This document shows, piece after piece, positions 1-64,000 of a stretch of 64,000 nt of DNA. The notes under the pieces were generated by a model that saw only the letters and a program-made list of their open reading frames with translations, was not told where the DNA came from and did no database searches. The position numbers and the translations under genes are program-made. Every line of letters starts with the position of its first letter. Within the stretch, counting starts at the first letter, position 1. The stretch spans positions 1 to 64,000 of the forward strand of contig JACKAX010000001.1 in the NCBI GenBank assembly GCA_020634875.1, in the 5' to 3' direction. This DNA comes from Anaerolineales bacterium. Its GTDB lineage: Bacteria > Chloroflexota > Anaerolineae > Anaerolineales > JABWBV01.

Positions 1-10
1 GGAATATCTC

Positions 11-39
11 CTGCATCATGCAGGGGCACTTTTTTTAGC
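11..39. terminator. Possible intrinsic terminator of an upstream gene
   Basis: A 7-bp inverted repeat with a one-base centre (CCTGCAT C ATGCAGG) is followed within a few bases by a run of T. It could end a gene that lies left of the window. The loop is too short for a normal hairpin as drawn, so part of the stem would have to open. Confidence 0.35.
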
Positions 40-158
40 CACATACATTCCCTGCATCTTATCGCCAGTCTTCTCTGGACGAAAATTAGTCTCTTCGACT
101 AAAATTCAAGGAGTTTCCAGCCTCGGTGACTGGAATAATCATCGTTTGGAGGAATTCT

Positions 159-902
159 ATGTTCATCATCCGAGAAGACTTTGACGGCCAATATTTTGTG
201 CGTTGGGCACGTAACCCCCGCGAAATTCTCGCGAATACGCAGGCATATATCGCCTACGAAAGCAGTTTGGAGGCCCATCTGCAACTCAAAGACCTCCCCT
301 TGTCCTTTTTTCAAGCCAAAAATGCGGAGGCGCTTGGAGCACAAGCCGAAGCGCAGACCGGCGAAGCGACCCGTACGCAATCCACGGGAACTTACCGCGC
401 TTGCCTTACCACGCTGCGGAAAAATTTTCAACGCATCTTAGCTTACCTACGGTACAAACACGCCCACAATCTGCTCTTGCTTGAACGATACGGGCTTGAT
501 GTGCGCCACGCCGCGCGCGGAGGGTACACCGTCGCGCTTCCCCGCACCGACGCGGGCCTAGTCGCTCTCTTAGACATCTACCTGGCCCAAGAAACCAGCC
601 TTCCCCCCGAGGAACGCATCCCCGACCCAGCCCTGGCGGAGATGCAAACCCTCAAGACCGACCTCGCTAATTATCAATATACACGGCGGCAAGCCCGGAC
701 CCAACGCACAAGCAATATTGCCGAGCGCCGGAATATCACCGAAGAATTGAACCAGTATCTCCGTTGTGCCGCGCATCTCCTGCTGATTACCCGCTTCAAC
801 GGCAAGGTCACACCCGAACTGGGGAACTGGGGCTTCACGGTGATCGCTCGCCGCACCCCCCGTCGGGTGGAAATTCCAGAAGAGGCGGATGAGCCGGGAT
901 AA
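159..902 (+). CDS. Hypothetical protein, 247 aa
   Basis: I do not recognise this protein. The ATG at 159 is preferred over an in-frame GTG at 126 because a GGAGGA ribosome site lies 6 bases before it. The product is soluble, with no signal peptide or membrane segment, and is rich in Arg and Glu. The middle looks helical, and the C-terminal part carries a hydrophobic helix followed by a conserved-looking NWGFTVIARR stretch. It stands alone upstream of a zinc-ribbon gene. Confidence 0.7.
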   Translation: MFIIREDFDGQYFVRWARNPREILANTQAYIAYESSLEAHLQLKDLPLSFFQAKNAEALGAQAEAQTGEATRTQSTGTYRACLTTLRKNFQRILAYLRYKHAHNLLLLERYGLDVRHAARGGYTVALPRTDAGLVALLDIYLAQETSLPPEERIPDPALAEMQTLKTDLANYQYTRRQARTQRTSNIAERRNITEELNQYLRCAAHLLLITRFNGKVTPELGNWGFTVIARRTPRRVEIPEEADEPG

Positions 903-937
903 ATTTCAACCGCCATCAAAATTTATGCGCGCCTGCT

Positions 938-943
938 ATAATT
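938..943 (+). promoter_or_regulatory. Possible -10 box for the zinc-ribbon gene
   Basis: A perfect TATAAT lies 35 bases before the ATG at 979. I see no good -35 box at the usual distance, so this is a weak call. Confidence 0.3.
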
Positions 944-978
944 TCTCCTAAACAAACCCCCTTTTCAACAAAAATTCC

Positions 979-1710
979 ATGCACGCTCTCAATTGTCCCA
1001 ACTGCGGCGCACCGCTCACCGACCAATCCGGTCAAGAACTCTGGCTGTGTATCTACTGCCATTCGCTCATCCGCGTGGCTGCGGACGAAACCGCGCCACA
1101 ACCCGCCGTTGAGAAAACCGTCTCCGAGGCGGAGATGGCCGAAATCAAGAAGATGTTGGCGGAGGGAAAACGCGAGGCGGCGCGGGTCACTTACCAGCAA
1201 ATTGCCCAAGTCACGCCGGAAGAAGCGGAAAAAGTCGTGGAAACGATGTTCAAGGAGTATGCGTTTGGCGTGGTGCGTCGTCAACAGTTGAATGGGATAG
1301 GGATTGCGCTCGCGGGGCTGTTTGTGGTTGCGGTGGTGTTAAGCCTGGGAGCGTGGGTCACTGGGGCTTTGCATCCCGCGTGGGCTGGGATCATCGCCGG
1401 GTTTTCCGCGCTCAATTTATTCGTGTTCAGCGGGGGTATTTTCACGACGATTAAATATCTCGGCGCGCCAAAGGCGAAAGCCACCATCCAACATTACACT
1501 CAAACGGGCAAAGTCCACCTGCGCGGCGGGGCTGTATATACCTATAAAGTTTTGCTCGAAGTCCACCCGGAAGGAAAAGCCTCTTTTCAAGATACGATGA
1601 TTGTCCCGGCCCGCGAAAAGAACCTCGCCAAAATCCATCAAGGCGCGGTCATTTGGGTCAAATACAAACCCACCCAACCCGGAAGTTTATTATTTGATGG
1701 ATTGACGTAA
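979..1710 (+). CDS. Zinc-ribbon membrane protein
   Basis: The N-terminus carries a CxxC...CxxC zinc ribbon (Cys6, Cys9, Cys24, Cys27). An acidic helical segment follows, then two hydrophobic segments at about residues 105-155, and a C-terminal beta-rich domain. The order suggests a membrane-anchored protein with the zinc ribbon and the C-terminal domain on the same side. No Shine-Dalgarno sequence is visible before the ATG, but a TATAAT lies about 35 bases upstream, so the leader would be short. Function is unknown. The next gene also encodes zinc-finger motifs. Confidence 0.7.
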   Translation: MHALNCPNCGAPLTDQSGQELWLCIYCHSLIRVAADETAPQPAVEKTVSEAEMAEIKKMLAEGKREAARVTYQQIAQVTPEEAEKVVETMFKEYAFGVVRRQQLNGIGIALAGLFVVAVVLSLGAWVTGALHPAWAGIIAGFSALNLFVFSGGIFTTIKYLGAPKAKATIQHYTQTGKVHLRGGAVYTYKVLLEVHPEGKASFQDTMIVPAREKNLAKIHQGAVIWVKYKPTQPGSLLFDGLT

Positions 1711-1831
1711 TCGGCAAAGGAAACAACTTTCTGTTTTCCCGCACCCTTTGACTGCGTTGGGCAACAATAATTTCAGCCCTAAAGTTCTTTCCCGCTTCGC
1801 TCAGGGTGCTGCGTTCTTCCTGATAACCAAC

Positions 1832-1854
1832 CACTTATCACTTCATCACTCATT
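1832..1854. repeat. CACTTATCAC-type low-complexity repeat
   Basis: CACTTATCACTTCATCACT runs up to the ATG at 1855. It shares its words with 4748-4771 and 42028-42067. Confidence 0.45.
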
Positions 1855-2418
1855 ATGAAACCCTGCCCTCTCTGCGCCTCCCCCCTGCACCTCACCTTCC
1901 TCGAAGATCAACTCCCCGTCCATGCCTGCCCCAACGGAGATGGACACTGGCTCCCTACGAATGAGTACCTGCTCTGGCTGCGGCTCCAACTCCAACACCA
2001 ACAGGCCACGCCCACTTCGCTTCACATGCCTGCCCCCGCCTCCGTTCCCCAAACCGAGTCCGAGAAAGCGAAAATCTGCCCCGATTGTGGGCGTCTGCTC
2101 CGGCGTTACAAAGTCTGGCCTAACCTGGATTTTTACCTCGACCGGTGTAACACTTGCAACGGCATCTGGTTCGACCAAAACGAGTGGGCGATTCTCAAAG
2201 AACACAAAGTTCACGATGAGATTAACCTGATCTTCACCCAACCCTGGCAAGAACAACTCCGCCAAATCGAAGCACATCATTTTTTTGAAGCGATGTACCA
2301 GACTCGCTTTGGCGAAGATTACGAAGAAATCAAGCGGATGCGTGCGTGGTTACAAAACCACCCGCAAAAGACAAGCGTGATCGCGTATTTGTTGGACGAT
2401 GATCCGTATAAGGCATGA
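1855..2418 (+). CDS. TFIIB-type zinc-finger domain protein
   Basis: Two copies of a zinc-binding knuckle are visible. The first starts CPLC near residue 4, and the second is CPDCGR followed by CNTCNGIWFD, the hallmark of the bacterial zf-TFIIB family. The family is common in bacteria and has no established function. The C-terminal part is helical. The last 20 bases overlap the next gene in another frame, so the two are probably co-transcribed. No clear ribosome site precedes the ATG. Confidence 0.75.
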   Translation: MKPCPLCASPLHLTFLEDQLPVHACPNGDGHWLPTNEYLLWLRLQLQHQQATPTSLHMPAPASVPQTESEKAKICPDCGRLLRRYKVWPNLDFYLDRCNTCNGIWFDQNEWAILKEHKVHDEINLIFTQPWQEQLRQIEAHHFFEAMYQTRFGEDYEEIKRMRAWLQNHPQKTSVIAYLLDDDPYKA

Positions 2419-3169
2419 GTTAGCCAACAACCCATCCTTCTGCGTTTATCTGCTCTCATCCGCGTCCTATTCCTCGGTGAACTTTTTGAATTCAGCCTCC
2501 CTCCTCGCCGAATATTGCAAAACCCACCTGGATTTTTCCACGCTCGAACTTCCATCTGATTACGGTTACGCCCATTTGCCTCTCTGCGTGATAGATGCTG
2601 TCTTCTCCATTGGGGTGAAATATGCTTCCGTTAAAAACACCATTGCCCGGTTTTGTGACTTTGCCGGAATTTTCCCGACCGGAACGCTTCTCCCTGCCGA
2701 ACAGCTTTCCATCTCCGACTTCATCCTCCTCCACGAATCAAACGGTACACATAGCATGGCCCGCGAGGTCTACCAGAACCGCCAACGGACCTCCACCCGC
2801 AACGGCATCCTCAAAGCCGACGCCGTGTACCGCTTCGCCAAAATCCTTGCCCAATTTGGCGCAGAAACCCTGGCGGAGGTCCCCCGCATCCACCGTTTCC
2901 CCGACTTTGAGTCTGAAATCAAAACCATCCCCGGCCAACGAAGCGGTGTCTCCCTTCAATATTTCTACATGCTCACTGGCGATGAGCATACGATTAAACC
3001 TGACCGGATGGTGGCCCGCTTCATTGAGCAAGCCACTAATCACAGATATAATCCAGAAAGCATGAAGAACCTTGTGATTGAAACCTGTGACCTTCTCCAA
3101 TCGGATTTTCCTCATCTAACCCCACGCACCCTGGATCAACTGATTTGGGGCTACCAATCTCAAAGATAA
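2399..3169 (+). CDS. Conserved hypothetical protein, possibly HhH-GPD fold
   Basis: This resembles a widespread family of unassigned proteins with a core reading LPLCVIDAVFSIGVKY and, later, YFYMLTGDEHTIKPDRMV. The helical make-up and the lysine in the second motif are reminiscent of the helix-hairpin-helix DNA glycosylase fold, but no catalytic Asp motif is obvious, so this is a guess. The ATG at 2399 overlaps the upstream gene by 20 bases; a GTG at 2477 in the same frame would fit the family start better. I see no ribosome site for either. Confidence 0.65.
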   Translation: MIRIRHELANNPSFCVYLLSSASYSSVNFLNSASLLAEYCKTHLDFSTLELPSDYGYAHLPLCVIDAVFSIGVKYASVKNTIARFCDFAGIFPTGTLLPAEQLSISDFILLHESNGTHSMAREVYQNRQRTSTRNGILKADAVYRFAKILAQFGAETLAEVPRIHRFPDFESEIKTIPGQRSGVSLQYFYMLTGDEHTIKPDRMVARFIEQATNHRYNPESMKNLVIETCDLLQSDFPHLTPRTLDQLIWGYQSQR

Positions 3170-3245
3170 GCATCACCCTTACCACAAACGCCCATTCTCT
3201 CCTCATTGACAATTGATCATTGCGCCTTCACTATTCACACTTTTT

Positions 3246-3866
3246 ATGAACCCAGCCCCCTTTGCCCTCCCTCAACCCGAACCCCTCCTCATCGTCATCT
3301 CCGGCCCATCCGGTGTGGGGAAAGACACCGTACTCAACGAAATGCAAAAACGCGGTCTGCCCTTTCACTTCGTCGTCACTGCCACCACCCGGCCCAAACG
3401 GCCAACCGAAACGCACGGAGTAGACTACTTCTTCATCAGCCACGCCGAATTTGCCCAAATGATCGAGGAAAACGAACTCCTCGAATATGCCTATGTTTAC
3501 AACGACTTCAAAGGCATCCCCAAAGCCCAGGTGCGCGAAGCCCTCGCCAGTGGCAAAGACGTGATCATGCGCCTGGATGTCCAGGGCGCGGCCACTATTC
3601 GTCGCCTCTATCCCGAGGTCGTCCTCATCTTCCTCACCACCCGTGACGAAGACGAACTCGTCCGCCGCCTGCGCGCCCGCCAAACCGAAACCGACGAAAA
3701 CTTCAACCTCCGCATCGCCATGGCGCGCAAAGAACTTCTCCGCCTCCAGGAATTTGACTACGTGGTTGTCAACGCCGAAGACTGCCTGGATGAAACCGTT
3801 GATACCATCCGCAGCATCGTGAACACGGAGCATCACCGCGTCCACCCCCGAAAAGTAACCCTGTGA
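3246..3866 (+). CDS. gmk: Guanylate kinase
   Basis: It phosphorylates GMP to GDP with ATP in the cytoplasm. The P-loop GPSGVGKD begins at residue 20. The GMP-binding segment follows with TTRPKR and the conserved GVDYFF motif, and a lid region with RLRARQTE is present. The 206-residue length matches the family when the ATG at 3246 is used; an earlier in-frame start at 3213 would add 11 residues that look spurious. The stop overlaps the next start (GTGA), so the rhomboid gene is translationally coupled. Confidence 0.95.
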   Translation: MNPAPFALPQPEPLLIVISGPSGVGKDTVLNEMQKRGLPFHFVVTATTRPKRPTETHGVDYFFISHAEFAQMIEENELLEYAYVYNDFKGIPKAQVREALASGKDVIMRLDVQGAATIRRLYPEVVLIFLTTRDEDELVRRLRARQTETDENFNLRIAMARKELLRLQEFDYVVVNAEDCLDETVDTIRSIVNTEHHRVHPRKVTL

Positions 3867-4705
3867 ACGATCCTCAAACCCCTTCCGAACCGCGCTCCCA
3901 ACCCCTCACGGGAGAAATCCTACCCGGTCAGTCTCCCGCCGCGGGCGCTGATCCTCACACCCCCGAACAGGTCGCCCGCCCCGTCCGCACCGCGTACACC
4001 CCCCCAGCCAAAACCCCCTACGTCACCTATACGATCATGGGGATCACGATCTTTATTTTCATTCTCCAACAGGCCACCCAATACCTGACAGGAACCGACT
4101 ACCCCGCCCTATTAGGGATGAAAGTCAACGACTGGATTGTGCAAGGGGAATTGTGGCGGTTCTTTACCCCCATGTTCTTGCATGGGGGACTGTTACATAT
4201 CCTTTTCAATATGTATGCCCTCCGTGCGCTTGGCCCCGTTCTCGAACAACACTATGGACATGGACGCTTCTTAGCACTATATATCCTCGCAGGCTTTGCC
4301 GGGAATGTTGCCTCTTTCGCCCTCTCCGTCAACCCATCCCTGGGCGCATCCACCTCGTTGTTTGGTTTATTCGGCGCGGAAGGGGTGTTCTTGTATCACA
4401 ATCAGAATTTGTTTGGCGAGCGAGCAAAAGCTGGACTACGGCAGATTTTCACGCTAGGCGTTATTAACCTACTCTTTGGCCTGACTCCTGGCATGAATAT
4501 AGATAATTGGGGGCACCTTGGCGGGTTGGTCGGAGGGGTCCTTTTTTCTTGGTTCGCCGGGCCATTATTAAAAGTCGAAGGCATCTACCCGGCCTATTCC
4601 ATCCGGGATCATCGCCAACCGTCGAGTGTCTGGTTGGGGGCGGTGCTGGTCGGGGCAGTGTTCGCGGGCCTTGCGGCGGGGATTATCTTTTTACGAATGG
4701 GTTAA
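3863..4705 (+). CDS. Rhomboid family intramembrane serine protease
   Basis: The protein has a Pro-rich cytoplasmic N-terminus of about 50 residues followed by six or seven membrane segments. The catalytic dyad can be seen: GASTSLFG with the nucleophile Ser163, and His218 in NWGHLGG. The HGGLLHILFNMYALRALG stretch is the conserved L1-loop/TM2 region. Substrates are unknown. It starts at a GTG overlapping the stop of gmk by 4 bases and is followed by a strong terminator. Confidence 0.93.
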   Translation: MNDPQTPSEPRSQPLTGEILPGQSPAAGADPHTPEQVARPVRTAYTPPAKTPYVTYTIMGITIFIFILQQATQYLTGTDYPALLGMKVNDWIVQGELWRFFTPMFLHGGLLHILFNMYALRALGPVLEQHYGHGRFLALYILAGFAGNVASFALSVNPSLGASTSLFGLFGAEGVFLYHNQNLFGERAKAGLRQIFTLGVINLLFGLTPGMNIDNWGHLGGLVGGVLFSWFAGPLLKVEGIYPAYSIRDHRQPSSVWLGAVLVGAVFAGLAAGIIFLRMG

Positions 4706-4708
4706 CCA

Positions 4709-4740
4709 AAAACGCCCTGGTTTTTAGGCCAGGGCGTTTT
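4709..4740. terminator. Bidirectional intrinsic terminator
   Basis: A perfect 12-bp stem (AAAACGCCCTGG) with an 8-base loop is flanked by A and T runs. It lies between the rhomboid gene on the plus strand and the enoyl-CoA hydratase gene on the minus strand, so it can serve both. Confidence 0.9.
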
Positions 4741-4747
4741 CAATTAC

Positions 4748-4771
4748 TCATCACTTCATCACTTATCACAC
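4748..4771. repeat. CACTTATCAC-type low-complexity repeat
   Basis: The stretch is built from variants of CATCACTT and CACTTATCAC. The same words occur at 1832-1854 and 42028-42067, always at gene borders. Confidence 0.5.
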
Positions 4772-5539
4772 ATACTTCGCTTCCCGCTTCTCTCGAAACG
4801 CCCCCAACCCCTCACGATGATCCCCCCCATTTCCGGCGATTTCCTGTACGTGCGCTTCGTAATCCAGCACTTCTTCTAAATTCGCCAAAACTGCTTTATT
4901 GAAACCCCGTTTCGTATACCCCATCGCGTGAACCGGCCCTTTCGCCAGTTCGGACGCCCACACGACGGACGCGGTAGGAAGTTCCTCGACGGAAACTACG
5001 CGGTTGACTAATCCCCACGCGAGAGCCTGCTCCGCACTGATCGGCTGGTTCATGAATGCGGCTTCCGCGGCGCGCCCCAACCCGATCAACAACGGTAACA
5101 TGAGCGAGACCGCAGAGTCTGGGGCGAGGCCAATGCCGGAAAACCCGACAACGAACCGGGCATTGTCCGCCGCAATCCGCAGATCGCACGCCAGGGCAAT
5201 GCCCAACGCCGCTCCCGCGACAGCACCATGAATGGCGCCGATCACCGGCTTTTCCAACCGTCGCATCTCGACGATCAGGGGATTGTATGTTTTCAGAAGG
5301 TGTTTGCGGAACGAAACGTGTTCCCCCTCCCCAAACTCGGACACATCCTGCCCGGCGCTGAAAAGTTTCCCCGCGCCCGCGAGCAATACAACACGGACGG
5401 CATCATTCCGCCCAGCGTCGCGGAACACCTTCGTCAGGGCTTGCGACATTTCCGTCGTGAAGGCATTTGCTTTCGGACGGTTGAGGGTAACGGTCAACAC
5501 ACCGTCTTTCAGGTTGGTCAGAATGATGTCTTCAGCCAT
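4766..5539 (-). CDS. Enoyl-CoA hydratase/isomerase family, PaaG-like
   Basis: A crotonase-fold enzyme acting on acyl-CoA thioesters. The oxyanion-hole segments are SAGQDVSEF (about residues 61-69) and GAVAGAALGIALACDLR. The catalytic-region segment reads GIGLAPDSAVS, with Asp where typical hydratases have Glu; this is the pattern of the 1,2-epoxyphenylacetyl-CoA isomerase PaaG. No other phenylacetate genes lie nearby, so the substrate is open. The start overlaps the stop of the upstream gene by one base (TGATG). Confidence 0.85.
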   Translation of the reverse strand: MAEDIILTNLKDGVLTVTLNRPKANAFTTEMSQALTKVFRDAGRNDAVRVVLLAGAGKLFSAGQDVSEFGEGEHVSFRKHLLKTYNPLIVEMRRLEKPVIGAIHGAVAGAALGIALACDLRIAADNARFVVGFSGIGLAPDSAVSLMLPLLIGLGRAAEAAFMNQPISAEQALAWGLVNRVVSVEELPTASVVWASELAKGPVHAMGYTKRGFNKAVLANLEEVLDYEAHVQEIAGNGGDHREGLGAFREKREAKYV

Positions 5540-5949
5540 CAGAAAATATCCATATTCAGATCACTGTCGTCTGGCATATCCAGATCGTCATCATCCTCCA
5601 TATCATCATCGTAACCGATTTCGACTTCCAAGTCTTCAGAAGGGAGGCGCACCCACAACATCAGCAAATCCCCTTCGGGGACCTGCGTATTGCGGGCGGC
5701 AACGATTTGTGCTTGCTGATGCAGGCCATCGGGACTGCGAAATTCCAGATTGATGGCTTCCTGTTTTCGCCAGGCTTTGTAACAGCGCTCAACCAACGAG
5801 GGGCCATTTGCCGTGCGAAGGCGGGTCAGTGCCACGCCCGCTAACGTCGAGCTATCGCTAATGCCATACGCCCAGCCCTGATTTGGGAGTTCAAACGTCG
5901 GGGGTGGCCCTTCAATGATCGTGATTTTTTGATCTTCATCCATAGTCAT
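5539..5949 (-). CDS. Hypothetical acidic-tail protein
   Basis: I do not recognise this 136-residue protein. It is soluble, with a mixed alpha/beta N-terminal 105 residues and a very acidic C-terminal tail dominated by Asp. A second ATG two codons downstream (5943) is equally possible. It is co-transcribed and translationally coupled with the enoyl-CoA hydratase gene. Confidence 0.65.
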   Translation of the reverse strand: MTMDEDQKITIIEGPPPTFELPNQGWAYGISDSSTLAGVALTRLRTANGPSLVERCYKAWRKQEAINLEFRSPDGLHQQAQIVAARNTQVPEGDLLMLWVRLPSEDLEVEIGYDDDMEDDDDLDMPDDSDLNMDIF

Positions 5950-6113
5950 TCGTAACGTCCTTTTACAAACTTGGTCGCATCCAAATTATCCTCGCGACCG
6001 CCGTCGATCATACCATAACCACTACGGGGAAACAACAATTTACACTCCTCTTACGTAGCTCCAACGTCCTTCCAACACCTCCCAAGCATAATACAAGATG
6101 CAAAAATTCTTAA

Positions 6114-6128
6114 AGACTTCGGAAGTCT
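6114..6128. repeat. ACTTCSGAAGT palindrome
   Basis: AGACTTC G GAAGTCT, a 7-bp inverted repeat with a one-base centre. It belongs to a set of related palindromes seen only between genes in this window. Confidence 0.6.
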
Positions 6129-6268
6129 CCACCTGAATGCTTTGTAAACGAAGTATTTTGAAGTTTGATACGTATGCAAACTTCCGAAAACTTAATTTAC
6201 GATGTACTGAGTTCGCTTCAAAAAGAAAACGCCAGGTTTCCCACCATCCCCTTTCAAATTCATCCCAT

Positions 6269-6283
6269 AGACTTCCGAAGTCT
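6269..6283. repeat. ACTTCSGAAGT palindrome before clpB
   Basis: AGACTTC C GAAGTCT ends 7 bases before the GGAGG ribosome site of clpB. Its place fits either a repeat element or an operator or mRNA structure in the clpB leader. Confidence 0.6.
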
Positions 6284-6300
6284 GAACCCTGGAGGAACCC

Positions 6301-8919
6301 ATGAACCTCGATAAATACACCCAAAAATCCCAACAAAGCCTGCTCGCCGCCCAACAACTGGCACAGGACTTAAACCACCAGACTATAGAACCCGCCCACC
6401 TGCTCCTGGCCTTACTGCGTGATGAAGAGGGAGTTGTTCCTGCGATTGTGACCAAAATCGCCGGGAGCGCAGAAGCCTTACGCGGGGATGTGCAGACCGA
6501 CCTCGAACGCCACTCGAAAGTGTACGGGAGCAACGCGTCCCAAGCCGGGTTAAGCCGTCCCGCCACGGACACCCTCTCCGCCGCCGAACGCTACGCCAAA
6601 GGGATGCGCGACGACTACGTTTCTACCGAACACCTCCTCCTCGGCCTTACCGACTCCCCCGAAGGCAAACGTCTCGAACACTACGGCCTGACCAAAGACG
6701 CCATCCTCAAAGCCTTGCAGGAAGTGCGCGGCTCCCAGCGTGTCACCTCGCAAAACCCCGAATCCACCTACCAATCCCTCGAAAAATACGGGCGTGACCT
6801 GACGGATCAGGCCCGGCGCGGCAAACTCGACCCGGTCATTGGCCGCGACGAAGAGATTCGCCGCACCGTGCAGATTCTCTCCCGCCGGACGAAAAACAAC
6901 CCCGCCCTGATCGGCGAACCCGGCGTTGGCAAAACCGCCATCGTCGAAGGGCTGGCGCAGCGTATCGTCAACGGCGATGTGCCCGAGGGCCTCAAACACA
7001 AACGGCTCGTCCAGCTCGATATGAGCGCGCTCGTCGCCGGAGCCAAGTACCGCGGCGAGTTTGAAGAACGGCTCAAAGCGGTACTCAAAGAAATCACCGA
7101 GTCCGAAGGCGAGATTATCCTGTTCGTGGATGAAATGCACACCGTCGTCGGCGCGGGGGCCGCGGAAGGGGCGATGGACGCGGGCAACATGCTCAAACCC
7201 ATGCTCGCGCGGGGCGAACTACACCTGATCGGAGCCACCACCCTCGACGAATACCGCAAATACGTCGAAAAAGATCCCGCCCTCGAACGCCGTTTCCAAC
7301 CCGTCATCGTCGGCGAACCCTCCGCGGCAGACACCATCAGCATCCTGCGCGGCCTCAAAGAGCGGTACGAAGTCCATCACGGCGTCCGCATCACCGATGG
7401 CGCTGTCATCGCCGCCGCGACCCTGTCCAACCGCTACATCGCCGACCGTCACCTGCCCGACAAAGCCATTGACCTGATTGACGAAGCCGCCGCCCGCCTC
7501 CGCACGGAAATCGACTCCAAACCGCAAGCCCTCGACGAGGTAGACCGCCAGATTTTGCAACTCGAAATCGAGCGCACCGCCCTCAAACAGGAAAAGGACA
7601 AAGCCTCCAAAGAACGTCTTGGCAAACTCGAAAAAGAACTCGCCGACCTGCAGGAACACTCCCGCGAACTTCACACTCGTTGGACCACGGAAAAAGACGC
7701 CATCACCACGCTCCAATCGCTCAAAGAGCAACTCGAACAAACCCGTCTCGAAATCGAACGCGCCGAACGCGCCGCCGACCTCGAAAAAGTTGCCCGCCTG
7801 AAATACGGCACCCTCCGCGAATTGGAAACTAAACTAGGCGAACAAGAAAAACGCATCAAGCAAATCCAGTCCGAGGGTGCGCTTCTCAAAGAAGAAGTGG
7901 ACTCTGAAGAAATCGCGGGCGTCGTAGCCCGTTGGACCGGCATCCCCGTGGACAAACTGCTCGAAGGCGAGATGGAAAAACTCATCAAGATGGAAGATCG
8001 CCTGCGCGACCGCGTCGTCGGGCAGGATGACGCCCTCCGCGCGGTTTCCAACGCGGTGCGCCGCTCCCGCGCGGGGTTGCAAGACCCCAACCGCCCCATT
8101 GGCTCGTTCATCTTCCTCGGCCCAACCGGGGTGGGCAAAACCGAACTTGCTCGCGCCCTCGCCGAATTCATGTTCGACGATGACCGTGCCATGATCCGCA
8201 TTGACATGAGCGAGTATCAGGAAAAGCACACGGTATCCCGCCTGGTCGGTGCCCCTCCCGGGTACGTAGGCTATGATGAAGGTGGTCAACTGACCGAGGC
8301 CGTTCGCCGCCGCCCGTATAGCGTTGTGCTCTTCGATGAGATCGAAAAAGCGCATCCCGAAGTCTTCAACGTGCTTCTCCAACTCCTCGATGATGGGCGC
8401 CTGACCGACGGGCAAGGACGCACGGTGGACTTCCGCAACGCGGTTGTGATTATGACCAGCAACCTCGGCAACGAACTGTGGATGGGTGTAAAAGGAAATA
8501 CGGAACAAGCCATAAGGAATACCCCCTCCCGCGACACCATCAACCGCGTCCTTCAGGCCCATTTCCGCCCCGAATTCCTGAACCGGATTGACGAAATCGT
8601 GATCTTCCACCCACTCACCCGCGATCACCTGGCGGGCATCGTCGGCATCCAACTTCGGCATGTCGCCGCACTCCTGGCTGACCGGGGATACACCCTCGAA
8701 GTTAGCGAGGCCGCCCGCGAATACCTTGCCGAAGTGGGATACGATCCGGACTTTGGCGCGCGCCCACTCAAACGGGCCATCCAGCGGGAGTTGCAGGATC
8801 CGCTCGCACTAGCCATCCTGTCGGGCGAGTTCCACGAGGGAGACGTGATCCATGTGGATCGGGGGTCGCAGGGGTTGAGGTTTTCAGCAGTAGTGCGGGG
8901 GGAAGTGGTACATGAATAA
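6301..8919 (+). CDS. clpB: ATP-dependent disaggregase ClpB
   Basis: A hexameric AAA+ chaperone that, with DnaK, pulls proteins out of aggregates. At 872 residues it has the usual length. The Clp N-domain covers about 1-145. The first Walker [10 protein letters not shown], begins at residue 205, and the second, GPTGVGKTE, begins at about 607. The Glu/Lys-rich coiled-coil middle domain (about 410-530) separates the two and distinguishes ClpB from ClpA and ClpC. The pore motif [10 protein letters not shown] is present. A GGAGG ribosome site sits 5 bases before the ATG. Confidence 0.97.
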
Positions 8920-8955
8920 AAAAAGGCCGGTGATATCACCGGCCTTTTTTTATTC
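8914..8955. terminator. 42-base perfect palindrome, bidirectional terminator
   Basis: The two 21-base halves are exact reverse complements. A GC-rich core (GGCCGGTGAT and its complement) is flanked by A7 and T7 runs. It contains the stop codon of clpB (8917-8919) and, at the mirror position, the stop codon of the facing histidine kinase gene (8950-8952). Confidence 0.93.
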
Positions 8956-10119
8956 GTCTATAGGCTTCTTAAACGCAATTGTAAATATACTTCCCTTTCC
9001 CTCCTCGCTTTCCACGGTCAACTTTCCATCGTGTTGTTCAACCACTTGATGGGCAATGGAAAGGCCTAGCCCCAGGCCATCAAAAACGTGATCACCGATC
9101 TGATCGAGGTGGAAGAAGCGATTGAAGATATGTGGTTTGACATCGGCGGCGATGCCTACCCCATGGTCTTCAACGCGGATCAGCACTTCGGTAGGAGTCT
9201 GGCAGAGGGAGACGTTGACATCGCCACCGGTTGGGCTGAATTTGATGGCGTTTTCGAGAATCGCTTTCAAGGCACGTTCAAGGCTATCGCGGTCGCCCAT
9301 GACATGGGAAATTGCGGCATCTACATCAAGGGAAAAGTGGACATTTTGCTTTTCGGCGCGGCTTTGCAAGCTTTCAACCGCGTCCATCACCATTGCAGTG
9401 AGATCGAGGGCTTTGGGGGCCTCTAAAATCAGATCCATTTCTTGTAAAAACAAAATGTCGTTGACCAACATCGTGACCCGTTGCAGGTTATTACCAATCT
9501 TGCTGAGGCCATTATCCAAATCTGCACCCTGGAGGATGCCCATTTGAATAAGTTGCAAATACCCACTGGCAGAGGTGAGCGGCGTGCGGAGCTCGTGGGC
9601 GACGGAGGTCAGGAATTCGCGGCGGGCGTATTCCATTTCAGCGAGACGTTGATAGGCCACAGCTAGTTCGCCAGCTTTGAGACGCAAGTCTTCAATCGCC
9701 ATTTGATCGTTTTCCTGCAAACGGCGACTGACATGGCGCACCATCGCAATGGCCATGCTACTGCTTTGTTTTAGCACGTGATTGAAATCGTTGCGGCGGA
9801 TTTCGAGCACAGTAGTGGATTGAGAGGTGATAACGGTGGCCGTGCGGGGGGCGTCATGGATGAGGGCATATTCCCCAAAAAAATCGCCCTTGCTCAGGGG
9901 CTTGACCGGATGTTCACGAATCTGGTTGATGATTTTACTGACGAGAACTTCCCCCTCTAAAATGATGTAAAAAGTATCTTCGATATTCCCTTCCCGGCAG
10001 AGAACGGTGTCAGGGGCATAGACGCGCACTTCGCCAATCGCAATCAGTTCATTCGCTTCATCGTCTGAGATGTCGGGAAACGCGTTTTGGATGACTTGCC
10101 GCAAGATGGGACGGCGCAT
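8950..10119 (-). CDS. Sensor histidine kinase with cyclic-nucleotide-binding domain
   Basis: An N-terminal cNMP-binding (CRP-type) domain of about 130 residues is followed by a short linker, a HisKA dimerisation domain with the phospho-acceptor His in SVAHELRTPL, and a HATPase_c domain with the N box (ENAIKFSPTGG), G1 box (DHGVGIA) and G2 box (GLGLGLSIA). No membrane segment is present, so it senses a cytoplasmic signal. The start at 10119 is chosen because AAGGAG lies 6 bases upstream. No response regulator gene is adjacent. Confidence 0.9.
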   Translation of the reverse strand: MRRPILRQVIQNAFPDISDDEANELIAIGEVRVYAPDTVLCREGNIEDTFYIILEGEVLVSKIINQIREHPVKPLSKGDFFGEYALIHDAPRTATVITSQSTTVLEIRRNDFNHVLKQSSSMAIAMVRHVSRRLQENDQMAIEDLRLKAGELAVAYQRLAEMEYARREFLTSVAHELRTPLTSASGYLQLIQMGILQGADLDNGLSKIGNNLQRVTMLVNDILFLQEMDLILEAPKALDLTAMVMDAVESLQSRAEKQNVHFSLDVDAAISHVMGDRDSLERALKAILENAIKFSPTGGDVNVSLCQTPTEVLIRVEDHGVGIAADVKPHIFNRFFHLDQIGDHVFDGLGLGLSIAHQVVEQHDGKLTVESEEGKGSIFTIAFKKPIDE

Positions 10120-10161
10120 GGGAAACTCCTTCAACCTATCTCTTATACGACTAGGGTTGGG

Positions 10162-10719
10162 CTATTTTACTTCGTAAAAAACAAGCAAAGTATTTCCGTA
10201 ACGGCGTTGGTCAAATTCGTGCAGATTTTGTAATGTTTGGGGCTGATATTCGCGCGGGTCAATCTGCACGATGACCCAAGCGTCTTTCGCCAGCCACGCG
10301 GGGTGGTTGTCTATGACTTGCATGGCTTGAAGCCACATATCTTTGTACTGCGGGGGGGCGATGTACAGATAGTCAAAAATCCGGTCGGGGGCACGCTCCA
10401 GCAGTTTGAAGGCATCCACCCGTAGGACTTCGGCTTTGGCTTCAAAATGGGTGGCTTTCAGGTTAGCTTGGATGGTTTGGATGGCGCGCGGTTCGAGGTC
10501 GAGAAAACGCGCAAAGATCGCACCCCGGCTGAGGGCTTCAATCCCCACACTGCCCGTGCCCGCAAAAAGATCGAGAAACGTGCCCCCGCGCACGTCAGTG
10601 CCGAGGATGTTGAACAAGGATTCTTTGACCCGATCCGTGATCGGACGGGTGGTGTCCCCCGGAACCTGTTCCAGTCTTCGTCCCCTTGCTGTGCCACCAA
10701 TGACGCGTATGCCACTCAT
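10162..10719 (-). CDS. rsmD: 16S rRNA (guanine(966)-N2)-methyltransferase RsmD
   Basis: It methylates G966 of 16S rRNA using SAM. The family signature is visible: IRVIGGTARGRRL at the N-terminus, TRPITDRVKESLFNIL, the SAM-binding FLDLFAGTGSVGIEALSRGA, and DLEPRAIQTI. The usual catalytic motif IV, (D)PP[YF], reads IAPPQY here, so the Asp is replaced by Ala. Length (185 aa) is normal. A 50-base palindrome lies just upstream. Confidence 0.9.
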   Translation of the reverse strand: MSGIRVIGGTARGRRLEQVPGDTTRPITDRVKESLFNILGTDVRGGTFLDLFAGTGSVGIEALSRGAIFARFLDLEPRAIQTIQANLKATHFEAKAEVLRVDAFKLLERAPDRIFDYLYIAPPQYKDMWLQAMQVIDNHPAWLAKDAWVIVQIDPREYQPQTLQNLHEFDQRRYGNTLLVFYEVK

Positions 10720-10732
10720 AAGATATCAGTTG

Positions 10733-10782
10733 CCCGAAAAAAGTGTGTGTGGGCTGTACAGCCCACACACACTTTTTTCGGG
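10733..10782. repeat. 50-base perfect palindrome, possible bidirectional terminator
   Basis: Two exact 25-base complementary arms meet at TGTACA. A GC-rich GTGTGTGTGGGCTGT stem is flanked by A6 and T6 and then CCCG/CGGG ends. It starts 5 bases after the stop of the URO-D gene and 13 bases before the rsmD start. A diverged element of the same build occurs at 15775-15818. Confidence 0.85.
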
Positions 10783-10787
10783 AGAAT

Positions 10788-11777
10788 TTAACTTGAAACG
10801 CTTTTCCGCGCGGCCGTGAGGTTGCCGTGCGGGGCAGTGATGGGGGTGACGCAGCCGGTGCCGAGGATGAAGCGCGTGCCGCCGGTCGCTTCGATAGCAG
10901 CCTGCGCTTCGGCCCGAACCTGCGCGGGGGTGCCGAGGTTCATCGTGTGCCACTGCTTGAGGCCACCGCACACCACGCCCGGAAAGATTTTCTGCCCTTC
11001 AGCCAGCGAGGGGTAGGTTTCCAGATCGTGCCAGTTGATGACCTGGACGGGGAAGGTGGCAACCTGGTCGAACATCACGTCGTTGCCGTGCAGGTGGAGG
11101 ACGTTGAACCAGTGATGGGAGGCGGCTTCTAGCACTTGCAGGTGATAGGGGCGGGCAAATTCCTGGAACTCGGCGGGGGACATGAGCGCGAGTTGGGCGT
11201 ATTGCAGGGCGTAGAAGATGCCAGAGATGCCGGTGTCTTTGATGGCGTCGAGGAAGCGGAGGACGGTTTCGGTGAGGGTTTTGAGGCCCGCGTGGAGGGC
11301 GTCAGGGTAACGGCGCATGTGGACGATGAATTGCTGTTCGCCGACGAGTTTGCGTGCCATGGTCAGGGGGCTAAAAATCGTCTCGATGACGGGGACATCC
11401 GGGCCGAGGGCGCTGACGATCATGCGGAGGGCGGTAAGTTGGTCGCCGATACGCCCTGCGCGGGGGTCGAGCGGGGTCAGTTTGAGCCAGTCGTCGGGGG
11501 AGTGAACGGGGCGGTAGGTGTAGGTACGGGTGCCTTCTGCGCTCCCTTCCCAGGCGTCTTGCAGGCCGTAGTCTTTGACGGAGTAGGTGGATTCGGGGGT
11601 GACTTTGACGAAATCGAAATCGTAGGTGCGCTGCCATGAGACGACCGCTTCGGCTAACCCCGCGGGGGTTTGGTCATCTACGGGGAAGTGCCGCCAGAGA
11701 GCGACGGGGACACGATCAGGTTTGGCGCCTGCGAGGGTGGTTTCTAGCCGCGCGCGGTGGGTAATTTTGGGGGCCAT
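10788..11777 (-). CDS. Uroporphyrinogen decarboxylase (URO-D) family protein
   Basis: A TIM-barrel protein of the URO-D/corrinoid methyltransferase superfamily. Visible family features are an N-terminal KPDRVPVALWRHF, SYKV-type KVTPESTYS, the HLHGND loop that would sit at the barrel mouth, and GCVTPITAPHGNL near the C-terminus. The C-terminal GTGC motif resembles that of corrinoid-linked methyltransferase members more than haem-pathway HemE, and no haem genes are nearby, so a demethylation role is possible but unproven. The start at 11777 lies 2 bases after the stop of the TPR gene. Confidence 0.85.
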   Translation of the reverse strand: MAPKITHRARLETTLAGAKPDRVPVALWRHFPVDDQTPAGLAEAVVSWQRTYDFDFVKVTPESTYSVKDYGLQDAWEGSAEGTRTYTYRPVHSPDDWLKLTPLDPRAGRIGDQLTALRMIVSALGPDVPVIETIFSPLTMARKLVGEQQFIVHMRRYPDALHAGLKTLTETVLRFLDAIKDTGISGIFYALQYAQLALMSPAEFQEFARPYHLQVLEAASHHWFNVLHLHGNDVMFDQVATFPVQVINWHDLETYPSLAEGQKIFPGVVCGGLKQWHTMNLGTPAQVRAEAQAAIEATGGTRFILGTGCVTPITAPHGNLTAARKSVSS

Positions 11778-11779
11778 GA

Positions 11780-12178
11780 TTATGCTTCTTTCGACCAGAA
11801 TTCGGTGCGGAGGTCCCAATCGCCTTTGACGAGTTGGTTAATGTGGCCTTTGGTGATGCGCGTGAGCATGTGGGCGCGGACGATATTTTGTTCTTCAAGC
11901 GTGGGGATGAGTTCAAGCGATTTTTGGAAGGCTTTGATGGCTTCGTCTTTGCGTTCAAGGGCTTTGAGATTCAGGCCTAGCGCGTAGTAGGCTTCAGGAG
12001 AGGTGGCATCGAGGGATACCGCCTGTTGGAGGTCCGCATCCGCTTTGGTGAATTCTTTGCGGGCGTGGTAGGCATAACCGCGTTTGATGTAGTCTTCGCT
12101 GGTTTTGGGGTCAATTTCGGTCGGGTCGGCGCGGTAGGTGGCGACGTTAACTTCTTGTTTTTTACGAAAGAGGGGCAT
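11780..12178 (-). CDS. TPR-repeat protein
   Basis: A 132-residue soluble protein with two clear tetratricopeptide repeats: a first one covering the region from DYIKRGYAYHA, and a second beginning AYYALGLNLKALE. Such repeats bind other proteins. GGAG precedes the ATG by 8 bases. It lies between the ChlI-like ATPase gene and the URO-D gene in what looks like one operon. Confidence 0.85.
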   Translation of the reverse strand: MPLFRKKQEVNVATYRADPTEIDPKTSEDYIKRGYAYHARKEFTKADADLQQAVSLDATSPEAYYALGLNLKALERKDEAIKAFQKSLELIPTLEEQNIVRAHMLTRITKGHINQLVKGDWDLRTEFWSKEA

Positions 12179-12202
12179 GGGTATTCTCCAAGAGAAGGTT
12201 TT

Positions 12203-13372
12203 TTAGGAAAGAACCTTCTCCATTGTCTGTTGAATATGGGTTTCTTCGACGCTTTGGTTTTCAAAATACTGCGTCATAAACGATGATCGGCGCAAACGAA
12301 CGGCCATCGGGGCTACCTGGCGCAGATCGGCGGGGGTGACTTCCAGCCGGTTATCGGCGGCGGCGTGGGCACGGGCTGCTTCAAACAGGGTGATTTCCGC
12401 ACGGAGGGAATCGATCTGAAGTTGTTTGACCAATTCTAACCCCATTTGGGCGATGGGGTCGGGCAACTGCACCTGGGGAAGTAGGGCGCGTGCGGTTTGG
12501 ATTTCCTCGCGGGCGAGATCTGTTACATATTGATAGGTGGAAACCATCTGACGGGAGCTTTGTTTGTAGGCGATAACCCGGCGATAGGCTTCCAGGCGTT
12601 CGGGGAGTTCGTTTAGCCCTTGAATGATGAGGCGCAGGCCGAAACGATCCATCATTTGCGGGCGCAGGTTGCCCTCTTCGGGGTTCATGGAGCCAATGAG
12701 GACAAAGCGAGAGTTGTAGGTGGAGGCGATGGGGCCGCGGCGGACAGTGTAGTGTCCCTGGGCGGAGGCGTCCAAGATCGCATCCACAATTTCGTCGGGG
12801 AGGAGGTTGACTTCGTCCACGTAGAGCAGGTTGTGATCCGCTTGGGAGAGAATGCCGCGGCGTACCCGGAAGAGGCCAGTGCCCGCCGCCCGCTCGTCAA
12901 GTTCACCCACGACATCATCGAGCCGAGCATTGAGGGGGAGTTCGATGAGCCGGACTTTGTCCATCACGGCGAGGGGCTCGCCCATGGCAAATTTTTGGGC
13001 ACAGTCGGTGCAAACCGCATCCATGCCCCCGATTTCGACATCTTCGGGCAGACATCCATATTGGCAGAGGCTACGCGGCACTTCGGGCAGCAAGTCGGCC
13101 AGGCTGCGGACGGCGGTCGTTTTCCCCGTGCCGCGCGGACCGACGAGGAGGACACCCCCCAGCGCGGGGTTGATCAATGCGAGGAGCAAGGCTAGTTTCA
13201 TCTCTGGCTGTCCGACCAGGGCCAGGAAGGGGAACGGGGGTTCGTCGGCGAGACCGAGTTCGTCCTCCTGGTACGTACCCCGTAGATGTCTGCCGGAGAC
13301 GTAATCTACTAACTCGCGGAGCGAGCGAGGCTGAATGGGCGCGTCACTATCCTGTGCGGGGAGGTCTGACAT
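12203..13372 (-). CDS. Magnesium-chelatase ChlI-like AAA+ ATPase
   Basis: The Walker A GPRGTGKT (residues 78-85), the Walker B region LLYVDEVNLL and the sensor GSMNPEEG place it with BchI/ChlI ATPases. Between Walker A and Walker B it has CQYGC and CTDC (Cys103, 107, 121, 124), which could bind a metal. No ChlD or ChlH gene is in the window, so a role in chlorophyll synthesis is not supported; a MoxR-like remodelling role is as likely. It heads an operon with the TPR and URO-D genes. Confidence 0.88.
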   Translation of the reverse strand: MSDLPAQDSDAPIQPRSLRELVDYVSGRHLRGTYQEDELGLADEPPFPFLALVGQPEMKLALLLALINPALGGVLLVGPRGTGKTTAVRSLADLLPEVPRSLCQYGCLPEDVEIGGMDAVCTDCAQKFAMGEPLAVMDKVRLIELPLNARLDDVVGELDERAAGTGLFRVRRGILSQADHNLLYVDEVNLLPDEIVDAILDASAQGHYTVRRGPIASTYNSRFVLIGSMNPEEGNLRPQMMDRFGLRLIIQGLNELPERLEAYRRVIAYKQSSRQMVSTYQYVTDLAREEIQTARALLPQVQLPDPIAQMGLELVKQLQIDSLRAEITLFEAARAHAAADNRLEVTPADLRQVAPMAVRLRRSSFMTQYFENQSVEETHIQQTMEKVLS

Positions 13373-13409
13373 AATATTCCTACAAGTTCTGAAATTTTTC
13401 CAAAAAACT

Positions 13410-13880
13410 TTACCCGCTCTTTAACCGATCTTCCTGTCGCAGCCGCCCGGCGACCATTCTCTTGCGTTGGGCTTCTGTTTCGGGGATTAGTGGAGGCACG
13501 GCGGTGGGGTGTCGGTTTTCATCGAGGGCAACGTACACGAGATAAGCGGTGTTGGTGTGGGTTTTGGTCCCTTGTATGACATCTTCCGCGAAGACCTGTA
13601 CTTCGACTTCCATTGAGGTGCGGCCCACGTAGCTGACTTCTGCCATCACAGTAACAAGGTTGCCAAGCAAAATCGGCTGGCGAAAGGTGAGGGTGTCCAC
13701 TGCGACGGTGACAACCCGACGATTGGCGTGTCGCATACAGGCAAGTCCGCCCGCTTCATCAATCATTTTCATGATCCAGCCCCCATGCACATTACCATGA
13801 TTGTTGGCGTGCTCAGGGTTCATCAGTTGCACGACAGTCGTGCAGGAGGCAGATACTGGTTTGCCGGGAAGTTCAGACAT
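13410..13880 (-). CDS. Hot-dog fold acyl-CoA thioesterase, YciA/BACH type
   Basis: Hydrolyses acyl-CoA to free acid and CoA. The family signature is the N/HGNVHGGWIMKMIDEAG segment near residue 26, which carries the catalytic Asp, and the later YVGRTSMEVEVQV. The length of 156 residues is normal for a single hot-dog domain; the family forms hexamers. Its stop lies close to the start of the ChlI-like operon. Confidence 0.88.
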   Translation of the reverse strand: MSELPGKPVSASCTTVVQLMNPEHANNHGNVHGGWIMKMIDEAGGLACMRHANRRVVTVAVDTLTFRQPILLGNLVTVMAEVSYVGRTSMEVEVQVFAEDVIQGTKTHTNTAYLVYVALDENRHPTAVPPLIPETEAQRKRMVAGRLRQEDRLKSG

Positions 13881-13883
13881 CGG

Positions 13884-14258
13884 CTAATCCAGGTCGGTGA
13901 GATTTTCCGCGGCGGTACGCGGAAGAAGCCGGTCAGGTTCTTCTTCGAGCACATCCACCTCGCTAAAGGTGATTTCAGACATCATGGGGGGCAGGGGCGC
14001 GGTGGGGGGGATTTTCACGATAATGGGCGGGGGTTCCGGGGGGCGGGTGGTCGGACGGTCAAAGCTATAGGATCGTTTGCGGAGGATGCGGGGGCCATCT
14101 GCCAGGTATCCCACATATTTGCCCAAGACAGAAAAAACTTCTTTTTGGGAGTTGATAAAGCCGATCCATTCACCTTGCAGGTTGAAGAGGTAGGAATACT
14201 GCATATAGGCTTCAGCATCGCCAGAGGTCGTATAGATGGGGGTGAGTTTGTCGTCCAT
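13884..14258 (-). CDS. Conserved hypothetical, possible beta-flower domain
   Basis: The first 60 residues contain YLFNLQGEWIGFI and GKYVGYLADGPRIL, a pattern of short beta strands that resembles the 4-fold beta-flower domain, though I am not certain of that. The rest is a Pro-rich, probably unstructured linker and an acidic tail. It is 3 bases upstream of the thioesterase gene and likely co-transcribed. Confidence 0.65.
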   Translation of the reverse strand: MDDKLTPIYTTSGDAEAYMQYSYLFNLQGEWIGFINSQKEVFSVLGKYVGYLADGPRILRKRSYSFDRPTTRPPEPPPIIVKIPPTAPLPPMMSEITFSEVDVLEEEPDRLLPRTAAENLTDLD

Positions 14259-14413
14259 ATGGGGTGTATTATACCTGTGAAAGCAGGGGGGCTAGGGCAT
14301 GTTCGTAGTGCGAGGCAGTAGAAAAAAATTCCTCAAACGAATTTCCGAATAAAATGGGAGGCTCATTCGTAAGTATAGTGAAATCGTTCTTCAAAAAGGT
14401 CCTCTCCATGAGA

Positions 14414-14478
14414 AGGAACAGCGTTGCTTTGGCGATATTGAGAATTTCACACACATACCAAAAAGCAACGCCGTTCCT
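14414..14478. repeat. 17-bp inverted-repeat element before the sigma gene
   Basis: AGGAACAGCGTTGCTTT (14414-14430) and its complement at 14462-14478 match in 16 of 17 positions, with 31 bases between. It lies 38 bases before the GTG of the ECF sigma gene, so it could be a leader stem-loop or a small palindromic element. Confidence 0.65.
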
Positions 14479-14516
14479 GACCCCACAAATATGGTAGCAC
14501 CAAAAGGAAAACCCGC

Positions 14517-15086
14517 GTGGTAGCAGTCGAAAGTGAACCCACATTAATCCACATGGCCCAGCAGGGCGACCGGAACGCATTCGGCGAACTGGTTTTGCGG
14601 TATGCACATGGCGTTCAGCATGTGATTTACCGGATGTGTGGTGACGCGCACCTTGCGGAAGATGCTGCCCAGGAAACGTTCATTCGGGCGTGGCTTAATC
14701 TGAGTTCTTTTCGCCCACAGGCTTCATTACGAAACTGGTTGTACCGGATTGCCGTGAACACCGCGATTGATATGCTCCGCAAGGAGAAATTCATTTTGCC
14801 CAATGCGATGGATGATCTGCCCCTGATGGATCAACGCCCTGGCCCTGAGGCCTTGTTTTTGAACCGGGAGCAAATCGCCCTCGTCAAGCAGACGGTGTTG
14901 TCCCTGCCGGAAGCCAGCCGTGCAGTATTGGTTCTGAGAGAGTACGAAGGGCTTTCCTATCAAGAAATTTCCGAAGTACTCGACATTCCCGTGGGCACGG
15001 TGATGTCACGGTTGAATTATGCGCGTAATTTGCTCAAGGATAAGCTGAAACAACACAGAGCTAAAACGGAGGCTGTCTATGTCTGA
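14517..15086 (+). CDS. ECF-type RNA polymerase sigma factor
   Basis: Sigma region 2 is present with the AEDAAQETFIRAWLNLSSF motif (core binding and -10 recognition), and region 4 carries LREYEGLSYQEISEVL followed by PVGTVMSRLNYAR, the helix-turn-helix for the -35 box. The 189-residue length is typical for sigma-W/E type. The GTG at 14517 follows an AAGGAAAA ribosome site. It overlaps the anti-sigma gene by 8 bases, so the pair is co-expressed. Confidence 0.93.
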   Translation: MVAVESEPTLIHMAQQGDRNAFGELVLRYAHGVQHVIYRMCGDAHLAEDAAQETFIRAWLNLSSFRPQASLRNWLYRIAVNTAIDMLRKEKFILPNAMDDLPLMDQRPGPEALFLNREQIALVKQTVLSLPEASRAVLVLREYEGLSYQEISEVLDIPVGTVMSRLNYARNLLKDKLKQHRAKTEAVYV

Positions 15087-15750
15087 ACATGTAACCCAAT
15101 GGCTGAGTGCCTATCACGATGATGAATTGTCCGGGGGCAGACTTCACCAGGTAGAAACCCACCTCGCGGAATGTGTGAACTGCCAGGAAGCGTTGGCAGA
15201 TTTACAAAGCCTCTCGTTTCTGCTTCACGAAATCCCCTCCCCGGAATTCACCTCACCGGAACGCCTGTCTGCCCAGGTCAACCTGCGCCTCCCGCGTAAA
15301 CCCGTCCAAATTTCCCGACATCCCATCTGGGAAAAATGGGGCTGGACAATCCCCGTCGGCATCCTCGCCATGTGGGTGCTTGTGCTTGCGGTGGGGTTTT
15401 TGGGCGGGGTGGTTTCGACTGCAAATCAGTGGGGGCTGTTGAACACAAGTTCCGCGGGCAAGATTGACGTGGGCGCGGTGCAAATCGAGACGCTCCCGAA
15501 CTGGCTTGCCCCAAGCGATACGGCGGAGTGGTCAAATGTCTTGGGGCGGTTTGGTCTGCTCAATGGCAACGGTCTGACGCAGGCCACGTTTATTGAAAGT
15601 TTTGTACGCAGTACCCTGCCCCAACTTGTTTTGCAGGTTGCGATTGCGCTTTTATATCTTAGTTGGTTCGCGATTTGGTGGACGTATCGCACGCAAGAGG
15701 AGCCTGGCCGCCTCCTGGAAGTGGAAGTGTCCCCGTCGAAAATGAAATAA
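15079..15750 (+). CDS. Zinc-finger anti-sigma factor, membrane-bound
   Basis: The N-terminal anti-sigma domain has the zf-HC2 pattern with His (HLAECVNCQEAL) that binds zinc and holds the sigma factor. A membrane segment follows at about residues 90-115, then an outer region, and a second hydrophobic segment near residue 190. It would hold the upstream ECF factor at the membrane until a signal. The second membrane segment near the C-terminus is unusual for the simple class. Confidence 0.88.
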   Translation: MSEHVTQWLSAYHDDELSGGRLHQVETHLAECVNCQEALADLQSLSFLLHEIPSPEFTSPERLSAQVNLRLPRKPVQISRHPIWEKWGWTIPVGILAMWVLVLAVGFLGGVVSTANQWGLLNTSSAGKIDVGAVQIETLPNWLAPSDTAEWSNVLGRFGLLNGNGLTQATFIESFVRSTLPQLVLQVAIALLYLSWFAIWWTYRTQEEPGRLLEVEVSPSKMK

Positions 15751-15774
15751 AGTAAGTGCTCAGAGAGGATGTTT

Positions 15775-15818
15775 CCGAAAAAAGGGATGCGTGGGGGATG
15801 TACACCCTTTTTTTCGGG
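15775..15818. repeat. CCGAAAAAAGGG/CCCTTTTTTTCGGG inverted repeat
   Basis: Outer arms CCGAAAAAAGGG and CCCTTTTTTTCGG enclose a GTGGGGGATGTACA centre. The architecture (CCGA6 end, G-rich stem, TGTACA) matches the perfect palindrome at 10733-10782, so the two are probably copies of one element, this one decayed. It lies 24 bases after the anti-sigma stop and could also act as a terminator. Confidence 0.65.
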
Positions 15819-15858
15819 CCAACTACCACCCTGACTTAAAAACAAAAGAAGGTAAATT

Positions 15859-16968
15859 ATGGACCCCATCAAAATCTTAAAACGTGCCTGGCAAATCTTA
15901 TGGAGCTATCGCGCTCTCTGGATTTTTGGGCTAATTCTGGCCCTGGCAGGAGCTGGTTCGCCTGGGAATAACTCAAGCAACCGTTATCAATACCATACCG
16001 ATTCCCAACGTACCCAACCGCTTCCCGAAGACATGCAGCAAGCCTTCCAGCAAGGCCTGGAGCAGGCAACGCAATTCCTTCGCGAAGGCTACAAAGAAGT
16101 GGGACTGACGCAACAGGATTGGACCGCCCTCTATTGGGTTTTTGGCATCGCTATCGTCCTTGGCATCATCGTCTCGATCATTCTAGCAGTTGCCCGGTAT
16201 GTTTCAGAGACTGCCGTGATACGGATGGTGAACGAGTACGAAGACACCGGGGAAAAGATGACCGTTCGAGAGGGTTTTCGTCTAGGGTGGTCGCGCACCT
16301 CATGGCGGCTGTTCCTCATCAACCTGCTGGTCAACTTGCCGGGAATCCTCGCTATGATCCTCTTCATTGTCATGGGTGTGAGTGTCCTCATGGCTTTCTC
16401 GCAAGGAACTTTCCGGGTGGCAACCGCGATGACGGCGATTCTGATCGGCATTTTCATCCTGGTTGCGTTGGTTGTCGGCCTCGTGACCGTCTTTCTCCAT
16501 CTGTTGCGGCATTTCTTCTGGCGGGTTTGTGTGCTGGAAGAGGTTGGCGTACGAGAATCCCTGCGACGCGGGTTCCAGATGGCGCGGACGAACTGGAAAA
16601 ATGTTGGCATCATGTGGCTGGTAATGGTTGGAATGGCGATCCTTTGGGCCTTGGTCTCCATCATTGCCGTGATCGTGACCATTCCGATTGTGCTCGTCAC
16701 CGGTGTCGCGGGAACATTGGTTGCCCTGATCCCCGGCTTAATCACGGCAGGTATCTCCAGCTTCTTTATGAGCGGGTGGGCACCCTGGCTGGCAGGCGCA
16801 ATCTTTGCTCTGCCGCTGTTCGCCCTGATCGCCTTTTCCCCGTGGCTTTTGCTGGGGAGTTGGGCCTCAGTCTATACATCCACTGTATGGACCCTGGTCT
16901 ATCGGGAACTGAATGCATTACCCGCCCCCATTGCGGAAGTGGAAGAAGGTCCCGCTTTAGAAAGCTAG
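15859..16968 (+). CDS. Polytopic membrane protein
   Basis: I recognise no enzyme domain. The protein has an N-terminal amphipathic and hydrophobic stretch (about residues 8-35), a Gln-rich outer loop, and about six further membrane segments. The loop RESLRRGFQMARTNWK between segments is typical of a widespread family of bacterial membrane proteins with several-pass repeats and no known function. AAGG lies 8 bases before the ATG. Confidence 0.8.
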   Translation: MDPIKILKRAWQILWSYRALWIFGLILALAGAGSPGNNSSNRYQYHTDSQRTQPLPEDMQQAFQQGLEQATQFLREGYKEVGLTQQDWTALYWVFGIAIVLGIIVSIILAVARYVSETAVIRMVNEYEDTGEKMTVREGFRLGWSRTSWRLFLINLLVNLPGILAMILFIVMGVSVLMAFSQGTFRVATAMTAILIGIFILVALVVGLVTVFLHLLRHFFWRVCVLEEVGVRESLRRGFQMARTNWKNVGIMWLVMVGMAILWALVSIIAVIVTIPIVLVTGVAGTLVALIPGLITAGISSFFMSGWAPWLAGAIFALPLFALIAFSPWLLLGSWASVYTSTVWTLVYRELNALPAPIAEVEEGPALES

Positions 16969-16977
16969 GAAAATCCA

Positions 16978-17019
16978 TTCAGGGGACTGTCGCCTCACTC
17001 AGTAGCACAGTCCCCTGAA
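16978..17019. repeat. 13-bp inverted repeat TTCAGGGGACTGT
   Basis: Perfect 13-bp arms with a 16-base loop, starting 10 bases after the stop of the membrane protein gene. No T run follows, so it is either a factor-independent end without U tract or a dispersed palindrome. Confidence 0.65.
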
Positions 17020-17035
17020 TTACTCAACTTAAACC

Positions 17036-17086
17036 AGGTGGGGTGGACGTGCGGGAATCCAAGATTTCAGCATGTTCACCCCACCT
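17036..17086. repeat. 17-bp inverted repeat AGGTGGGGTG
   Basis: Arms 17036-17052 and 17070-17086 match in 15 of 17 positions, including a perfect outer 10 bp, with a 17-base loop. It follows directly after another inverted repeat and precedes the MarR promoter. Confidence 0.6.
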
Positions 17087-17152
17087 TTATGCGCTATTTG
17101 TGTGTTATGCCCATTTGTGTATAAGAGAACGATTAATCTTCAAACCCCTTCG

Positions 17153-17180
17153 TTGACAAGGCAACTTTTTTTGATAGCAT
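17153..17180 (+). promoter_or_regulatory. Promoter of the MarR/export operon
   Basis: TTGACA at 17153-17158 and TAGCAT at 17175-17180 are 16 bases apart, close to the sigma-70 optimum. The start of the MarR gene is 45 bases downstream. Confidence 0.6.
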
Positions 17181-17216
17181 TTAGCCCTGCTAACTATTAG
17201 CCCGTCTAACTATTGG
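17181..17216 (+). promoter_or_regulatory. Probable MarR operator
   Basis: TTAGC CCT GCTAA is followed by CTAACTATTAG and then CTAACTATTGG, so TTAG/CTAA half sites are repeated three times just after the -10 box. The position, covering the transcription start and reaching to the start codon, fits autorepression. Confidence 0.55.
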
Positions 17217-17224
17217 TTAACGAT

Positions 17225-17662
17225 ATGCCCCCCGCCCCTCAACTCGCTGCCCGCGAATTTCTCCAGATTGTTCCCCTTGCAATGCACGCCCTCGGCTCCG
17301 ACATGCGCCAGGCGACCGAATTGCCCGTCCCCGGCCATTTCAACCTGCTGTATATGCTCGCCGAAGGCCCTCACAATCTGCGGGAACTGGCCGAAAGGCA
17401 CAGCGTCTCTGCCCCCACGATGTCCAATACCATCTCCACGCTGGTAGACCGCGGCTGGGTTGCTCGCACCCAATCGGATGCAGATCGCCGCCAGATTTGC
17501 ATCTCCCTCACCCCGGCAGGGTATGATGTCCTCCAGGCCGTTCAAACCTTTGCCGAAAACCGTCTCACCGAAATCTTAGCCCCGTTGTCTACGGAGGAAA
17601 TGGAGCAATTAATCGCGGGCCTATCTGTATTACGGACAGCTTTTACACGTAGAAACTTATAG
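17225..17662 (+). CDS. MarR family transcriptional regulator
   Basis: A winged-helix repressor of 145 residues. The recognition region reads RELAERHSVSAPTMSNTIS and the wing follows with RGWVARTQSDADRRQ, the conserved DxRxx motif. It probably represses its own operon, which continues with the MacA, ATPase and permease genes; ligand release from DNA would induce export. The ATG at 17225 is preferred, though a TTG at 17213 is in frame. Confidence 0.9.
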   Translation: MPPAPQLAAREFLQIVPLAMHALGSDMRQATELPVPGHFNLLYMLAEGPHNLRELAERHSVSAPTMSNTISTLVDRGWVARTQSDADRRQICISLTPAGYDVLQAVQTFAENRLTEILAPLSTEEMEQLIAGLSVLRTAFTRRNL

Positions 17663-17741
17663 CATTTCGCTGGAACTTATAGACAAAAACGCCTTGCAAA
17701 CTCCAGTGAATTCCTATAAATCCCCTTCATTGAGGTAATCC

Positions 17742-19304
17742 ATGAAACGATTTCTTACCATCCTTCTCATCGTCATCGTCATCGGTGGTGGCCTGTTTGC
17801 CTTTGGCCAATACCGCGCCCAGCAAACCCGCGCAGAAACCCTCGCCAATTTACAAACCGAAGCCGCCCAAACCGGCTCATTGACCGCAACCGTTGGAGCT
17901 ACTGGGGTCGTCCATTCCAATCAGAGCGCCACCCTTACATGGGGAACCTCCGGCACTGTTGGAGAAGTCGCCGTCCGTGCAGGGGATTCCGTGACCACTG
18001 ATCAGGCACTCGCCTCGATCAACCAAACCACCCTCCCCCAAAACGTCATCCTCGCCCAGGCGGATCTCGTCAGCGCCCAGAAAGCCCTCGACGATTTATA
18101 CAACCTCGACCTGCAAAAAGCCCAGGCCGAAAAAGCCATCGAAGACGCCCAGAAAGCCCTCGATGATGCCCAAAATCCCGAATTGCAGCAGGCCCTCGCT
18201 CTTCAAAAGATTGCTGACGCCCAAAAAACCGTGGACACTGCCGAACGCAACCTCCGTCTCTTGCAAACGCCCGCCAGTCAGGCCGACATTGATGCAGCCA
18301 AAGCCCAAGTTGTCCTTGCCAAAGACGCCCTCGACCGTGCCCAAGATAACTTTGACCCGTGGGAAAGCAAACCTGAGGACAACCTCATCCGCGCCAACTT
18401 GCTCGCCAAACTCTCCGCCGCCCAGCAAAGTTACGATGCCGCTGTCCGCAACCTGAATGGGATGCTCGCCAACACAGCCAGCGCCACCGACCTCGCTGTT
18501 GCGGAAGCGGATGTCGCCACCGCCCAGGCCCAACTCCTCCAGGCCCAACGCGATTACGAAGATGTCAAAGACGGTCCCAGCACCGCGGAAATCTCCCTTC
18601 TTGAAGCGCAACTTTCTGATGCCCAGAAAAACTACGATGACCTAAATGCAGGTCCCGACCCCGACGATGTTGCCGCCGCCCAGGCCCGCATTGACGCCGC
18701 CCAGGCTACCCTGGACAGTGTCTCGATCAAAGCCCCTTTTGATGGCACCATCTCCGAAGTGAATGTCAAACCCGGTGATCTGGTCAGCCCCGGCTCCGTC
18801 GCCTTCAAACTTGATGACCTCTCCCGTCTGCTCGTGGACGTCGAGGTTTCCGAAGTGGACATCAATCGCATCCAAGTCGGGCAAAACGCGAGTTTGACCT
18901 TTGACGCCATCCTCAACAAAGAATATCAAGGCCAGGTTTCAGAAGTCGCGCTGGTGGGCACCACTTCTGCTGGGGTAGTAAGTTTCAAAATTACAATCGA
19001 ACTGCTCGACGCAGATGAAAACGTTCGGCCAGGGATGACGGCGGGGGTCAACATCGTAGTCAACGAGTTGCAGGATGTTCTCCTCGTCCCGAACCGCGCT
19101 GTGCGGTTGCTTAACGGCGAACGGGTTGTGTACATTCTCGATTCCACCTCCCCCGCGCCCGTTCCCGTGACCATTCAATTGGGCGTCTCCTCCGAAACTT
19201 ACAGCGAAGTCATCAGTGGCGAACTCAAAGTGGGCGACGAAATTGTTCTCAATCCTCCGACGGACTTTGGCTCCTTCTTCGCCGGTGGCCCTCCGGGGAG
19301 GTAA
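17742..19304 (+). CDS. MacA/HlyD-type periplasmic adaptor subunit
   Basis: One N-terminal membrane anchor (residues 4-22), a biotinyl-lipoyl half-domain, a long alpha-helical hairpin rich in Ala/Gln (about residues 110-320), the second lipoyl half (SVSIKAPFDGTISEVNVKPGD) and a beta-barrel domain with DINRIQVGQ. It links the inner-membrane ABC permease to the outside. At 520 residues it is longer than MacA of E. coli, chiefly in the coiled coil. GAGG lies 8 bases before the ATG. Confidence 0.92.
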   Translation: MKRFLTILLIVIVIGGGLFAFGQYRAQQTRAETLANLQTEAAQTGSLTATVGATGVVHSNQSATLTWGTSGTVGEVAVRAGDSVTTDQALASINQTTLPQNVILAQADLVSAQKALDDLYNLDLQKAQAEKAIEDAQKALDDAQNPELQQALALQKIADAQKTVDTAERNLRLLQTPASQADIDAAKAQVVLAKDALDRAQDNFDPWESKPEDNLIRANLLAKLSAAQQSYDAAVRNLNGMLANTASATDLAVAEADVATAQAQLLQAQRDYEDVKDGPSTAEISLLEAQLSDAQKNYDDLNAGPDPDDVAAAQARIDAAQATLDSVSIKAPFDGTISEVNVKPGDLVSPGSVAFKLDDLSRLLVDVEVSEVDINRIQVGQNASLTFDAILNKEYQGQVSEVALVGTTSAGVVSFKITIELLDADENVRPGMTAGVNIVVNELQDVLLVPNRAVRLLNGERVVYILDSTSPAPVPVTIQLGVSSETYSEVISGELKVGDEIVLNPPTDFGSFFAGGPPGR

Positions 19305-19307
19305 GGG

Positions 19308-19988
19308 ATGAGCGATCCAGTTATCATTGCCAAAGACTTAAGAAAAATCTACAAAATGGGCGATATCGAAGTCCACGCCCTGCGCGGCTTGTCCACTGAG
19401 GTGTACCGGGGGGAAGTGGTCTCAATTATGGGCCCGTCCGGATCGGGCAAATCCACGCTGATGAACATCATCGGTGCGTTGGACATCCCCACCAGCGGCG
19501 ATTACATCCTCGATGGGGAACGCGTCTCCGATCTGCGGGATGACCAACTTGCCGCCGTCCGCAACCGCAAGATCGGGTTCGTCTTCCAGAGTTTTAACCT
19601 CCTCTCGCGGGCCACCGCGCTGGCAAATGTGGAACTCCCCATGCGTTATGCGGGCATCACCAAAGGCCGCAAGCAACGCGCCAAAGAAGCCCTCGAAGCA
19701 GTTGGCCTGGGAGATCGCGTCAACCATCGGCCCACTGAACTCTCCGGCGGCCAACAGCAACGCGTCGCCATCGCTCGCGCACTGGTCAACAACCCCGCCA
19801 TCCTCCTCGCTGACGAACCCACCGGCAACCTCGATACCAAATCTGGCGTGGAGATCATGCAACTGCTCCTCAACCTGAACAAAGACCGGGGCACCACCCT
19901 CGTCATCGTCACCCACGACCCCGAAGTCGCCGAACAAACCCAGCGGGTCATTCGGATACGCGACGGAGTGGTGGAGGAAACACCATGA
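19308..19988 (+). CDS. ABC transporter ATP-binding protein, MacB/LolD type
   Basis: Walker [10 protein letters not shown]-loop VFQSFNLL, signature LSGGQQQR and Walker [13 protein letters not shown] are all present, with the H-loop VTHDPEVA. The short form without a membrane domain belongs to the MacB/LolD/FtsE group. It starts 3 bases after the adaptor gene and overlaps the permease gene by 4 (ATGA). Confidence 0.95.
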   Translation: MSDPVIIAKDLRKIYKMGDIEVHALRGLSTEVYRGEVVSIMGPSGSGKSTLMNIIGALDIPTSGDYILDGERVSDLRDDQLAAVRNRKIGFVFQSFNLLSRATALANVELPMRYAGITKGRKQRAKEALEAVGLGDRVNHRPTELSGGQQQRVAIARALVNNPAILLADEPTGNLDTKSGVEIMQLLLNLNKDRGTTLVIVTHDPEVAEQTQRVIRIRDGVVEETP

Positions 19989-21217
19989 CCATATTCCAGG
20001 CATTTCTCGAAGCCATCGAATCCCTCGCGGGGAACAAACTCCGCTCGGGGTTGACTATTCTCGGTATAGTGATCGGGGTCGGGGCCGTGATCGCGATGCT
20101 GTCCATCGGGCGGGGTGCGCAGGCTTCCATCACCGGCTCGATTCAAGGGATCGGAACCAACCTGCTTTTCGTCTTCCGCGGAAATTCGGATGATTCCGTG
20201 CGGAATCCCGCCCCCCTCACCCTGGGCGACGCGGACGCCATTTCTGAACCGTTTGCTGCCCCTGCCGTTTCCGGGGTCGCCCCCGTTTTGCAAGGGAGCG
20301 CAGAAGTCACCTACGGCAGCGAAAGCACCACCACCCAAGTGACCGGCGCAACCCCCGCGTACGGCCCTCTCCGCAATTACAACGTGACCGAAGGCGAGTT
20401 CATCAACGAGGGGCATTTGTTGGGCCGTTCATCTGTCGTGGTCCTCGGCCCGGACGTGGCAAAAGCCCTGTTCGGGCGCACGGAAGCCATCGTGGGCGAA
20501 ACCGTCCGCGTCGAAGGACAACCCTTCCGTGTGATCGGCGTCTTGGAAGCGAAAGGCGGTGGCGGTTTTGGCCCCAGCGAAGACGATCAGATTCTCGTCC
20601 CCCTTACCACGGCCCAAGCCCGGCTCATCCGCCGCAACCCCAGCGATCGCGTGGACATGATCATGGTGCAATCTATCAGCGCCGAAGCCGTGCCCCAGGC
20701 GCAGGAAGAAATTGCCGATATCCTCCGTGCCCGTCACAAGACCGCCGTCGGGATTGACGACTTTACCATCGCCACCCAACAGGAATTTTTGGACACCTTC
20801 TCGACCATTACGGGCGTGTTGACCATTTTCCTGGGCGGCATCGCGGGCATCTCTCTCCTCGTTGGCGGGATCGGGATCATGAACATCATGTTGGTCTCTG
20901 TCACCGAACGCACGCGGGAAATTGGCTTGCGAAAGGCGTTGGGCGCTCGCAAAGCGGACATTCTGATCCAGTTTTTGACGGAGTCTTCTGTCCTGAGTCT
21001 GGTTGGGGGGATTATCGGGATCGGGCTGGGTTGGTTGATTTCGATGATCGTTCAGCAAATCGCGGCCGCAAACGATACGGCGTTTATCCCCCAAATTGGG
21101 TGGGATGCAGTAATGCTTGCAACGATCTTTTCCGCCGCGGTGGGGTTGTTTTTTGGCATTTACCCCGCGAACCGGGCGGCGAGCCTGGAGCCAGTGGAAG
21201 CGTTAAGATACGAATAA
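19985..21217 (+). CDS. MacB/FtsX-type ABC permease
   Basis: The order is one N-terminal membrane segment, a large periplasmic MacB core domain (about residues 45-260), and three C-terminal segments; this is the fold of mechanotransmission ABC transporters. The cytoplasmic RTREIGLRKALGARK motif that contacts the ATPase is present. It works with the preceding two gene products. Substrates may be drugs, peptides or lipids; MarR control suggests a small molecule. Confidence 0.93.
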   Translation: MTIFQAFLEAIESLAGNKLRSGLTILGIVIGVGAVIAMLSIGRGAQASITGSIQGIGTNLLFVFRGNSDDSVRNPAPLTLGDADAISEPFAAPAVSGVAPVLQGSAEVTYGSESTTTQVTGATPAYGPLRNYNVTEGEFINEGHLLGRSSVVVLGPDVAKALFGRTEAIVGETVRVEGQPFRVIGVLEAKGGGGFGPSEDDQILVPLTTAQARLIRRNPSDRVDMIMVQSISAEAVPQAQEEIADILRARHKTAVGIDDFTIATQQEFLDTFSTITGVLTIFLGGIAGISLLVGGIGIMNIMLVSVTERTREIGLRKALGARKADILIQFLTESSVLSLVGGIIGIGLGWLISMIVQQIAAANDTAFIPQIGWDAVMLATIFSAAVGLFFGIYPANRAASLEPVEALRYE

Positions 21218-21241
21218 ACGTAGAGCGTAGAACGGGAAATC

Positions 21242-21262
21242 TTTTACGTTTTACGTTTTACG
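21242..21262. repeat. Tandem TTTTACG x3
   Basis: Three exact 7-base units in a row. The array runs into the 3' end of the DUF3109-like gene on the minus strand and encodes its last residues (NVKRKT). Confidence 0.7.
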
Positions 21263-21795
21263 TTCAAAAGGTATTCCAATTCTTCCGTAAACAACTCTCT
21301 CAAAACCACCTCTTCCTCTGCCAGGCGCACACAACTGGCGAGTTCGTCTGTCATAAAGCGAATCTCGTCCAGGGTGATGCGCCCGTGTTCGTCTAAATCG
21401 AGAGGGTGGAGGATGCAGTAGAAGGGTTTGAAACGCCAGGGGTGTTCGCCCGCGGCTTCACCGGCGACCTGGAGGGCGCATTTGTAGTCGTCGGGGCGCA
21501 TGAAGATGCAGGTGGAGCCGCCGTAGTGTTTGGGGTCGCGGATGACGCGGGTGTGGGTGACTTGTTTGGCGGGGGTGTGGCGGTCGGGTTCGATTTCCCC
21601 GTCGAACCAGCGGGAGGGGTCCCGACGTTTAGGGGGCAGATGGGGTTGGATCAGTTCGGCGTGGGCGAGCAGATCGGCTTGTTCGTCCAGATCAATCCAG
21701 ACGCCATATACACAGCAGGCGGATTTACATGCGGGCCAACCACAACGTTGGATGGGTTCGGAGTCGTTGAGGCGAGGAGAGATTCTAAGGGGCAT
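21244..21795 (-). CDS. DUF3109-like Cys-cluster protein
   Basis: A 183-residue soluble protein. The N-terminus has CGWPACKSACCVYGVWIDL and, further on, CIFM...KC and FYCILHPL, so about eight Cys are placed as in the YkgJ/DUF3109 group, thought to bind a metal. The function of that family is not established. It overlaps the downstream membrane-protein gene by 11 bases. Its last codons are made from a repeat array. Confidence 0.75.
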   Translation of the reverse strand: MPLRISPRLNDSEPIQRCGWPACKSACCVYGVWIDLDEQADLLAHAELIQPHLPPKRRDPSRWFDGEIEPDRHTPAKQVTHTRVIRDPKHYGGSTCIFMRPDDYKCALQVAGEAAGEHPWRFKPFYCILHPLDLDEHGRITLDEIRFMTDELASCVRLAEEEVVLRELFTEELEYLLNVKRKT

Positions 21796-23380
21796 CCGAT
21801 ACGATCCGGTAGATTTTCAGATTGGTTTTAGGCACGGCAACGATAAATTGGAAGCGGGCATTGTCTTGAGAGGTCTCGCGGAAGTTATCCAGGGCGGGAC
21901 GGGAGGGGGCAGGGAGAAGCAGGTAGTTGGCATGATACCGCTGGGCTACCTGGTATATCACGTCCAGATTTTCGTAGGGGATCATGACCGCTCGGTATTC
22001 GGTGGAGAGGTTCACTTCCCAGGGATTGCGGGTCATGAGGATGATTTCATTTTGCTCGCGCGGCTCGACTTTATCGTGGATGGTTTCCGTGAGGGCGGCC
22101 ATTGCCTGGGCGATTTCCGTATGAAAAGCAATTTTGCCCCGTGCGGTGGGAAAGGTTGTAAGGAGCGGAGGAAAAACAAAGACTATTGCAAGTAAGGTAG
22201 CAACATATTTGTTGGGGATGTGCCGCTCCAACGTATCGAAGGCAAACAGAAGCATGAAGGGCAGAACGGTCAACACGGCTTTTCCATACGAGCCATGCGT
22301 ACTGACAACGGTGGCGACGAGGGTATAAAACAGAAATTCCAACACCAAAAACACAAGGACGGGGAGATATTTACGCCAGCGTGGACGGTGCGTTGGGGAG
22401 AGGGTGAGTTCTACGAGGGAAACACCTACAAGCAACGAAACCATAGGGCCAAACTGTTGGTACATAATATCCAGGTTTGCAAGACCAGTGAGGATTTTTT
22501 GTTTCAGGATCGCGCGCCAGCCAAGCGTTAAGTAAGAGGATAACGAAAGGGGAGTAGAGTAAACGTATACTTGCTCGTGTTCTGTAGCAAAAGCGACGCG
22601 GGAGGGGCCAGGAGGAAGAAGCGCGCCAAAGTTGTGGAGATTGTAAACAAGTAGAGGAAGCAAAACGAGGAGGTATGCCCCCATTGCCAGGCCCATCCAA
22701 TGGAGGCGCGTTTTGAAGGGGAAGGGGGCGAGAAAAATTGTCAGGAGGAGAGTCGGGGCGAGCAGGAGGGCGTCCTGCCGGGTCAAGTGGGCAAGGCCTG
22801 TCACCATGCCCGCCCAGACAAAGTGTCGGGGGTTTTCGTTCCCCTTGAGCATCAAAAACAAGGCCAGGATCACGAAAAAGACGTAGTAAACAGGCGCATC
22901 TACGGAAATTGAAAAATCGAAGAGGGTAGGTTCAAAGAGCAGGTAAAACAGAACGAGGAAGGCGACAAATTTGGATGCGGTATAAGTGGGCGCGATCTGA
23001 GAAGTCAATACCGCAATGCCCACCCCGAACAAACTCGATAAAATCAAAATACTGAATAAATTGCGAAAGATGAAATATGGCACACTCATCAACACCGATG
23101 CGAATACCATCCAATAATCTGCCCCAGGGTGGGTAACGGCATTAGGCGCGGTTAGGTAGTGCCAGATATAGTTAATTTCTAATCCTTGCCCGGAGGTGAT
23201 GCTTTGGACAATGGTGTAGTAAAACGCGGGATCACCATGCCCGGGATGCGGAATTTGTGAAGCAAAATAGAACCGGGTGCCGAGAGCAACGATGAACAGG
23301 AGACCGGTTAAGATGTAAGGTTGAAGAAGTAGATTGAGATGTGGTTTGGAGCGTGTGGGGAGAGTTAGGGAGGGTTGCAT
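21785..23380 (-). CDS. GT-C type glycosyltransferase-like membrane protein
   Basis: About ten to twelve hydrophobic segments are visible, with a first outer loop reading PHPGHGDPAFYY, the D/E-containing loop that carries the catalytic Asp in GT-C (PMT/GT39-like) enzymes. A C-terminal soluble domain of about 120 residues follows. A polyprenyl-phosphate sugar donor would be expected. The ATG at 23380 is preferred; a TTG at 23389 is 3 codons upstream. Confidence 0.75.
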   Translation of the reverse strand: MQPSLTLPTRSKPHLNLLLQPYILTGLLFIVALGTRFYFASQIPHPGHGDPAFYYTIVQSITSGQGLEINYIWHYLTAPNAVTHPGADYWMVFASVLMSVPYFIFRNLFSILILSSLFGVGIAVLTSQIAPTYTASKFVAFLVLFYLLFEPTLFDFSISVDAPVYYVFFVILALFLMLKGNENPRHFVWAGMVTGLAHLTRQDALLLAPTLLLTIFLAPFPFKTRLHWMGLAMGAYLLVLLPLLVYNLHNFGALLPPGPSRVAFATEHEQVYVYSTPLSLSSYLTLGWRAILKQKILTGLANLDIMYQQFGPMVSLLVGVSLVELTLSPTHRPRWRKYLPVLVFLVLEFLFYTLVATVVSTHGSYGKAVLTVLPFMLLFAFDTLERHIPNKYVATLLAIVFVFPPLLTTFPTARGKIAFHTEIAQAMAALTETIHDKVEPREQNEIILMTRNPWEVNLSTEYRAVMIPYENLDVIYQVAQRYHANYLLLPAPSRPALDNFRETSQDNARFQFIVAVPKTNLKIYRIVSDAP

Positions 23381-23394
23381 ACATCGCAATTGGT

Positions 23395-23976
23395 TTATAC
23401 CAGTTCGATTTCATTTTCTTCTTCCGGGTGTCTATGGTCTCCATCGCCCCCGTTGCCCCCGCGCAAGGCACGGAGAAAAGCGAGGGTTGCGGAGGCTGCG
23501 AGTTGGCCTTGCATAAGGACGCGGTCGGTGAGGGTGCGGGCGCGGCGCAGACGAAGTTCCGGTTCGAGAGGGGTGAGTTGGTAGAGTTCGACGAGAACAC
23601 CGGCGGTGCTTTTGGGATGGATAAACGCGATCTTTTTGCCGCCCGTGCCGTGGATGGCTGTTTCGTTGATTAGTTGCACCCCTTTTCCTTTGAGATGGGT
23701 AAGCATGGCGTCAATATCGTCCACTTCCAGGCAGATGTGGTGCATTCCCGCGCCGCGTTTTTGAAGGAATTTGGCGACGCCGGAAGTATCGGTGGTGGGT
23801 TTGACGAGTTCAATTTCGCTTTCCCCGGTGGGGAGGAAGGCGACGACCGATTCCTGGTCGGGTACGTCTTCTACGTGGGCGAGGTTTAGGCCCAGCGCGT
23901 CCTGCCAAAAGGTGAGAGCGGTGGGAATGTCGTCTACGACAATGGCGATGTGGTCAATGCGTTTGATGGTGGGCAT
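23395..23976 (-). CDS. mce: Methylmalonyl-CoA epimerase
   Basis: It interconverts the (2R) and (2S) forms of methylmalonyl-CoA. The vicinal-oxygen-chelate fold shows metal ligands in DHIAIVV (His), GMHHICLEV (His) and VLVELYQL (Glu), and the family consensus FLQKRGAGMHHICLEVDD is intact. The core ends near residue 135; a C-terminal extension of about 55 residues, basic then Gly/His-rich, is unusual. The mutase gene lies 38 bases upstream, so both are in one propionate or methylmalonyl pathway operon. Confidence 0.92.
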   Translation of the reverse strand: MPTIKRIDHIAIVVDDIPTALTFWQDALGLNLAHVEDVPDQESVVAFLPTGESEIELVKPTTDTSGVAKFLQKRGAGMHHICLEVDDIDAMLTHLKGKGVQLINETAIHGTGGKKIAFIHPKSTAGVLVELYQLTPLEPELRLRRARTLTDRVLMQGQLAASATLAFLRALRGGNGGDGDHRHPEEENEIELV

Positions 23977-24014
23977 GAGGGTTCGTATTCCGTATGGAGT
24001 ATTTCGTATGGGGG

Positions 24015-25667
24015 TTATATCCAGCTTGAGGCCTGGTATTCTCCCCAGACGCCGCGGAGGGTGTGACAGATTTCACCAAGGGTGACATCGTTTTCAACGC
24101 ATTCAACGAAGAGGGGGAGCAGGTTTTCGTCTGTACGGGCAGTGGCATCGAGGTGGGTGCGGAGTTCGGCGACGCGGGTGTTGTCACGGCTGGCGCGGAG
24201 GGCGGTGAGTTTGGCGCGTTGGGATTGTTCGATGGCGGGGTCTACTTTGAGTTTTTCGAGGGTCAGTTCTTCGTCAATTTCATAGGCGTTGACGCCAACG
24301 ACGACTTCTTCGCCGATTTCGACGGCTTGGAGGGCACGGTAGGCGGCGTCTTGAATTTCGCCCTGGATGTAGCCGTTTTGGATGGCGGCGAGCGCGCCGC
24401 CCATGTCATCAATTTTTTTGAGGTATTCCGCCGCGCCGCGTTCGATCTCGTCGGTCAGGTGTTCGATGATGTAAGAACCGGCGAGCGGGTCAATGGTGTC
24501 AGCGATGCCCGATTCGTTGGCGATGATCTGCTGGGTGCGGAGGGCGATGCGGACGGCTTTTTCGGTAGGGAGGGCGAGGGCCTCGTCCATGCTGTTGGTG
24601 TGGAGGGATTGGGTTCCGCCCATGACGGCGGCGAGGGCTTGCAGGGCGACGCGGACAACGTTGTTTTCGGGTTGTTGGGCGGTCAGGGTGCTGCCCCCCG
24701 TTTGGGTGTGGAAGCGGAGCATCCAGGATTTTGGGTTTTTCGCGCCGAAACGTTCGCGCATGATCTTGGCCCACAAACGGCGGGCCGCGCGGAATTTGGC
24801 TACTTCTTCGAGGAAGTTGTTGTGGGCGTTGAAGAAGAAGGAGAGCTGATCGGCGAAGTCGTCCACGTCCAATCCGGCGTCCATGGCAGCTTGCACGTAG
24901 GCGATGCCATCCGCGAGGGTGAAGCCCACTTCCTGCACGGCGGTCGAACCGGCCTCGCGGATGTGGTAGCCGGAGATGGAGATGGTGTTCCAGCGGGGGA
25001 CTTCGGCTTTGCAGTAGCGGAAGAGGTCGGTGATGAGGCGCATGGAGGGGGCGGGCGGGAAGATGTACGTGCCGCGGGCGATGTATTCTTTGAGAATGTC
25101 GTTTTGGACGGTGCCGCGCAGTTGCCGGGGTTCGACGCCTTGACGTTTGCCGACGGCGATGTACATGGCGAGCAGAATCGTGGCCGGGGCGTTGATCGTC
25201 ATGCTGGTTGAGACTTTGTCCAGCGGGATGTCCCGGAAGAGGGTTTCCATGTCCGCGAGGGAGGAGATAGAGACGCCGACTTTGCCCACTTCGCCTTCCG
25301 CCATCGGGTCATCGGCATCGTAACCGATTTGGGTGGGGAGGTCGAACGCGACGGAGAGGCCGCTTTGGCCCTGTTCGAGCAGGTAGCGATAGCGGGCGTT
25401 GGAGTCTTCGGCGGTTGCGTAACCTGCGTACTGGCGCATGGTCCAGAAACGGCCCCGGTACATGGTGGGCTGGACGCCACGGGTGAAGGGGTATTCGCCG
25501 GGGAAGCCGAGCCTTTCCGCATAGTCATTTTCGTTTTCGGGGGTGAGAATGCGGGGGACGGGGATACCGGAGGAGGTTTTAAAGTCCGGTTTACGTTCGG
25601 GGAAGCGTTTGAGGGTGGGGTTAAGGGTGGTTTGTTCCCAGTGGGTTTGGGAGTTTTGAAGGGTCAT
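24015..25667 (-). CDS. mcmA: Acyl-CoA mutase large (catalytic) subunit, methylmalonyl-CoA type
   Basis: The catalytic TIM-barrel of B12-dependent methylmalonyl-CoA mutase: [28 protein letters not shown], and HNNFLEE followed by the [17 protein letters not shown] and [10 protein letters not shown] blocks. The Tyr in PTMY is the methylmalonyl type; isobutyryl-CoA mutases usually have Phe there. At 550 residues it lacks the C-terminal cobalamin domain, so a separate B12-binding subunit must be encoded elsewhere. The ATG at 25667 is preferred over one at 25700. Confidence 0.92.
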
Positions 25668-25700
25668 GGAAATACTCGTGAAGCGGAATGAATCGCACAC

Positions 25701-25800
25701 AGATAGTACAGATTTGACGAATTTTCACAGATAAAAAATCAGCGGAAATCCGTTTGATCTGTCAAATCCGCGTTCAGTGGAAATTATACCGGATGCAGTT
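25701..25800. repeat. CAGATTTGAC-type inverted repeat in intergenic DNA
   Basis: GATTTGAC and GTCAAATC (8-bp arms) lie about 45 bases apart in a stretch with the words ACAGAT and AATCCG repeated. It resembles dispersed non-coding repeats and contains no coding signal. Confidence 0.4.
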
Positions 25801-25893
25801 ACATCCTGGATTTATAAAAGTTTTTTAGGCAGATGAATAGTTGGATGGTTTCCCGACGGATGGGAAAGGTGTCATGAAGAATGCACTATGTTT

Positions 25894-26880
25894 TTATGGA
25901 TTTATTCCACAGGTTGGTTGAGCCAGTAACCAATCTATAGCGGCTTGAGGAACATCCTTGCTGTTAATAGTTGGCGTAATTTCGTCCGGTCGAATGGCTA
26001 AGCCGTAAATCTCTCCATCTCGATCTAGATAAGTTGCAACGGTCAAAATAATGATTGCCCCGTCTTCAAGCGGAAATCCGGAGTTAGCAGTAGATAGACC
26101 CATTGTAGCTTGTCCAAAACTGCGCGTATTAGGACGGTGGCGGAAAGCAACCACTATGGCCTCCCCTGAACTCGCTGTTTGGCTAGAAGTGAGCACCGCA
26201 ACAGGAGGTGCAGGTGATATTAACTCATAAGGTTCCAATATTGTGACTATGCTGTTGTCGTTTATCAGCGATTGACCGTTTTGGTAATACCAATACGTTT
26301 GATTGCCATCCGCATCTATAAATGCGCCCACTTGTCCCTCCCCTAAAATAGGGCCAATACCAGCGAGCATTGGCCACATATTTCCGCCAGTATTGGATCG
26401 TAAATCAACAATCCACCCGCATGGTTCTTGAGCATCAAGCGTTCTAATAATTTGCTGCAAGGCATTTGCATATTTATCTATCTCATCCGGATTAAAGCTC
26501 GCAAACCCCGTCATAAAAATATAACCAATTTTTTCTTCTAAAATATTTCCTTTGGGCGTGGGAAAATCTCCAACTGTATAAGTTTGCATTTGCTTCACTT
26601 GTTCAGGTGTTAAGAAAAAACTATGATGATCCCCTATTGCTCGCAAAGCGTCTGAAATGGCAGGATAAGTATCCCTGATTTCTTCAGCCCCTTCTGCGAG
26701 TTTAAATGCATTCGTGTGGATATTATCCCAATTTACTTGATCCTTCCTGACAGAATTTTGCTCCATAAGATTGAGGGCATTATCCAAATAGGCCAAAGGA
26801 GTTGTCCTGTTTGAAAGGATTGCATATACGATCAGAATGTTGGTAAGAGGAATGATTAAGTGCAGTAGTTTCTGTTTCAT
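25894..26880 (-). CDS. S41 family peptidase, exported
   Basis: A signal-anchor of about 20 residues begins the protein. The TSPc protease domain carries IVDLRSNTGGN and TASSGEAIVVAF, where the Ser is the predicted nucleophile. At the usual Lys position is SFGQATMGLST, with no Lys, so the dyad is like the tricorn/TSPc-Glu type rather than the Ser-Lys Ctp type. It has no PDZ domain that I can see, which fits a short 328-residue member. Confidence 0.8.
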   Translation of the reverse strand: MKQKLLHLIIPLTNILIVYAILSNRTTPLAYLDNALNLMEQNSVRKDQVNWDNIHTNAFKLAEGAEEIRDTYPAISDALRAIGDHHSFFLTPEQVKQMQTYTVGDFPTPKGNILEEKIGYIFMTGFASFNPDEIDKYANALQQIIRTLDAQEPCGWIVDLRSNTGGNMWPMLAGIGPILGEGQVGAFIDADGNQTYWYYQNGQSLINDNSIVTILEPYELISPAPPVAVLTSSQTASSGEAIVVAFRHRPNTRSFGQATMGLSTANSGFPLEDGAIIILTVATYLDRDGEIYGLAIRPDEITPTINSKDVPQAAIDWLLAQPTCGINP

Positions 26881-26887
26881 GGGATTT

Positions 26888-28039
26888 TTATTCGAACGAG
26901 GAATATTGAGTTATCCCAAAATGACCTGCACATACTTTTTTGAGTGCGGTGACGACATTTTCCACAGAAATGTTTTTTAAACGGCTTTCACAGAAATTTG
27001 TGTGGCAAATCCCCGCAGCAAAATGACAATGTTCTACCTTGTTTTCTTCAGGCTTCAATTTCTGAAGCATAACCATCGGTTCCCCTTCCAACGGCCCATT
27101 CCAGGCAGGATTTCCAGCGCCCATTAAAATTACAGAAGGTTTGTTCAAGGCCTGGCAGATTTGGGTCGGAGCAGTATCCACGGAAATTACAGCGGTAGAT
27201 AATTTAAGGATAGCCGCAAACTGAAGCATGGTGGTTTCTCCGGTTGCAAGGATCGGCGGAGTTCCCATGCCGTGAGCGATTTGTTCGGCGAGCGAACGTT
27301 CGTTGGCTGTTCCGGTAATGACAATTTTGCTTTGAAAGCGTGCGTGGATTTCATTCCCAAGATCGGCCCAACGTTCTGCTAACCACTCATTACAACCCCA
27401 GTGACACCCCGGATGAAATACAAAAAAGGGGGCTCCTTCCTGCCACCCCTGAGCATATAACCACTGTCGCGCCCAAGCCTCAGCCTCCGAGGGAATCCAA
27501 ATTTCCATTGCATAAGAATGTACCTTTAGCCCTATTGCCTCTAAGATTTTCGCATTGCGCGTTCTTGAGTCTTGTTGCCCCTCATCCAAGCCCAAATTGA
27601 TATCGAGAAAATGATCGTACCGCCCTTGTTCATACCCTACCTGAAAAGGTCTCCCTAACATTCGTGAAAATAGCAGGGTTTGATCTCCCACAAATCGTAA
27701 GTGCAAAACCAAATCTACCTTTTGATATAGTTGTAGCAATGCTTGTGCTTGATAGGCAATAGCCTCTACCCGCGTAAACCAATTTGCCTGCTCACGGAAA
27801 AGATAAAAATGGACAATTCTATCGAGATAAGGGCAATTTTTTAAAATGGGTGCAGCATAATGATTAGCCAGCAACATGATTTTGGCGGAGGGGAACTCCA
27901 TGCGCAAACTGCGTAATACAGGAACAGCATACAATAAGCCACTCATGTGATCACGAACGACAACTAAAATTCTTGGGCAATCTTTTTGCAAAATTGCTTC
28001 AAGCCTGGTATCCCTATGTGTTAATTTTGCTAATTCCAT
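26888..28039 (-). CDS. GT9 family glycosyltransferase (heptosyltransferase-like)
   Basis: Two Rossmann domains with RILVVVRDHMSGLLYAVPVL at the start and VISVDTAPTQICQALNKP in the second half, the motif that holds the nucleotide-sugar. The N-terminal DHMSGLL is the GT9 acceptor loop with Asp as base. It has several Cys near the C-terminus. It starts 7 bases upstream of the S41 peptidase gene end and is probably co-transcribed with it. A role in cell-surface glycan synthesis is inferred. Confidence 0.85.
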   Translation of the reverse strand: MELAKLTHRDTRLEAILQKDCPRILVVVRDHMSGLLYAVPVLRSLRMEFPSAKIMLLANHYAAPILKNCPYLDRIVHFYLFREQANWFTRVEAIAYQAQALLQLYQKVDLVLHLRFVGDQTLLFSRMLGRPFQVGYEQGRYDHFLDINLGLDEGQQDSRTRNAKILEAIGLKVHSYAMEIWIPSEAEAWARQWLYAQGWQEGAPFFVFHPGCHWGCNEWLAERWADLGNEIHARFQSKIVITGTANERSLAEQIAHGMGTPPILATGETTMLQFAAILKLSTAVISVDTAPTQICQALNKPSVILMGAGNPAWNGPLEGEPMVMLQKLKPEENKVEHCHFAAGICHTNFCESRLKNISVENVVTALKKVCAGHFGITQYSSFE

Positions 28040-28596
28040 AAACGAAACCCCAGTATATCTCTATAAAATTTGGCTCAGATAAAAAGCCTGCTGTTGATCA
28101 GAAAAAGAATTAGGATTTTTCCATTCTCGGTGGGCCAATCCTAATTATGGAAGACCCAAAGTTAATCATTACACCGTAAAGTAAGTAGTCGTAAGTTTGC
28201 AAACGAATCAAACATCAAAGGATCTCGTTTACAAAACATTAATGTTGCCCATCAAATAATAACAAAATTTGTCGTAAATTGGGAGAAGACACCATGATCG
28301 CAACCCCAAATTCGCTAAACGCATGAAGAAATAGCGTTCCCGTGGCACAAGCTCCGCAATAACCCCCAAAAAACCAAATCATTTCCCCACGGGACGATCT
28401 CCATAAAAGAAAATGCTACGATTTTTTGTGCAAAATCCTAGCATTTTATCTATTTAGGGGCAAATTCTCATTGTCGTAAAGACACCCTGATCTTCAAATT
28501 TATCCTCAGGTTCTTTTTCTAGGGCAATGGACTTTGATTTCACTTAGATGATTGAAAAAGAAGGACAAGTGCTTCAGGTCCGGGGAGAGGAGGGGC
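28040..28596. other. Long AT-rich intergenic region with inverted repeats
   Basis: This 557-base gap has no convincing ORF. It contains AATTAGGATT/AATCCTAATT (28108-28117 and 28137-28146, perfect 10 bp) and an 8-bp TCCCGTGG/CCACGGGA pair at about 28338-28396. TTTGCAAAC words occur near 28196. It holds the promoter of the GT9/S41 pair. A small RNA or leader cannot be excluded. Confidence 0.45.
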
Positions 28597-30219
28597 TCAT
28601 GCTCCATTTTCCCCACCGCTTGTAAAATACCACTTCACCGAAGGCTCACCGATTCCGTAATCACTAACCGAGGCCACGTACCAGAAAAAGTTTTGCACAG
28701 GCGTCAAATGAGAGACTGTAAACTCCGTGCCTCCATACACTGGAACGTAAGTCACCTCAGAACCATCCTCCGAACTTATTACTAACATAAATTCTTCAAC
28801 CCCTGCGACTGCCTCCCACTGAAACGTAGCACTCGTCCCTGATAACACGTTGCCGTCCAAAGGTGCAATCAAATTGGGAGGAGGCATCAAAACTCCGGAT
28901 AACGCAGTGTGGAAAATACCTTCCGAATATGGCCCGTAAACATCATTGTCATATCGAGCGCGAATGCGCCAATAATAGGTGGTATCCGGGAGTAGGTTTT
29001 TATAATCCGTAAATGTTCCTTTCCCGGTGGGAAATGTTGCCAACCAAAGTACCCAGTCGGACATATCCGGGTTGGGCGAAATCTGTAAATCCACCTCAAT
29101 CGCTTCTGGAAGATCGCAGGTGTCCCAATAATATTCAGGAATTAAGGTGTTGACCGTTGTCCCTGTTTCGGGCCAAATTAATACGGGGTGGTCGTTGCAC
29201 GTATACGCGTTTCGAGTGACAATCGGGAGATAAATTTTTATTTCTGGCCCATACAACCATGTTTCCCCATACCCAACCATCAAGATTCGTCCCTTGCCGT
29301 TATATGTCATTGCGTGTTGTTCCCTAGCCCCGGGAGAATCTACTGGACTAGTTTCGACCCAATCCGTGCCGTCATACTCCCAGGTATCACCGAGCGCTGT
29401 CCCCGTAGGATATTGCGGGCCATATCCGCCATAGAGCACCACTTTTCCAATCATGGGGTTATAGGCCAGCGCATGACCCCAACGTGGCATAGGAGATGTC
29501 GCCGTCGTGATCAGCATCCAATCCGTGCCATCATATTCCCAAGTCGTATCCAGCCCTGTCGCACTGCCACCATCACCGCCGAAGAGCACTGTCCGGCAAC
29601 GTGCTGAGTCAAAAGTCATCCCCGTCAGATAAACACTCGCAGGACTGTTAACGACCGGGCTTTCCATCCAATCCGCCCCATCATATTCCCACGTTCCGGT
29701 TGGATATTCACCCCCTCCAAACACTACCACTTTTTCCCGGCAGGAATCGTAAGTCATGCCAAAGCCCATGCGCGGGACAGGCGCATGCTCGGTTTGCACT
29801 TGCGCCCAATCCGTGCCATCATATTCCCAGGTATCGTTCAGCGCGCTGCCCACGCCATCATTGCCGCCAAAGACCACAACCACGCCCCGTGCCTGGTCAT
29901 ACGCCATCCCATGCCAGAACCGGGCGGGAGGTTGGTGCGTGGGGTTCACCATCGTCCAGGTGTTCCCATCGTATTCCAGTGTTTCGGCTAAACTTGGGTG
30001 ATTCCAGTTCCTTCCCCCAAACATCACCGTCACCTTCCGCTCAGAATCATAAACCATCTGCATCCCGCCCCGGTCCCAATCGGGGTCTGTACGTATTAAG
30101 TGCCATGTAGGCTGAGGAAATAGATTTTCTTGCCCTGCCTGGGCTTGCTCATACTGCATGTTCCCCAAAAAACCAACCACCAACAAAACCAAACCGACGA
30201 AACTCAAGGTTCTCTTCAT
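28597..30219 (-). CDS. Exported kelch-repeat protein with fibronectin-like domains
   Basis: A signal peptide of about 30 residues is followed by six or seven blades with the kelch pattern (VVVFGG, then TWEYDGTDW), making a beta-propeller of about 300 residues. Two fibronectin type III-like domains follow. It is a predicted surface or secreted binding protein. The start at 30219 is chosen because AGGAG lies 8 bases upstream; an ATG at 30234 also exists. Confidence 0.85.
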   Translation of the reverse strand: MKRTLSFVGLVLLVVGFLGNMQYEQAQAGQENLFPQPTWHLIRTDPDWDRGGMQMVYDSERKVTVMFGGRNWNHPSLAETLEYDGNTWTMVNPTHQPPARFWHGMAYDQARGVVVVFGGNDGVGSALNDTWEYDGTDWAQVQTEHAPVPRMGFGMTYDSCREKVVVFGGGEYPTGTWEYDGADWMESPVVNSPASVYLTGMTFDSARCRTVLFGGDGGSATGLDTTWEYDGTDWMLITTATSPMPRWGHALAYNPMIGKVVLYGGYGPQYPTGTALGDTWEYDGTDWVETSPVDSPGAREQHAMTYNGKGRILMVGYGETWLYGPEIKIYLPIVTRNAYTCNDHPVLIWPETGTTVNTLIPEYYWDTCDLPEAIEVDLQISPNPDMSDWVLWLATFPTGKGTFTDYKNLLPDTTYYWRIRARYDNDVYGPYSEGIFHTALSGVLMPPPNLIAPLDGNVLSGTSATFQWEAVAGVEEFMLVISSEDGSEVTYVPVYGGTEFTVSHLTPVQNFFWYVASVSDYGIGEPSVKWYFTSGGENGA

Positions 30220-30298
30220 GGCTGCTCTCCTCATTGAGCAAAAGAATTAAGATATTTGGCTGTCTACCCTTTTTGTGAAAATTATAACTATTTCAAGA

Positions 30299-31003
30299 TC
30301 AACTTGCAATTGGCGATTTTTCGCTCCGAAACGTTTTCGACTTCCCATGTACCGCATCTTCTCGAATGCGCCACTCCCCCGCCGTAAAATTGGATTCGAG
30401 TAATTGCTGAAACACCTTTTCATGCGTAGACGCTTTCAACGTAAGCATATCTCCCGTCTGAAAAGGATAAAACCCCGTCATCCCACTGATCCGCGCGATG
30501 AAATATTTATTCCTTGGCAAATAAACTGGCCCCTCAAAATGTTCCAACTCTGCCCGCGCGGGTAACCGATCCCCACTCATCTTCCCCTCACACACCATCT
30601 CTGCCCCATGTTTCACCGCAAAACGGGCAGGAATACGCTCTGACACCTGCACTTCTGCGTAATCATACGGCGTGTGGAAAAAGAGTCGTTCCATGAAAGC
30701 AAAGGATCGAAGGGAATTAAACGCGTGGGGCAAGTAAAAGCCATCCGCAGTTTGCCCATCCGCCCGAGCACTCACCGCCACCGAAACCGACAACTCATTG
30801 AACCGTGCCCCTTTCCAAACCACCTGCGGGACACTGATCAAAATCCCAGCGCGCCCATGATCGTTGTAGGGGAAAAGTCGTTCAGGGGTTAACAATTCCC
30901 GCCAATAGGCCAGGTCTGCCGTACCATAAAGCACTACTTCTTTGACATGTTCGATATAGGCGGCAAATTGAAGAGAGGCTCGGGATTTCATGTTACTGAT
31001 CAC
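30299..31003 (-). CDS. Conserved hypothetical, possibly acetoacetate-decarboxylase-like fold
   Basis: I do not recognise this protein with certainty. The mixture of beta strands with PQVVWKGARFNELSVSV and GFYLPHAFNS is reminiscent of the DUF2071/acetoacetate-decarboxylase-like fold, but a catalytic Lys is not clear. It may start at the GTG at 31003 or the ATG at 30991. It lies 13 bases downstream of the PyrK-like gene and is likely in its operon. Confidence 0.55.
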   Translation of the reverse strand: MISNMKSRASLQFAAYIEHVKEVVLYGTADLAYWRELLTPERLFPYNDHGRAGILISVPQVVWKGARFNELSVSVAVSARADGQTADGFYLPHAFNSLRSFAFMERLFFHTPYDYAEVQVSERIPARFAVKHGAEMVCEGKMSGDRLPARAELEHFEGPVYLPRNKYFIARISGMTGFYPFQTGDMLTLKASTHEKVFQQLLESNFTAGEWRIREDAVHGKSKTFRSEKSPIAS

Positions 31004-31016
31004 ATCTTACTGGGGG

Positions 31017-31712
31017 CTACCCCACTGTTATCAATTCTTTCACGTCAAACACCGGCCCGTCTTTGCACGCCAGCCAATACCGTCGCGCGTTACCCACCGC
31101 GCACACCCCACAATCGGCAATCCCGCCGCAGGGCATGGGGGTGACGATCAGAGCCTGCGCGGGGCAGGGGAGATAACGGTCTTTCGTGAGTTTAAGAAGT
31201 TTTGGGAGATCTGGTACGCGTTCTAACGGAAGATCAAGAACGAGGAAATCAGCCCAACGAAGAGCTGGAGAGAGGTCAGTGAGGGGGTTGATTTCAATAG
31301 AGACAGGGAGAAAAGGAGTTGATGCGAAAAGGTGAGCAGGAAGGAAAAAAGCAACGTTGTCGGCGAGGGGGAGCAGGGGAAGCAGGCGCGCAATCGTGTC
31401 ACCGAGGGCTACCAGGGCCAGGTTACGGATGGAACCGGGGAGACGAAACCCCTTACCAAGGGGGCCGCGCAGATGGAGGGTGGTGCCCAATTGCCAGGTA
31501 GGAGGGATGGGCGGAGCGGCGAGGAAAGAACCGGGACTCCGTTCGGTGGGGTATAACACCGTCGCGAGGGGGGCATCCGTATCGTCTGGGGCATACGCGA
31601 GGAGATATTGACCGGGAGCGGGGAGGGCTTTTTCGGGGCAGGTGATGCGCGCGGCGGGGCGTCCTTCGGGGGTCAGTTGAAACTCTGCGACGTTTCCAAC
31701 GTAATTTTGCAT
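31017..31712 (-). CDS. PyrK-like dihydroorotate dehydrogenase electron-transfer subunit
   Basis: An NAD-dependent iron-sulfur flavoprotein subunit. The FAD-binding barrel region shows PAPGQYLLAYAP, and the C-terminus carries the [2Fe-2S] ligands in CGGIADCGVCAV with a fourth Cys about 12 residues on (LACKDG). No pyrD gene is in the window, so the partner is elsewhere. The central NAD domain is short and unusual for PyrK. Confidence 0.8.
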   Translation of the reverse strand: MQNYVGNVAEFQLTPEGRPAARITCPEKALPAPGQYLLAYAPDDTDAPLATVLYPTERSPGSFLAAPPIPPTWQLGTTLHLRGPLGKGFRLPGSIRNLALVALGDTIARLLPLLPLADNVAFFLPAHLFASTPFLPVSIEINPLTDLSPALRWADFLVLDLPLERVPDLPKLLKLTKDRYLPCPAQALIVTPMPCGGIADCGVCAVGNARRYWLACKDGPVFDVKELITVG

Positions 31713-31816
31713 GGCGGCATGGTATCATGCTTTTCGTTCGTCTCGCAAGAAGTTTGCCGTAAACCGATACTTTTTCAGGTTTGCGTGCAAAGAAAGATAT
31801 TTTTAAGGAGAAGTCT

Positions 31817-32932
31817 ATGAATATTTCAACCATTGTCGGTGGCATTGCAACCCTGTCCTGGTTGTTGGTGATCGGAGCGGTTGCCATTACAGTCTTAAGA
31901 GCCTCGCGTGGACGGGGCACCAAAAGCAGTTTGACGTTGATCATTGCATCCATTGTCTTCGCCCTCATCCTCACTACGATCAGTCAGGGGTTGGTTTTCA
32001 TTCCCCCCGAATCGCGTGGGGTTGTAATTTCGGCGTTGCAGGCTGGTGGGGTGCGCCAAGAAGGGCTAGACAGTGGCCTGAACTGGATCGTGCCGTATGC
32101 AGAGAATGTGGTCACCTACTCGATCTCGCGCCAGTCTTACACGATGTCCGCCGCGACAAATGAGGGCGCGATTCAAGGTGATGACTCGGTGCAAGCACGC
32201 ACCTCAGATGGGCAGATTGTCTATGTGGATGCCTCAGTGATTTATGCCCTCAAGCCCAGTGCGGTGGTGACGGTTCACATCAACTGGCAGAATACCTACC
32301 AGGATGGCCTCGTGCGCCCGGTCTCTCGCGGGATTATCCGTGATGTAGTCTCCGGGTTTGGCATTGAAGATGTCTATGGGGAGAAACGGGCCGAGGTTGA
32401 AAATTCCATCACCAGCGAACTGGAAAGCAAACTAGATGCCGAAGGCTTTATGTTGATTGACTTTGTTCTGCGAAACATCTCGTTTTCCGATGAATATGCC
32501 GCTTCGGTTGAACAAAAGCAGATTGCTGAGCAGCAGGCCCAACAAGCAAAATTTGTAGTCGAACAAAAGAAGCAAGAGGCTGAACAAGCTCGCCAAACTG
32601 CACAGGGGCAGGCTGACGCGGTCGCCATTGCCGCGGAAGGGGATGCGAAAGCGGTTGTGATCGCCGCCCAGGCAGAAGCGGAAGCCCGCGTCATCGAGGC
32701 CAAAGCGGAGGCCGAAGCCCTGCAATTGCTGGCCGATGCCATCCGCGACAATCCCGATGTGTTGACCTTGCAATACATTGATAAACTGGCCCCGAACATC
32801 TCGGTAATGCTCCTCCCAGCGGATAATCCGTTCTTATTCCCCCTCCCGCAGATCGGCCCACCCGCCGCGACCGATACGACCAGTTCTGGAACCACAGTGA
32901 TTCCCACACCTACCACAGTGATTACACCGTAA
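31817..32932 (+). CDS. SPFH/Band 7 family membrane protein
   Basis: A stomatin/prohibitin-like scaffold protein. Two hydrophobic segments near the N-terminus (about 1-30 and 40-65), then the Band 7 domain with VFIPPESRGVV and YALKPSAVVTVHINW, and a long Ala/Glu/Gln coiled coil (about 225-305). It forms ring-like assemblies in membrane microdomains in other bacteria. The ATG at 31817 has AAGGAG 6 bases before it; 12 upstream codons in the frame are ignored. The last residues are Pro/Thr-rich. Confidence 0.92.
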   Translation: MNISTIVGGIATLSWLLVIGAVAITVLRASRGRGTKSSLTLIIASIVFALILTTISQGLVFIPPESRGVVISALQAGGVRQEGLDSGLNWIVPYAENVVTYSISRQSYTMSAATNEGAIQGDDSVQARTSDGQIVYVDASVIYALKPSAVVTVHINWQNTYQDGLVRPVSRGIIRDVVSGFGIEDVYGEKRAEVENSITSELESKLDAEGFMLIDFVLRNISFSDEYAASVEQKQIAEQQAQQAKFVVEQKKQEAEQARQTAQGQADAVAIAAEGDAKAVVIAAQAEAEARVIEAKAEAEALQLLADAIRDNPDVLTLQYIDKLAPNISVMLLPADNPFLFPLPQIGPPAATDTTSSGTTVIPTPTTVITP

Positions 32933-32942
32933 GGGTATCTCT

Positions 32943-32986
32943 CTACATAAAAAAGGCCGGACGCGCGTCCGGCCTTTTTTATGTAG
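32943..32986. terminator. 44-base perfect palindrome, bidirectional terminator
   Basis: Exact complementary 22-base arms with core GGCCGGACGC and A6/T6 runs. It lies between the SPFH gene and the convergent membrane-protein gene, 10 bases after the SPFH stop. Confidence 0.93.
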
Positions 32987-33035
32987 GTTTTAAGGGGTGT
33001 AAGCCTTGGTTTTTTCCAAGTTCGCCTTTGATGTG

Positions 33036-35111
33036 TTAATCACCGGGCAAGAGATCACACTGAAGCTCGCTTGAAACGCTAATAGCTGCTTCACCTGGAG
33101 CAAGTGAATTCCAAAAAGCACAAAATGCAGGACGGTCGCGCGTTTTTTTGCTCGTGCTATAGGCTTTGAGGATAAGCTCTTCGGCTTGTCGCCAATTTTC
33201 TAGGTGGGCATTGGCCGCGACAAAAGGAAACCATTCATACGCGCTCATTGGTTCATACCCTAATCGAGCTGCTTCTTCACCCAGGCTGATAATTCCTTGC
33301 CAGTCTTCTATTTGTTCCGCGAGTTTGGCTTTTTGATAGTAATAACACCAGGTATGTTCCGGTTCAGGGCCAAGAATGGTTTGAAAGGTTTCATTTGAGT
33401 AAGCCTGTTCCGTTTGGATGCGCGTCAAGTTAGATACTGAGGCAGCTTGAGCAGTTAATGAAGGGAGATCGCCCAAAAACCCATCTTCAGGAGATAACAC
33501 CCAGAGACAACTCCCCATTTCTGGTTCATAAAAAATGACTATCCCATCTTGGCTGGTACTAGAAAAAGATAGATTTCTCAATTTACCCCTTACTTTCGCC
33601 CCGTTTAGAAAAACATCCATGTCACGCCAAAAGGTATTATCCAATTCTACAAACCAGTATGATTGTTCGGGGTATTGAACCTGAAGGGGGTAAAGCGCAT
33701 TGAGCGCGGATGAGGTTGAATACCCTCCTACATACTGAAATATTGCACCATCTGAGAACAGGGCCGTCCGGTCTTCCAACCCGGGAACGCGCCACGCAAG
33801 CTGCCAAAAAAATCGTTGCTGCTTCACCCAATCCCAGCGAAATTCGTTTGCACTTCGCAAATGAACGCCTGTCGCTAGACTCACACAAAGGGCCAGGAAG
33901 ATGATCTTTTGCTCGGTCTTGTGGAACAAAAAGTCCAATCCGCCCACGAAGAAAATACAGGTTCCTAATAGAGCGGGAAGGGCAAACCGAGAGGAAAACA
34001 CACCAACACTGATTTGATTATCGGTAGCCCAAGTCGGGAGCAAGGCCATCAGAATCGCGAGGAAACCAAGAGGAATTGCCTGCCGGTAAAAGGGGGTATT
34101 GTCTGTTTCAACAGAAGTTTTCTTAACACGCCATAGAAAAAAGAAGATAAGAATTCCAATCAAGGCTCCCCACCCCCAGGAGGCCAGGAGGAATCGATCA
34201 GAGATATCGAATAATTCTAATTTAAGCGCATCCGCCCAAGCGGCGAAAATCAAGTGAACAAAATCCTGAACAGCAACCGTGAGACCGTGCTGAAAACCTA
34301 AAAGCGGATTTTCCCGGATGAGTTCGAGCAATTTTAAGGCGTTTGGATCGCCACCGGGAATTTCGAGAAAAAAGGCCCGCCAGATAACGAGCATTGCCAT
34401 AACCCCATAATAAGGCAATGAATATTTCACCGTAAGAGCTAGACGTTCTCGCCGAGTCAACGATGCATCAAGAACTAACCAAAGAAAGACTGGGCGGATG
34501 AGTTCCAACCCCCATAGATATTCCATGCTCAACGCGTGGATTAATTGTGTCACAAGCGCCAGGATCGTGAATAACCAGAAATGTTTTGGGCTTCGCTGTG
34601 CAGTCAACATGGCTCCAAAAGAGAAAGCGCATAAGGCCCAGGTGATCCAGTGTTGACTGAATGCAACTGCAATAGGTTGTAAAGTAAAGGCTGGATAAAC
34701 TGCAAACAGAATGGCTATCCAGGTAACCCGCGAGGGAAAACGAGGCCAGATTTTACTCAACATCCACCAAACCCCCAACGTAGTCAACCAACGCATCACG
34801 AGTGTAAACAGATGCCACTTCAACGGGGAAACGCCAAAAAGCGGAGCAGTTAATACAAATGTCCAAGCAGAAAATGGGCGGTCATATGCGTAAAAGGCCC
34901 AAAAGTTGGAGTGATTTTGAATCATGTTAATGACAGGCCAATCATCCCAATAAAAGCCAAGGAAGGGGATCAAAGGTGCATAAACGCCTGCGGTCAATAG
35001 CAGGAGTACCATGGGCATCCTTTGTTTACGGATAAGAAAACTCATAGAAACATTTTGAAATCGGTACTCTGTTAACGAAGTCTTGCCAGTTTGCAAACGG
35101 ACAAACTTCAT
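33036..35111 (-). CDS. Large polytopic membrane protein with TPR-like tail
   Basis: About eleven membrane segments fill the first 430 residues, with GFYWDDWPVI in the first outer loop; this Asp-containing loop resembles GT-C glycosyltransferases. The C-terminal 250 residues are soluble and end in short helices that look TPR-like. Function is not established; a surface glycosylation role is a guess. GAGAAAG precedes the ATG at 35111. Confidence 0.75.
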   Translation of the reverse strand: MKFVRLQTGKTSLTEYRFQNVSMSFLIRKQRMPMVLLLLTAGVYAPLIPFLGFYWDDWPVINMIQNHSNFWAFYAYDRPFSAWTFVLTAPLFGVSPLKWHLFTLVMRWLTTLGVWWMLSKIWPRFPSRVTWIAILFAVYPAFTLQPIAVAFSQHWITWALCAFSFGAMLTAQRSPKHFWLFTILALVTQLIHALSMEYLWGLELIRPVFLWLVLDASLTRRERLALTVKYSLPYYGVMAMLVIWRAFFLEIPGGDPNALKLLELIRENPLLGFQHGLTVAVQDFVHLIFAAWADALKLELFDISDRFLLASWGWGALIGILIFFFLWRVKKTSVETDNTPFYRQAIPLGFLAILMALLPTWATDNQISVGVFSSRFALPALLGTCIFFVGGLDFLFHKTEQKIIFLALCVSLATGVHLRSANEFRWDWVKQQRFFWQLAWRVPGLEDRTALFSDGAIFQYVGGYSTSSALNALYPLQVQYPEQSYWFVELDNTFWRDMDVFLNGAKVRGKLRNLSFSSTSQDGIVIFYEPEMGSCLWVLSPEDGFLGDLPSLTAQAASVSNLTRIQTEQAYSNETFQTILGPEPEHTWCYYYQKAKLAEQIEDWQGIISLGEEAARLGYEPMSAYEWFPFVAANAHLENWRQAEELILKAYSTSKKTRDRPAFCAFWNSLAPGEAAISVSSELQCDLLPGD

Positions 35112-35268
35112 ACGACTTTCTCAATAAAGCATTCAATCACAGTTAGTGGATCGCCGAACCCTTCATCGTCTGATAAATACTACTGCTGTGATATGGCCTA
35201 CGAAACACACAATAAATTGAAATCTCTTCCGATACGATCTCACACTCTGCACATTACGGTTTCATCGC

Positions 35269-36813
35269 TTAAGGATGGGTTTCAATTTGCTCCAAGTAGG
35301 GGAGGTTCTTTTCTTGGAGTTGTTCTTTTACTGTGCTTAACATTTCGTCCCCAATACTTTTTTGGGTGGAATATAGATTGTTTAACTCTTCGGGGTCGTT
35401 TTCGAGATCGTAAAGCTCGAGAAGTTCGCTGCCATCGAGCTCGTTATATCCAAAGAAATACATGAGCTTGTAATTGCCCTGCACGAGCGCGACCGTGCCC
35501 TGTGTAATCGGGGCGTTTTCCGGGGTCTTTTCTGATTCGAGGACGAAGATGGGCCGGTCCGGAGCAGAGGGGCCAAATGGCGGTAGTAGAGTCCCTTCGC
35601 CCCACGCGGGCCTTTCCTGTCCGGTCAGATGGGCGAGGGTGGGGAGTACATCCAGCGCACTGGTTTTTTCGGTGATGTCCTGTCGGGTTTGCTGTCCGGG
35701 GGGAAAGATGAGCAGGGGGATGTGAATGACGGGTTGGTGCAAAAGGTAGGTGCTGTGTCCGCGCACGCCGCGCTCGAACAGTTCGCCATGGTCGGAGGTC
35801 AACACAAGCCAGGTGTTTTCTAAAATCCCCGCGCTTTCCAGCCCCTGATACAGCCGGGCAAATTCTGCGTCCACATAAAGAATGAATTCGTCGTACCACT
35901 GCCGTTGTTCGAGCAACCGTGCCGTCCCGACCCCGCGGTTGAACAAGTGTTTGGGCTTTTCCGGGGGGCGGTAGCCATCTCCTTGAAATGTGCCAAAAAA
36001 ATCATCCCGCGTGGCGTAGGGATTGTGTGGGGGCAAAAAGTGGTAGTAGCTCAAAAAAGGCTGTGGGACAGTGGCAACCTGGTCACGCAACCAGTCAATA
36101 CCGTTTTCCAGCAGAAAATAATCGTCTGTATTGATGTTCGGCAGACCACGGGGGAAATGCTGTAACAGATCGACGTATTTACGCGTCCGCAGCGCTTCAT
36201 AGATGCGGGCAAAAAACAGGGAGTAGTTCGAGTGATCCTCTTGAGGTTTTAGCGCACGTACCGCACTGACCGAGGCGATATCCTCATCCTTTTTGAAGAA
36301 GGAGTTGATTAACTGGTTCTTTTCTAAAAAGAGCTGCTCCCGAGGCACATAATCTTCGATTTCGCGGAAAAAAGCCTTAAGCACCGAATTTGCCAGGGGA
36401 TTGTGGGAATAGGCCATCCGGTGATAGTTGGGAAACGTATGGAAAAGGCTTTTGGTAGCAAATGTCTGGGTGACGGTTTTTGCGGGAAAGCCCATTGCAC
36501 GGTGGGTCCAGGGGAGTGTGCCGGTCAACAGGGAAGCGGTACCCGGTGTGGTAAAGTTTCCCCCGGAGAAGTGGTTGTGATAGACAATGGCCTTTTCAGC
36601 GAGCCGTTCGATATTTGGGGTGGTCTTGCGCGGGTAGCCATACAGGGACATATTATGGGCAGAAAAGGCATCAAAAACGACAATCAGCACGTTTTGGACA
36701 TTCGCGTTTTGCGGCAGTGCGTTGGTTGGAGCAATAAATTGGGGTAGAGCGTAACTTGCGGAAAGCAATCCGGCGAGTTTTAAAAAATCCCGGCGATTGA
36801 GCGGTTGGTTCAT
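35269..36813 (-). CDS. Tat-exported sulfatase-fold hydrolase with Thr at the nucleophile site
   Basis: The N-terminus NRRDFLKLAG is a twin-arginine signal. The alkaline phosphatase/sulfatase fold shows FDAFS (metal Asp48), and LTSDHGELFERG as the second metal site. At the place of the sulfatase nucleophile motif C/S-x-P-x-R it has T88-T-P-G-T92 followed by ASLLTG. The missing Cys/Ser and Arg point to a phospho- or phosphoglycerol-transferase-like reaction with Thr, or an inactive paralogue. It overlaps the next upstream gene by 4 bases. Confidence 0.88.
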   Translation of the reverse strand: MNQPLNRRDFLKLAGLLSASYALPQFIAPTNALPQNANVQNVLIVVFDAFSAHNMSLYGYPRKTTPNIERLAEKAIVYHNHFSGGNFTTPGTASLLTGTLPWTHRAMGFPAKTVTQTFATKSLFHTFPNYHRMAYSHNPLANSVLKAFFREIEDYVPREQLFLEKNQLINSFFKKDEDIASVSAVRALKPQEDHSNYSLFFARIYEALRTRKYVDLLQHFPRGLPNINTDDYFLLENGIDWLRDQVATVPQPFLSYYHFLPPHNPYATRDDFFGTFQGDGYRPPEKPKHLFNRGVGTARLLEQRQWYDEFILYVDAEFARLYQGLESAGILENTWLVLTSDHGELFERGVRGHSTYLLHQPVIHIPLLIFPPGQQTRQDITEKTSALDVLPTLAHLTGQERPAWGEGTLLPPFGPSAPDRPIFVLESEKTPENAPITQGTVALVQGNYKLMYFFGYNELDGSELLELYDLENDPEELNNLYSTQKSIGDEMLSTVKEQLQEKNLPYLEQIETHP

Positions 36814-38300
36814 GGCGCGACCTCTTCCAATTTTTTCTTTAATGCGCTTAAGAGCTGGTTCGTAAGTTCTTGCCGTGAAGGAGAAAGATCATCCAGTTCT
36901 TCAGGATCAGCTTCTACATCGTAAAGTTCCACCATTTCGCCTCCCTCCAGTTCTTCGTACCCGAAATAATAGATCAGTTTGTAATTCTCCCGCATCATGG
37001 CAACTGTCGCATTGTTAATGCCTCCGTTATCATCCTTTCCTTCGACCTGGAGCGAAAACACATCTCGGACAGTTCTCTGATCTGAAAACGGTGGCAGGAC
37101 CAGGCCTTGCGTCCACGCGGGGGCTGGCTGGTTCGTGAGATGCGCCAGCGTGGGCAGGACATCAATCGCACTGGTCACATCGTAAACGTCTTGGCGGGTT
37201 TGCTGCCCGGGGGCAAAAATCAACAAGGGAATATGGATGACCGGTTGATAAAGCACTTTGGAACGGTGCCCGCCGATCCCACGCTCAAACATTTCCCCGT
37301 GATCAGAAGTGAGAACCAGCCAGGTGTTTTTCAGGATGCCTTGCGATTCCAAAAAGTCGAAAAGCCGGGCAAATTCCGAGTCGACGTACAGGATGAATTC
37401 ATCGTATTCCTGCCGCCATTCCAGGAGTTTTTGCGTATTTCGGTCGCCGGAAAAAATATGCTGGGGTTTGTTTGGCGGACGGAGCCCATCGTTGCTAAAT
37501 TTACCCACAAAGTCTATACGAGTATGGTAGGGATCGTGCGGAGGGTTGAAGTGGTAGTATCCCAAAAAAGGTTGGGGCGCGTTGTCCAACTGACCCAGTG
37601 CCCAGTTGATCCCATCTTCCAAAAGGAAAAAGTTGTCGTCCACCATCACCGGTAAGCCGCGCGGAAATTGATCTTCCAACGCCGCGACACTCTTGGTTTT
37701 GTTCCGCTCGTAAAGGGGAGCCAGGAACAGCGAATATGAATAGCCTTCCAGTTGCCGTTTCAGGGCACGGCGCCAGCTTACCTCGGCGATGTCTTCATCC
37801 TTTTGAAACAGGATGTTGATCAGTGCGTCGCTTTGTAAATACAGTTTTTCGCGCGGGGTCAACCCCTCCATGCCTGAAAAGAAATCCTTCAACAGCGTGT
37901 TTGCCAGGATGTTATGGGAATAGGCCATCCGGTGATATGGAAACGCATGGAACAGACTTTTATCGGCGTAAGCGTCAATAACGATATCGTTGATCCCCAC
38001 CGCACCATGCGTCCAGGGGAGAACGCTGGTTAGCAGGGTGGCTGTCCCCGGCGTGGTGAAGTTCCCACCCGCGTAATGATGGTGGAAAACTGTTGCCCGT
38101 TCGGCCAGACGATCAATGTTGGGCGTGGTCTTGCGTTTGTAGCCGTACAGCGAAATGTTCGAGGCGGAAAATGTGTCGAACACTACGACGAGCACATTCT
38201 GCCCCTGAGCGGTTTGCAGGCCGGGACGAAACAACCACTGCGGCACGGCAGCACTCGCCGTGAGAAGGCCGGTGAGTTTCAAAAAATCTCTGCGGTTCAT
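36810..38300 (-). CDS. Tat-exported sulfatase-fold hydrolase, paralogue
   Basis: A close paralogue of the neighbouring enzyme with the same RRDFLK Tat signal, FDTFS (Asp42), the T82-T-P-G-T86 site and LTSDHGEMFERG. The two are collinear over their whole length, so they arose by tandem duplication. The ATG at 38300 (MNRRDF) is chosen over one 16 codons upstream, because the longer form would put a tail before the Tat signal. Confidence 0.88.
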   Translation of the reverse strand: MNRRDFLKLTGLLTASAAVPQWLFRPGLQTAQGQNVLVVVFDTFSASNISLYGYKRKTTPNIDRLAERATVFHHHYAGGNFTTPGTATLLTSVLPWTHGAVGINDIVIDAYADKSLFHAFPYHRMAYSHNILANTLLKDFFSGMEGLTPREKLYLQSDALINILFQKDEDIAEVSWRRALKRQLEGYSYSLFLAPLYERNKTKSVAALEDQFPRGLPVMVDDNFFLLEDGINWALGQLDNAPQPFLGYYHFNPPHDPYHTRIDFVGKFSNDGLRPPNKPQHIFSGDRNTQKLLEWRQEYDEFILYVDSEFARLFDFLESQGILKNTWLVLTSDHGEMFERGIGGHRSKVLYQPVIHIPLLIFAPGQQTRQDVYDVTSAIDVLPTLAHLTNQPAPAWTQGLVLPPFSDQRTVRDVFSLQVEGKDDNGGINNATVAMMRENYKLIYYFGYEELEGGEMVELYDVEADPEELDDLSPSRQELTNQLLSALKKKLEEVAP

Positions 38301-38307
38301 AGTGTTT

Positions 38308-38898
38308 CTAAAGGTTGCGGAGCATGACGATGACGAGGCTCCCCACATCCAGCACCAGATAAAGCGTCATCAGCAAGGAAATCCGTTCGATGACCCCTTG
38401 CAAGCCTCGGACAAATTTATCGGACCGGAGAACGAAATAGACCGGAAGCAAAACGGTCACGCCAACCACGATCATCATTAGGAGATAAAAAACGACGAGC
38501 GGGCGCGTCTGCCGTGTCAGAAACCAGAAGACGCCCGTCGGAAGAGTCCATCCTGCCATGAAGTGCAGTTGGTTGACCATCGCCCAAAGACTCACCGCCA
38601 GGATCAAGATGAAGAACAGCACCAGTCGTTTGTTTTCTTGCCAGGAAAAGCGGAGCAAACTGCTGAGGATCACCGCGATGAGAAACACAAACAGGCTTTC
38701 GACAAAGGCGATCAGCAGTCCATACGCCCCCACTCCCACGGCATCCCAGGCGTTTGTCCGCTCAGAGACCCAGGAAAAATCCCGTAGCACGAGCACAATC
38801 GTCCACACATGCGTGGGGAAAGCCGCTAGCAAGAACAACGTCCACAACCCGCCTTTCGATAAGCCTGTTACTTTTTTGAGTGCGTTAGAGATAGCCAA
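38308..38898 (-). CDS. Six-segment membrane protein
   Basis: An unrecognised 196-residue membrane protein with five or six hydrophobic segments and few charged residues. It is placed between the phosphodiesterase-like gene (overlap of 14 bases) and the paired sulfatase-fold genes, so it is a component of that operon, perhaps a membrane platform for the exported enzymes. This placement is inference. Confidence 0.72.
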   Translation of the reverse strand: MAISNALKKVTGLSKGGLWTLFLLAAFPTHVWTIVLVLRDFSWVSERTNAWDAVGVGAYGLLIAFVESLFVFLIAVILSSLLRFSWQENKRLVLFFILILAVSLWAMVNQLHFMAGWTLPTGVFWFLTRQTRPLVVFYLLMMIVVGVTVLLPVYFVLRSDKFVRGLQGVIERISLLMTLYLVLDVGSLVIVMLRNL

Positions 38899-40717
38899 GA
38901 CCTTTTAACCTCTCTTCGATTTCTGAGGATGTATCGGCGTTGCCCTGAATAGGCTTTTTGGGAGCCTTCCATTTGGGCGTCATCCCCACCGCCAGGGTTG
39001 GAAAATCGCGAAACGAGGGCTTGTTGACCCCGTGGAAATTTTGATTGGAAAATAGCACCCCCGGCACGGACGCCGCGTCAATACAGTGATCCGCCCCCCA
39101 GTGATCATGGTTGACTTCGATCTCGTCTGCCTGCCATTTGCCCAGCCCCGTGTCGGCGGAGGCGCGGTACCCCGGCGAGAAACCCAAAATCAGATCGGGG
39201 GCCGCTTCTGCGTATGGCCCGGCGTGAATTTCTGCGCTGGGCGTCACCGTTTGAAAAATCGCCTGTCCGTCCGGGCCTTTCCACTGTAACAAACGCTGTT
39301 GGAGTTCCTGCAGCAACGCTTCCTTTTCCCGCGCACTCACCCGCCCCTGCCCTTCGCGCCCGGCCAGATTCAGATATAGGCTGTTCAGCCCCAAGGCGTA
39401 AGCCTGACTCTGGCCCCAGTCCACCTGAGAGAGCGTCCCTTCTAGGAACTGTGCTTGCGAGACCCCGTTTTTCCTGATCAAGAATCCTTCTGCCTCCAGC
39501 CACCGGTTAACATGTGCTTTGTACCGGAAATCCGTGAATCCATGATCCGAAACAACAAAAAATTTGTGCTTTTTGCCCGATAACCTCTGAACCGCTTGCC
39601 CTACAACCCCATCTAATTTTTCGTACCAACTTTCAATAACCTCGGGATGGTCGCGCCAGAACATGTGTTGCACCCGATCCAACGTGTCAAAAACCGCAGC
39701 CAGCACCCCCTCCTGATATTGTTCAAGCTGATTCAGGAAAACGCGCTTCCGGGTTTCAAAAATTTCATCACACAGGGCTAAAAACTGTGCGTCGGTGATG
39801 TGCCCTTCTTCCAACGCGGTGGTGTCTTGCGGCCAGCCGAGGGACAAATACCCGCCGGCTTGTTGCCACGTTTGTTTGACAAATCCGGGCGGGGAAGCGT
39901 AGCGCCATAGCGGATGGAGGGGGTGAATTTGCAGGGGTAAGAAGTACAAACGCGGGGAAGGCAATCCCGCAGTCAGAATCACCCGCGTGATGGCATGAAC
40001 CGAAACCAGAAATCCCATTTTGAACGAGATTTCCAGGATCGGACTCCACACCCCTGTTTTCAATTCAACCCGTTGTTTCCCGATGAGCAACTGTGCCCGA
40101 TCATTGTCCGCAAATGACAATTCAAACCCTAATTCGGCCTCTTTTCCTGCCTTTTGTGCAGGCCCTAACAGGGAACCAATGAACGTCTTTTTCCCTTTGG
40201 GGATCAGCGAAAAGACCGGGATTTTGGCATCCTCTAGCGGTGCGCCTTTCTCGGTCGAGAACCCGGCCCCTACACCCAACCGCCCGTGAATGTCCGGCGT
40301 CCCCAACCCAGGGATATTCCTGACAGGCGAATCCAGCCGCGCAGGGAACGTCGCAGGCCACCACAACGCAGTCGCGGGATACCCCTGTTCCGCCGCCTCA
40401 TCGAAGAGGGTGTGCGCCTCATACGGGCGCACGAACTCAATTCCGAAACGCGTTTGCTGTGTTGGCAGGAGCGAGACGATCAGGTTGTAATCACGAGGAT
40501 CACGATGAACAAAATCAAATAAACCGTGCCCGGCAGGGTCAAGGCCGGTGGCGATGCTAGTCCAAGAAACTTCACTTTGTGGAGGTGATGAGACGGTAAA
40601 GCGTGAATAAGTCCCTTTCTGGGCGAGTTGAGTCAGGGCAGGGAGTTTTCCTTGTAAACTCAAACGTTCAAATTGGGCTGGATCAAAGGCGTCCAGTCCC
40701 AAGATTACTGTTTGCAT
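38885..40717 (-). CDS. Alkaline phosphatase superfamily phosphodiesterase
   Basis: Type I phosphodiesterase/nucleotide-pyrophosphatase fold. Metal and nucleophile residues: LGLDAFD at residues 6-12, PPQSEVSWTSIATG where a Ser or Thr would attack, HGLFDF, and FFVVSDHGF later. It carries no signal peptide, so it works on the cytoplasmic side or is not exported by Sec. It is the third AP-superfamily enzyme in this operon. It overlaps the next gene by 14 bases. Confidence 0.82.
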   Translation of the reverse strand: MQTVILGLDAFDPAQFERLSLQGKLPALTQLAQKGTYSRFTVSSPPQSEVSWTSIATGLDPAGHGLFDFVHRDPRDYNLIVSLLPTQQTRFGIEFVRPYEAHTLFDEAAEQGYPATALWWPATFPARLDSPVRNIPGLGTPDIHGRLGVGAGFSTEKGAPLEDAKIPVFSLIPKGKKTFIGSLLGPAQKAGKEAELGFELSFADNDRAQLLIGKQRVELKTGVWSPILEISFKMGFLVSVHAITRVILTAGLPSPRLYFLPLQIHPLHPLWRYASPPGFVKQTWQQAGGYLSLGWPQDTTALEEGHITDAQFLALCDEIFETRKRVFLNQLEQYQEGVLAAVFDTLDRVQHMFWRDHPEVIESWYEKLDGVVGQAVQRLSGKKHKFFVVSDHGFTDFRYKAHVNRWLEAEGFLIRKNGVSQAQFLEGTLSQVDWGQSQAYALGLNSLYLNLAGREGQGRVSAREKEALLQELQQRLLQWKGPDGQAIFQTVTPSAEIHAGPYAEAAPDLILGFSPGYRASADTGLGKWQADEIEVNHDHWGADHCIDAASVPGVLFSNQNFHGVNKPSFRDFPTLAVGMTPKWKAPKKPIQGNADTSSEIEERLKGLGYL

Positions 40718-40722
40718 ACGCT

Positions 40723-40911
40723 TTAGTCGGGTTGCTGGTCGGGATTTTCAACTTCCGCAGTCTCGCCACGCTTTTCGCGCGCGGAGCGTTGAATACGTCG
40801 GATCAAAGATTTGATTTGGCCAGAAAACAGCAAAACTATTCCTGAAATAGCCCCAAAGGCAACCGCGAGTGCTTGGAAAAGTACCCCTCCTGTATTCGGA
40901 TCGATATACAT
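40723..40911 (-). CDS. Small single-span membrane protein
   Basis: A 62-residue protein starting MYIDPNTGG, then a hydrophobic segment (about residues 10-33) and a basic cytoplasmic tail. Small proteins beginning with this D-P-N/G motif accompany AP-superfamily and surface glycan genes in other bacteria, so it is a real gene despite its size. AAGGA precedes the ATG. It lies 5 bases upstream of the phosphodiesterase gene and opens the operon. Confidence 0.8.
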   Translation of the reverse strand: MYIDPNTGGVLFQALAVAFGAISGIVLLFSGQIKSLIRRIQRSAREKRGETAEVENPDQQPD

Positions 40912-41262
40912 GACACACTTCCTTCTAATTCTTTCTCCCGGCCTTCAGGAGAAAATCTTTTCAGAGATGAGGTTTGAGGTACATGGATCCCATCCCTGAA
41001 GAAGATATAAACGTTAACAAAAATTCAATTTCCCATTTCTCATTAATTCGTCAGAAAACAGAGGATATCTTTCTGAGTAAGGGTAAATAATAACCTTCTT
41101 TTCTGGGAAATAGATTAAGGACTCGTTCAAAGATTTCAGCAAACTGATGTGGATAGAACATTTTGCCCTTTGGACGAAGCCATCTCCCACACGAGCAGGG
41201 AAATGACTTCGCCAATAAAGTATTGTACAAATTCGCACCCACAAGGATGGAAAATTTGGTTT
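40912..41262. other. Intergenic region before the AP-superfamily operon
   Basis: This 351-base gap has short minus-strand ORFs (for example 41051-41242) with some protein-like wording (CSCGRWLRPKGKMFYPHQ). They have no ribosome site and no neighbour logic. I treat the stretch as a promoter region, possibly with a gene fragment. Confidence 0.4.
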
Positions 41263-42009
41263 TTATTGAATCTTCCCTTCCAAGAAGGTGATGATGGCAT
41301 CGTAAAAAGTGGACGGCAGTGCGCCGTTTCCGCCAAATTGTCTCCCGCCACCTGCGCCAGAGGCAATCGCAGTTTGTTGGGCCTCGGGACTAAAGCCGGT
41401 ACCATCTCCTCCCAAACCTCCTCCAGGGCCGCCACCCGGAAAGCCACCGCCACCTGGCCCACCCCCCGTAACGCCACCATCCGGGGGAACCCCACCTGAG
41501 AACCCGCTCCCTCCAGTGGTTCCGCCATTTTGCCGAGACTGTTGGAAAGCCTCGCGGGTAGCTTGCTGTTCGGGCGACAGGTTCGCCGGGTCAAAGTTAC
41601 CACCGCCAACAGACAGCCCATATTTTTCTCGCAAGGCTGTCATAGCATCAGAACTCATGTCGATTGTTTTAATCGCGTTCATTTGCTCGGCAGTCAGGGT
41701 ATCCTCGATTTGGGTGTAAATAGCCTGATACTCTTCGGCAGTAAGCGTTTCGTTATCTGCAAGGGCTTTGGCTGCTTTCCAGAGGGGAAGCAATTCTGCG
41801 GCCTGTTCGGCGGTGATGGCATAGTCCGTTTCTTCGAGGGCGAAGGTGCCGAGGGCTAGTTGCATGTTTGTTGGGGTATCCCCAGCGGGAGTTGGGTTAT
41901 TCGTTCCGGTTGTTTCTGTTGAGGTCGTATCTGTGCCGGATGAACAGGCAGAGAGAACGAAAAATAGAAAGAAGAGGAGAGAGATGAAGAGAAGGGTTAT
42001 TTTTTTCAT
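41263..42009 (-). CDS. Gly-rich lipoprotein B
   Basis: A lipobox LSAC ends the signal peptide at about residue 21. A helical domain follows with ALGTFALEETDYAITAEQ and the LPLWKAAKAL segment (about residues 55-120), then a long Gly/Pro-rich stretch and a C-terminal helix with YDAIITFLEGK. Lipoprotein A (45916-46608) has the same domain order. The ATG at 42009 is 8 bases after AAGGA. It is the last gene of the MacA/MacB operon. A related domain occurs beside such exporters elsewhere, without a known role. Confidence 0.8.
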   Translation of the reverse strand: MKKITLLFISLLFFLFFVLSACSSGTDTTSTETTGTNNPTPAGDTPTNMQLALGTFALEETDYAITAEQAAELLPLWKAAKALADNETLTAEEYQAIYTQIEDTLTAEQMNAIKTIDMSSDAMTALREKYGLSVGGGNFDPANLSPEQQATREAFQQSRQNGGTTGGSGFSGGVPPDGGVTGGGPGGGGFPGGGPGGGLGGDGTGFSPEAQQTAIASGAGGGRQFGGNGALPSTFYDAIITFLEGKIQ

Positions 42010-42027
42010 AGGAGGTTCCTTAAAAAC

Positions 42028-42067
42028 GTGATAAGTGACGGGGCTCTTATCACTCACCACTTATCAC
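42028..42067. repeat. GTGATAAGTG/CACTTATCAC inverted repeat
   Basis: Perfect 10-bp arms with a 20-base loop that itself contains another CTTATCAC. It lies between the permease gene and lipoprotein B, 3 bases after the permease stop, and may set their expression ratio. Confidence 0.6.
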
Positions 42068-42069
42068 AA

Positions 42070-43308
42070 TTATTCGTGCCGTAAAGCCTCAATTGGATCG
42101 AGCCGGGCAGCTTGATTGGCTGGATAAAAGCCGAAGAAAATGCCGACGGCGGCGGCAGAAGTAAAGGCCAGGATGATCGAACTCGGCAGCACTACGGTTC
42201 GTAGTTCTCCATAAGCGCCGTACAGGTATGCTCCAGCGATGCCAACAAGCACGCCGAGCAAGCCCCCCGCGAGGCTGAGCAGCATGGCTTCGGTCAAAAA
42301 TTGCCAACGAATGTCATTAGGCGTGGCCCCGATAGACTGCCGAATGCCAATCTCGCGCGTCCGTTCGGTGACACTCACAAGCATGATGTTCATGATGCCA
42401 ATGCCCCCAACGATAAGGGAGACGGCGGCCACCCAGGCCAGCAGGCTTCGGAACGCAGCGGTGGTGGATTCTTGGGTTGTGATCAGGTCTTGTTGCGTGG
42501 TGACCGTGAAATCCGGGGAGTCCAGGGTTACATCGTGGCGGCGGGCCAGAAGCAGTTCGATTTGCAGGATTACGTCATCCTGGTTTGCCTCATCTGTGGT
42601 TTCAACATAAATCAGTTGGACGGAATCGCCACGCACACGAGCAAAGAACGAAGGGGTAAATTTATCGAAGACGACGGTGATCGGGACATAGATACGAGAG
42701 TCGTAGTCCGTTTCGCCAACCAGCCCACGGTCTTCAAACACGCCGATGACGGTCATTTTTACATCCCCGACGGAAACCACCTGCCCGACAGGGGTACCGT
42801 TTTCGCCAAACAGTTCTACCGCGAGGGACGAGCCGAGGATGGCGACTTTTTGGGAGCGGTCCACTTCTTTTTGGGTGAAGTAACGTCCGGTGGCAATGGT
42901 CATATCTCGCACGGAAGGGAAATCGGGTGTGGTGCCCAGAACGGAAACGCTTTCGACGGTGGCATTCCCGGCTTTGACCGTTTGGGAACTGGGCTGTTCA
43001 ACGACAACACCTTCAACGCCGCTGATGTTTTGGTCAATTGCTGTAGCATCATCAAACGTCAGGCCACCGGTTTGTCCGCCCCCACCTGGGCCAAAACCCC
43101 CGCGTTGAAAGCTGCTGCGGACAAAGATCAGATTGGTCCCAAGACTGTTGATTTGTTCCTCGATGCTGGCCTCTGTTCCGGCGCTGACAGAGATCATGAC
43201 GATGACTGCGGCCACCCCAATGATGACCCCCAACATGGTGAGTAAAGAGCGAAGTTTGTTTCTGGACAAGCCGGTCCAGGCGATGCGTATGATTTTAGAG
43301 AATTTCAT
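42070..43308 (-). CDS. MacB-type ABC permease
   Basis: Same fold as the permease at 19985: one N-terminal membrane segment, a large periplasmic core domain with a Gly-rich insert ([14 protein letters not shown]), and three C-terminal segments with [15 protein letters not shown]. The start at 43308 gives an ATGA overlap with the ATPase stop and a GGAGGA ribosome site 6 bases upstream; an ATG at 43314 has no room for one. It works with the adjacent ATPase and adaptor. Confidence 0.92.
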
Positions 43309-44048
43309 GTCCATTCCTCCGCTGGGTGGGAGACCGGGTTGTGAATGGGGGTGTGCCCGTTTAGCACGTCCGAATCAATTTTGCCGTCCAGGAATCGGAT
43401 GACGCGCTTAGCATGGGCGGCGATGTCATCCTCATGCGTGACCATGACGATGGTTCGTCCGCGGTCGTGCAGTTCGTGAAGAAGGGCCATGATTTCATAG
43501 CTGGAATGGCTGTCCAGGTTCCCGGTGGGTTCATCGGCGAGGATCAGGATCGGATCGTTGATCAGGGCGCGGGCGATGGCGACGCGTTGTTGCTGGCCGC
43601 CTGAGAGTTCGTGCGGCTGGTGATTGGCCCGGTCGGCCAGACCTACGGCCCCCAACGCTTGCAGCGCCATTTCGCGATGCTCGATGTTGGTGTGGGTCCC
43701 ATTGTGTTTGTAGAGCAGAGGGAGCATCACATTTTCAAGGGCAGTGGTACGGGCAAGCAGGTTGTAAGACTGGAAAATAAAGCCGAGCCGTTGGTTGCGA
43801 ATATGAGCAAGTTGAGCCTTTTTGAGATTACTGACATCTTCTCCGGCCAAAATATATTGACCAGAAGTGGGGCGATCCAGACAGCCGAGGATGTTCATCA
43901 ATGTACTTTTGCCGGACCCCGAGGGACCCATGATGGCGACAAATTCATTTTCCCCGATCTGGACATCCACCCCATCCAGGGCATGCACTTGGATATCGCC
44001 CATGCCATAGACTTTGGTGAGATTTTGGGTTTGGATGATGGTGTTCAT
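43305..44048 (-). CDS. ABC transporter ATP-binding protein, MacB/LolD type
   Basis: Walker [10 protein letters not shown]-loop FIFQSYNLL, signature LSGGQQQR, Walker [14 protein letters not shown] and H-loop VTHEDDIA are present. The last 20 residues form a non-conserved tail. It overlaps the permease gene by 4 bases and forms the motor of the second exporter in the window. Confidence 0.95.
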
Positions 44049-44124
44049 AAGTACCTCGTAGACAGGTAAACATGTAAACAGGTGTTTTCCCTGTCTACAT
44101 GTCTACTTTGTAAACCTGTTTACT
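44049..44124. repeat. GTAGACAGG/CCTGTCTAC repeat between adaptor and ATPase genes
   Basis: Nested words GTAGACAGG, GTAAACAGG and their complements fill this gap of 76 bases. Perfect 9-bp arms can form a hairpin within the operon, which might set the ratio of adaptor to ATPase. Confidence 0.5.
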
Positions 44125-45705
44125 CTATTGTCCTGTCTCCACAATCCCTGTTGTCACCACATCCCCGGCAGACAGACCTGATTTGATTTCAGCGGTGGTG
44201 AAATCCTGAATGCCGACCTCAACAAAGCGAATCTTAGGCTCACCATTTTCCATCACAAAGACGGAATATTCGTCCGTTCCGATTTGATGGAGGGCCTCCA
44301 CGGGGATTAACACAGCGTTCGTTGCGCGGCCGCCAATGACGTCTACGCTGGCGCTCAGCCCCGCGGGGAGGGTCGTCGTTTTGGCATAATCGGTCAACTG
44401 GACGACCGTTTTGACAGCAGCTACGCCCCCCACAGATTCTAGAACCGGGCTAACCTCAACCACGGTACCGTGGAAGGTATCATCCGGGTAAGCATCGAAA
44501 ACGATTTCCGCTTCATAACCCAGTGCTACATTCGCCAGGTCAGTCTCATCCAAATAAACTTCCAGTAAGGGGTGGGCCAGATCGGCGACGGTGATGATGC
44601 CCGTTGTCCCCACCTTTTCCCCAACGCTGGCACCGATATTGGTCACAGTGGCGTCAATCGGAGAGGTGAGTTCGATGATGGATTGCTTTTCCTGCGCCAG
44701 GGCGAGGTCTGCCTGAGCGCTGGTGAGTTTGGCTTCAGCGATGGCGACTTCCAAAGAATCAGGGGCGTCTTTGATTTTGTCATAGGTGGCCTGTGCGGCC
44801 GCGAGGGTCGCTTCGGCGATAGCAACTTCCCCGGGAGTAGGGCCAGCGACAAGTTTGTCATAGGCGGTCTGGGCATCGGCAAGGTTAGCTTCCGCGAGGG
44901 CCAGGTCTGCATCAGCAGTAGCAATGTCTGTTTCCGAGTTGGGGATGATCAAATAGTTGTAATTCGCAAAAGCCAGGTCCATCTTATCTTGAGCAGAGAC
45001 CAGATTTTGCAGGGCACGCACACGTTCGGGGTTGGTAATCGCTTTGTGTTCTACTTCGGCAAAGGCCTTAGCAGCTTCTTTGTAAGATTCTTTGGCTAGC
45101 AGATAATTCGTGTAGGCTTCCTGAATGGTCAGGTCATCGGCGCGGGCATAATCAAGTTTGGTACGGTCCTTTTGTGCTTCCACTACGGCATCTTGGGCGC
45201 TCAACAGGGCTACGTATGCGGAAGCGATTTGGTCTTCAGATGCGCTGAGGTTATCCAGCGTGGTTTGCGCATCTTCAACGGCCTTGAGGGCCTGGGCAGC
45301 CTCCATTTGGTGGTTGGCATAAATCGTATCGAGGTCTTGTTGGGCGGTGAGGACATCCAGTTCAGCGTTCGCCACAACGGCAGCAAGGTCTTCCGCAGAG
45401 TTATCGGTTTGCAGACGGGCAAGCACTTGCCCGGCAGTGACCTTTTCCCCAACGGTGACGAGAATTTCGCTGACAGTGCCGCTTTCATCAAAGCCCAGCG
45501 ATAATTCCGAAGAGGGCACTACCTCACCCGCTGCACTGGCAAAAATCTCAAGATCGCCCAAGTAGGCAACAGTAGTTTGGATGGTTTCAGTTTGTTCGAC
45601 CGTTTGGGAAGATTGAGCATAGGCAGTGTAGCCATAATAACCTCCCCCGGCGAGAATGATAATCACGATGAGCGTGATGGCGAGCACCTTTTTATTTTTG
45701 AACAT
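44125..45705 (-). CDS. MacA/HlyD-type periplasmic adaptor subunit
   Basis: One membrane anchor (residues 6-30), two lipoyl half-domains (VTVGEKVTAGQVLARL and TNIGASVGEKVGTTG) around a long Ala-rich coiled coil (about 115-340), and a beta-barrel. The 526-residue length and domain order match the adaptor at 17742. It opens the second exporter operon. A direct-repeat site (45811-45840) lies about 110-135 bases upstream. Confidence 0.92.
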   Translation of the reverse strand: MFKNKKVLAITLIVIIILAGGGYYGYTAYAQSSQTVEQTETIQTTVAYLGDLEIFASAAGEVVPSSELSLGFDESGTVSEILVTVGEKVTAGQVLARLQTDNSAEDLAAVVANAELDVLTAQQDLDTIYANHQMEAAQALKAVEDAQTTLDNLSASEDQIASAYVALLSAQDAVVEAQKDRTKLDYARADDLTIQEAYTNYLLAKESYKEAAKAFAEVEHKAITNPERVRALQNLVSAQDKMDLAFANYNYLIIPNSETDIATADADLALAEANLADAQTAYDKLVAGPTPGEVAIAEATLAAAQATYDKIKDAPDSLEVAIAEAKLTSAQADLALAQEKQSIIELTSPIDATVTNIGASVGEKVGTTGIITVADLAHPLLEVYLDETDLANVALGYEAEIVFDAYPDDTFHGTVVEVSPVLESVGGVAAVKTVVQLTDYAKTTTLPAGLSASVDVIGGRATNAVLIPVEALHQIGTDEYSVFVMENGEPKIRFVEVGIQDFTTAEIKSGLSAGDVVTTGIVETGQ

Positions 45706-45810
45706 TGGGCTACTCCATTGAATAGGTGTCTAAGAACACGAGTTGCGAGAATTGTTTCGGATGCTTTATCAAAGCTTTTTTCGATTGTAGGCTCGCCCCG
45801 TGAACGAGAA

Positions 45811-45840
45811 ATGAAGAAGATATGGAGAAGTTATGAAGAT
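45811..45840 (-). promoter_or_regulatory. Putative response-regulator site upstream of the exporter operon
   Basis: Read on the minus strand, CTTCATAA, CTTCTCCA and CTTCTTCA follow each other, the last two exactly 11 bases apart, as OmpR/PhoB-type regulators require. Matching sites lie at 46692-46722 and 62136-62166. Confidence 0.6.
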
Positions 45841-45860
45841 ACTAAAATCTGGAACACCCT

Positions 45861-45897
45861 AAAAAAGATGGGAAAACAGCCGCCTTCCCATCTTTTT
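45861..45897. terminator. Bidirectional terminator after lipoprotein A
   Basis: An 8-bp stem GATGGGAA/TTCCCATC with A6 and T5 flanks lies 20 bases downstream of the lipoprotein A stop. It makes lipoprotein A a transcription unit separate from the exporter operon. Confidence 0.8.
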
Positions 45898-45915
45898 ATT
45901 ACGGGCATTTTTCCG

Positions 45916-46608
45916 CTACTGCCCCTTGCTTTCCAGAAGTTGGATAATTTGATCGTAGAGTCTGGAGAGTATTGGATCCCCAGACAAAGTAGAGGCTGTG
46001 GTGGAATCAGAGGTTGAAGTCTGCGTGGTTGATCCAGTACCAAGACTCGTGCCACCTACATCCGGGATACCTCCTGCTCCACCCCCTGGATCGCCCCCTA
46101 TAAACGCCCCGCCATCGGGAGAGCCACCTGCAGGCGCGTCGCCTGTGGGCGCAGTCCCGCTTAGTTGTCCAGTTTGTGCGGTGGTTTGGGTTCCGTTTCC
46201 TGTGGCTTGAGATGGCTGGGTATACGCCATCATGTTTTGTGAGGTCAGTTGCAGTGCGGCGATGGCGTTCAATTGTTCGGTCGTCATCGTTTCTTCAATT
46301 TGGGTGAAGATGGCTTGAAATTCTTCCATGGTAATGGTCGAACTGTCGGAAAGGGCTTGTGCAGCCCGCCACAAGGGCAGGAGTTCCGCGGCTTGTGCGG
46401 CGGTGAGGGCATTATCGGTATCTTCTAATGCAAAAACGCCCACAGCTAGTTGGGCATTGATCGAGAGGGCATTGTCATAACGGGTGTTGAGAATGCCAGT
46501 GGACGAGGTTGTCGTTTCAGTTCCGGCGAGGTTTGCCTGCGCCACAGAAGCACAGGCTGAAAGGGTGAATAAGATCACAAGCGCGAGAGGGAGAATGAGC
46601 TTTTTCAT
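45916..46608 (-). CDS. Gly-rich lipoprotein A, paralogue of B
   Basis: Signal peptide with lipobox LSAC, a helical domain with VFALEDTDNALTAAQ and the LPLWRAAQAL segment, a Gly/Pro/Ala-rich linker, and a C-terminal helix with YDQIIQLLESK. It aligns with lipoprotein B end to end. The exporter operon lies directly downstream but is separated by a terminator. GGAG is 7 bases before the ATG at 46608; an earlier in-frame start would break the signal peptide. Confidence 0.8.
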   Translation of the reverse strand: MKKLILPLALVILFTLSACASVAQANLAGTETTTSSTGILNTRYDNALSINAQLAVGVFALEDTDNALTAAQAAELLPLWRAAQALSDSSTITMEEFQAIFTQIEETMTTEQLNAIAALQLTSQNMMAYTQPSQATGNGTQTTAQTGQLSGTAPTGDAPAGGSPDGGAFIGGDPGGGAGGIPDVGGTSLGTGSTTQTSTSDSTTASTLSGDPILSRLYDQIIQLLESKGQ

Positions 46609-46691
46609 AGGATGGCTCCAATTTATTGTGTTTGCACACAGCTTTATTTTCAGAATTGCCTTCATTGTAGAAATCCGCTATGAATAAGCGT

Positions 46692-46722
46692 CGAAGAAAT
46701 TGTGGAGAAGCTATGGAAAACC
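46692..46722 (-). promoter_or_regulatory. Putative response-regulator site upstream of lipoprotein A
   Basis: On the minus strand, TTCCATAG, CTTCTCCA and TTTCTTC repeat the pattern seen at 45811-45840, with the 11-base spacing conserved. The gene starts about 85-115 bases downstream. Confidence 0.58.
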
Positions 46723-46800
46723 TGTGAAGCTTTTGTGGATTTCTCCCGTAAAATAAGGGAAAGCCTGTTGATAAAACCCTGATATTCCTTCTCCTTTAAT

Positions 46801-47895
46801 ATGCCTCCCCGAAAATACTTCCCCTTCTTCATCATCCTGGGTCTCATCCCTGTCCTCGCGGCCTGCCGTACCCCAACCCCCTCCCCCGCCGAACTTGCCC
46901 TCCACCACGCCCCCATCCACTATCAGGACACCGACAACACCCTGGCGGAAGCCGACTACCTCACGCGGTTCGACTACGACGGGGATTGGGATGCCCTCAA
47001 CAACTGGGAAAATCTGGAAACCGGCGACTTATCGGGCGCGGTGTACTTCTCGGTTGTGGAAACCTGCACGCATTGGTTCATCGTGTACGGGTTCTATCAC
47101 CCCCGCGACTGGACGGACACCATCGAACAGGAACACGAAAACGACATGGAAGGCCTACTAGAAATCGTGCGAAAAGATGGCGGCAAATTCGGCACGCTCG
47201 AAGGCATGGTCACCGTCTTCCACAACGATTTTTACTCGTTCACCCCCACCAACAGCCGTTTCCGCGACGGGGAACAGGATATTGACGGGGAAATCGCCTG
47301 GGATTCGATCTGGTTCACCCCCCATCCGCTCACCAGCGCCGAGGCAGAGGGCCACGGCCTGAAAATCTGGCCCCTCGCCGGACATTTTCAAGGAGATCGT
47401 GACCAGGATGGCGTGATCTACTTCCCTTCAGAAGACGCCCCCGAGATCCCCCGCAATGGCAACGACCGCGCGGTGAACTACCAACTCATCAGCTTCTTCG
47501 CTCCCGACGGCTTCTGGTCCCGCCAACTATCCGAAGCCACCACCGCCCGCGACGACGCCCTCACTTTCGCCACCTGGGGCACCCTCAAAGGCGACGATGA
47601 TGGAGGCTGCGGTCACGGGCCATCCGTCTGCAAGTTCGACGCTGCCCACCTCCCCTGGGAATGGGATGACCACAACGACGATCCCATCCAGCCCGGCGAA
47701 ATGGCGCTCGACCCGGCGAATTTAGTTTTGCATTATTTTGGAAATTTGGGCGAGTTCAGTACGGTTTACGTCAGTAATCCATACCTGGAAGGGTTGCGGG
47801 AGGCGGGATTTGGTGAGAAAAATCTGCCGTGGGGCTGGCCGGAGGGGTTGGATTTGGATAAACTATTCGGGAAAATGGGCGGAGCATGTAAATGA
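46801..47895 (+). CDS. Exported lipoprotein of unknown function
   Basis: The signal peptide ends with the lipobox LAAC at about residue 22. The mature part is acidic and Trp-rich: FDYDGDWDALNNWENL, ETCTHWFIVYGFYHPRDW and EHENDMEGLL stand out, the last recalling the HEGDWE loop of NPP1/Vps62-like proteins, though the similarity is slight. The C-terminus reads SNPYLEGLREAGFG. A decayed copy of that end lies at 50365-50540. Confidence 0.75.
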   Translation: MPPRKYFPFFIILGLIPVLAACRTPTPSPAELALHHAPIHYQDTDNTLAEADYLTRFDYDGDWDALNNWENLETGDLSGAVYFSVVETCTHWFIVYGFYHPRDWTDTIEQEHENDMEGLLEIVRKDGGKFGTLEGMVTVFHNDFYSFTPTNSRFRDGEQDIDGEIAWDSIWFTPHPLTSAEAEGHGLKIWPLAGHFQGDRDQDGVIYFPSEDAPEIPRNGNDRAVNYQLISFFAPDGFWSRQLSEATTARDDALTFATWGTLKGDDDGGCGHGPSVCKFDAAHLPWEWDDHNDDPIQPGEMALDPANLVLHYFGNLGEFSTVYVSNPYLEGLREAGFGEKNLPWGWPEGLDLDKLFGKMGGACK

Positions 47896-47943
47896 GGTCC
47901 CTGTTGGGTTGTTAGCTCAAAGCCTGGCTGTTGATGTTGTAAA

Positions 47944-47976
47944 AAAAGAGAGACGGTCTTTTACCGTCTCTCTTTT
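47944..47976. terminator. Bidirectional intrinsic terminator
   Basis: A 13-bp stem AAAAGAGAGACGG with a 7-base loop and a T run sits between the convergent genes at 46801 and 48002. Confidence 0.9.
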
Positions 47977-48001
47977 AATTTGAAGAACTTCGTGCCGCAG
48001 A

Positions 48002-50071
48002 TTATGGCTTATTAACGATAATCATGGTGCCATTGCTATCGCCATCTGGGTCATGATTAGCCGTTGATTGATAGGTTAATGAGGAATGGGTGGCATTTGT
48101 CACCGTGAACGTAATACTGTTAACTGTGCTGCGTAGCCCGGTTTTGGTTACTGAACACTGTCCACTGACACCCGTAACACATGAGCCGGATCCACTCGCC
48201 CCATTACTCCACGCACCACTTACTGTCACCCCAGCTACAGGAATATGGTTGCTATCTTCCACGGTAATGACAACGGTGACATCCCAACGACCAGACACGC
48301 CAGGGACAGATGAGCCATCAAGATCACCGATATGCATTGTGCCCCCTACGACAGGTGTTGGGGTAGGAGTAGGATTTCCACTGGTGCTATCGCAAGTTTC
48401 AATGTTTACCGCAGGATCGTAGGTGAATCCGGTTTTTGTCGCATTGGTGACACACAAGGTCCAGTTCGTGCCATTCTTTTTCACAGTGGATGATAGGGTA
48501 ACCTGGCCGGAACTGTTCGTGACGCCTGTGGTGGAACTGTTGGAGTCACCAGTGAATGCACCGCTTACCGTAACCCCGTTGATCGGTTGATTGTTTTGGT
48601 CGTGAATGGTTACGAGGGCTTCGGCATGGAATCGGTTAGAGCCATTGGAAACAACAGACATGGCGATATCTGCAACATGCAAAACGTTATTTGCTGGAGG
48701 AGGTGTGGGGGTAACAGTTGGTGTGAAAGTTGGAGTAGGGGTAGGCACACCGGAGGTGAGCTGCCAGCAGGTGATTAGCGCATCGTAACCGCCTGTGGCA
48801 CACACATTGCCATCGAGTAGAGCCGTAGGCCATACTGTTTCCAGGGCTGAGAAAGCTTCCCAGAGCAGGGCGCCGGTTGGACTATACCCTACGGTTACAC
48901 CTGGGATGAACCCGCCCGGAAGGTTTGGTCCACCGCGCCCAGTTACGACAGTTGTACCATCTGCTAACACAAGAACGCCTCGCGGAAACTCATCGCCGCT
49001 GAGGCCACCATCGCGGACTGCCTCCCACCGTACTGCACCGGTTGTTTCAAAAGCCACAATGTACCAATCAAGAAAACCGCGAGTAGCTCGACCTGCTACC
49101 ACTAGACTTCCGTCTGGGGCTTTGCTCATTCGGAGGCCTGCGGCTCCTGTGCCATCAACGGGTTTCTTGTCCACACGCCACAATTTTGTCCCGTTCGTTC
49201 GGTCGTATGCAACGACGGTGAGAAACGTATTGATACCGACATTTCCTTGACCGGTGACATATACATGCTCACCATCCATCACAACATCCAATGCAGCAAC
49301 GCCCTCAGGGGCGACTACCTGCCATTGAGGAGCGCCTGTAGCGGTAGCGTATAAGGCTGTGATCCATTCAGCTCCGCCCGAGGTATCTCCCGTTAAGGCG
49401 ATTTCAGTTTCGTCTGCGCTTAATGTCAAAGAGGTGGCGATGTTGTTAGAAAGTAACCCTGTGTTAATGACCTGCGACCAGAGTAATCCTCCCGAAGGGC
49501 TATATTTGCGCAATTGAATATCTTGCCCATCGCCTAGTGAGTTGAAAGCCAGGTAGGCATTGCCGGCGGAATCTACGAGCAACCGGCCAACACTGGGAAA
49601 AAGCGGGGCTATGTCAACTCGCCACTGAAGCATACCATCTGAACCAAAGCGAACCAATGTGATCCCGATCGGGTTCCCACTTGATCCGCTGATATTGTGT
49701 CCAACGGCTACCCAATCGCCATTGGGCGCAGCAGCAACCCAGTCGCCTAAAAACGTTCCACTTGAAGGGCTGACCACGCTTTGCCAGCGAAGGGTGCCAT
49801 TGGCTGTATACGAAGTGACAGCGAGTTTACTTGCAAAAGCTGGGCCGGATACGATTGCAACGTTGCCCGAGGCGTCTGTAGCGACGCGGGCAGCCTGGCC
49901 TGCACCATCATTTCCTGCAGATAGTCCTCCTGCGGTCCATAGCACCGGAGGCGTAGTGGTCGCAAAGGCGGTACGGATTGTGAACAACAGTATTCCTAAA
50001 GCAACAATACATACGGCCAAAAACAGGCTGCGTGTTGTAACTTGTTTTGGGGATGCGATAGTTTTATTCAT
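48002..50071 (-). CDS. Exported beta-propeller protein with Ig-like repeats
   Basis: A signal peptide (about residues 15-38) is followed by PQQ-type propeller repeats, each with an L-W motif (LQWRV, LLWSQV, KLWRV, VRWEAV, LLWEAF). A Thr/Pro linker (TPTPTFTPTVTPTPPP) leads to two Ig-like domains that share GVTVSGA and a VT-rich strand pattern, with Cys pairs in the second. It is a predicted secreted or surface protein. The ATG at 50071 is used since AAAGGA precedes it. Confidence 0.82.
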   Translation of the reverse strand: MNKTIASPKQVTTRSLFLAVCIVALGILLFTIRTAFATTTPPVLWTAGGLSAGNDGAGQAARVATDASGNVAIVSGPAFASKLAVTSYTANGTLRWQSVVSPSSGTFLGDWVAAAPNGDWVAVGHNISGSSGNPIGITLVRFGSDGMLQWRVDIAPLFPSVGRLLVDSAGNAYLAFNSLGDGQDIQLRKYSPSGGLLWSQVINTGLLSNNIATSLTLSADETEIALTGDTSGGAEWITALYATATGAPQWQVVAPEGVAALDVVMDGEHVYVTGQGNVGINTFLTVVAYDRTNGTKLWRVDKKPVDGTGAAGLRMSKAPDGSLVVAGRATRGFLDWYIVAFETTGAVRWEAVRDGGLSGDEFPRGVLVLADGTTVVTGRGGPNLPGGFIPGVTVGYSPTGALLWEAFSALETVWPTALLDGNVCATGGYDALITCWQLTSGVPTPTPTFTPTVTPTPPPANNVLHVADIAMSVVSNGSNRFHAEALVTIHDQNNQPINGVTVSGAFTGDSNSSTTGVTNSSGQVTLSSTVKKNGTNWTLCVTNATKTGFTYDPAVNIETCDSTSGNPTPTPTPVVGGTMHIGDLDGSSVPGVSGRWDVTVVITVEDSNHIPVAGVTVSGAWSNGASGSGSCVTGVSGQCSVTKTGLRSTVNSITFTVTNATHSSLTYQSTANHDPDGDSNGTMIIVNKP

Positions 50072-50364
50072 TTTTTTGATCCTTTTTGTGTATTTTTTGA
50101 TTATCACGATTTTCCAAAAGGGTCTTGTGATTAAATCTAAGGCTAAAGCGCTACTTTTCGCGCAAATAGTTTTTTTAATCAACAGAAAGCGACAGATGTC
50201 CCCCCTTCATTTTCATTTTTCGGTATTGCGATCTAATTTATCTCACAACTATGAAGGGAAAAGAGTTTTTTTTCTTTTTCACTTTATATTATTGGATAGG
50301 TTTCATCTAAATAGTGGTGAAAGTATCAAAAAAGTTACGGGTGAGTTAAAAATTCTATAATCGG
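50072..50364. other. AT-rich upstream region of the propeller gene
   Basis: This stretch of about 290 bases is AT-rich and holds the promoter of the minus-strand propeller gene. I see no coding sequence in it. Confidence 0.45.
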
Positions 50365-50540
50365 GTGGTGCCTTATTTTGGTGGGTTAAAGCGGTCAATA
50401 CAGTTATACGTGCGTAATCCTTATTTGGATGGGTTGCAGGAGGCGGGATTTGGCGCGGGAAATCCGCCGGTAGGGTGACCGGATGAATTAGATTTGGAGA
50501 GGTTGTCAGGGAAGGCAGGGGGCAGGGGGAATGTGAGGGA
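50365..50540 (+). pseudogene. Decayed 3' end of a paralogue of the 46801 lipoprotein
   Basis: The DNA aligns with the last 170 bases of the lipoprotein gene: conceptual translation gives a match to the SNPYLEGLREAGFG segment (RNPYLDGLQEAGFG), with an in-frame stop where Trp would be, a small deletion upstream and no start. It is a remnant of a duplicated gene and not expressed as a protein. Confidence 0.8.
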
Positions 50541-50549
50541 GGGGAAAAC

Positions 50550-50744
50550 TTAAGATTTACGAATCAACTTTTGCAAATATTCCCAAGCAATTTCCGCGGA
50601 TATTTCTCCCGTCTGGTAGACTGCGTTTTCTCTTGGACTGAAATTGATAAGGATTATTTTGCCCTCTATATAACGGATTGCATAAGAATCATAAAAATCA
50701 TCCACGATAAGGATTTCCCCCTGTTCGTTGGCACGGTGTTCCAT
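50550..50744 (-). CDS. Small hypothetical protein, 64 aa
   Basis: An acidic 64-residue soluble protein with alternating hydrophobic and charged residues (EILIVDDFYDSYAIRY, then EGKIILINF), suggesting a beta-rich fold followed by a helix. I recognise no family. The ATG lacks a clear ribosome site. It is followed downstream by the pseudogene remnant and preceded by a GNAT gene, both within a few dozen bases. Confidence 0.45.
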   Translation of the reverse strand: MEHRANEQGEILIVDDFYDSYAIRYIEGKIILINFSPRENAVYQTGEISAEIAWEYLQKLIRKS

Positions 50745-50780
50745 AGTTTGGATGACTTGTTGGATGTATCGCGATCTATG

Positions 50781-51209
50781 TCAAGTTTCATCTACCACCC
50801 CGCGTTCCAACGCCCACTCTTGATTCTCAAAAAGCGCCATCGCCGTCGTCATCCGCTTGAAACCAAGTTTCTTGTAAAACGCTTCCTTACCGGGGACAGA
50901 ATACAGAATGACCTTCCGATGACCTTTGGACAACTCCACCAACTTGGACACGATCCCTTTGCCAATGCCCAGCCCTTGATAATCGGGATGAACGGCGACA
51001 TCGGCAATGTAGGAACAGTCCGCCCCATCGGCCAACGCACGTCCCGCACCAATCAGCTTATCCTCCTCATAAACGAAACACTTGAACATACTATTTGAAA
51101 AGGTGACTTTCAAAACGTCCGGTTTCTTGTCACCCAGTGGGGCGATCAGGTAGAGGTTGTGGAGCGCCTCCCAGTTCATATTGTTGGTGGTGTAAATCCA
51201 GTCAAACAT
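50781..51209 (-). CDS. GNAT family N-acetyltransferase
   Basis: Acetyl-CoA dependent acetyltransferase of 142 residues. Motif A reads VAVHPDYQGLGIGKGIV, with the pyrophosphate-binding G-x-G-x-G/A, and motif B EAFYKKLGFKRM. The acceptor is unknown. GAGG lies 8 bases before the ATG at 51209. Confidence 0.9.
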   Translation of the reverse strand: MFDWIYTTNNMNWEALHNLYLIAPLGDKKPDVLKVTFSNSMFKCFVYEEDKLIGAGRALADGADCSYIADVAVHPDYQGLGIGKGIVSKLVELSKGHRKVILYSVPGKEAFYKKLGFKRMTTAMALFENQEWALERGVVDET

Positions 51210-51238
51210 CAAATTCACCTCAACAGGTTGGAGAGCAC

Positions 51239-51679
51239 CTAATCAGAAGCCGACCACCGCCGCGTCTCCGCCTTCCCCTCCCCGTACGTGTTCATAAACG
51301 CAAACTCAACCGTCAATACAAACAGAATATACCGATCTGCAGGTGCATAAGACGCTGCCTGCACCGCTTGCTCCCTAAGCGTAGGATCATTGGTGAAAGT
51401 CGCCTGCCCTCGAATGTAAAACTCCCCGTCTCCCCCGCCCGAATCTTCCACGGAACAATGGAGGGTATAGCGCCCATCGCGTCGCAGATCGTTGCCTTTG
51501 GGCGAGGTGGGTTCCATAAACAAAAACAACTGTTCCCCGATAATGGGTGTCACCGGGTGAACGCGCGGCCCGCCGTCCGGGCGGATGGTGCCAAGGTAGG
51601 CGACCTCGCTCCCAAAGCGGACTTTGCCAAATGCAGCCAGTTCGGGGGCTTGTTGGGTAAATTCTTTCCAGGTGGTCAT
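51239..51679 (-). CDS. Pyridoxamine 5'-phosphate oxidase-fold protein
   Basis: A split beta-barrel flavin-binding protein. VAYLGTIRPDGGPRVHPVTPI is the family signature, and GEFYIRGQATF follows. Such small members can bind FMN, F420 or haem; the residues here do not decide. AAAGGA precedes the ATG at 51679. It ends 29 bases upstream of the GNAT gene and is likely co-transcribed. Confidence 0.85.
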   Translation of the reverse strand: MTTWKEFTQQAPELAAFGKVRFGSEVAYLGTIRPDGGPRVHPVTPIIGEQLFLFMEPTSPKGNDLRRDGRYTLHCSVEDSGGGDGEFYIRGQATFTNDPTLREQAVQAASYAPADRYILFVLTVEFAFMNTYGEGKAETRRWSASD

Positions 51680-51699
51680 GTTTTGTTCCTTTAAGGGCA

Positions 51700-51769
51700 A
51701 ACTTCGGGAGTAGCCTGGCCCCTTGTGGGCGTGAGATAGATCGGGCACAAGGCCCAATCCTACGAAGTT
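51700..51769. repeat. AACTTCG...CGAAGTT palindromic element
   Basis: Outer arms AACTTCG and CGAAGTT, with inner arms CCTTGTG/CACAAGG around a GGCG... loop. It begins 12 bases after the trmO stop. The outer arm shares AACTTCG with the ACTTCSGAAGT palindromes near clpB. Confidence 0.5.
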
Positions 51770-51781
51770 ATTTTGGATGAA

Positions 51782-52198
51782 TTATGAGTCTACCGAATAG
51801 TTAAGCACCGGCTTGAGATCGACAACTGGCGTTCCGTCAATCGCTTCAATGGGGCCAACTTTTAACCGATTTCCATTGATTTCCAACACCGTGACACGAT
51901 GCAATCCCAACGGATTGGGCCTGTCTGGTGAACGGGTAGCAAACACGCCCGTCAACGGGTTACGGACATTCCCGCGTGGGTGCACCTTTAGCACATCCCG
52001 CACCGACTGGTGAAACCAGGTGATCACGAACAGTTCATCCCCCACGCGAATCCCATCCAAAGCCTCGGCAAACGCCGGATTGATCTTGATCTGGGCATCT
52101 GGCGCACCCTCGCGGCCTTGTTTGGGGGCTTCACTGCGGTCTTTGAGTGGCGACTCGATCCAACCGATGGGATGTAAGACAAATTCGGTTTCTGTCAT
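51782..52198 (-). CDS. trmO: tRNA (N6-threonylcarbamoyladenosine) methyltransferase TrmO
   Basis: It methylates t6A37 in some tRNAs using SAM. The TsaA/UPF0066 beta-barrel shows PIGWIESP at the N-terminus, HPRGNVRNPLTGVFATRSPDRPNP (the SAM site) and LKPVLNY near the end. The length (138 aa) fits a single-domain member. The ATG at 52198 lies 5 bases after the sigma gene. Confidence 0.93.
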   Translation of the reverse strand: MTETEFVLHPIGWIESPLKDRSEAPKQGREGAPDAQIKINPAFAEALDGIRVGDELFVITWFHQSVRDVLKVHPRGNVRNPLTGVFATRSPDRPNPLGLHRVTVLEINGNRLKVGPIEAIDGTPVVDLKPVLNYSVDS

Positions 52199-52203
52199 AG
52201 GGT

Positions 52204-53421
52204 TCAAAGGTTTAGCGCATCCAACCGTTGTTGGAGGTACGCTCGCTCGGTTTGGTTGTTGCACAGAGCAAGCGCACGTTCATAGGCTTCCGCGGCGGCC
52301 TCGCGTTGATGGGTACGGCGAAGGAGATCGGCACGGGCGACATGATAGGGGTAAAAGTTCTGGGCTTGATCATCGAGAAGCAAAAGCAATTCTAACCCCG
52401 CGGGGGCACCGTGCGCCATCGCCACTGCGACCGCGCGGTTGACCTCCACCACCATCGAGGGGGTCATCCTTGCCAGGGTGGCGTACAACGCGGCGATTTG
52501 GGGCCAGTCGGTTTTGTCGGGGGTGGGGGCATCCGCGTGGAGGGCACTGATTGCGGCTTGCACTTGATAGGGGCCAGGCACCGACAGGGCGAGCGCATCG
52601 TCCAGGGTAGCGCTCCCCTCGCGGATTTTATCTTGATCCCAGCGAGCGCGATCCTGTTCGTCAAGCAGAACGAGGTTGCCTGCCGCATCCTGCCGAGCTT
52701 CGCGTCGAGAGTCATGGAGGAGCATCAACGCCAACAGACCTTTTGCTTCGGCGCTTTGGGGCATAAGGGCGACCAACACCCGGCAAAGACGGATGGCTTC
52801 CCCACACAGGTCTTGGCGAATGAGGGCCTCGCCCCGGGTGGCGACGTACCCTTCGTTAAAAATCAGGTAAATGACAGCGAGCAGGGATTCCACTCGCTCA
52901 GGGAGCAGGTCGGCGGGGGGAACGCGATAGGGGATGCCTGCGTTACGAATTTTGCTCCGCGCCCGTGCCAACCTTTGGGCCATCGTCGGACCTGGGACGA
53001 GAAAAGCGCGGGCAACTTCATCCGTGGACAGCCCGCCGAGTGTGTGGAGAGTTAGCGCAACCTGAGTTTCCACGGCAAGGGCGGGGTGACAGCAGGTGAA
53101 CATCAGTTTTAAGCGTTCGTCAGGGATGGGGTTGTCCATATCAGGCTCGTCCTCAGGAGGGGGTTCGAGGAGCGTGGTCTTGCGTTCGAGGGCGGCGGCG
53201 CGGCGGATGCGGTCAATGCCACGACGTTTGGCAACGGTGAGCAGCCACGCCCCGGGATTGCGCGGAACGCCATCCCCCTCCCAGCGCTCCAACGCATTCA
53301 CAAGTGCGTTTTGCAAGGCATCCTCGGCCAGGGCGAAATCGCCGAACTGGCTGATCAGGGCTGCCAACACTCGCCCATGTTCTTTACGGAAGATCTTTTC
53401 GACCTGTTCCGCAGCGGTCAT
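52204..53421 (-). CDS. ECF42-type RNA polymerase sigma factor with TPR tail
   Basis: The N-terminal half has sigma region 2 (FGDFALAEDALQNALVNALERW) and region 4 (LHTLGGLSTDEVARAFLVPGPTMAQRLARAR). The C-terminal half (about residues 170-400) is the SigJ/DUF6596 TPR-like domain seen in ECF42 factors, which replaces an anti-sigma factor. The DGPF-protein gene next to it is the known partner of this class. The ATG at 53421 follows GGAG by 6 bases; an ATG 20 codons further upstream lies inside the hairpin at 53447. Confidence 0.93.
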   Translation of the reverse strand: MTAAEQVEKIFRKEHGRVLAALISQFGDFALAEDALQNALVNALERWEGDGVPRNPGAWLLTVAKRRGIDRIRRAAALERKTTLLEPPPEDEPDMDNPIPDERLKLMFTCCHPALAVETQVALTLHTLGGLSTDEVARAFLVPGPTMAQRLARARSKIRNAGIPYRVPPADLLPERVESLLAVIYLIFNEGYVATRGEALIRQDLCGEAIRLCRVLVALMPQSAEAKGLLALMLLHDSRREARQDAAGNLVLLDEQDRARWDQDKIREGSATLDDALALSVPGPYQVQAAISALHADAPTPDKTDWPQIAALYATLARMTPSMVVEVNRAVAVAMAHGAPAGLELLLLLDDQAQNFYPYHVARADLLRRTHQREAAAEAYERALALCNNQTERAYLQQRLDALNL

Positions 53422-53446
53422 TTGCTCTCCAATTTCATCCAGAGTT

Positions 53447-53487
53447 TTTTCGGTGACCGTCACTTTGCAAGTGACGGTCACCGAAAA
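53447..53487. repeat. 19-bp perfect hairpin between the DGPF and sigma genes
   Basis: TTTTCGGTGACCGTCACTT and its exact complement surround a 3-base loop. It starts 3 bases after the DGPF stop, and no U tract follows in the direction of transcription, so it is a stem for partial termination or RNA stability, or a dispersed repeat. Confidence 0.75.
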
Positions 53488-53490
53488 GCT

Positions 53491-53844
53491 TCATCCTCCC
53501 GGAGACCATAAAGGCCGAATTTCAATGGAACCATATTTCGCGGTAGGGATTTTTTCCGCCCAGCGAATCGCCTCGTCGAGATCGTTGCATTCAATCAGGA
53601 AATATCCGCCTAGTTGTTCGTGTGTTTCTGCAAACGGTCCGTCAGTGATCAGGGTTTTGTCGTTTCGGACGCGGATAGTAGTCGCACTGGTTTCGGGGGC
53701 CACGCCGTTGCTGGAAACCAGGACTCCGGATGAGTTGATTTCCTTCCTGAATTCGGCCCAAGTCTTCTGTACAACCTGTCTCTCTTCATCCGACATATTT
53801 GTGCCAATCGACTCTTCTGCATACATGAGTAGCAAGTATTTCAT
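53491..53844 (-). CDS. DGPF/YCII-family protein
   Basis: A 117-residue ferredoxin-like fold protein with MKYLLLMYAEE at the start and the DGPFAETHEQLGGYF motif that names the family. Such proteins are regularly encoded beside ECF42 factors and may bind a ligand. It is transcribed upstream of the sigma gene. Confidence 0.9.
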   Translation of the reverse strand: MKYLLLMYAEESIGTNMSDEERQVVQKTWAEFRKEINSSGVLVSSNGVAPETSATTIRVRNDKTLITDGPFAETHEQLGGYFLIECNDLDEAIRWAEKIPTAKYGSIEIRPLWSPGG

Positions 53845-53884
53845 GTGTTTGATCTCCTGTATTGGTTCGATACACGTAGCTCGT

Positions 53885-54337
53885 TCAGTCTGCCACCGCT
53901 TTCTTTACGAGCGCGATGATCCTGGCCTCTTCAGTGGCGGTCAAATCTGTCAGTGCGAAGGCAACCGGCCACATATCCCCTTCATCGAGGTTCGCATCGG
54001 GCTGAAAACCAAAAGTGGCATATCTGGCGTTGAACTTGCCCGCAGCCTGGAAAAAGCAGATGAGTTTACCATCTTTGGTATATGCGGGCATCCCATACCA
54101 GGTCTTCGACCACAGGGCCGGTACGCTGGTGGTGATGATCTCATGGATCTTTGAGGCCATGGCGCGATCTGGTTCCTCCATCGCCGCGATCGCCTCGAGG
54201 GCAGCTTTTTCCCCTTCTGCTTTATTTTTAGTTGCGCGCGCTTCCGCTTTCATCTCTTTCGCACGCGCCTTCATCGCGGCTTGTTCCTCGTCTGTGAAGT
54301 TCTGGGTATTCTTGGGGGTACCTTTATTTTGGTTCAT
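53885..54337 (-). CDS. DUF1801 domain protein
   Basis: The C-terminal 100 residues carry LWSKTWYGMPAYTKDGKLICFF and NARYATFGFQPDA, the DUF1801/YdhG-like fold described in some proteins as iron-chaperone-like. A Lys/Glu/Ala-rich N-terminal helix precedes it. Function is not established. It stands in the same run as the DGPF and sigma genes, with 40 bases between. Confidence 0.82.
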   Translation of the reverse strand: MNQNKGTPKNTQNFTDEEQAAMKARAKEMKAEARATKNKAEGEKAALEAIAAMEEPDRAMASKIHEIITTSVPALWSKTWYGMPAYTKDGKLICFFQAAGKFNARYATFGFQPDANLDEGDMWPVAFALTDLTATEEARIIALVKKAVAD

Positions 54338-54477
54338 GTGAAACTCCTTATCGCATAAAAGTAGGTGGATTACGGCTTATTTTTACCGTTCTATTTTTAC
54401 GTCGAACGAAAATGTGCCAAAATGACAAGATACGCCAGTCTCTCATCATCCACTCATTTTCCCAGACCAATCACTTG

Positions 54478-55308
54478 TCACCTTTCTTTTGGAAATATTC
54501 GCCCTCTTTTCAAATAGGCGTAAGGCGTTATGCCTACCACATCGCTGAACTCACGGATGAAGTGGGCTTGATCATAAAACCCCAACTCCAGCCCTAACCG
54601 GGTAGTCGTTTGCCCGCGCATTTTCTTGAGCGCCACCCGTGCGTTTTCCACCCGTTGCAACTGTGCATACTGCTTTGGGGACATCCCGACTTGATGCTGA
54701 TAGAGCCGTTCCAACTGCCGCTGGCTGATGGCCAATTCCTGCGCCAGTTCGGGAATGGGCAATTGTCCACCTGTGGTTCGCTGCATTTTCAGAGAGGCAG
54801 GGATGAGTAAATTTTGTTCTTTCCCCCCTACCAGTTGGGCGAGTAACCACTCATCGAGCAAACGGATCTGGGCAGGTAGGGTTTTCGCTTCCTGTAACCG
54901 GGCGTGTATTTCCAAAAGTTCGGGATTGTTCAAGGCATCCAGCAGCGCGATGGCATTGCGAAGTTCGTGCATGGGGATTCCCAGGAATGGGTACGCACCC
55001 CCTTCGTGAAACCGCACCCCCAGAACTTCAACCTGCCCCTGAAACCCCATCTTGCGGGAAACGGTGTTCGAGCCGTCTAGAAAAACAGGGGCGGCGACGG
55101 TTTCCGTATCCAAGTGTAGAGTATCCCCAAAGTTGAAGACGATTCCAAACCCGCCCGTCGGATGCATATACTCTTCGTGAAAAACTGCGAGCGGCGTAGC
55201 GCGGCGAAAGGACCAGTAGGACTGCACATAGGGGCGCAGAAACGGGTGCGGGTTGTGGCGTTGAAAACCCAGATAGGCGAGTTGGGTCTCAGGAGGTGGG
55301 AGCGGCAT
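54478..55308 (-). CDS. AraC-family regulator with DUF6597 domain
   Basis: The N-terminal half (PYVQSYWSFR and YMHPTGGFGIVFNFGD) is the DUF6597 sensor domain, and the C-terminal 100 residues hold two helix-turn-helix motifs (LAQELAISQRQLERLYQHQVG and YDQAHFIREFSDVVGITP). It probably controls a neighbouring gene, perhaps the divergent DJ-1/PfpI gene. ATG at 55308. Confidence 0.9.
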   Translation of the reverse strand: MPLPPPETQLAYLGFQRHNPHPFLRPYVQSYWSFRRATPLAVFHEEYMHPTGGFGIVFNFGDTLHLDTETVAAPVFLDGSNTVSRKMGFQGQVEVLGVRFHEGGAYPFLGIPMHELRNAIALLDALNNPELLEIHARLQEAKTLPAQIRLLDEWLLAQLVGGKEQNLLIPASLKMQRTTGGQLPIPELAQELAISQRQLERLYQHQVGMSPKQYAQLQRVENARVALKKMRGQTTTRLGLELGFYDQAHFIREFSDVVGITPYAYLKRGRIFPKER

Positions 55309-55319
55309 GGGTTAGGCAA

Positions 55320-55412
55320 ACTTCGGAAGTCTTATGAAATGGTTTGATGTTGGACTTCGCTTGCAATTATGGAGTTGAGATCAAGTGAGATTACTTGGAG
55401 ACTTCCGAAGTT
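55320..55412. repeat. Pair of ACTTCSGAAGT palindromes, inverted
   Basis: AAACTTCGGAAGTCT near 55319 and AGACTTCCGAAGTTT near 55398 are reverse complements of each other, about 70 bases apart. They lie in the divergent promoter region between the AraC and DJ-1/PfpI genes. Confidence 0.55.
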
Positions 55413-55496
55413 TTGGTTAGGTGGAAAGATGTCGAAAAAATACAATTTTTTGCAGGCCGATTTGCTTATTATATGCCGAAAAAGGAGTTGCAAATC

Positions 55497-56120
55497 ATGA
55501 CAAAAGACTATCGTATCGGCATTATTGTGTTTGATGGTGTACTCACCTGTGAGGTAATCGGCCCGGCTGAGGTGTTCGGGATCGCACGTGGGAAGGGGTT
55601 CCCCGCGGAAGTGGTGTTGATTGGCGTCGATTCACAGCCCACCATTCGCACCGAAGAAGGCATTCAAATCATGGTGGATGCGACGATTGAAGATGATCTG
55701 GATTTGGATGTGTTGCTCGTCCCCGGCGGAAATGAGATCGATCATCTGCTCGCTAACGAAACCCTGAACGCGTTCATCCGCAAACAGGAAGAAAGCGCCC
55801 AATGGCTGGGCAGTGTGTGTGCTGGGGCGTTTGTCCTGGGAAATGCGGGCGTTCTGGACGGCAAGCAGGCCACCACCTGGTTTGGCGGAGAAACCGATCT
55901 GCAAGCGCAATTCCCGGCAATCCAAGTGGTCCATGACCAACCTGTCGTGGTAGACCGTAGACGGATCACCGCAAACGGGGGCCTGGTCAGCTATCAGGCG
56001 GCGTTGATTTTGCTGGGGCAATTGAACGGCACAGAAATGGCCAAATCGGTTTACCGAACGCTCGGTTTGGGTCGGCTCAGTTCATGGGAAGCGATTGAGC
56101 AGGCAATCATTCATAAGTAA
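55497..56120 (+). CDS. DJ-1/PfpI family protein
   Basis: A 207-residue class I glutamine amidotransferase-like protein. The nucleophile elbow reads SVCAGAFVLG with Cys, and an acidic residue precedes in VPGGNEID. This arrangement is close to isonitrile hydratase/AraC-fused DJ-1 members, and an AraC gene is divergent next door. AAAGGAG sits 9 bases before the ATG at 55497, so an earlier in-frame start at 55395 is rejected. Confidence 0.9.
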   Translation: MTKDYRIGIIVFDGVLTCEVIGPAEVFGIARGKGFPAEVVLIGVDSQPTIRTEEGIQIMVDATIEDDLDLDVLLVPGGNEIDHLLANETLNAFIRKQEESAQWLGSVCAGAFVLGNAGVLDGKQATTWFGGETDLQAQFPAIQVVHDQPVVVDRRRITANGGLVSYQAALILLGQLNGTEMAKSVYRTLGLGRLSSWEAIEQAIIHK

Positions 56121-56125
56121 GAGAC

Positions 56126-56208
56126 AGGTGCAACGTACTTGGTCTAAAGAAGGGCCAGACTTTACCCTTAAGGCGCTTTCAAAAATTGCCTGAAAGTACA
56201 TTGCACCT
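56126..56208. repeat. MITE-like inverted repeat AGGTGCAACGTACTT
   Basis: Arms 56126-56140 and 56194-56208 match in 14 of 15 positions and frame 53 bases. It begins 6 bases after the DJ-1/PfpI stop. No target-site duplication is seen. It may be a tiny transposon relic or a structured 3' end. Confidence 0.6.
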
Positions 56209-56238
56209 TTATTTGTCCATGTTTTACGGAGCAATCTT

Positions 56239-56589
56239 ATGTACAAAATATATCAATCCGCTGACCTGCCGCACACCCCTGGCGGCACCCTGAGATTTGA
56301 AGGAGCCTTGTACGGCTCTGATGCTTCATTCTTTCACGTCAATGTGGAACCTGGAAAAGGTTCGACTTTACACAAACACCCTTACCCGGAAACCTGGATC
56401 GTCCGCGCAGGGAATGTACGGTTTACCGTTGGCGGTGAACAAATTGAGGCGACTTCTGGTGCGATCGTGATTGGGGCGAAAGCAGTTCCTCACAAATTTG
56501 TCAACCTGGGGCCAGGGCGACTGGAAATGATTTGCATCCACCCTTCCCCACAGATTCTTCAGGAAGCGGTAACGGAAGATTTCACATAG
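56239..56589 (+). CDS. Cupin-domain protein
   Basis: A single small beta-barrel of 116 residues. The metal-binding motif 1 is HKHPYPETW with two His and Glu, and motif 2 is PHKF near residue 88. Function is not established; related small cupins are oxygenases, isomerases or sugar-binding proteins. No clear operon partner. Confidence 0.85.
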   Translation: MYKIYQSADLPHTPGGTLRFEGALYGSDASFFHVNVEPGKGSTLHKHPYPETWIVRAGNVRFTVGGEQIEATSGAIVIGAKAVPHKFVNLGPGRLEMICIHPSPQILQEAVTEDFT

Positions 56590-56606
56590 GCAATCCAAAT
56601 ACATGC

Positions 56607-56637
56607 TTGACAAATGCGTCCGTAGCGGACATAATAT
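56607..56637 (+). promoter_or_regulatory. PadR gene promoter with an inverted repeat in the spacer
   Basis: TTGACA (56607-56612) and TAATAT (56632-56637) are 19 bases apart, and GTCCG TAG CGGAC fills the spacer. The expected transcription start lies at or just after the ATG at 56642, so the mRNA may be leaderless. The spacer palindrome is a likely operator. Confidence 0.5.
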
Positions 56638-56641
56638 TGGC

Positions 56642-57004
56642 ATGTCTATAGAATCCCCCCCCCAACCCCTTACCCCAGCGGTCTTTCACATCCTCTTCGC
56701 CCTTTCCAATGGTGATCGCCATGGCTATGGCATCATGAAACAGGTCGAGGCAGATTCACAGGGCAAGGTCAAGATGGGGACCGGAACCCTGTATGGATCG
56801 CTTAAACGAATGCTCGATGCAGGCTTGATCCGGGAAAGTGACAAACGCGTGGACCCGGAACTTGACGACGAGCGGCGTATCTACTACGAGATGACGGAAC
56901 TGGGAGAAAAGGCGCTCGCGTCCGAACTGGAACGTTATCAACGAATTGTCACCATCGCCCAGGAACGAAAACTTTACCCTACACCCTTTGCCTATGCCAA
57001 CTGA
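56642..57004 (+). CDS. PadR family transcriptional regulator
   Basis: The winged-helix domain with HGYGIMKQVE and GTLYGSLKRMLDAGLI is the PadR signature; the last 30 residues form the short dimerisation helix. It commonly controls the membrane-protein gene that follows. The ATG at 56642 is used and the stop overlaps the next start by 11 bases. Confidence 0.93.
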   Translation: MSIESPPQPLTPAVFHILFALSNGDRHGYGIMKQVEADSQGKVKMGTGTLYGSLKRMLDAGLIRESDKRVDPELDDERRIYYEMTELGEKALASELERYQRIVTIAQERKLYPTPFAYAN

Positions 57005-57830
57005 TCTTCAAATTGCCCGTTGGCTCTATCGGAAACTTCTCACCTTTTATCCCCAAGCTTTCCAAGAACGGTTTGGCGAGTCCATAGGGCAAACATTCAA
57101 CGATCTTTGCCGTGAGCATCAACGACAGTCCAGAGGAATGTTCAGTTTTCTACTCAGAACATTTTTGGAAACAGGTCTCGGCATTGTTCACGAACATTTT
57201 TTGTTGTTCAAGGAGATGAACCCCATGCAAAAAGCTTTCACAAACTTCAGCCTGTCCGCTTTTGGTAGTTTTCTGCTCACTTTTCCCTTCCTGCTCATGG
57301 AGATCGTCAATCGGCGTACTTTTACCGAAGAATTTCCCGTTGCACTTTTCTTTGGAATATGGCTCAACCTGTTTGCCATCAGCCTGATCCTGCTCCCGAT
57401 CTTATCTGCCCGGTGGGCGGGGAACCGCGAGACGAGTTCCACTCCAGCCCAGGAGAAGCCCTTCGCCTCCCTCCAGTCGCCCACAATGATGAGCGTTGGC
57501 CTCGTTTTATCCCTTGTCCTCGTCATTTTGCTGGCGTCCGCGGTTTTGAAGCCTTTGCAAGTCAACGGCTCAAACGGGGAGCCAGTCCAGGTGTATGGGT
57601 TTCAGGTTTCCGGCCAGTTTATCGCCCTTATTTTCTTTGTGCTTCCTGCCATAGCTGGGATCATGGCTGGCAGTCCCATTGTCAGCACCCTGCGGGCGGG
57701 TGGAAGCCTGTTTGCCCATCGTATTCATCTGCTCATCGTCGTCGCGATTTTGGTCCTCTTTGTGGCAGGCGTGGTTGGCATCCTCGTAGATCAATGGCCC
57801 TGTTTTGTGGGAGTTCAGTTCTGCGATTAG
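56994..57830 (+). CDS. Membrane protein, partner of the PadR regulator
   Basis: An N-terminal cytoplasmic helix region (LYRKLLTFYPQAFQERFGESI, about residues 8-28) is followed by about six membrane segments. Such proteins commonly follow PadR genes and have no known biochemical role. The overlap of 11 bases with the PadR gene marks one operon. An IS630 copy is inserted just downstream. Confidence 0.82.
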   Translation: MPTDLQIARWLYRKLLTFYPQAFQERFGESIGQTFNDLCREHQRQSRGMFSFLLRTFLETGLGIVHEHFLLFKEMNPMQKAFTNFSLSAFGSFLLTFPFLLMEIVNRRTFTEEFPVALFFGIWLNLFAISLILLPILSARWAGNRETSSTPAQEKPFASLQSPTMMSVGLVLSLVLVILLASAVLKPLQVNGSNGEPVQVYGFQVSGQFIALIFFVLPAIAGIMAGSPIVSTLRAGGSLFAHRIHLLIVVAILVLFVAGVVGILVDQWPCFVGVQFCD

Positions 57831-57931
57831 GTAGACCCGAGAACTAAAAACGGTGCCTTATTATGAACATTAAGAATTAAATCCCGTAACGTGCCCGGCA
57901 GGGGTTTGTTTTAACATAAGGAGGTGTCCCT

Positions 57932-58207
57932 ATGCCTAAACCCTTAGCCCTTGACTTGACCGAAAACCAACGCCAGGAACTTGAAACCCTGCGTGACCAT
58001 GCGCCCAAGCCCTACCTGCGGGAACGGGCGGCCGCGTTATTGAAAATTGCCGCAGGCACTTCAGGCCGCGAAACCGCGCGGCACCGCTTACTGAAAGCGC
58101 ATGGGCCAGATACGATCTATACCTGGGTGCACCGCTATCAAACGGAAGGCCTGGAAGGCTTAGCGATCAAAGCAGGCCGCGGGCGCAAGCCCGCTTTTTC
58201 CCCCTGA
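57932..58207 (+). CDS. IS630 transposase, first frame (helix-turn-helix part)
   Basis: A 91-residue N-terminal part with the IS630 DNA-binding domain (ENQRQELETLRDHAPKPYLRER) and the GLEGLAIKAGRGRKP hinge. AAGGAGG precedes the ATG. It ends CCC TGA; shifting +1 at the CCC puts the ribosome in the second frame. Confidence 0.88.
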   Translation: MPKPLALDLTENQRQELETLRDHAPKPYLRERAAALLKIAAGTSGRETARHRLLKAHGPDTIYTWVHRYQTEGLEGLAIKAGRGRKPAFSP

Positions 58208-59114
58208 GCATGCGGACGCCACCCAGGCCCAGGAGGCCTTGTTACATACCTTGCATCAGGCGCCGGCCACGTTTGAGCAACCTGGCACACGCTGGCAGTT
58301 AAAAACCCTGCTGGCCGCTTGTCCGTGGCTCCGCCTCACCAGTTTGCCAGGCTTAGGGCAACTACTTCGGCGGTTAGAGGTGCATTGGAAACGGGCGCGG
58401 GCACATGTCCATAGCCCAGACCCCGATTACATCGCCAAACTTCAATCGGTGCGGGTTAACCTGTATCCGCTGGATTTGGAGCGCTATGTTTTTGTCTTTG
58501 AGGATGAATTCACCTTTTATCGCCAGCCGACGTTAGCTTCCACCTACGAAAAGGCGGGCAAAGAGCAGCCCTTGGCCGAATTAGGCTGGAAAGGCAATTA
58601 CACCTGGCGCATTGCTGCCGCCTTGAATGCCTACACTGGCCAAGTCACCTATGCTAGTCGCAAACATTTCAGCTTGCCCAACCTGGTAGCGTTCTATCAA
58701 CAAGTGACGGAACGCTATGCCACCTGCCAAGAAGTGCGGATGGCCCAGGATAACTGGACGGTGCATTTTCACCCCGATGTCCGGGCCGCCCTGCAACCCC
58801 AGGCCTGGGCGTGGCCCTTCCACCTCCCCGCCAATTGGCCCACAGCCCCCACCCCAGCCGCCAAACGGCTGAACCTGCCGTTGCGGCTTTTGAGCTTACC
58901 CACCTATGCTTCCTGGACCAACCCGATTGAGAAACTCTGGCGGCTCCTCCAGCAAGAAGTGTTGCACCTCCATCGCTTTGGGGATGATTGGGCGGCCTTG
59001 AAGCAAGCCGTGACCACCTTCCTCGACCAATTTGCCCAAGGCTCGACCGCCTTGCTCCGCTATGTCGGCTTGCAAGACCCAGCAAAGTTATATCGGGCTT
59101 TGTTCTCTTCCTAA
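58206..59114 (+). CDS. IS630 transposase, second frame (DDE catalytic part)
   Basis: The catalytic core with FEDEFTFY (first Asp), AQDNWTVH (second Asp) and TNPIEKLWR (Glu) is typical of IS630 transposases. It lacks its own good start; expression is probably by frameshift from the first frame, giving about 393 residues. A TTG at 58239 could serve as a weak internal start. Confidence 0.88.
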   Translation, partial: EHADATQAQEALLHTLHQAPATFEQPGTRWQLKTLLAACPWLRLTSLPGLGQLLRRLEVHWKRARAHVHSPDPDYIAKLQSVRVNLYPLDLERYVFVFEDEFTFYRQPTLASTYEKAGKEQPLAELGWKGNYTWRIAAALNAYTGQVTYASRKHFSLPNLVAFYQQVTERYATCQEVRMAQDNWTVHFHPDVRAALQPQAWAWPFHLPANWPTAPTPAAKRLNLPLRLLSLPTYASWTNPIEKLWRLLQQEVLHLHRFGDDWAALKQAVTTFLDQFAQGSTALLRYVGLQDPAKLYRALFSS

Positions 59115-59199
59115 ACCCCTATCCAAAAGTTACGGGATTATTTTGTTAATGTTCATTATATAGGCACCGTTTTGCTTTAAGGGGGTGAATGTTTCAGTA

Positions 59200-60054
59200 C
59201 TACACCGCAACCCCCACGGTCAGTTTCGCTGTATAACCATTTGTGACATCGCCGGACATCGTGGCCATTTGTAGATCATATCCATCACTAAAAATATTGT
59301 CGGTTGCCAGCGTGATTTTGGGGAAGTTCTTTGCACTGGTTTCATAACCATCCGCTGCATAAGCCGTTTTGCAGACATCTTCCACCAGGGCCATTTGCGA
59401 GGTGTGGACAATGTTGGTGGCCCCGGATGCCTTTTCCAGAGAGGGATACACTTCAAAGTGCACATGCGGCCAGCGGCCCAGATAGCATCCAGGGAAGACC
59501 GAGATAAACGAAAGTTTGCCATCGCTGTCGGATACCTGCACCCCGCGCAGGTAATCTTCGTCTACGGTGGGCGAACTATACATCGAGTAGTTGCCATCTT
59601 TGTCGCAGTGCCATGCATAAAGGGCGTAACCTGCCAGGGGCGCACAATTGTCGTTCGTGTTGACCAGCGTGAATTCAATCGTGATCGGGACACCCTGGGC
59701 GGTGTTGCCCGTGCCGAGACTGGTTCGGATGTCCTGCCGCACGATGCCCGCGAGGGCCAGGGCGTTGAGCCGTTGGTTGGAAGCGTTCGAGCCATCTGCT
59801 GGGAATGGGCCAGCCGTTTCGCTCGGAATCTCGCTCACGCATACCTCACCCGAAGAATCACTGGAGGTTGTCGAACTGGTTGAACTCGTTGTGCTGGTTG
59901 AAGGGGCTGGATTGTTGCCCGGGGTGCAACTCGCCAAGAAAGCAACCAATCCCAACGCACCGAGTTTGAGCACCTGTCGCCGGGTGATGGGGTGTTGTCC
60001 GGCCATGGCCAGATCGGCTTGCAAGCCTAAGTCAAAAATATTTGGGGTTTCCAT
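59200..60054 (-). CDS. Intradiol dioxygenase-like lipoprotein, Tat-exported
   Basis: The N-terminus has a twin-arginine motif (TRRQVLKLG) and a lipobox LASC, so it is exported folded and lipid-anchored. After a Ser/Thr linker the intradiol fold shows the non-haem iron ligands: Tyr in YSMYS and GCYLGRWPHVHFEVY with Tyr, His and His. Substrate is unknown; related extracellular forms act on catechols. GGAG lies 8 bases before the ATG at 60054. Confidence 0.88.
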   Translation of the reverse strand: METPNIFDLGLQADLAMAGQHPITRRQVLKLGALGLVAFLASCTPGNNPAPSTSTTSSTSSTTSSDSSGEVCVSEIPSETAGPFPADGSNASNQRLNALALAGIVRQDIRTSLGTGNTAQGVPITIEFTLVNTNDNCAPLAGYALYAWHCDKDGNYSMYSSPTVDEDYLRGVQVSDSDGKLSFISVFPGCYLGRWPHVHFEVYPSLEKASGATNIVHTSQMALVEDVCKTAYAADGYETSAKNFPKITLATDNIFSDGYDLQMATMSGDVTNGYTAKLTVGVAV

Positions 60055-60081
60055 AGCTATTCTCCGTAAGTTGAAAATCTG

Positions 60082-60121
60082 GGGAAAATAGATGGGAATG
60101 GGCATTCCCATCTATTTTCCC
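60082..60121. terminator. 19-bp hairpin after the beta-helix gene
   Basis: GGGAAAATAGATGGGAATG and its exact complement surround a 2-base centre. It lies 10 bases beyond the stop of the beta-helix gene on the minus strand and before the dioxygenase gene. A TATTTT follows the inner GATGGGAATG stem on the minus strand, so it may end transcription or limit read-through. Confidence 0.7.
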
Positions 60122-60131
60122 ATTGTACTCG

Positions 60132-61982
60132 TTACCGTCTCCCGCCCCCACTGCCCATCTGCGTGACGGTGCTAGACACTTTGAAAGTGCCCACTTCCGT
60201 GCCGGGCGTGTATGCCCCATCCTGGATCAATCCATCCGCGGCTGTGCCAGTCGAACTGCCTTCAACGTAGATAGTGTAGGTTTCACCCTGCGCCAGATCG
60301 GGCGAGGAAAAAGCTAGGGATTGGTAGTTTTTCGTTGGGACGAAGGTCAATACATCTTCGCCCGCACTGTTTTGAATGTGTACGATAGTTCCTGACGGGA
60401 TGGTTGTGCCGAAGTAAACCAGGAGGGAATTTTGGCTGGATGATTCACCTGGAACCTGCGCCATCCCTGCACTGCCCGTGGCCACAAGCAATCCACCGGT
60501 GATATTGAACCCGCTATCATAATCCAGGGGACCATTCATTTGCTCGGTCGGGCCGTTGACCAACACCGTCCCACCCGTCATCTGTACTGCCCCGTTGACG
60601 TCAATCCCATCGCCATTTGCATCCACGACGATATATCCGCCGTTGATGTAGAGATAGTAGTTGCCTGTGTAGTCGAAGAAATCTGCGCCCGGCCCGCCAG
60701 GTCTGGCCCCACCCGGCCCGCCGAACCCACCCCCAGCGCCAAATCCGGACCCATCGTTACCACTCGCGACGTTGATACCATCATCACTGGACACCAGCCA
60801 GATATTACCGCCGTTGATCGTGATCACGGCACTTTCGATGCCTTCGTAGGATTGGGTAATCTGAATGGTTCCGGCGTTAATTTCAAGGGCGGTGTCCGCG
60901 TGCATCCCGTCATCGCCACTTGAGAGAGTGAATGTGCCCCCGTTGACGATCAGTGTCCCGTTCGAGTGCAGGGTGTCGTCGGCGGAGTCAATTGTGAACG
61001 TGCCATTCTCGATATTGAGGCTGACGACGGCTTTGATGCCTTTGGCGGAGGCGGTGTCGGCAATCCGCGCATTACTGCCCCCGCCAGAAGTCAAGACAAA
61101 CTCCCCATCGGCGATCATCACGTCGGTTTCGGCGGAAATCGCGTCGCCGCCTACGGTAATTTGCAAACTTCCGTTTTCCACGGAGATGTAGCCTAGTGTG
61201 ACATCTGTGTCATTGTCAGATTTCAGTCCGTCGCCGCCCGCGTTAACCGTGAGTGTGCCATCTTTGATGATCAGGTAATCTTTGCCACGAATGCCATCAT
61301 CCACCGCATTGACGGTGATTATCCCGCTGGTGATGACCAGGCCGTCTTTGCTGGTGATGCCATCGTTGTAATTGCCATTGACGGTCAGCGACCCGTTGCC
61401 GAAGATGGTCAGGTCGGCTTTGCTGAAGAGGGCTGCGTTGGGTTCGTCCGTTTCCGCATCGGGGTAAATGTAAGAGGCTGCATCAGTGAGGGTGTTTTGC
61501 GTACCGTCGGCGAGTTCGATAACGACTTTTTCGGCCTTGAGGATGGCAAGCGGTGCGCTGGTCGAACTATTGATCGTGATGCCGTTCAGAATCAGGTGTA
61601 CAGTGCCTTCATCCTCGGTCTCGATAACAATCTGCCCATCGGACAGGGTTCCACTCAGGGTATACACCCCGGCCCGCGTGATGGTGGCAACGTTGCCCGC
61701 GATACTGACCCCATTTTTGTCAGCAGAAATCGTCTCGCCGCTCAAAACGATCTGCACGGCGGAAGTGCTGTCGTACTGGTAATCTTCTGCATCCTCATGC
61801 GATTCGCTGTTTTCCGCAAGAACTTCTACGACTGTATCGGCCTCGGTGCTAACGCCGGTCACCTCGGTAGCTGCGCCGGTGTCACTGGTGGTTGCGATCA
61901 AATCAGACAAATTTTGGCACCCAGCCATCGCAAAGATAGTCATCATGCCGATCCCCAAAATCCAAATTGTTTTCTTTTTCAT
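60132..61982 (-). CDS. Cthe_2159-like parallel beta-helix lipoprotein
   Basis: A lipobox MAGC ends the signal peptide near residue 22. The rest is built from repeats of about 20 residues such as VTITRAGVYTLSGTL, DGQIVIETEDEGTVHLIL and the family phrases NGNYNDGITSKDGLVIT and VNAGGDGLKSDNDTDV; this is the PF14262-type carbohydrate-binding beta-helix of Cthe_2159. A Gly/Pro-rich loop (GFGAGGGFGGPGGARPGG) interrupts it and a beta-sandwich tail closes it. Related proteins bind cellulose or pectin and Ca. AAGGAG precedes the ATG. Confidence 0.9.
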   Translation of the reverse strand: MKKKTIWILGIGMMTIFAMAGCQNLSDLIATTSDTGAATEVTGVSTEADTVVEVLAENSESHEDAEDYQYDSTSAVQIVLSGETISADKNGVSIAGNVATITRAGVYTLSGTLSDGQIVIETEDEGTVHLILNGITINSSTSAPLAILKAEKVVIELADGTQNTLTDAASYIYPDAETDEPNAALFSKADLTIFGNGSLTVNGNYNDGITSKDGLVITSGIITVNAVDDGIRGKDYLIIKDGTLTVNAGGDGLKSDNDTDVTLGYISVENGSLQITVGGDAISAETDVMIADGEFVLTSGGGSNARIADTASAKGIKAVVSLNIENGTFTIDSADDTLHSNGTLIVNGGTFTLSSGDDGMHADTALEINAGTIQITQSYEGIESAVITINGGNIWLVSSDDGINVASGNDGSGFGAGGGFGGPGGARPGGPGADFFDYTGNYYLYINGGYIVVDANGDGIDVNGAVQMTGGTVLVNGPTEQMNGPLDYDSGFNITGGLLVATGSAGMAQVPGESSSQNSLLVYFGTTIPSGTIVHIQNSAGEDVLTFVPTKNYQSLAFSSPDLAQGETYTIYVEGSSTGTAADGLIQDGAYTPGTEVGTFKVSSTVTQMGSGGGRR

Positions 61983-62039
61983 GGAATTTCTCCTTCATAT
62001 TTCATTTCTACAGTCCATTTTCTGTTAGACACAGATAAA

Positions 62040-62094
62040 CACGGAAAAACACAGAACCGGATAACAAATCATCGTGCTTCTGTGTTTTTCCGTG
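62040..62094. repeat. 17-bp perfect inverted repeat CACGGAAAAACACAGAA
   Basis: Perfect 17-bp arms with a 21-base loop lie upstream of the beta-helix gene. It is AT-rich, unlike a terminator stem, and has the build of small palindromic repeats. Confidence 0.75.
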
Positions 62095-62135
62095 ACCTGG
62101 TTTGTTTGGTAACCTAATCTTCCCCCGCATGATAG

Positions 62136-62166
62136 AGCAAAATTGTAGAGAAGTTATGAAGAAGGA
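62136..62166 (-). promoter_or_regulatory. Putative response-regulator site upstream of the beta-helix gene
   Basis: On the minus strand, CTTCATAA, CTTCTCTA and a T-rich third half site recur with the spacing seen at 45811 and 46692. It is about 155-185 bases before the start codon. Confidence 0.55.
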
Positions 62167-62205
62167 ATAGAGAAAGTATGTTTTTTGTGAAGGGGATTTA
62201 AGCAT

Positions 62206-62232
62206 GTAGGGCAATTTTTTAGATTGCCCTAC
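62206..62232. repeat. GTAGGGCAAT/ATTGCCCTAC hairpin
   Basis: Perfect 10-bp arms with a 7-base loop begin 36 bases after the stop of the SDR gene on the minus strand. No U tract follows, so it is not a standard terminator. Confidence 0.7.
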
Positions 62233-62267
62233 AATTGGGAAGGTGATCACACCGGTTGTTGATCAGG

Positions 62268-63242
62268 CTACTTCCCGATCTTTTTTCTTTCGTAGTCAAA
62301 CGTCTGAGCCAACCCTTCGCGAAGGGGACGAGGGTTATACCCCAATTCCCGTTTTGCTTTACGGTTATCGCCCAAATATGTCACCCCCGCAAGGATACGC
62401 TGCCCCTCGCTGGAATACACCCCCTCGACTGAAATGACTTTCTCCACCAAACTCATCATCCCGGACATCATCTTCAACATCCCAGGCGGCATTGTCATCG
62501 GCATCTTCGTCCCTGTCAATTCGCTGGCGGTTTGGCACCCCTCCACGAATGTATGCGGTGGCCCGGCGATGATATATGTTGAACCAGGTACGGCCTTCTC
62601 CATTGCCGTAATGTGTGCCCAGGCAACATCGTCCACATGTGCCCAGCAGTAAGCAGTCTGCTGGGGAACAGGCTGAGTTTTCCCATGTAAAAAACCGCGC
62701 AGAAACTCGCCCATTTGACTGGTATCGTCCGGGCCGTAGATGAGACCGGGCATGAGAATCACAAGCGGCAGGCCCTCCGCGACGAATTTCTCCGCGATGT
62801 GATGGGCCTCCGCCTTCGTCCGGTCGTAGGCGCTCAGGTGCTGTCCGGTGAACTGGTAATTTTCGTCCACAGTTTTCCCGTGGGTGTCGGAATTTACGGC
62901 CAGGGTACTGGTGTACACGCCCTTCGGGATACCCAATTCTTTCATCAATTCAAGCACGTTCCGCGTCCCTTGCACGTTCACCTGCTCGCCGGGGGTCGCG
63001 TCTCGCACGCCCACTTTGTACCAGCCCGCGATGTGAAAAACACCATCTACGCCCGTCATTGGGGCACGCATGGACTCCTTCTCAGTCACATCGCCTTTAT
63101 GCAATATCACGCCCATCTCAGCGAGGGTTTTTGCCTTTGACGGGGTACGAACCACCGCCTGCACCTCGTGACCGGCCTCGCGTAATTGCCGCGCCACGAC
63201 ACCTCCGACAAAACCTGTTGCTCCAGTCAAAAAATATTTCAT
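62268..63242 (-). CDS. NAD(P)-dependent extended SDR, dihydroflavonol-reductase-like
   Basis: The Rossmann nucleotide-binding motif TGATGFVGG is at residues 5-13, followed by catalytic Ser in YTSTLAVNS and the YxxxK pair in AYDRTKAEAHH. It reduces or epimerises a sugar or polyketide-like ketone; the substrate is unknown. GGAG lies 8 bases before the ATG at 63242, chosen over one 8 codons upstream. It follows the TetR gene by about 60 bases. Confidence 0.9.
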   Translation of the reverse strand: MKYFLTGATGFVGGVVARQLREAGHEVQAVVRTPSKAKTLAEMGVILHKGDVTEKESMRAPMTGVDGVFHIAGWYKVGVRDATPGEQVNVQGTRNVLELMKELGIPKGVYTSTLAVNSDTHGKTVDENYQFTGQHLSAYDRTKAEAHHIAEKFVAEGLPLVILMPGLIYGPDDTSQMGEFLRGFLHGKTQPVPQQTAYCWAHVDDVAWAHITAMEKAVPGSTYIIAGPPHTFVEGCQTASELTGTKMPMTMPPGMLKMMSGMMSLVEKVISVEGVYSSEGQRILAGVTYLGDNRKAKRELGYNPRPLREGLAQTFDYERKKIGK

Positions 63243-63302
63243 TTCTTTACTCCGTATGGAAAGCAAGTTTAGTACTTGCTCCCGTTGATGCAGGATACCA
63301 TC

Positions 63303-63929
63303 CTACTTTAAAAGCGTTGTGATGAGTGCGGACAACTCCGCATCGAAATCAACAATAAACCCTTGCATTTCAGGCCGGGCCAACACCTGTTGAACAACCG
63401 GGGCCGGAGCCGCAAGGTGATACAGGCCGACGATCAGAGCGTGCAAACGCAAAAGGAAACGCGCCCCCGCTCCGAGGGGTAACATGGCAACCCGATCTTC
63501 CAACAACGCCCCTGTTCGCGCAAGATGCACGCCTAGCCGTTGTTTGAACCCCAGCGCGGCTTCGTAACTGACATTTTGTTCCAATACCGTCGAAAGAATT
63601 GCCAGCAGCCGCGACAATCCTGGACGTACGGCCAGCGAGGATACGATCCGCATAGCAACGTCTTCGGGGGTAAGCATCTCCCCCTGGCTTAAGTCCCCAT
63701 CCATTTCGTCAAACCACGCCGCGAGTTGATCCATCATGATCGCCAAAAACATTTCTTCTTTGGTCGGAAAATAAAGGTACATCGTCCCTTTTGCCAGCCC
63801 CAATCTTTCCGCAATCCCCGCCATCGTGACCGTGGTGTAATCCGTTTCCTGGAACATTGTCCAGGCGGTGGCGAGGATAGTTTGTTGGCGGGCTAGCTTT
63901 TGTTCGTCGCTGATGGCGCGGGGGGGCAT
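63303..63929 (-). CDS. TetR family transcriptional regulator
   Basis: The HTH at residues 35-55 reads TVTMAGIAERLGLAKGTMYLYFPTKEEMF, the TetR signature. The C-terminal 140 residues form the ligand-binding and dimer region. It may control the SDR gene downstream and its own promoter, where a palindrome lies at 63973-63995. Confidence 0.92.
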   Translation of the reverse strand: MPPRAISDEQKLARQQTILATAWTMFQETDYTTVTMAGIAERLGLAKGTMYLYFPTKEEMFLAIMMDQLAAWFDEMDGDLSQGEMLTPEDVAMRIVSSLAVRPGLSRLLAILSTVLEQNVSYEAALGFKQRLGVHLARTGALLEDRVAMLPLGAGARFLLRLHALIVGLYHLAAPAPVVQQVLARPEMQGFIVDFDAELSALITTLLK

Positions 63930-63972
63930 GGGAACACTCGAAAGGGATGAAAAATTTGTGGAAGCAAGGCAA

Positions 63973-63995
63973 GCAACTGACCTGGAGTCAGTTGC
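63973..63995. promoter_or_regulatory. Probable TetR operator
   Basis: GCAACTGAC CTGGA GTCAGTTGC is a perfect 9-bp palindrome with a 5-base centre, about 45-65 bases upstream of the TetR start. The TGAC-N5-GTCA core is typical of TetR sites. Confidence 0.55.
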
Positions 63996-64000
63996 GAATG

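Follow-up and report, generated by a model that had tools for sequence, protein, structure and literature searches.

A helical lipoprotein domain encoded beside a single MacAB-type exporter subfamily of Anaerolineae

Introduction

MacAB(-TolC) and Gram-positive MacAB-like pumps (SpMacAB, Spr0693-0695) combine a MacA-type adaptor, a permease with a MacB-type outer domain and an FtsX-type membrane part, and a LolD/MacB-type ATPase. Spy, which together with CpxP and ZraP represents small helical extracytoplasmic proteins, is a member of the Bae regulon, and the BaeSR system affects efflux pumps, including MacAB in Acinetobacter. In that genus, macAB expression falls upon deletion of BaeR, and, in the report concerned, direct binding of BaeR to the macA promoter was not observed (PMC4498774). 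In Bacillus, the four-component MacAB-type pump YknWXYZ contains an extra, non-adaptor component, YknW (PMC4887032). A review asks which role MacAB-like pumps with an adaptor play where there is no outer membrane (PMC5985334). In this study, an exporter with the same set of parts, accompanied by two lipoproteins (LipA and LipB) that have a helical domain in common (here called DOM), was analyzed within a 64,000-nucleotide stretch of DNA of an Anaerolineales bacterium (the window).

Organization of the exporter module

The gene order given by the first-pass annotation was confirmed, with all five genes on the minus strand: LipA (45916..46608), a MacA/RND-type membrane-fusion adaptor of 526 aa (44125..45705), a LolD/MacB-type ATP-binding subunit (43305..44048), a MacB-like permease (42070..43314) and LipB (41263..42009). 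The adaptor matches HlyD_D23/HlyD_3 and reaches the cut-off of TIGR01730 (102.5 bits; cut-off 94.9); that of the MacA equivalog is not reached (68.8 bits; cut-off 342), and the nearest solved chains are ZneB and MacA. For the ATPase (ABC_tran), the best NCBIfam matches are the N-terminal part of MacB, then LolD and DarD, all below cut-off. The permease contains MacB_PCD (PF12704; 1e-43, 150.4 bits, cut-off 27) and FtsX (PF02687; 2e-22, 79.6 bits, cut-off 25.5), and its structure matches are to MacB (5nik, 5gko and 5lil). ATPase and permease are separate genes, and neither reaches the MacB equivalog NF007826, which describes an ATPase-permease fusion (permease 242 and ATPase 263 vs 966 bits). 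The Gly-rich insert claimed for the outer domain of the permease is real (a loop of 19 residues, 9 of them Gly), though variable among relatives: of 63 related permeases, which include truncated ones, 35 have at least 5 Gly at this position. The second MacAB set of the window (17742-21217, with its permease at 19985-21217) is of a different subfamily and has no DOM alongside. The TolC-type channel (PF02321) was absent from 14 of 16 relatives' genomes and marginal in 2, and 15 of the 16 encode DOM.

Four hairpins, all on the minus strand, were found by RNA folding. The own terminator attributed to LipA is borne out by a strong terminator-like hairpin with a T run 3' of the gene (45862..45897; z about -5.0, or -4.97 for the fold of 45855-45925, with 0 of 200 shuffles equally stable); it was missing from the hits of a simple consensus terminator scan, which showed no excess of sites (7 vs 7.5 in shuffles). 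A promoter consensus scan likewise gave no clear excess. The gap between adaptor and ATPase holds a long, very stable hairpin without a T run (44066..44106; fold of 44045-44130, z -6.15, 0 of 200 shuffles), and another stable hairpin lies 3' of LipB (41170..41215; fold of 41170-41270, z -5.84, 0 of 200 shuffles). The permease and LipB are separated by a hairpin followed by GTTTTT (42022..42067; fold of 42005-42075, z -2.81, 2 of 200 shuffles equally stable), which is possibly an attenuator. Because of the hairpins in the permease/LipB and adaptor/ATPase gaps, the proposed membership of LipB in the exporter operon is likely, yet not proven. An Rfam search of the window revealed no family. Repeat-like words of the intergenic hairpins occur, within the window, only in those hairpins.

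A comparison of 75 DOM loci, many of them incomplete because a contig ends there, revealed no exporter flanked by one DOM gene on each side; outside the window, DOM lies on one side of the exporter, singly or as a tandem pair.

LipA, LipB and their common domain

LipA (230 aa) and LipB (248 aa; AF2 model m0132ab9c3a8a) are intact open reading frames, each starting with a signal peptide and lipobox, and the signal peptide is the only segment hydrophobic enough to span the membrane. The helical domain that the two had been said to share is indeed common to both (56% identity over 87 columns; profile scores of 119.8 and 131.9 bits for LipA and LipB, respectively), and their domains are mutual closest rows among 82. 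This likeness is not due to chance, since LipB has 600 homologues at E<=1e-3. The Gly-rich stretch had been taken for a linker; in AlphaFold models it is a loop within a single helical domain that is closed by the C-terminal helix.

DOM is an undescribed domain. No convincing Pfam match was obtained among 104 members, and searches of the PDB, in which a Spy-type fold was looked for, gave no confident match of any kind, helical bundles being hard for the tools used. A precomputed PF25934 label on one protein (P0019) was not reproduced on re-scan. Among the 120 matches listed for each protein search, the homologues named by organism come from Chloroflexota, except for one KSB1 bin.

Linkage of DOM to one permease subfamily

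The survey covered 298 Anaerolineae genomes, in which 59 DOM places were counted, a tandem neighbouring copy being counted with its place; the number is 59 and not 60, since L127 was left out after its DOM match was lost in a stricter search. At 53 of the 59 places an exporter gene on the same strand adjoins DOM (52 detected by script, together with L080, whose permease was masked by an overlapping ORF and found on separate inspection). DOM is therefore not a domain occurring mostly away from exporters, and its expected position next to MacA/MacB-like genes was observed. Among the 52 scripted places, DOM directly follows the permease at 45 (median gap 31 nt) and directly precedes the adaptor at 7, and adaptor, ATPase and permease are all present at 43. 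Five places have no exporter beside DOM (L085, L122, L124, L125 and L126), and a sixth (L123) is cut by a contig end. Pseudogenes in relatives were looked for as well, and among the loci read through there was one case (L017), in which DOM is broken and the ATPase and permease are also missing.

The reverse search gave the same picture. The permease subfamily of the window (E<=1e-120) occurs in 51 of the 298 genomes, 50 of which encode DOM (Fisher p 7e-49); MacB_PCD in general is found in 293. At one locus (L129) a permease of this subfamily has no DOM downstream, the upstream flank being cut. The linkage between DOM and the permease subfamily is thus two-way and near-obligate. As DOM is found almost only beside one kind of exporter, it is suggested to be a working part of the pump or of its stress response; linkage alone is not proof of contact.

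Two-component genes and other neighbours

Two-component genes lie within three genes of DOM at 32 of the 59 loci, and they account for 58 of the 284 genes close to the module vs 4 of 115 farther off. BaeS was the first or second NCBIfam match of six DOM-adjacent kinases scanned, with scores of 240-325 that stay below the equivalog cut-offs (500 and 603); in three of the six the match reaches the sensor part. The kinases near DOM at L085, L098 and L110 were, by eye, unlike the BaeS-like ones. The module of the window has no two-component genes beside it, and the stress-related part of the interpretation therefore rests on its relatives. Apart from the exporter and two-component genes, the most frequent cluster of neighbours is an HtrA-like protease, at just 9 of 76 loci; such a gene is located at most four genes from DOM at 8 of 75 loci (two of these proteases were scanned; no control set). 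That two-component genes recur here, with kinases resembling BaeS, points to stress-linked efflux rather than to a surface structure.

Proposed role and alternative explanations

The best reading, to which we assign a probability of roughly 55%, is that DOM is a dedicated, lipid-anchored outside component (the fourth) of one MacAB-type exporter subfamily of Anaerolineae, which works without TolC in an envelope-stress module. Two-way linkage, a lipoprotein signal and a conserved helical domain are its observed basis. The fall of macAB expression upon BaeR deletion in Acinetobacter and the precedent of YknW in Bacillus speak for this reading; that direct BaeR binding to the macA promoter was not observed speaks against it. 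The domain would dock next to the adaptor channel or the outer domain of the permease. At the membrane's outer face it would trap misfolded or amphipathic substrates and help to pass them on to the pump. Envelope stress would activate the module, in many relatives, through a two-component system whose kinase is BaeS-like. For the window, this reading would have LipB produced jointly with the pump and LipA on its own, to serve as an additional pool or to damp the stress signal. Chloroflexota are generally regarded as lacking an outer membrane; tomograms of two other members of the phylum suggest a diderm-like envelope, which counts against this reading (PMC13319060). Fusions of DOM to LysM, beta-propeller (PD40), beta-helix or Cthe_2159 parts are sometimes seen, and the LysM, propeller and beta-helix fusions would also suit a wall or surface role. 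A stronger version, in which DOM is an obligatory fourth subunit of MacAB-type pumps in bacteria lacking an outer membrane (a tethered Spy-like chaperone with its Gly-rich loop in the adaptor channel and paralogue pairs forming a heteromeric collar), is quite doubtful; if true, such a chaperone would take on, at the outer face, the tasks of TolC and of the free periplasmic chaperones of Gram-negatives.

The two-component neighbours would also suit a stress sensor, in which a CpxP/ZraP-like DOM binds the BaeS-like kinase at its sensor domain and is freed by damaged proteins or toxic compounds, the pump being only a neighbour in the regulon. DOM genes beside a response regulator and histidine kinase with no adjacent exporter (L123, which starts at a contig end, and L124), as well as weak LTXXQ and Metal_resist matches in 3 and 4 of the 104 members, agree with this. 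However, two-component genes are not found near the window's module or near 27 of the 59 loci (contig ends cut some of these), the presence of DOM follows that of the permease more closely than that of the kinase, and L129, with its cut upstream flank, combines pump and regulator-kinase pair with no DOM downstream; a pure sensor is therefore judged unlikely. We regard as improbable that a MacB/LolD-type machine carries Gly-rich DOM lipoproteins, or the domains fused to them, from the membrane to the wall or outer layers in the manner of LolCDE in diderms. The LolD match of the ATPase (its second best), the fusions and the recurrent Gly-rich loops would fit such cargo, but the MacA-type adaptor accompanying the pump at 43 of 52 adjacent loci is unlike Lol, the generally held lack of an outer membrane (the contrary tomograms noted) is against it, and genes for a cargo should be more variable and should also turn up apart from the pump.

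The first-pass annotation had favoured a surface structure, and DOM as a building block of an undescribed one, together with Cthe_2159-like proteins, remains one reading, albeit a very unlikely one, the two-component genes favouring stress-linked efflux instead. A single fusion of DOM to Cthe_2159 (L122) and one to a beta-helix recognized by eye (L125) speak for it, but the commonest further neighbour is a protease and not a surface protein, and the expected association with Cthe_2159 was not found at the genome level (36 and 56 of 298 genomes, 10 in common, p = 0.11). On contigs with DOM, no Cthe_2159 match was listed besides the one fusion protein, and a Cthe_2159-linked surface module was rejected on these grounds. 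In the window, the Cthe_2159 gene and DOM are 13.5 kb apart. On another contig (G301:C9), a Cthe_2159 frame equal in length to the one of the fusion has no DOM.

A lipoprotein whose gene almost always accompanies one pump subfamily is a concrete partner candidate for adaptor-bearing pumps of this kind. DOM also marks a domain that Pfam does not convincingly match, and a link between pump and stress signalling is suggested in a hardly studied phylum.

Comparison with known systems

Small helical extracytoplasmic proteins of the Spy/CpxP/ZraP type resemble DOM in their LTxEQ-like helix starts and in having two-component genes often alongside; unlike them, DOM is lipidated and has a long Gly-rich loop. 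Neither LipA nor LipB has a Pfam match to LTXXQ or Metal_resist, the weak matches of other members (best E 0.006) miss the curated cut-offs, and PF13801 gave one sub-threshold match across 12 genomes. Alignment by hhalign with Spy/LTXXQ-type profiles reached probabilities of 4% and 15% over 18 and 48 columns (unrelated control 0.2%), the Spy profile being narrow (six sequences), since the Spy search gave mostly near-identical enterobacterial Spy. Spy/LTXXQ membership was rejected, and Spy is kept as a functional analogy only. As for BaeSR, the six kinases scanned in relatives resemble BaeS but score below the equivalog cut-offs, and they have no counterpart at the window's module.

YknWXYZ is likewise a MacAB-type pump with one membrane-bound accessory protein. 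YknW, however, is a multi-pass protein of the Yip1 family, whereas LipA and LipB have no Yip1 match in Pfam and no transmembrane segment after the signal peptide, and were rejected as its members. DOM may work like YknW or Spy, by analogy; membership in neither family is supported. The exporter itself corresponds to MacAB(-TolC) and SpMacAB in its three parts, with ATPase and permease in separate genes as in Spr0694-0695, an adaptor of 526 aa vs 371 aa in MacA chains and, compared with MacAB-TolC, a channel that was not found in 14 of 16 relatives' genomes. A further difference from MacAB is the added DOM lipoprotein.

The exporter locus and its two lipoproteins

Five genes were identified on the minus strand, encoding two lipoproteins, LipA (46608-45916) and LipB (42009-41263), and between them a MacA-like adaptor (45705-44125), an ATPase of the LolD/MacB type (44048-43305) and a permease resembling MacB (43314-42070). 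Coordinates and domain matches confirmed the order lipoprotein A, adaptor, ATPase, permease, lipoprotein B proposed in the first-pass annotation. LipA and LipB both carry the helical domain studied here (DOM) and, on inspection of their sequences, are both intact, with signal peptide and lipobox; no membrane segment was found after the signal peptide in either. RNA folding revealed a strong hairpin with a T run 3' of LipA, and further stable hairpins in the adaptor/ATPase gap, in the permease/LipB gap (with GTTTTT behind it) and downstream of LipB. A terminator consensus scan of the window gave no excess of sites, and the LipA hairpin was absent from its output. The window adaptor (44125-45705) has 526 aa, compared with 371 for MacA chains, and the added length probably sits in a helical hairpin. 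At 35269-38348 lie two neighbouring sulfatase-like genes that resemble each other and, judged by eye, encode Tat-like signal sequences.

Linkage of the domain to one permease subfamily

When 84,980 species genomes were searched with one conserved DOM peptide, 17 loci emerged, all from members of the Chloroflexota (one genome contains L009 and L013, another L014 and L016). In 14 of them an exporter gene directly adjoins DOM on the same strand; L013 and L016 are exceptions, as is L001, where the contig begins. Among 298 genomes drawn evenly from the Anaerolineae (the class of Anaerolinea thermolimosa), DOM was present in 56, and 59 of the 60 DOM places examined were kept under a stricter test. 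A same-strand exporter gene adjoins DOM at 53 of these 59 places (52 found by script, plus L080, read separately), which bears out the suggested proximity of the domain to MacA/MacB-like genes. In the 52 scripted places, DOM lies after the permease in 45 and before the adaptor in 7, and the adaptor-ATPase-permease set is full in 43 and partial in 9. Five DOM places have no exporter alongside (L085, L122, L124, L125 and L126), and L123 is truncated by a contig end, the permease of the same genome being at another contig end.

The reverse search, with the window permease as query (E<=1e-120) against the same 298 genomes, identified 53 places of its subfamily in 51 genomes. DOM occurs in 50 of these 51 genomes (Fisher p 7e-49), and 50 of the 53 places coincide with DOM places. 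At L128 and L130 a contig edge lies right behind the permease, while L129 comprises the permease, a response regulator and a kinase, with no DOM downstream and the upstream flank cut. Since MacB_PCD as a whole occurs in 293 of the 298 genomes, DOM is tied to one permease subfamily. The second MacAB set of the window (17742-21217) belongs to a different subfamily and has no DOM alongside.

A link between the domain and Cthe_2159, also suggested in the first-pass annotation, found no support: Cthe_2159 is present in 36 of the 298 genomes and DOM in 10 of those 36 (p 0.11), the two share a contig in none of the matches listed save one fusion (L122), and the Cthe_2159-family protein of the window (60132-61982, with a Gly-rich insert) is 13.5 kb from the module. 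At L134, in another genome, about 4 kb separates a Cthe_2159 gene from a second-subfamily MacAB set (5563-7545 and 11337-15091).

Features of the domain

Protein searches with LipB (E<=1e-3) and with 16 divergent DOM members retrieved 600 and 579 proteins, respectively, and the homologues among the matches listed (best 120 of 600 and best 120 of 579) are named 'hypothetical protein'. One DOM protein (P0121, on a 2980-base contig) is attributed to a bin of candidate division KSB1, which reflects either DOM outside the Chloroflexota or a binning error. In 104 sequences the core spans about 90 residues, with L58, L76, W77, E93, Q100 and Q109 invariant; because no His or Cys is conserved besides the lipobox Cys, a metal site is unlikely. 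The C-terminal helix is also conserved (I240 in 100/103, L243 in 103/103). In two AlphaFold models, pLDDT averaged over ten residues runs from about 85 to 98 in the core and the C-terminal helix, whereas confidence is mostly low in the Gly-rich stretch, and most rows of the structural alignments of both models span the core through the last residues; the Gly-rich stretch is therefore read as a long loop within one predicted helical domain. Assignment of DOM to Spy failed by Pfam and profile comparison.

Tandem DOM pairs were found at 10 of the 59 places. The DOM tree is built on few columns and leaves 24 of its 79 inner branches open; in it, the first and the second copies from several loci form separate clades, and such pairs have thus been retained over time. 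LipA, by contrast, is nearest LipB, so that DOM pairs seem to have originated on more than one occasion. In none of the 75 DOM loci compared, many cut by contig ends, does DOM flank the pump on both sides as it does in the window. Longer forms carry LysM (L104, L110), PD40 propeller repeats (L070) or Cthe_2159 (L122); a beta-helix part in L125 was recognized by eye only. L017 has a broken DOM gene and lacks ATPase and permease at the locus, as expected for joint loss of DOM and pump, although a single case proves nothing. In an ORF at a contig end (L126, 1-1073), an adaptor-like N-terminal part is fused to a C-terminal DOM, by deletion or misassembly.

Neighbouring genes

Two-component genes cluster around the module, accounting for 58 of the 284 genes up to three positions from it versus 4 of 115 farther away (p 6e-6), with at least one at 32 and at least two at 24 of the 59 places; the window's own module has no two-component system alongside. 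For six scanned kinases NCBIfam BaeS was the best match, or second behind WalK, all below cut-offs, and the match extends over the sensor part in three; certain other kinases near DOM differ in appearance by eye. According to excerpts of one study, deletion of baeR in Acinetobacter reduced macAB expression, with direct binding unseen (PMC4498774). Eight of 75 loci, a count without control comparison, have an HtrA-like protease gene no more than four genes from DOM (L071, L075, L078, L089, L097, L098, L104 and L122, where it is split in two pieces), a proximity that fits an envelope-stress setting; both proteases scanned combine trypsin-like and PDZ domains.

Other neighbours include DUF4405 membrane proteins behind DOM (L003, 10913-11434; L069, 7421-7939), which L124 3802-4623 resembles by eye, and a small secreted-looking protein of 140-149 aa, also behind DOM (L004, 9000-9434; L010, 1565-2014; L001, 546-968), neither L004 nor L010 having a Pfam match. 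At L007 (3598-7964), L009 (509-4893), L011 (3493-7847), L015 (2550-6900) and L008 (5030-7889), one ATPase and permease are preceded by a tandem of two or three MacA-like adaptor genes, which suggests mixed adaptor rings.

Comparison with known systems

DOM is linked to the exporter, conserved, and bears a lipidation signal. We read it as a fourth component of a MacAB-like pump, lipid-anchored on the outside, with perhaps Spy-like substrate handling; we infer that it would contact the pump and a substrate, and that the module in the window would be under stress control. In a largely open-access library, the titles and abstract openings listed on Chloroflexota MacB, Gram-positive MacA/MacB and YknW contain no description of the family; those on Chloroflexota with MacB and efflux concern resistance or groundwater surveys, and no paper came up on MacB and lipoproteins in Anaerolineae. 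Chloroflexota are generally taken to have no outer membrane, although tomograms of two of them point to a diderm-like envelope (PMC13319060, in excerpt). TolC-type channels were missing in 14 of 16 genomes tested (15 of the 16 have DOM) and marginal in the other two. In the available parts of the literature, Gram-positive MacAB-like pumps have been proposed to hold toxins and drugs off the membrane, and Bacillus YknWXYZ requires an additional protein, YknW (PMC5985334, PMC5768738, PMC4887032), to which DOM, as a putative fourth pump component, is taken to be comparable.
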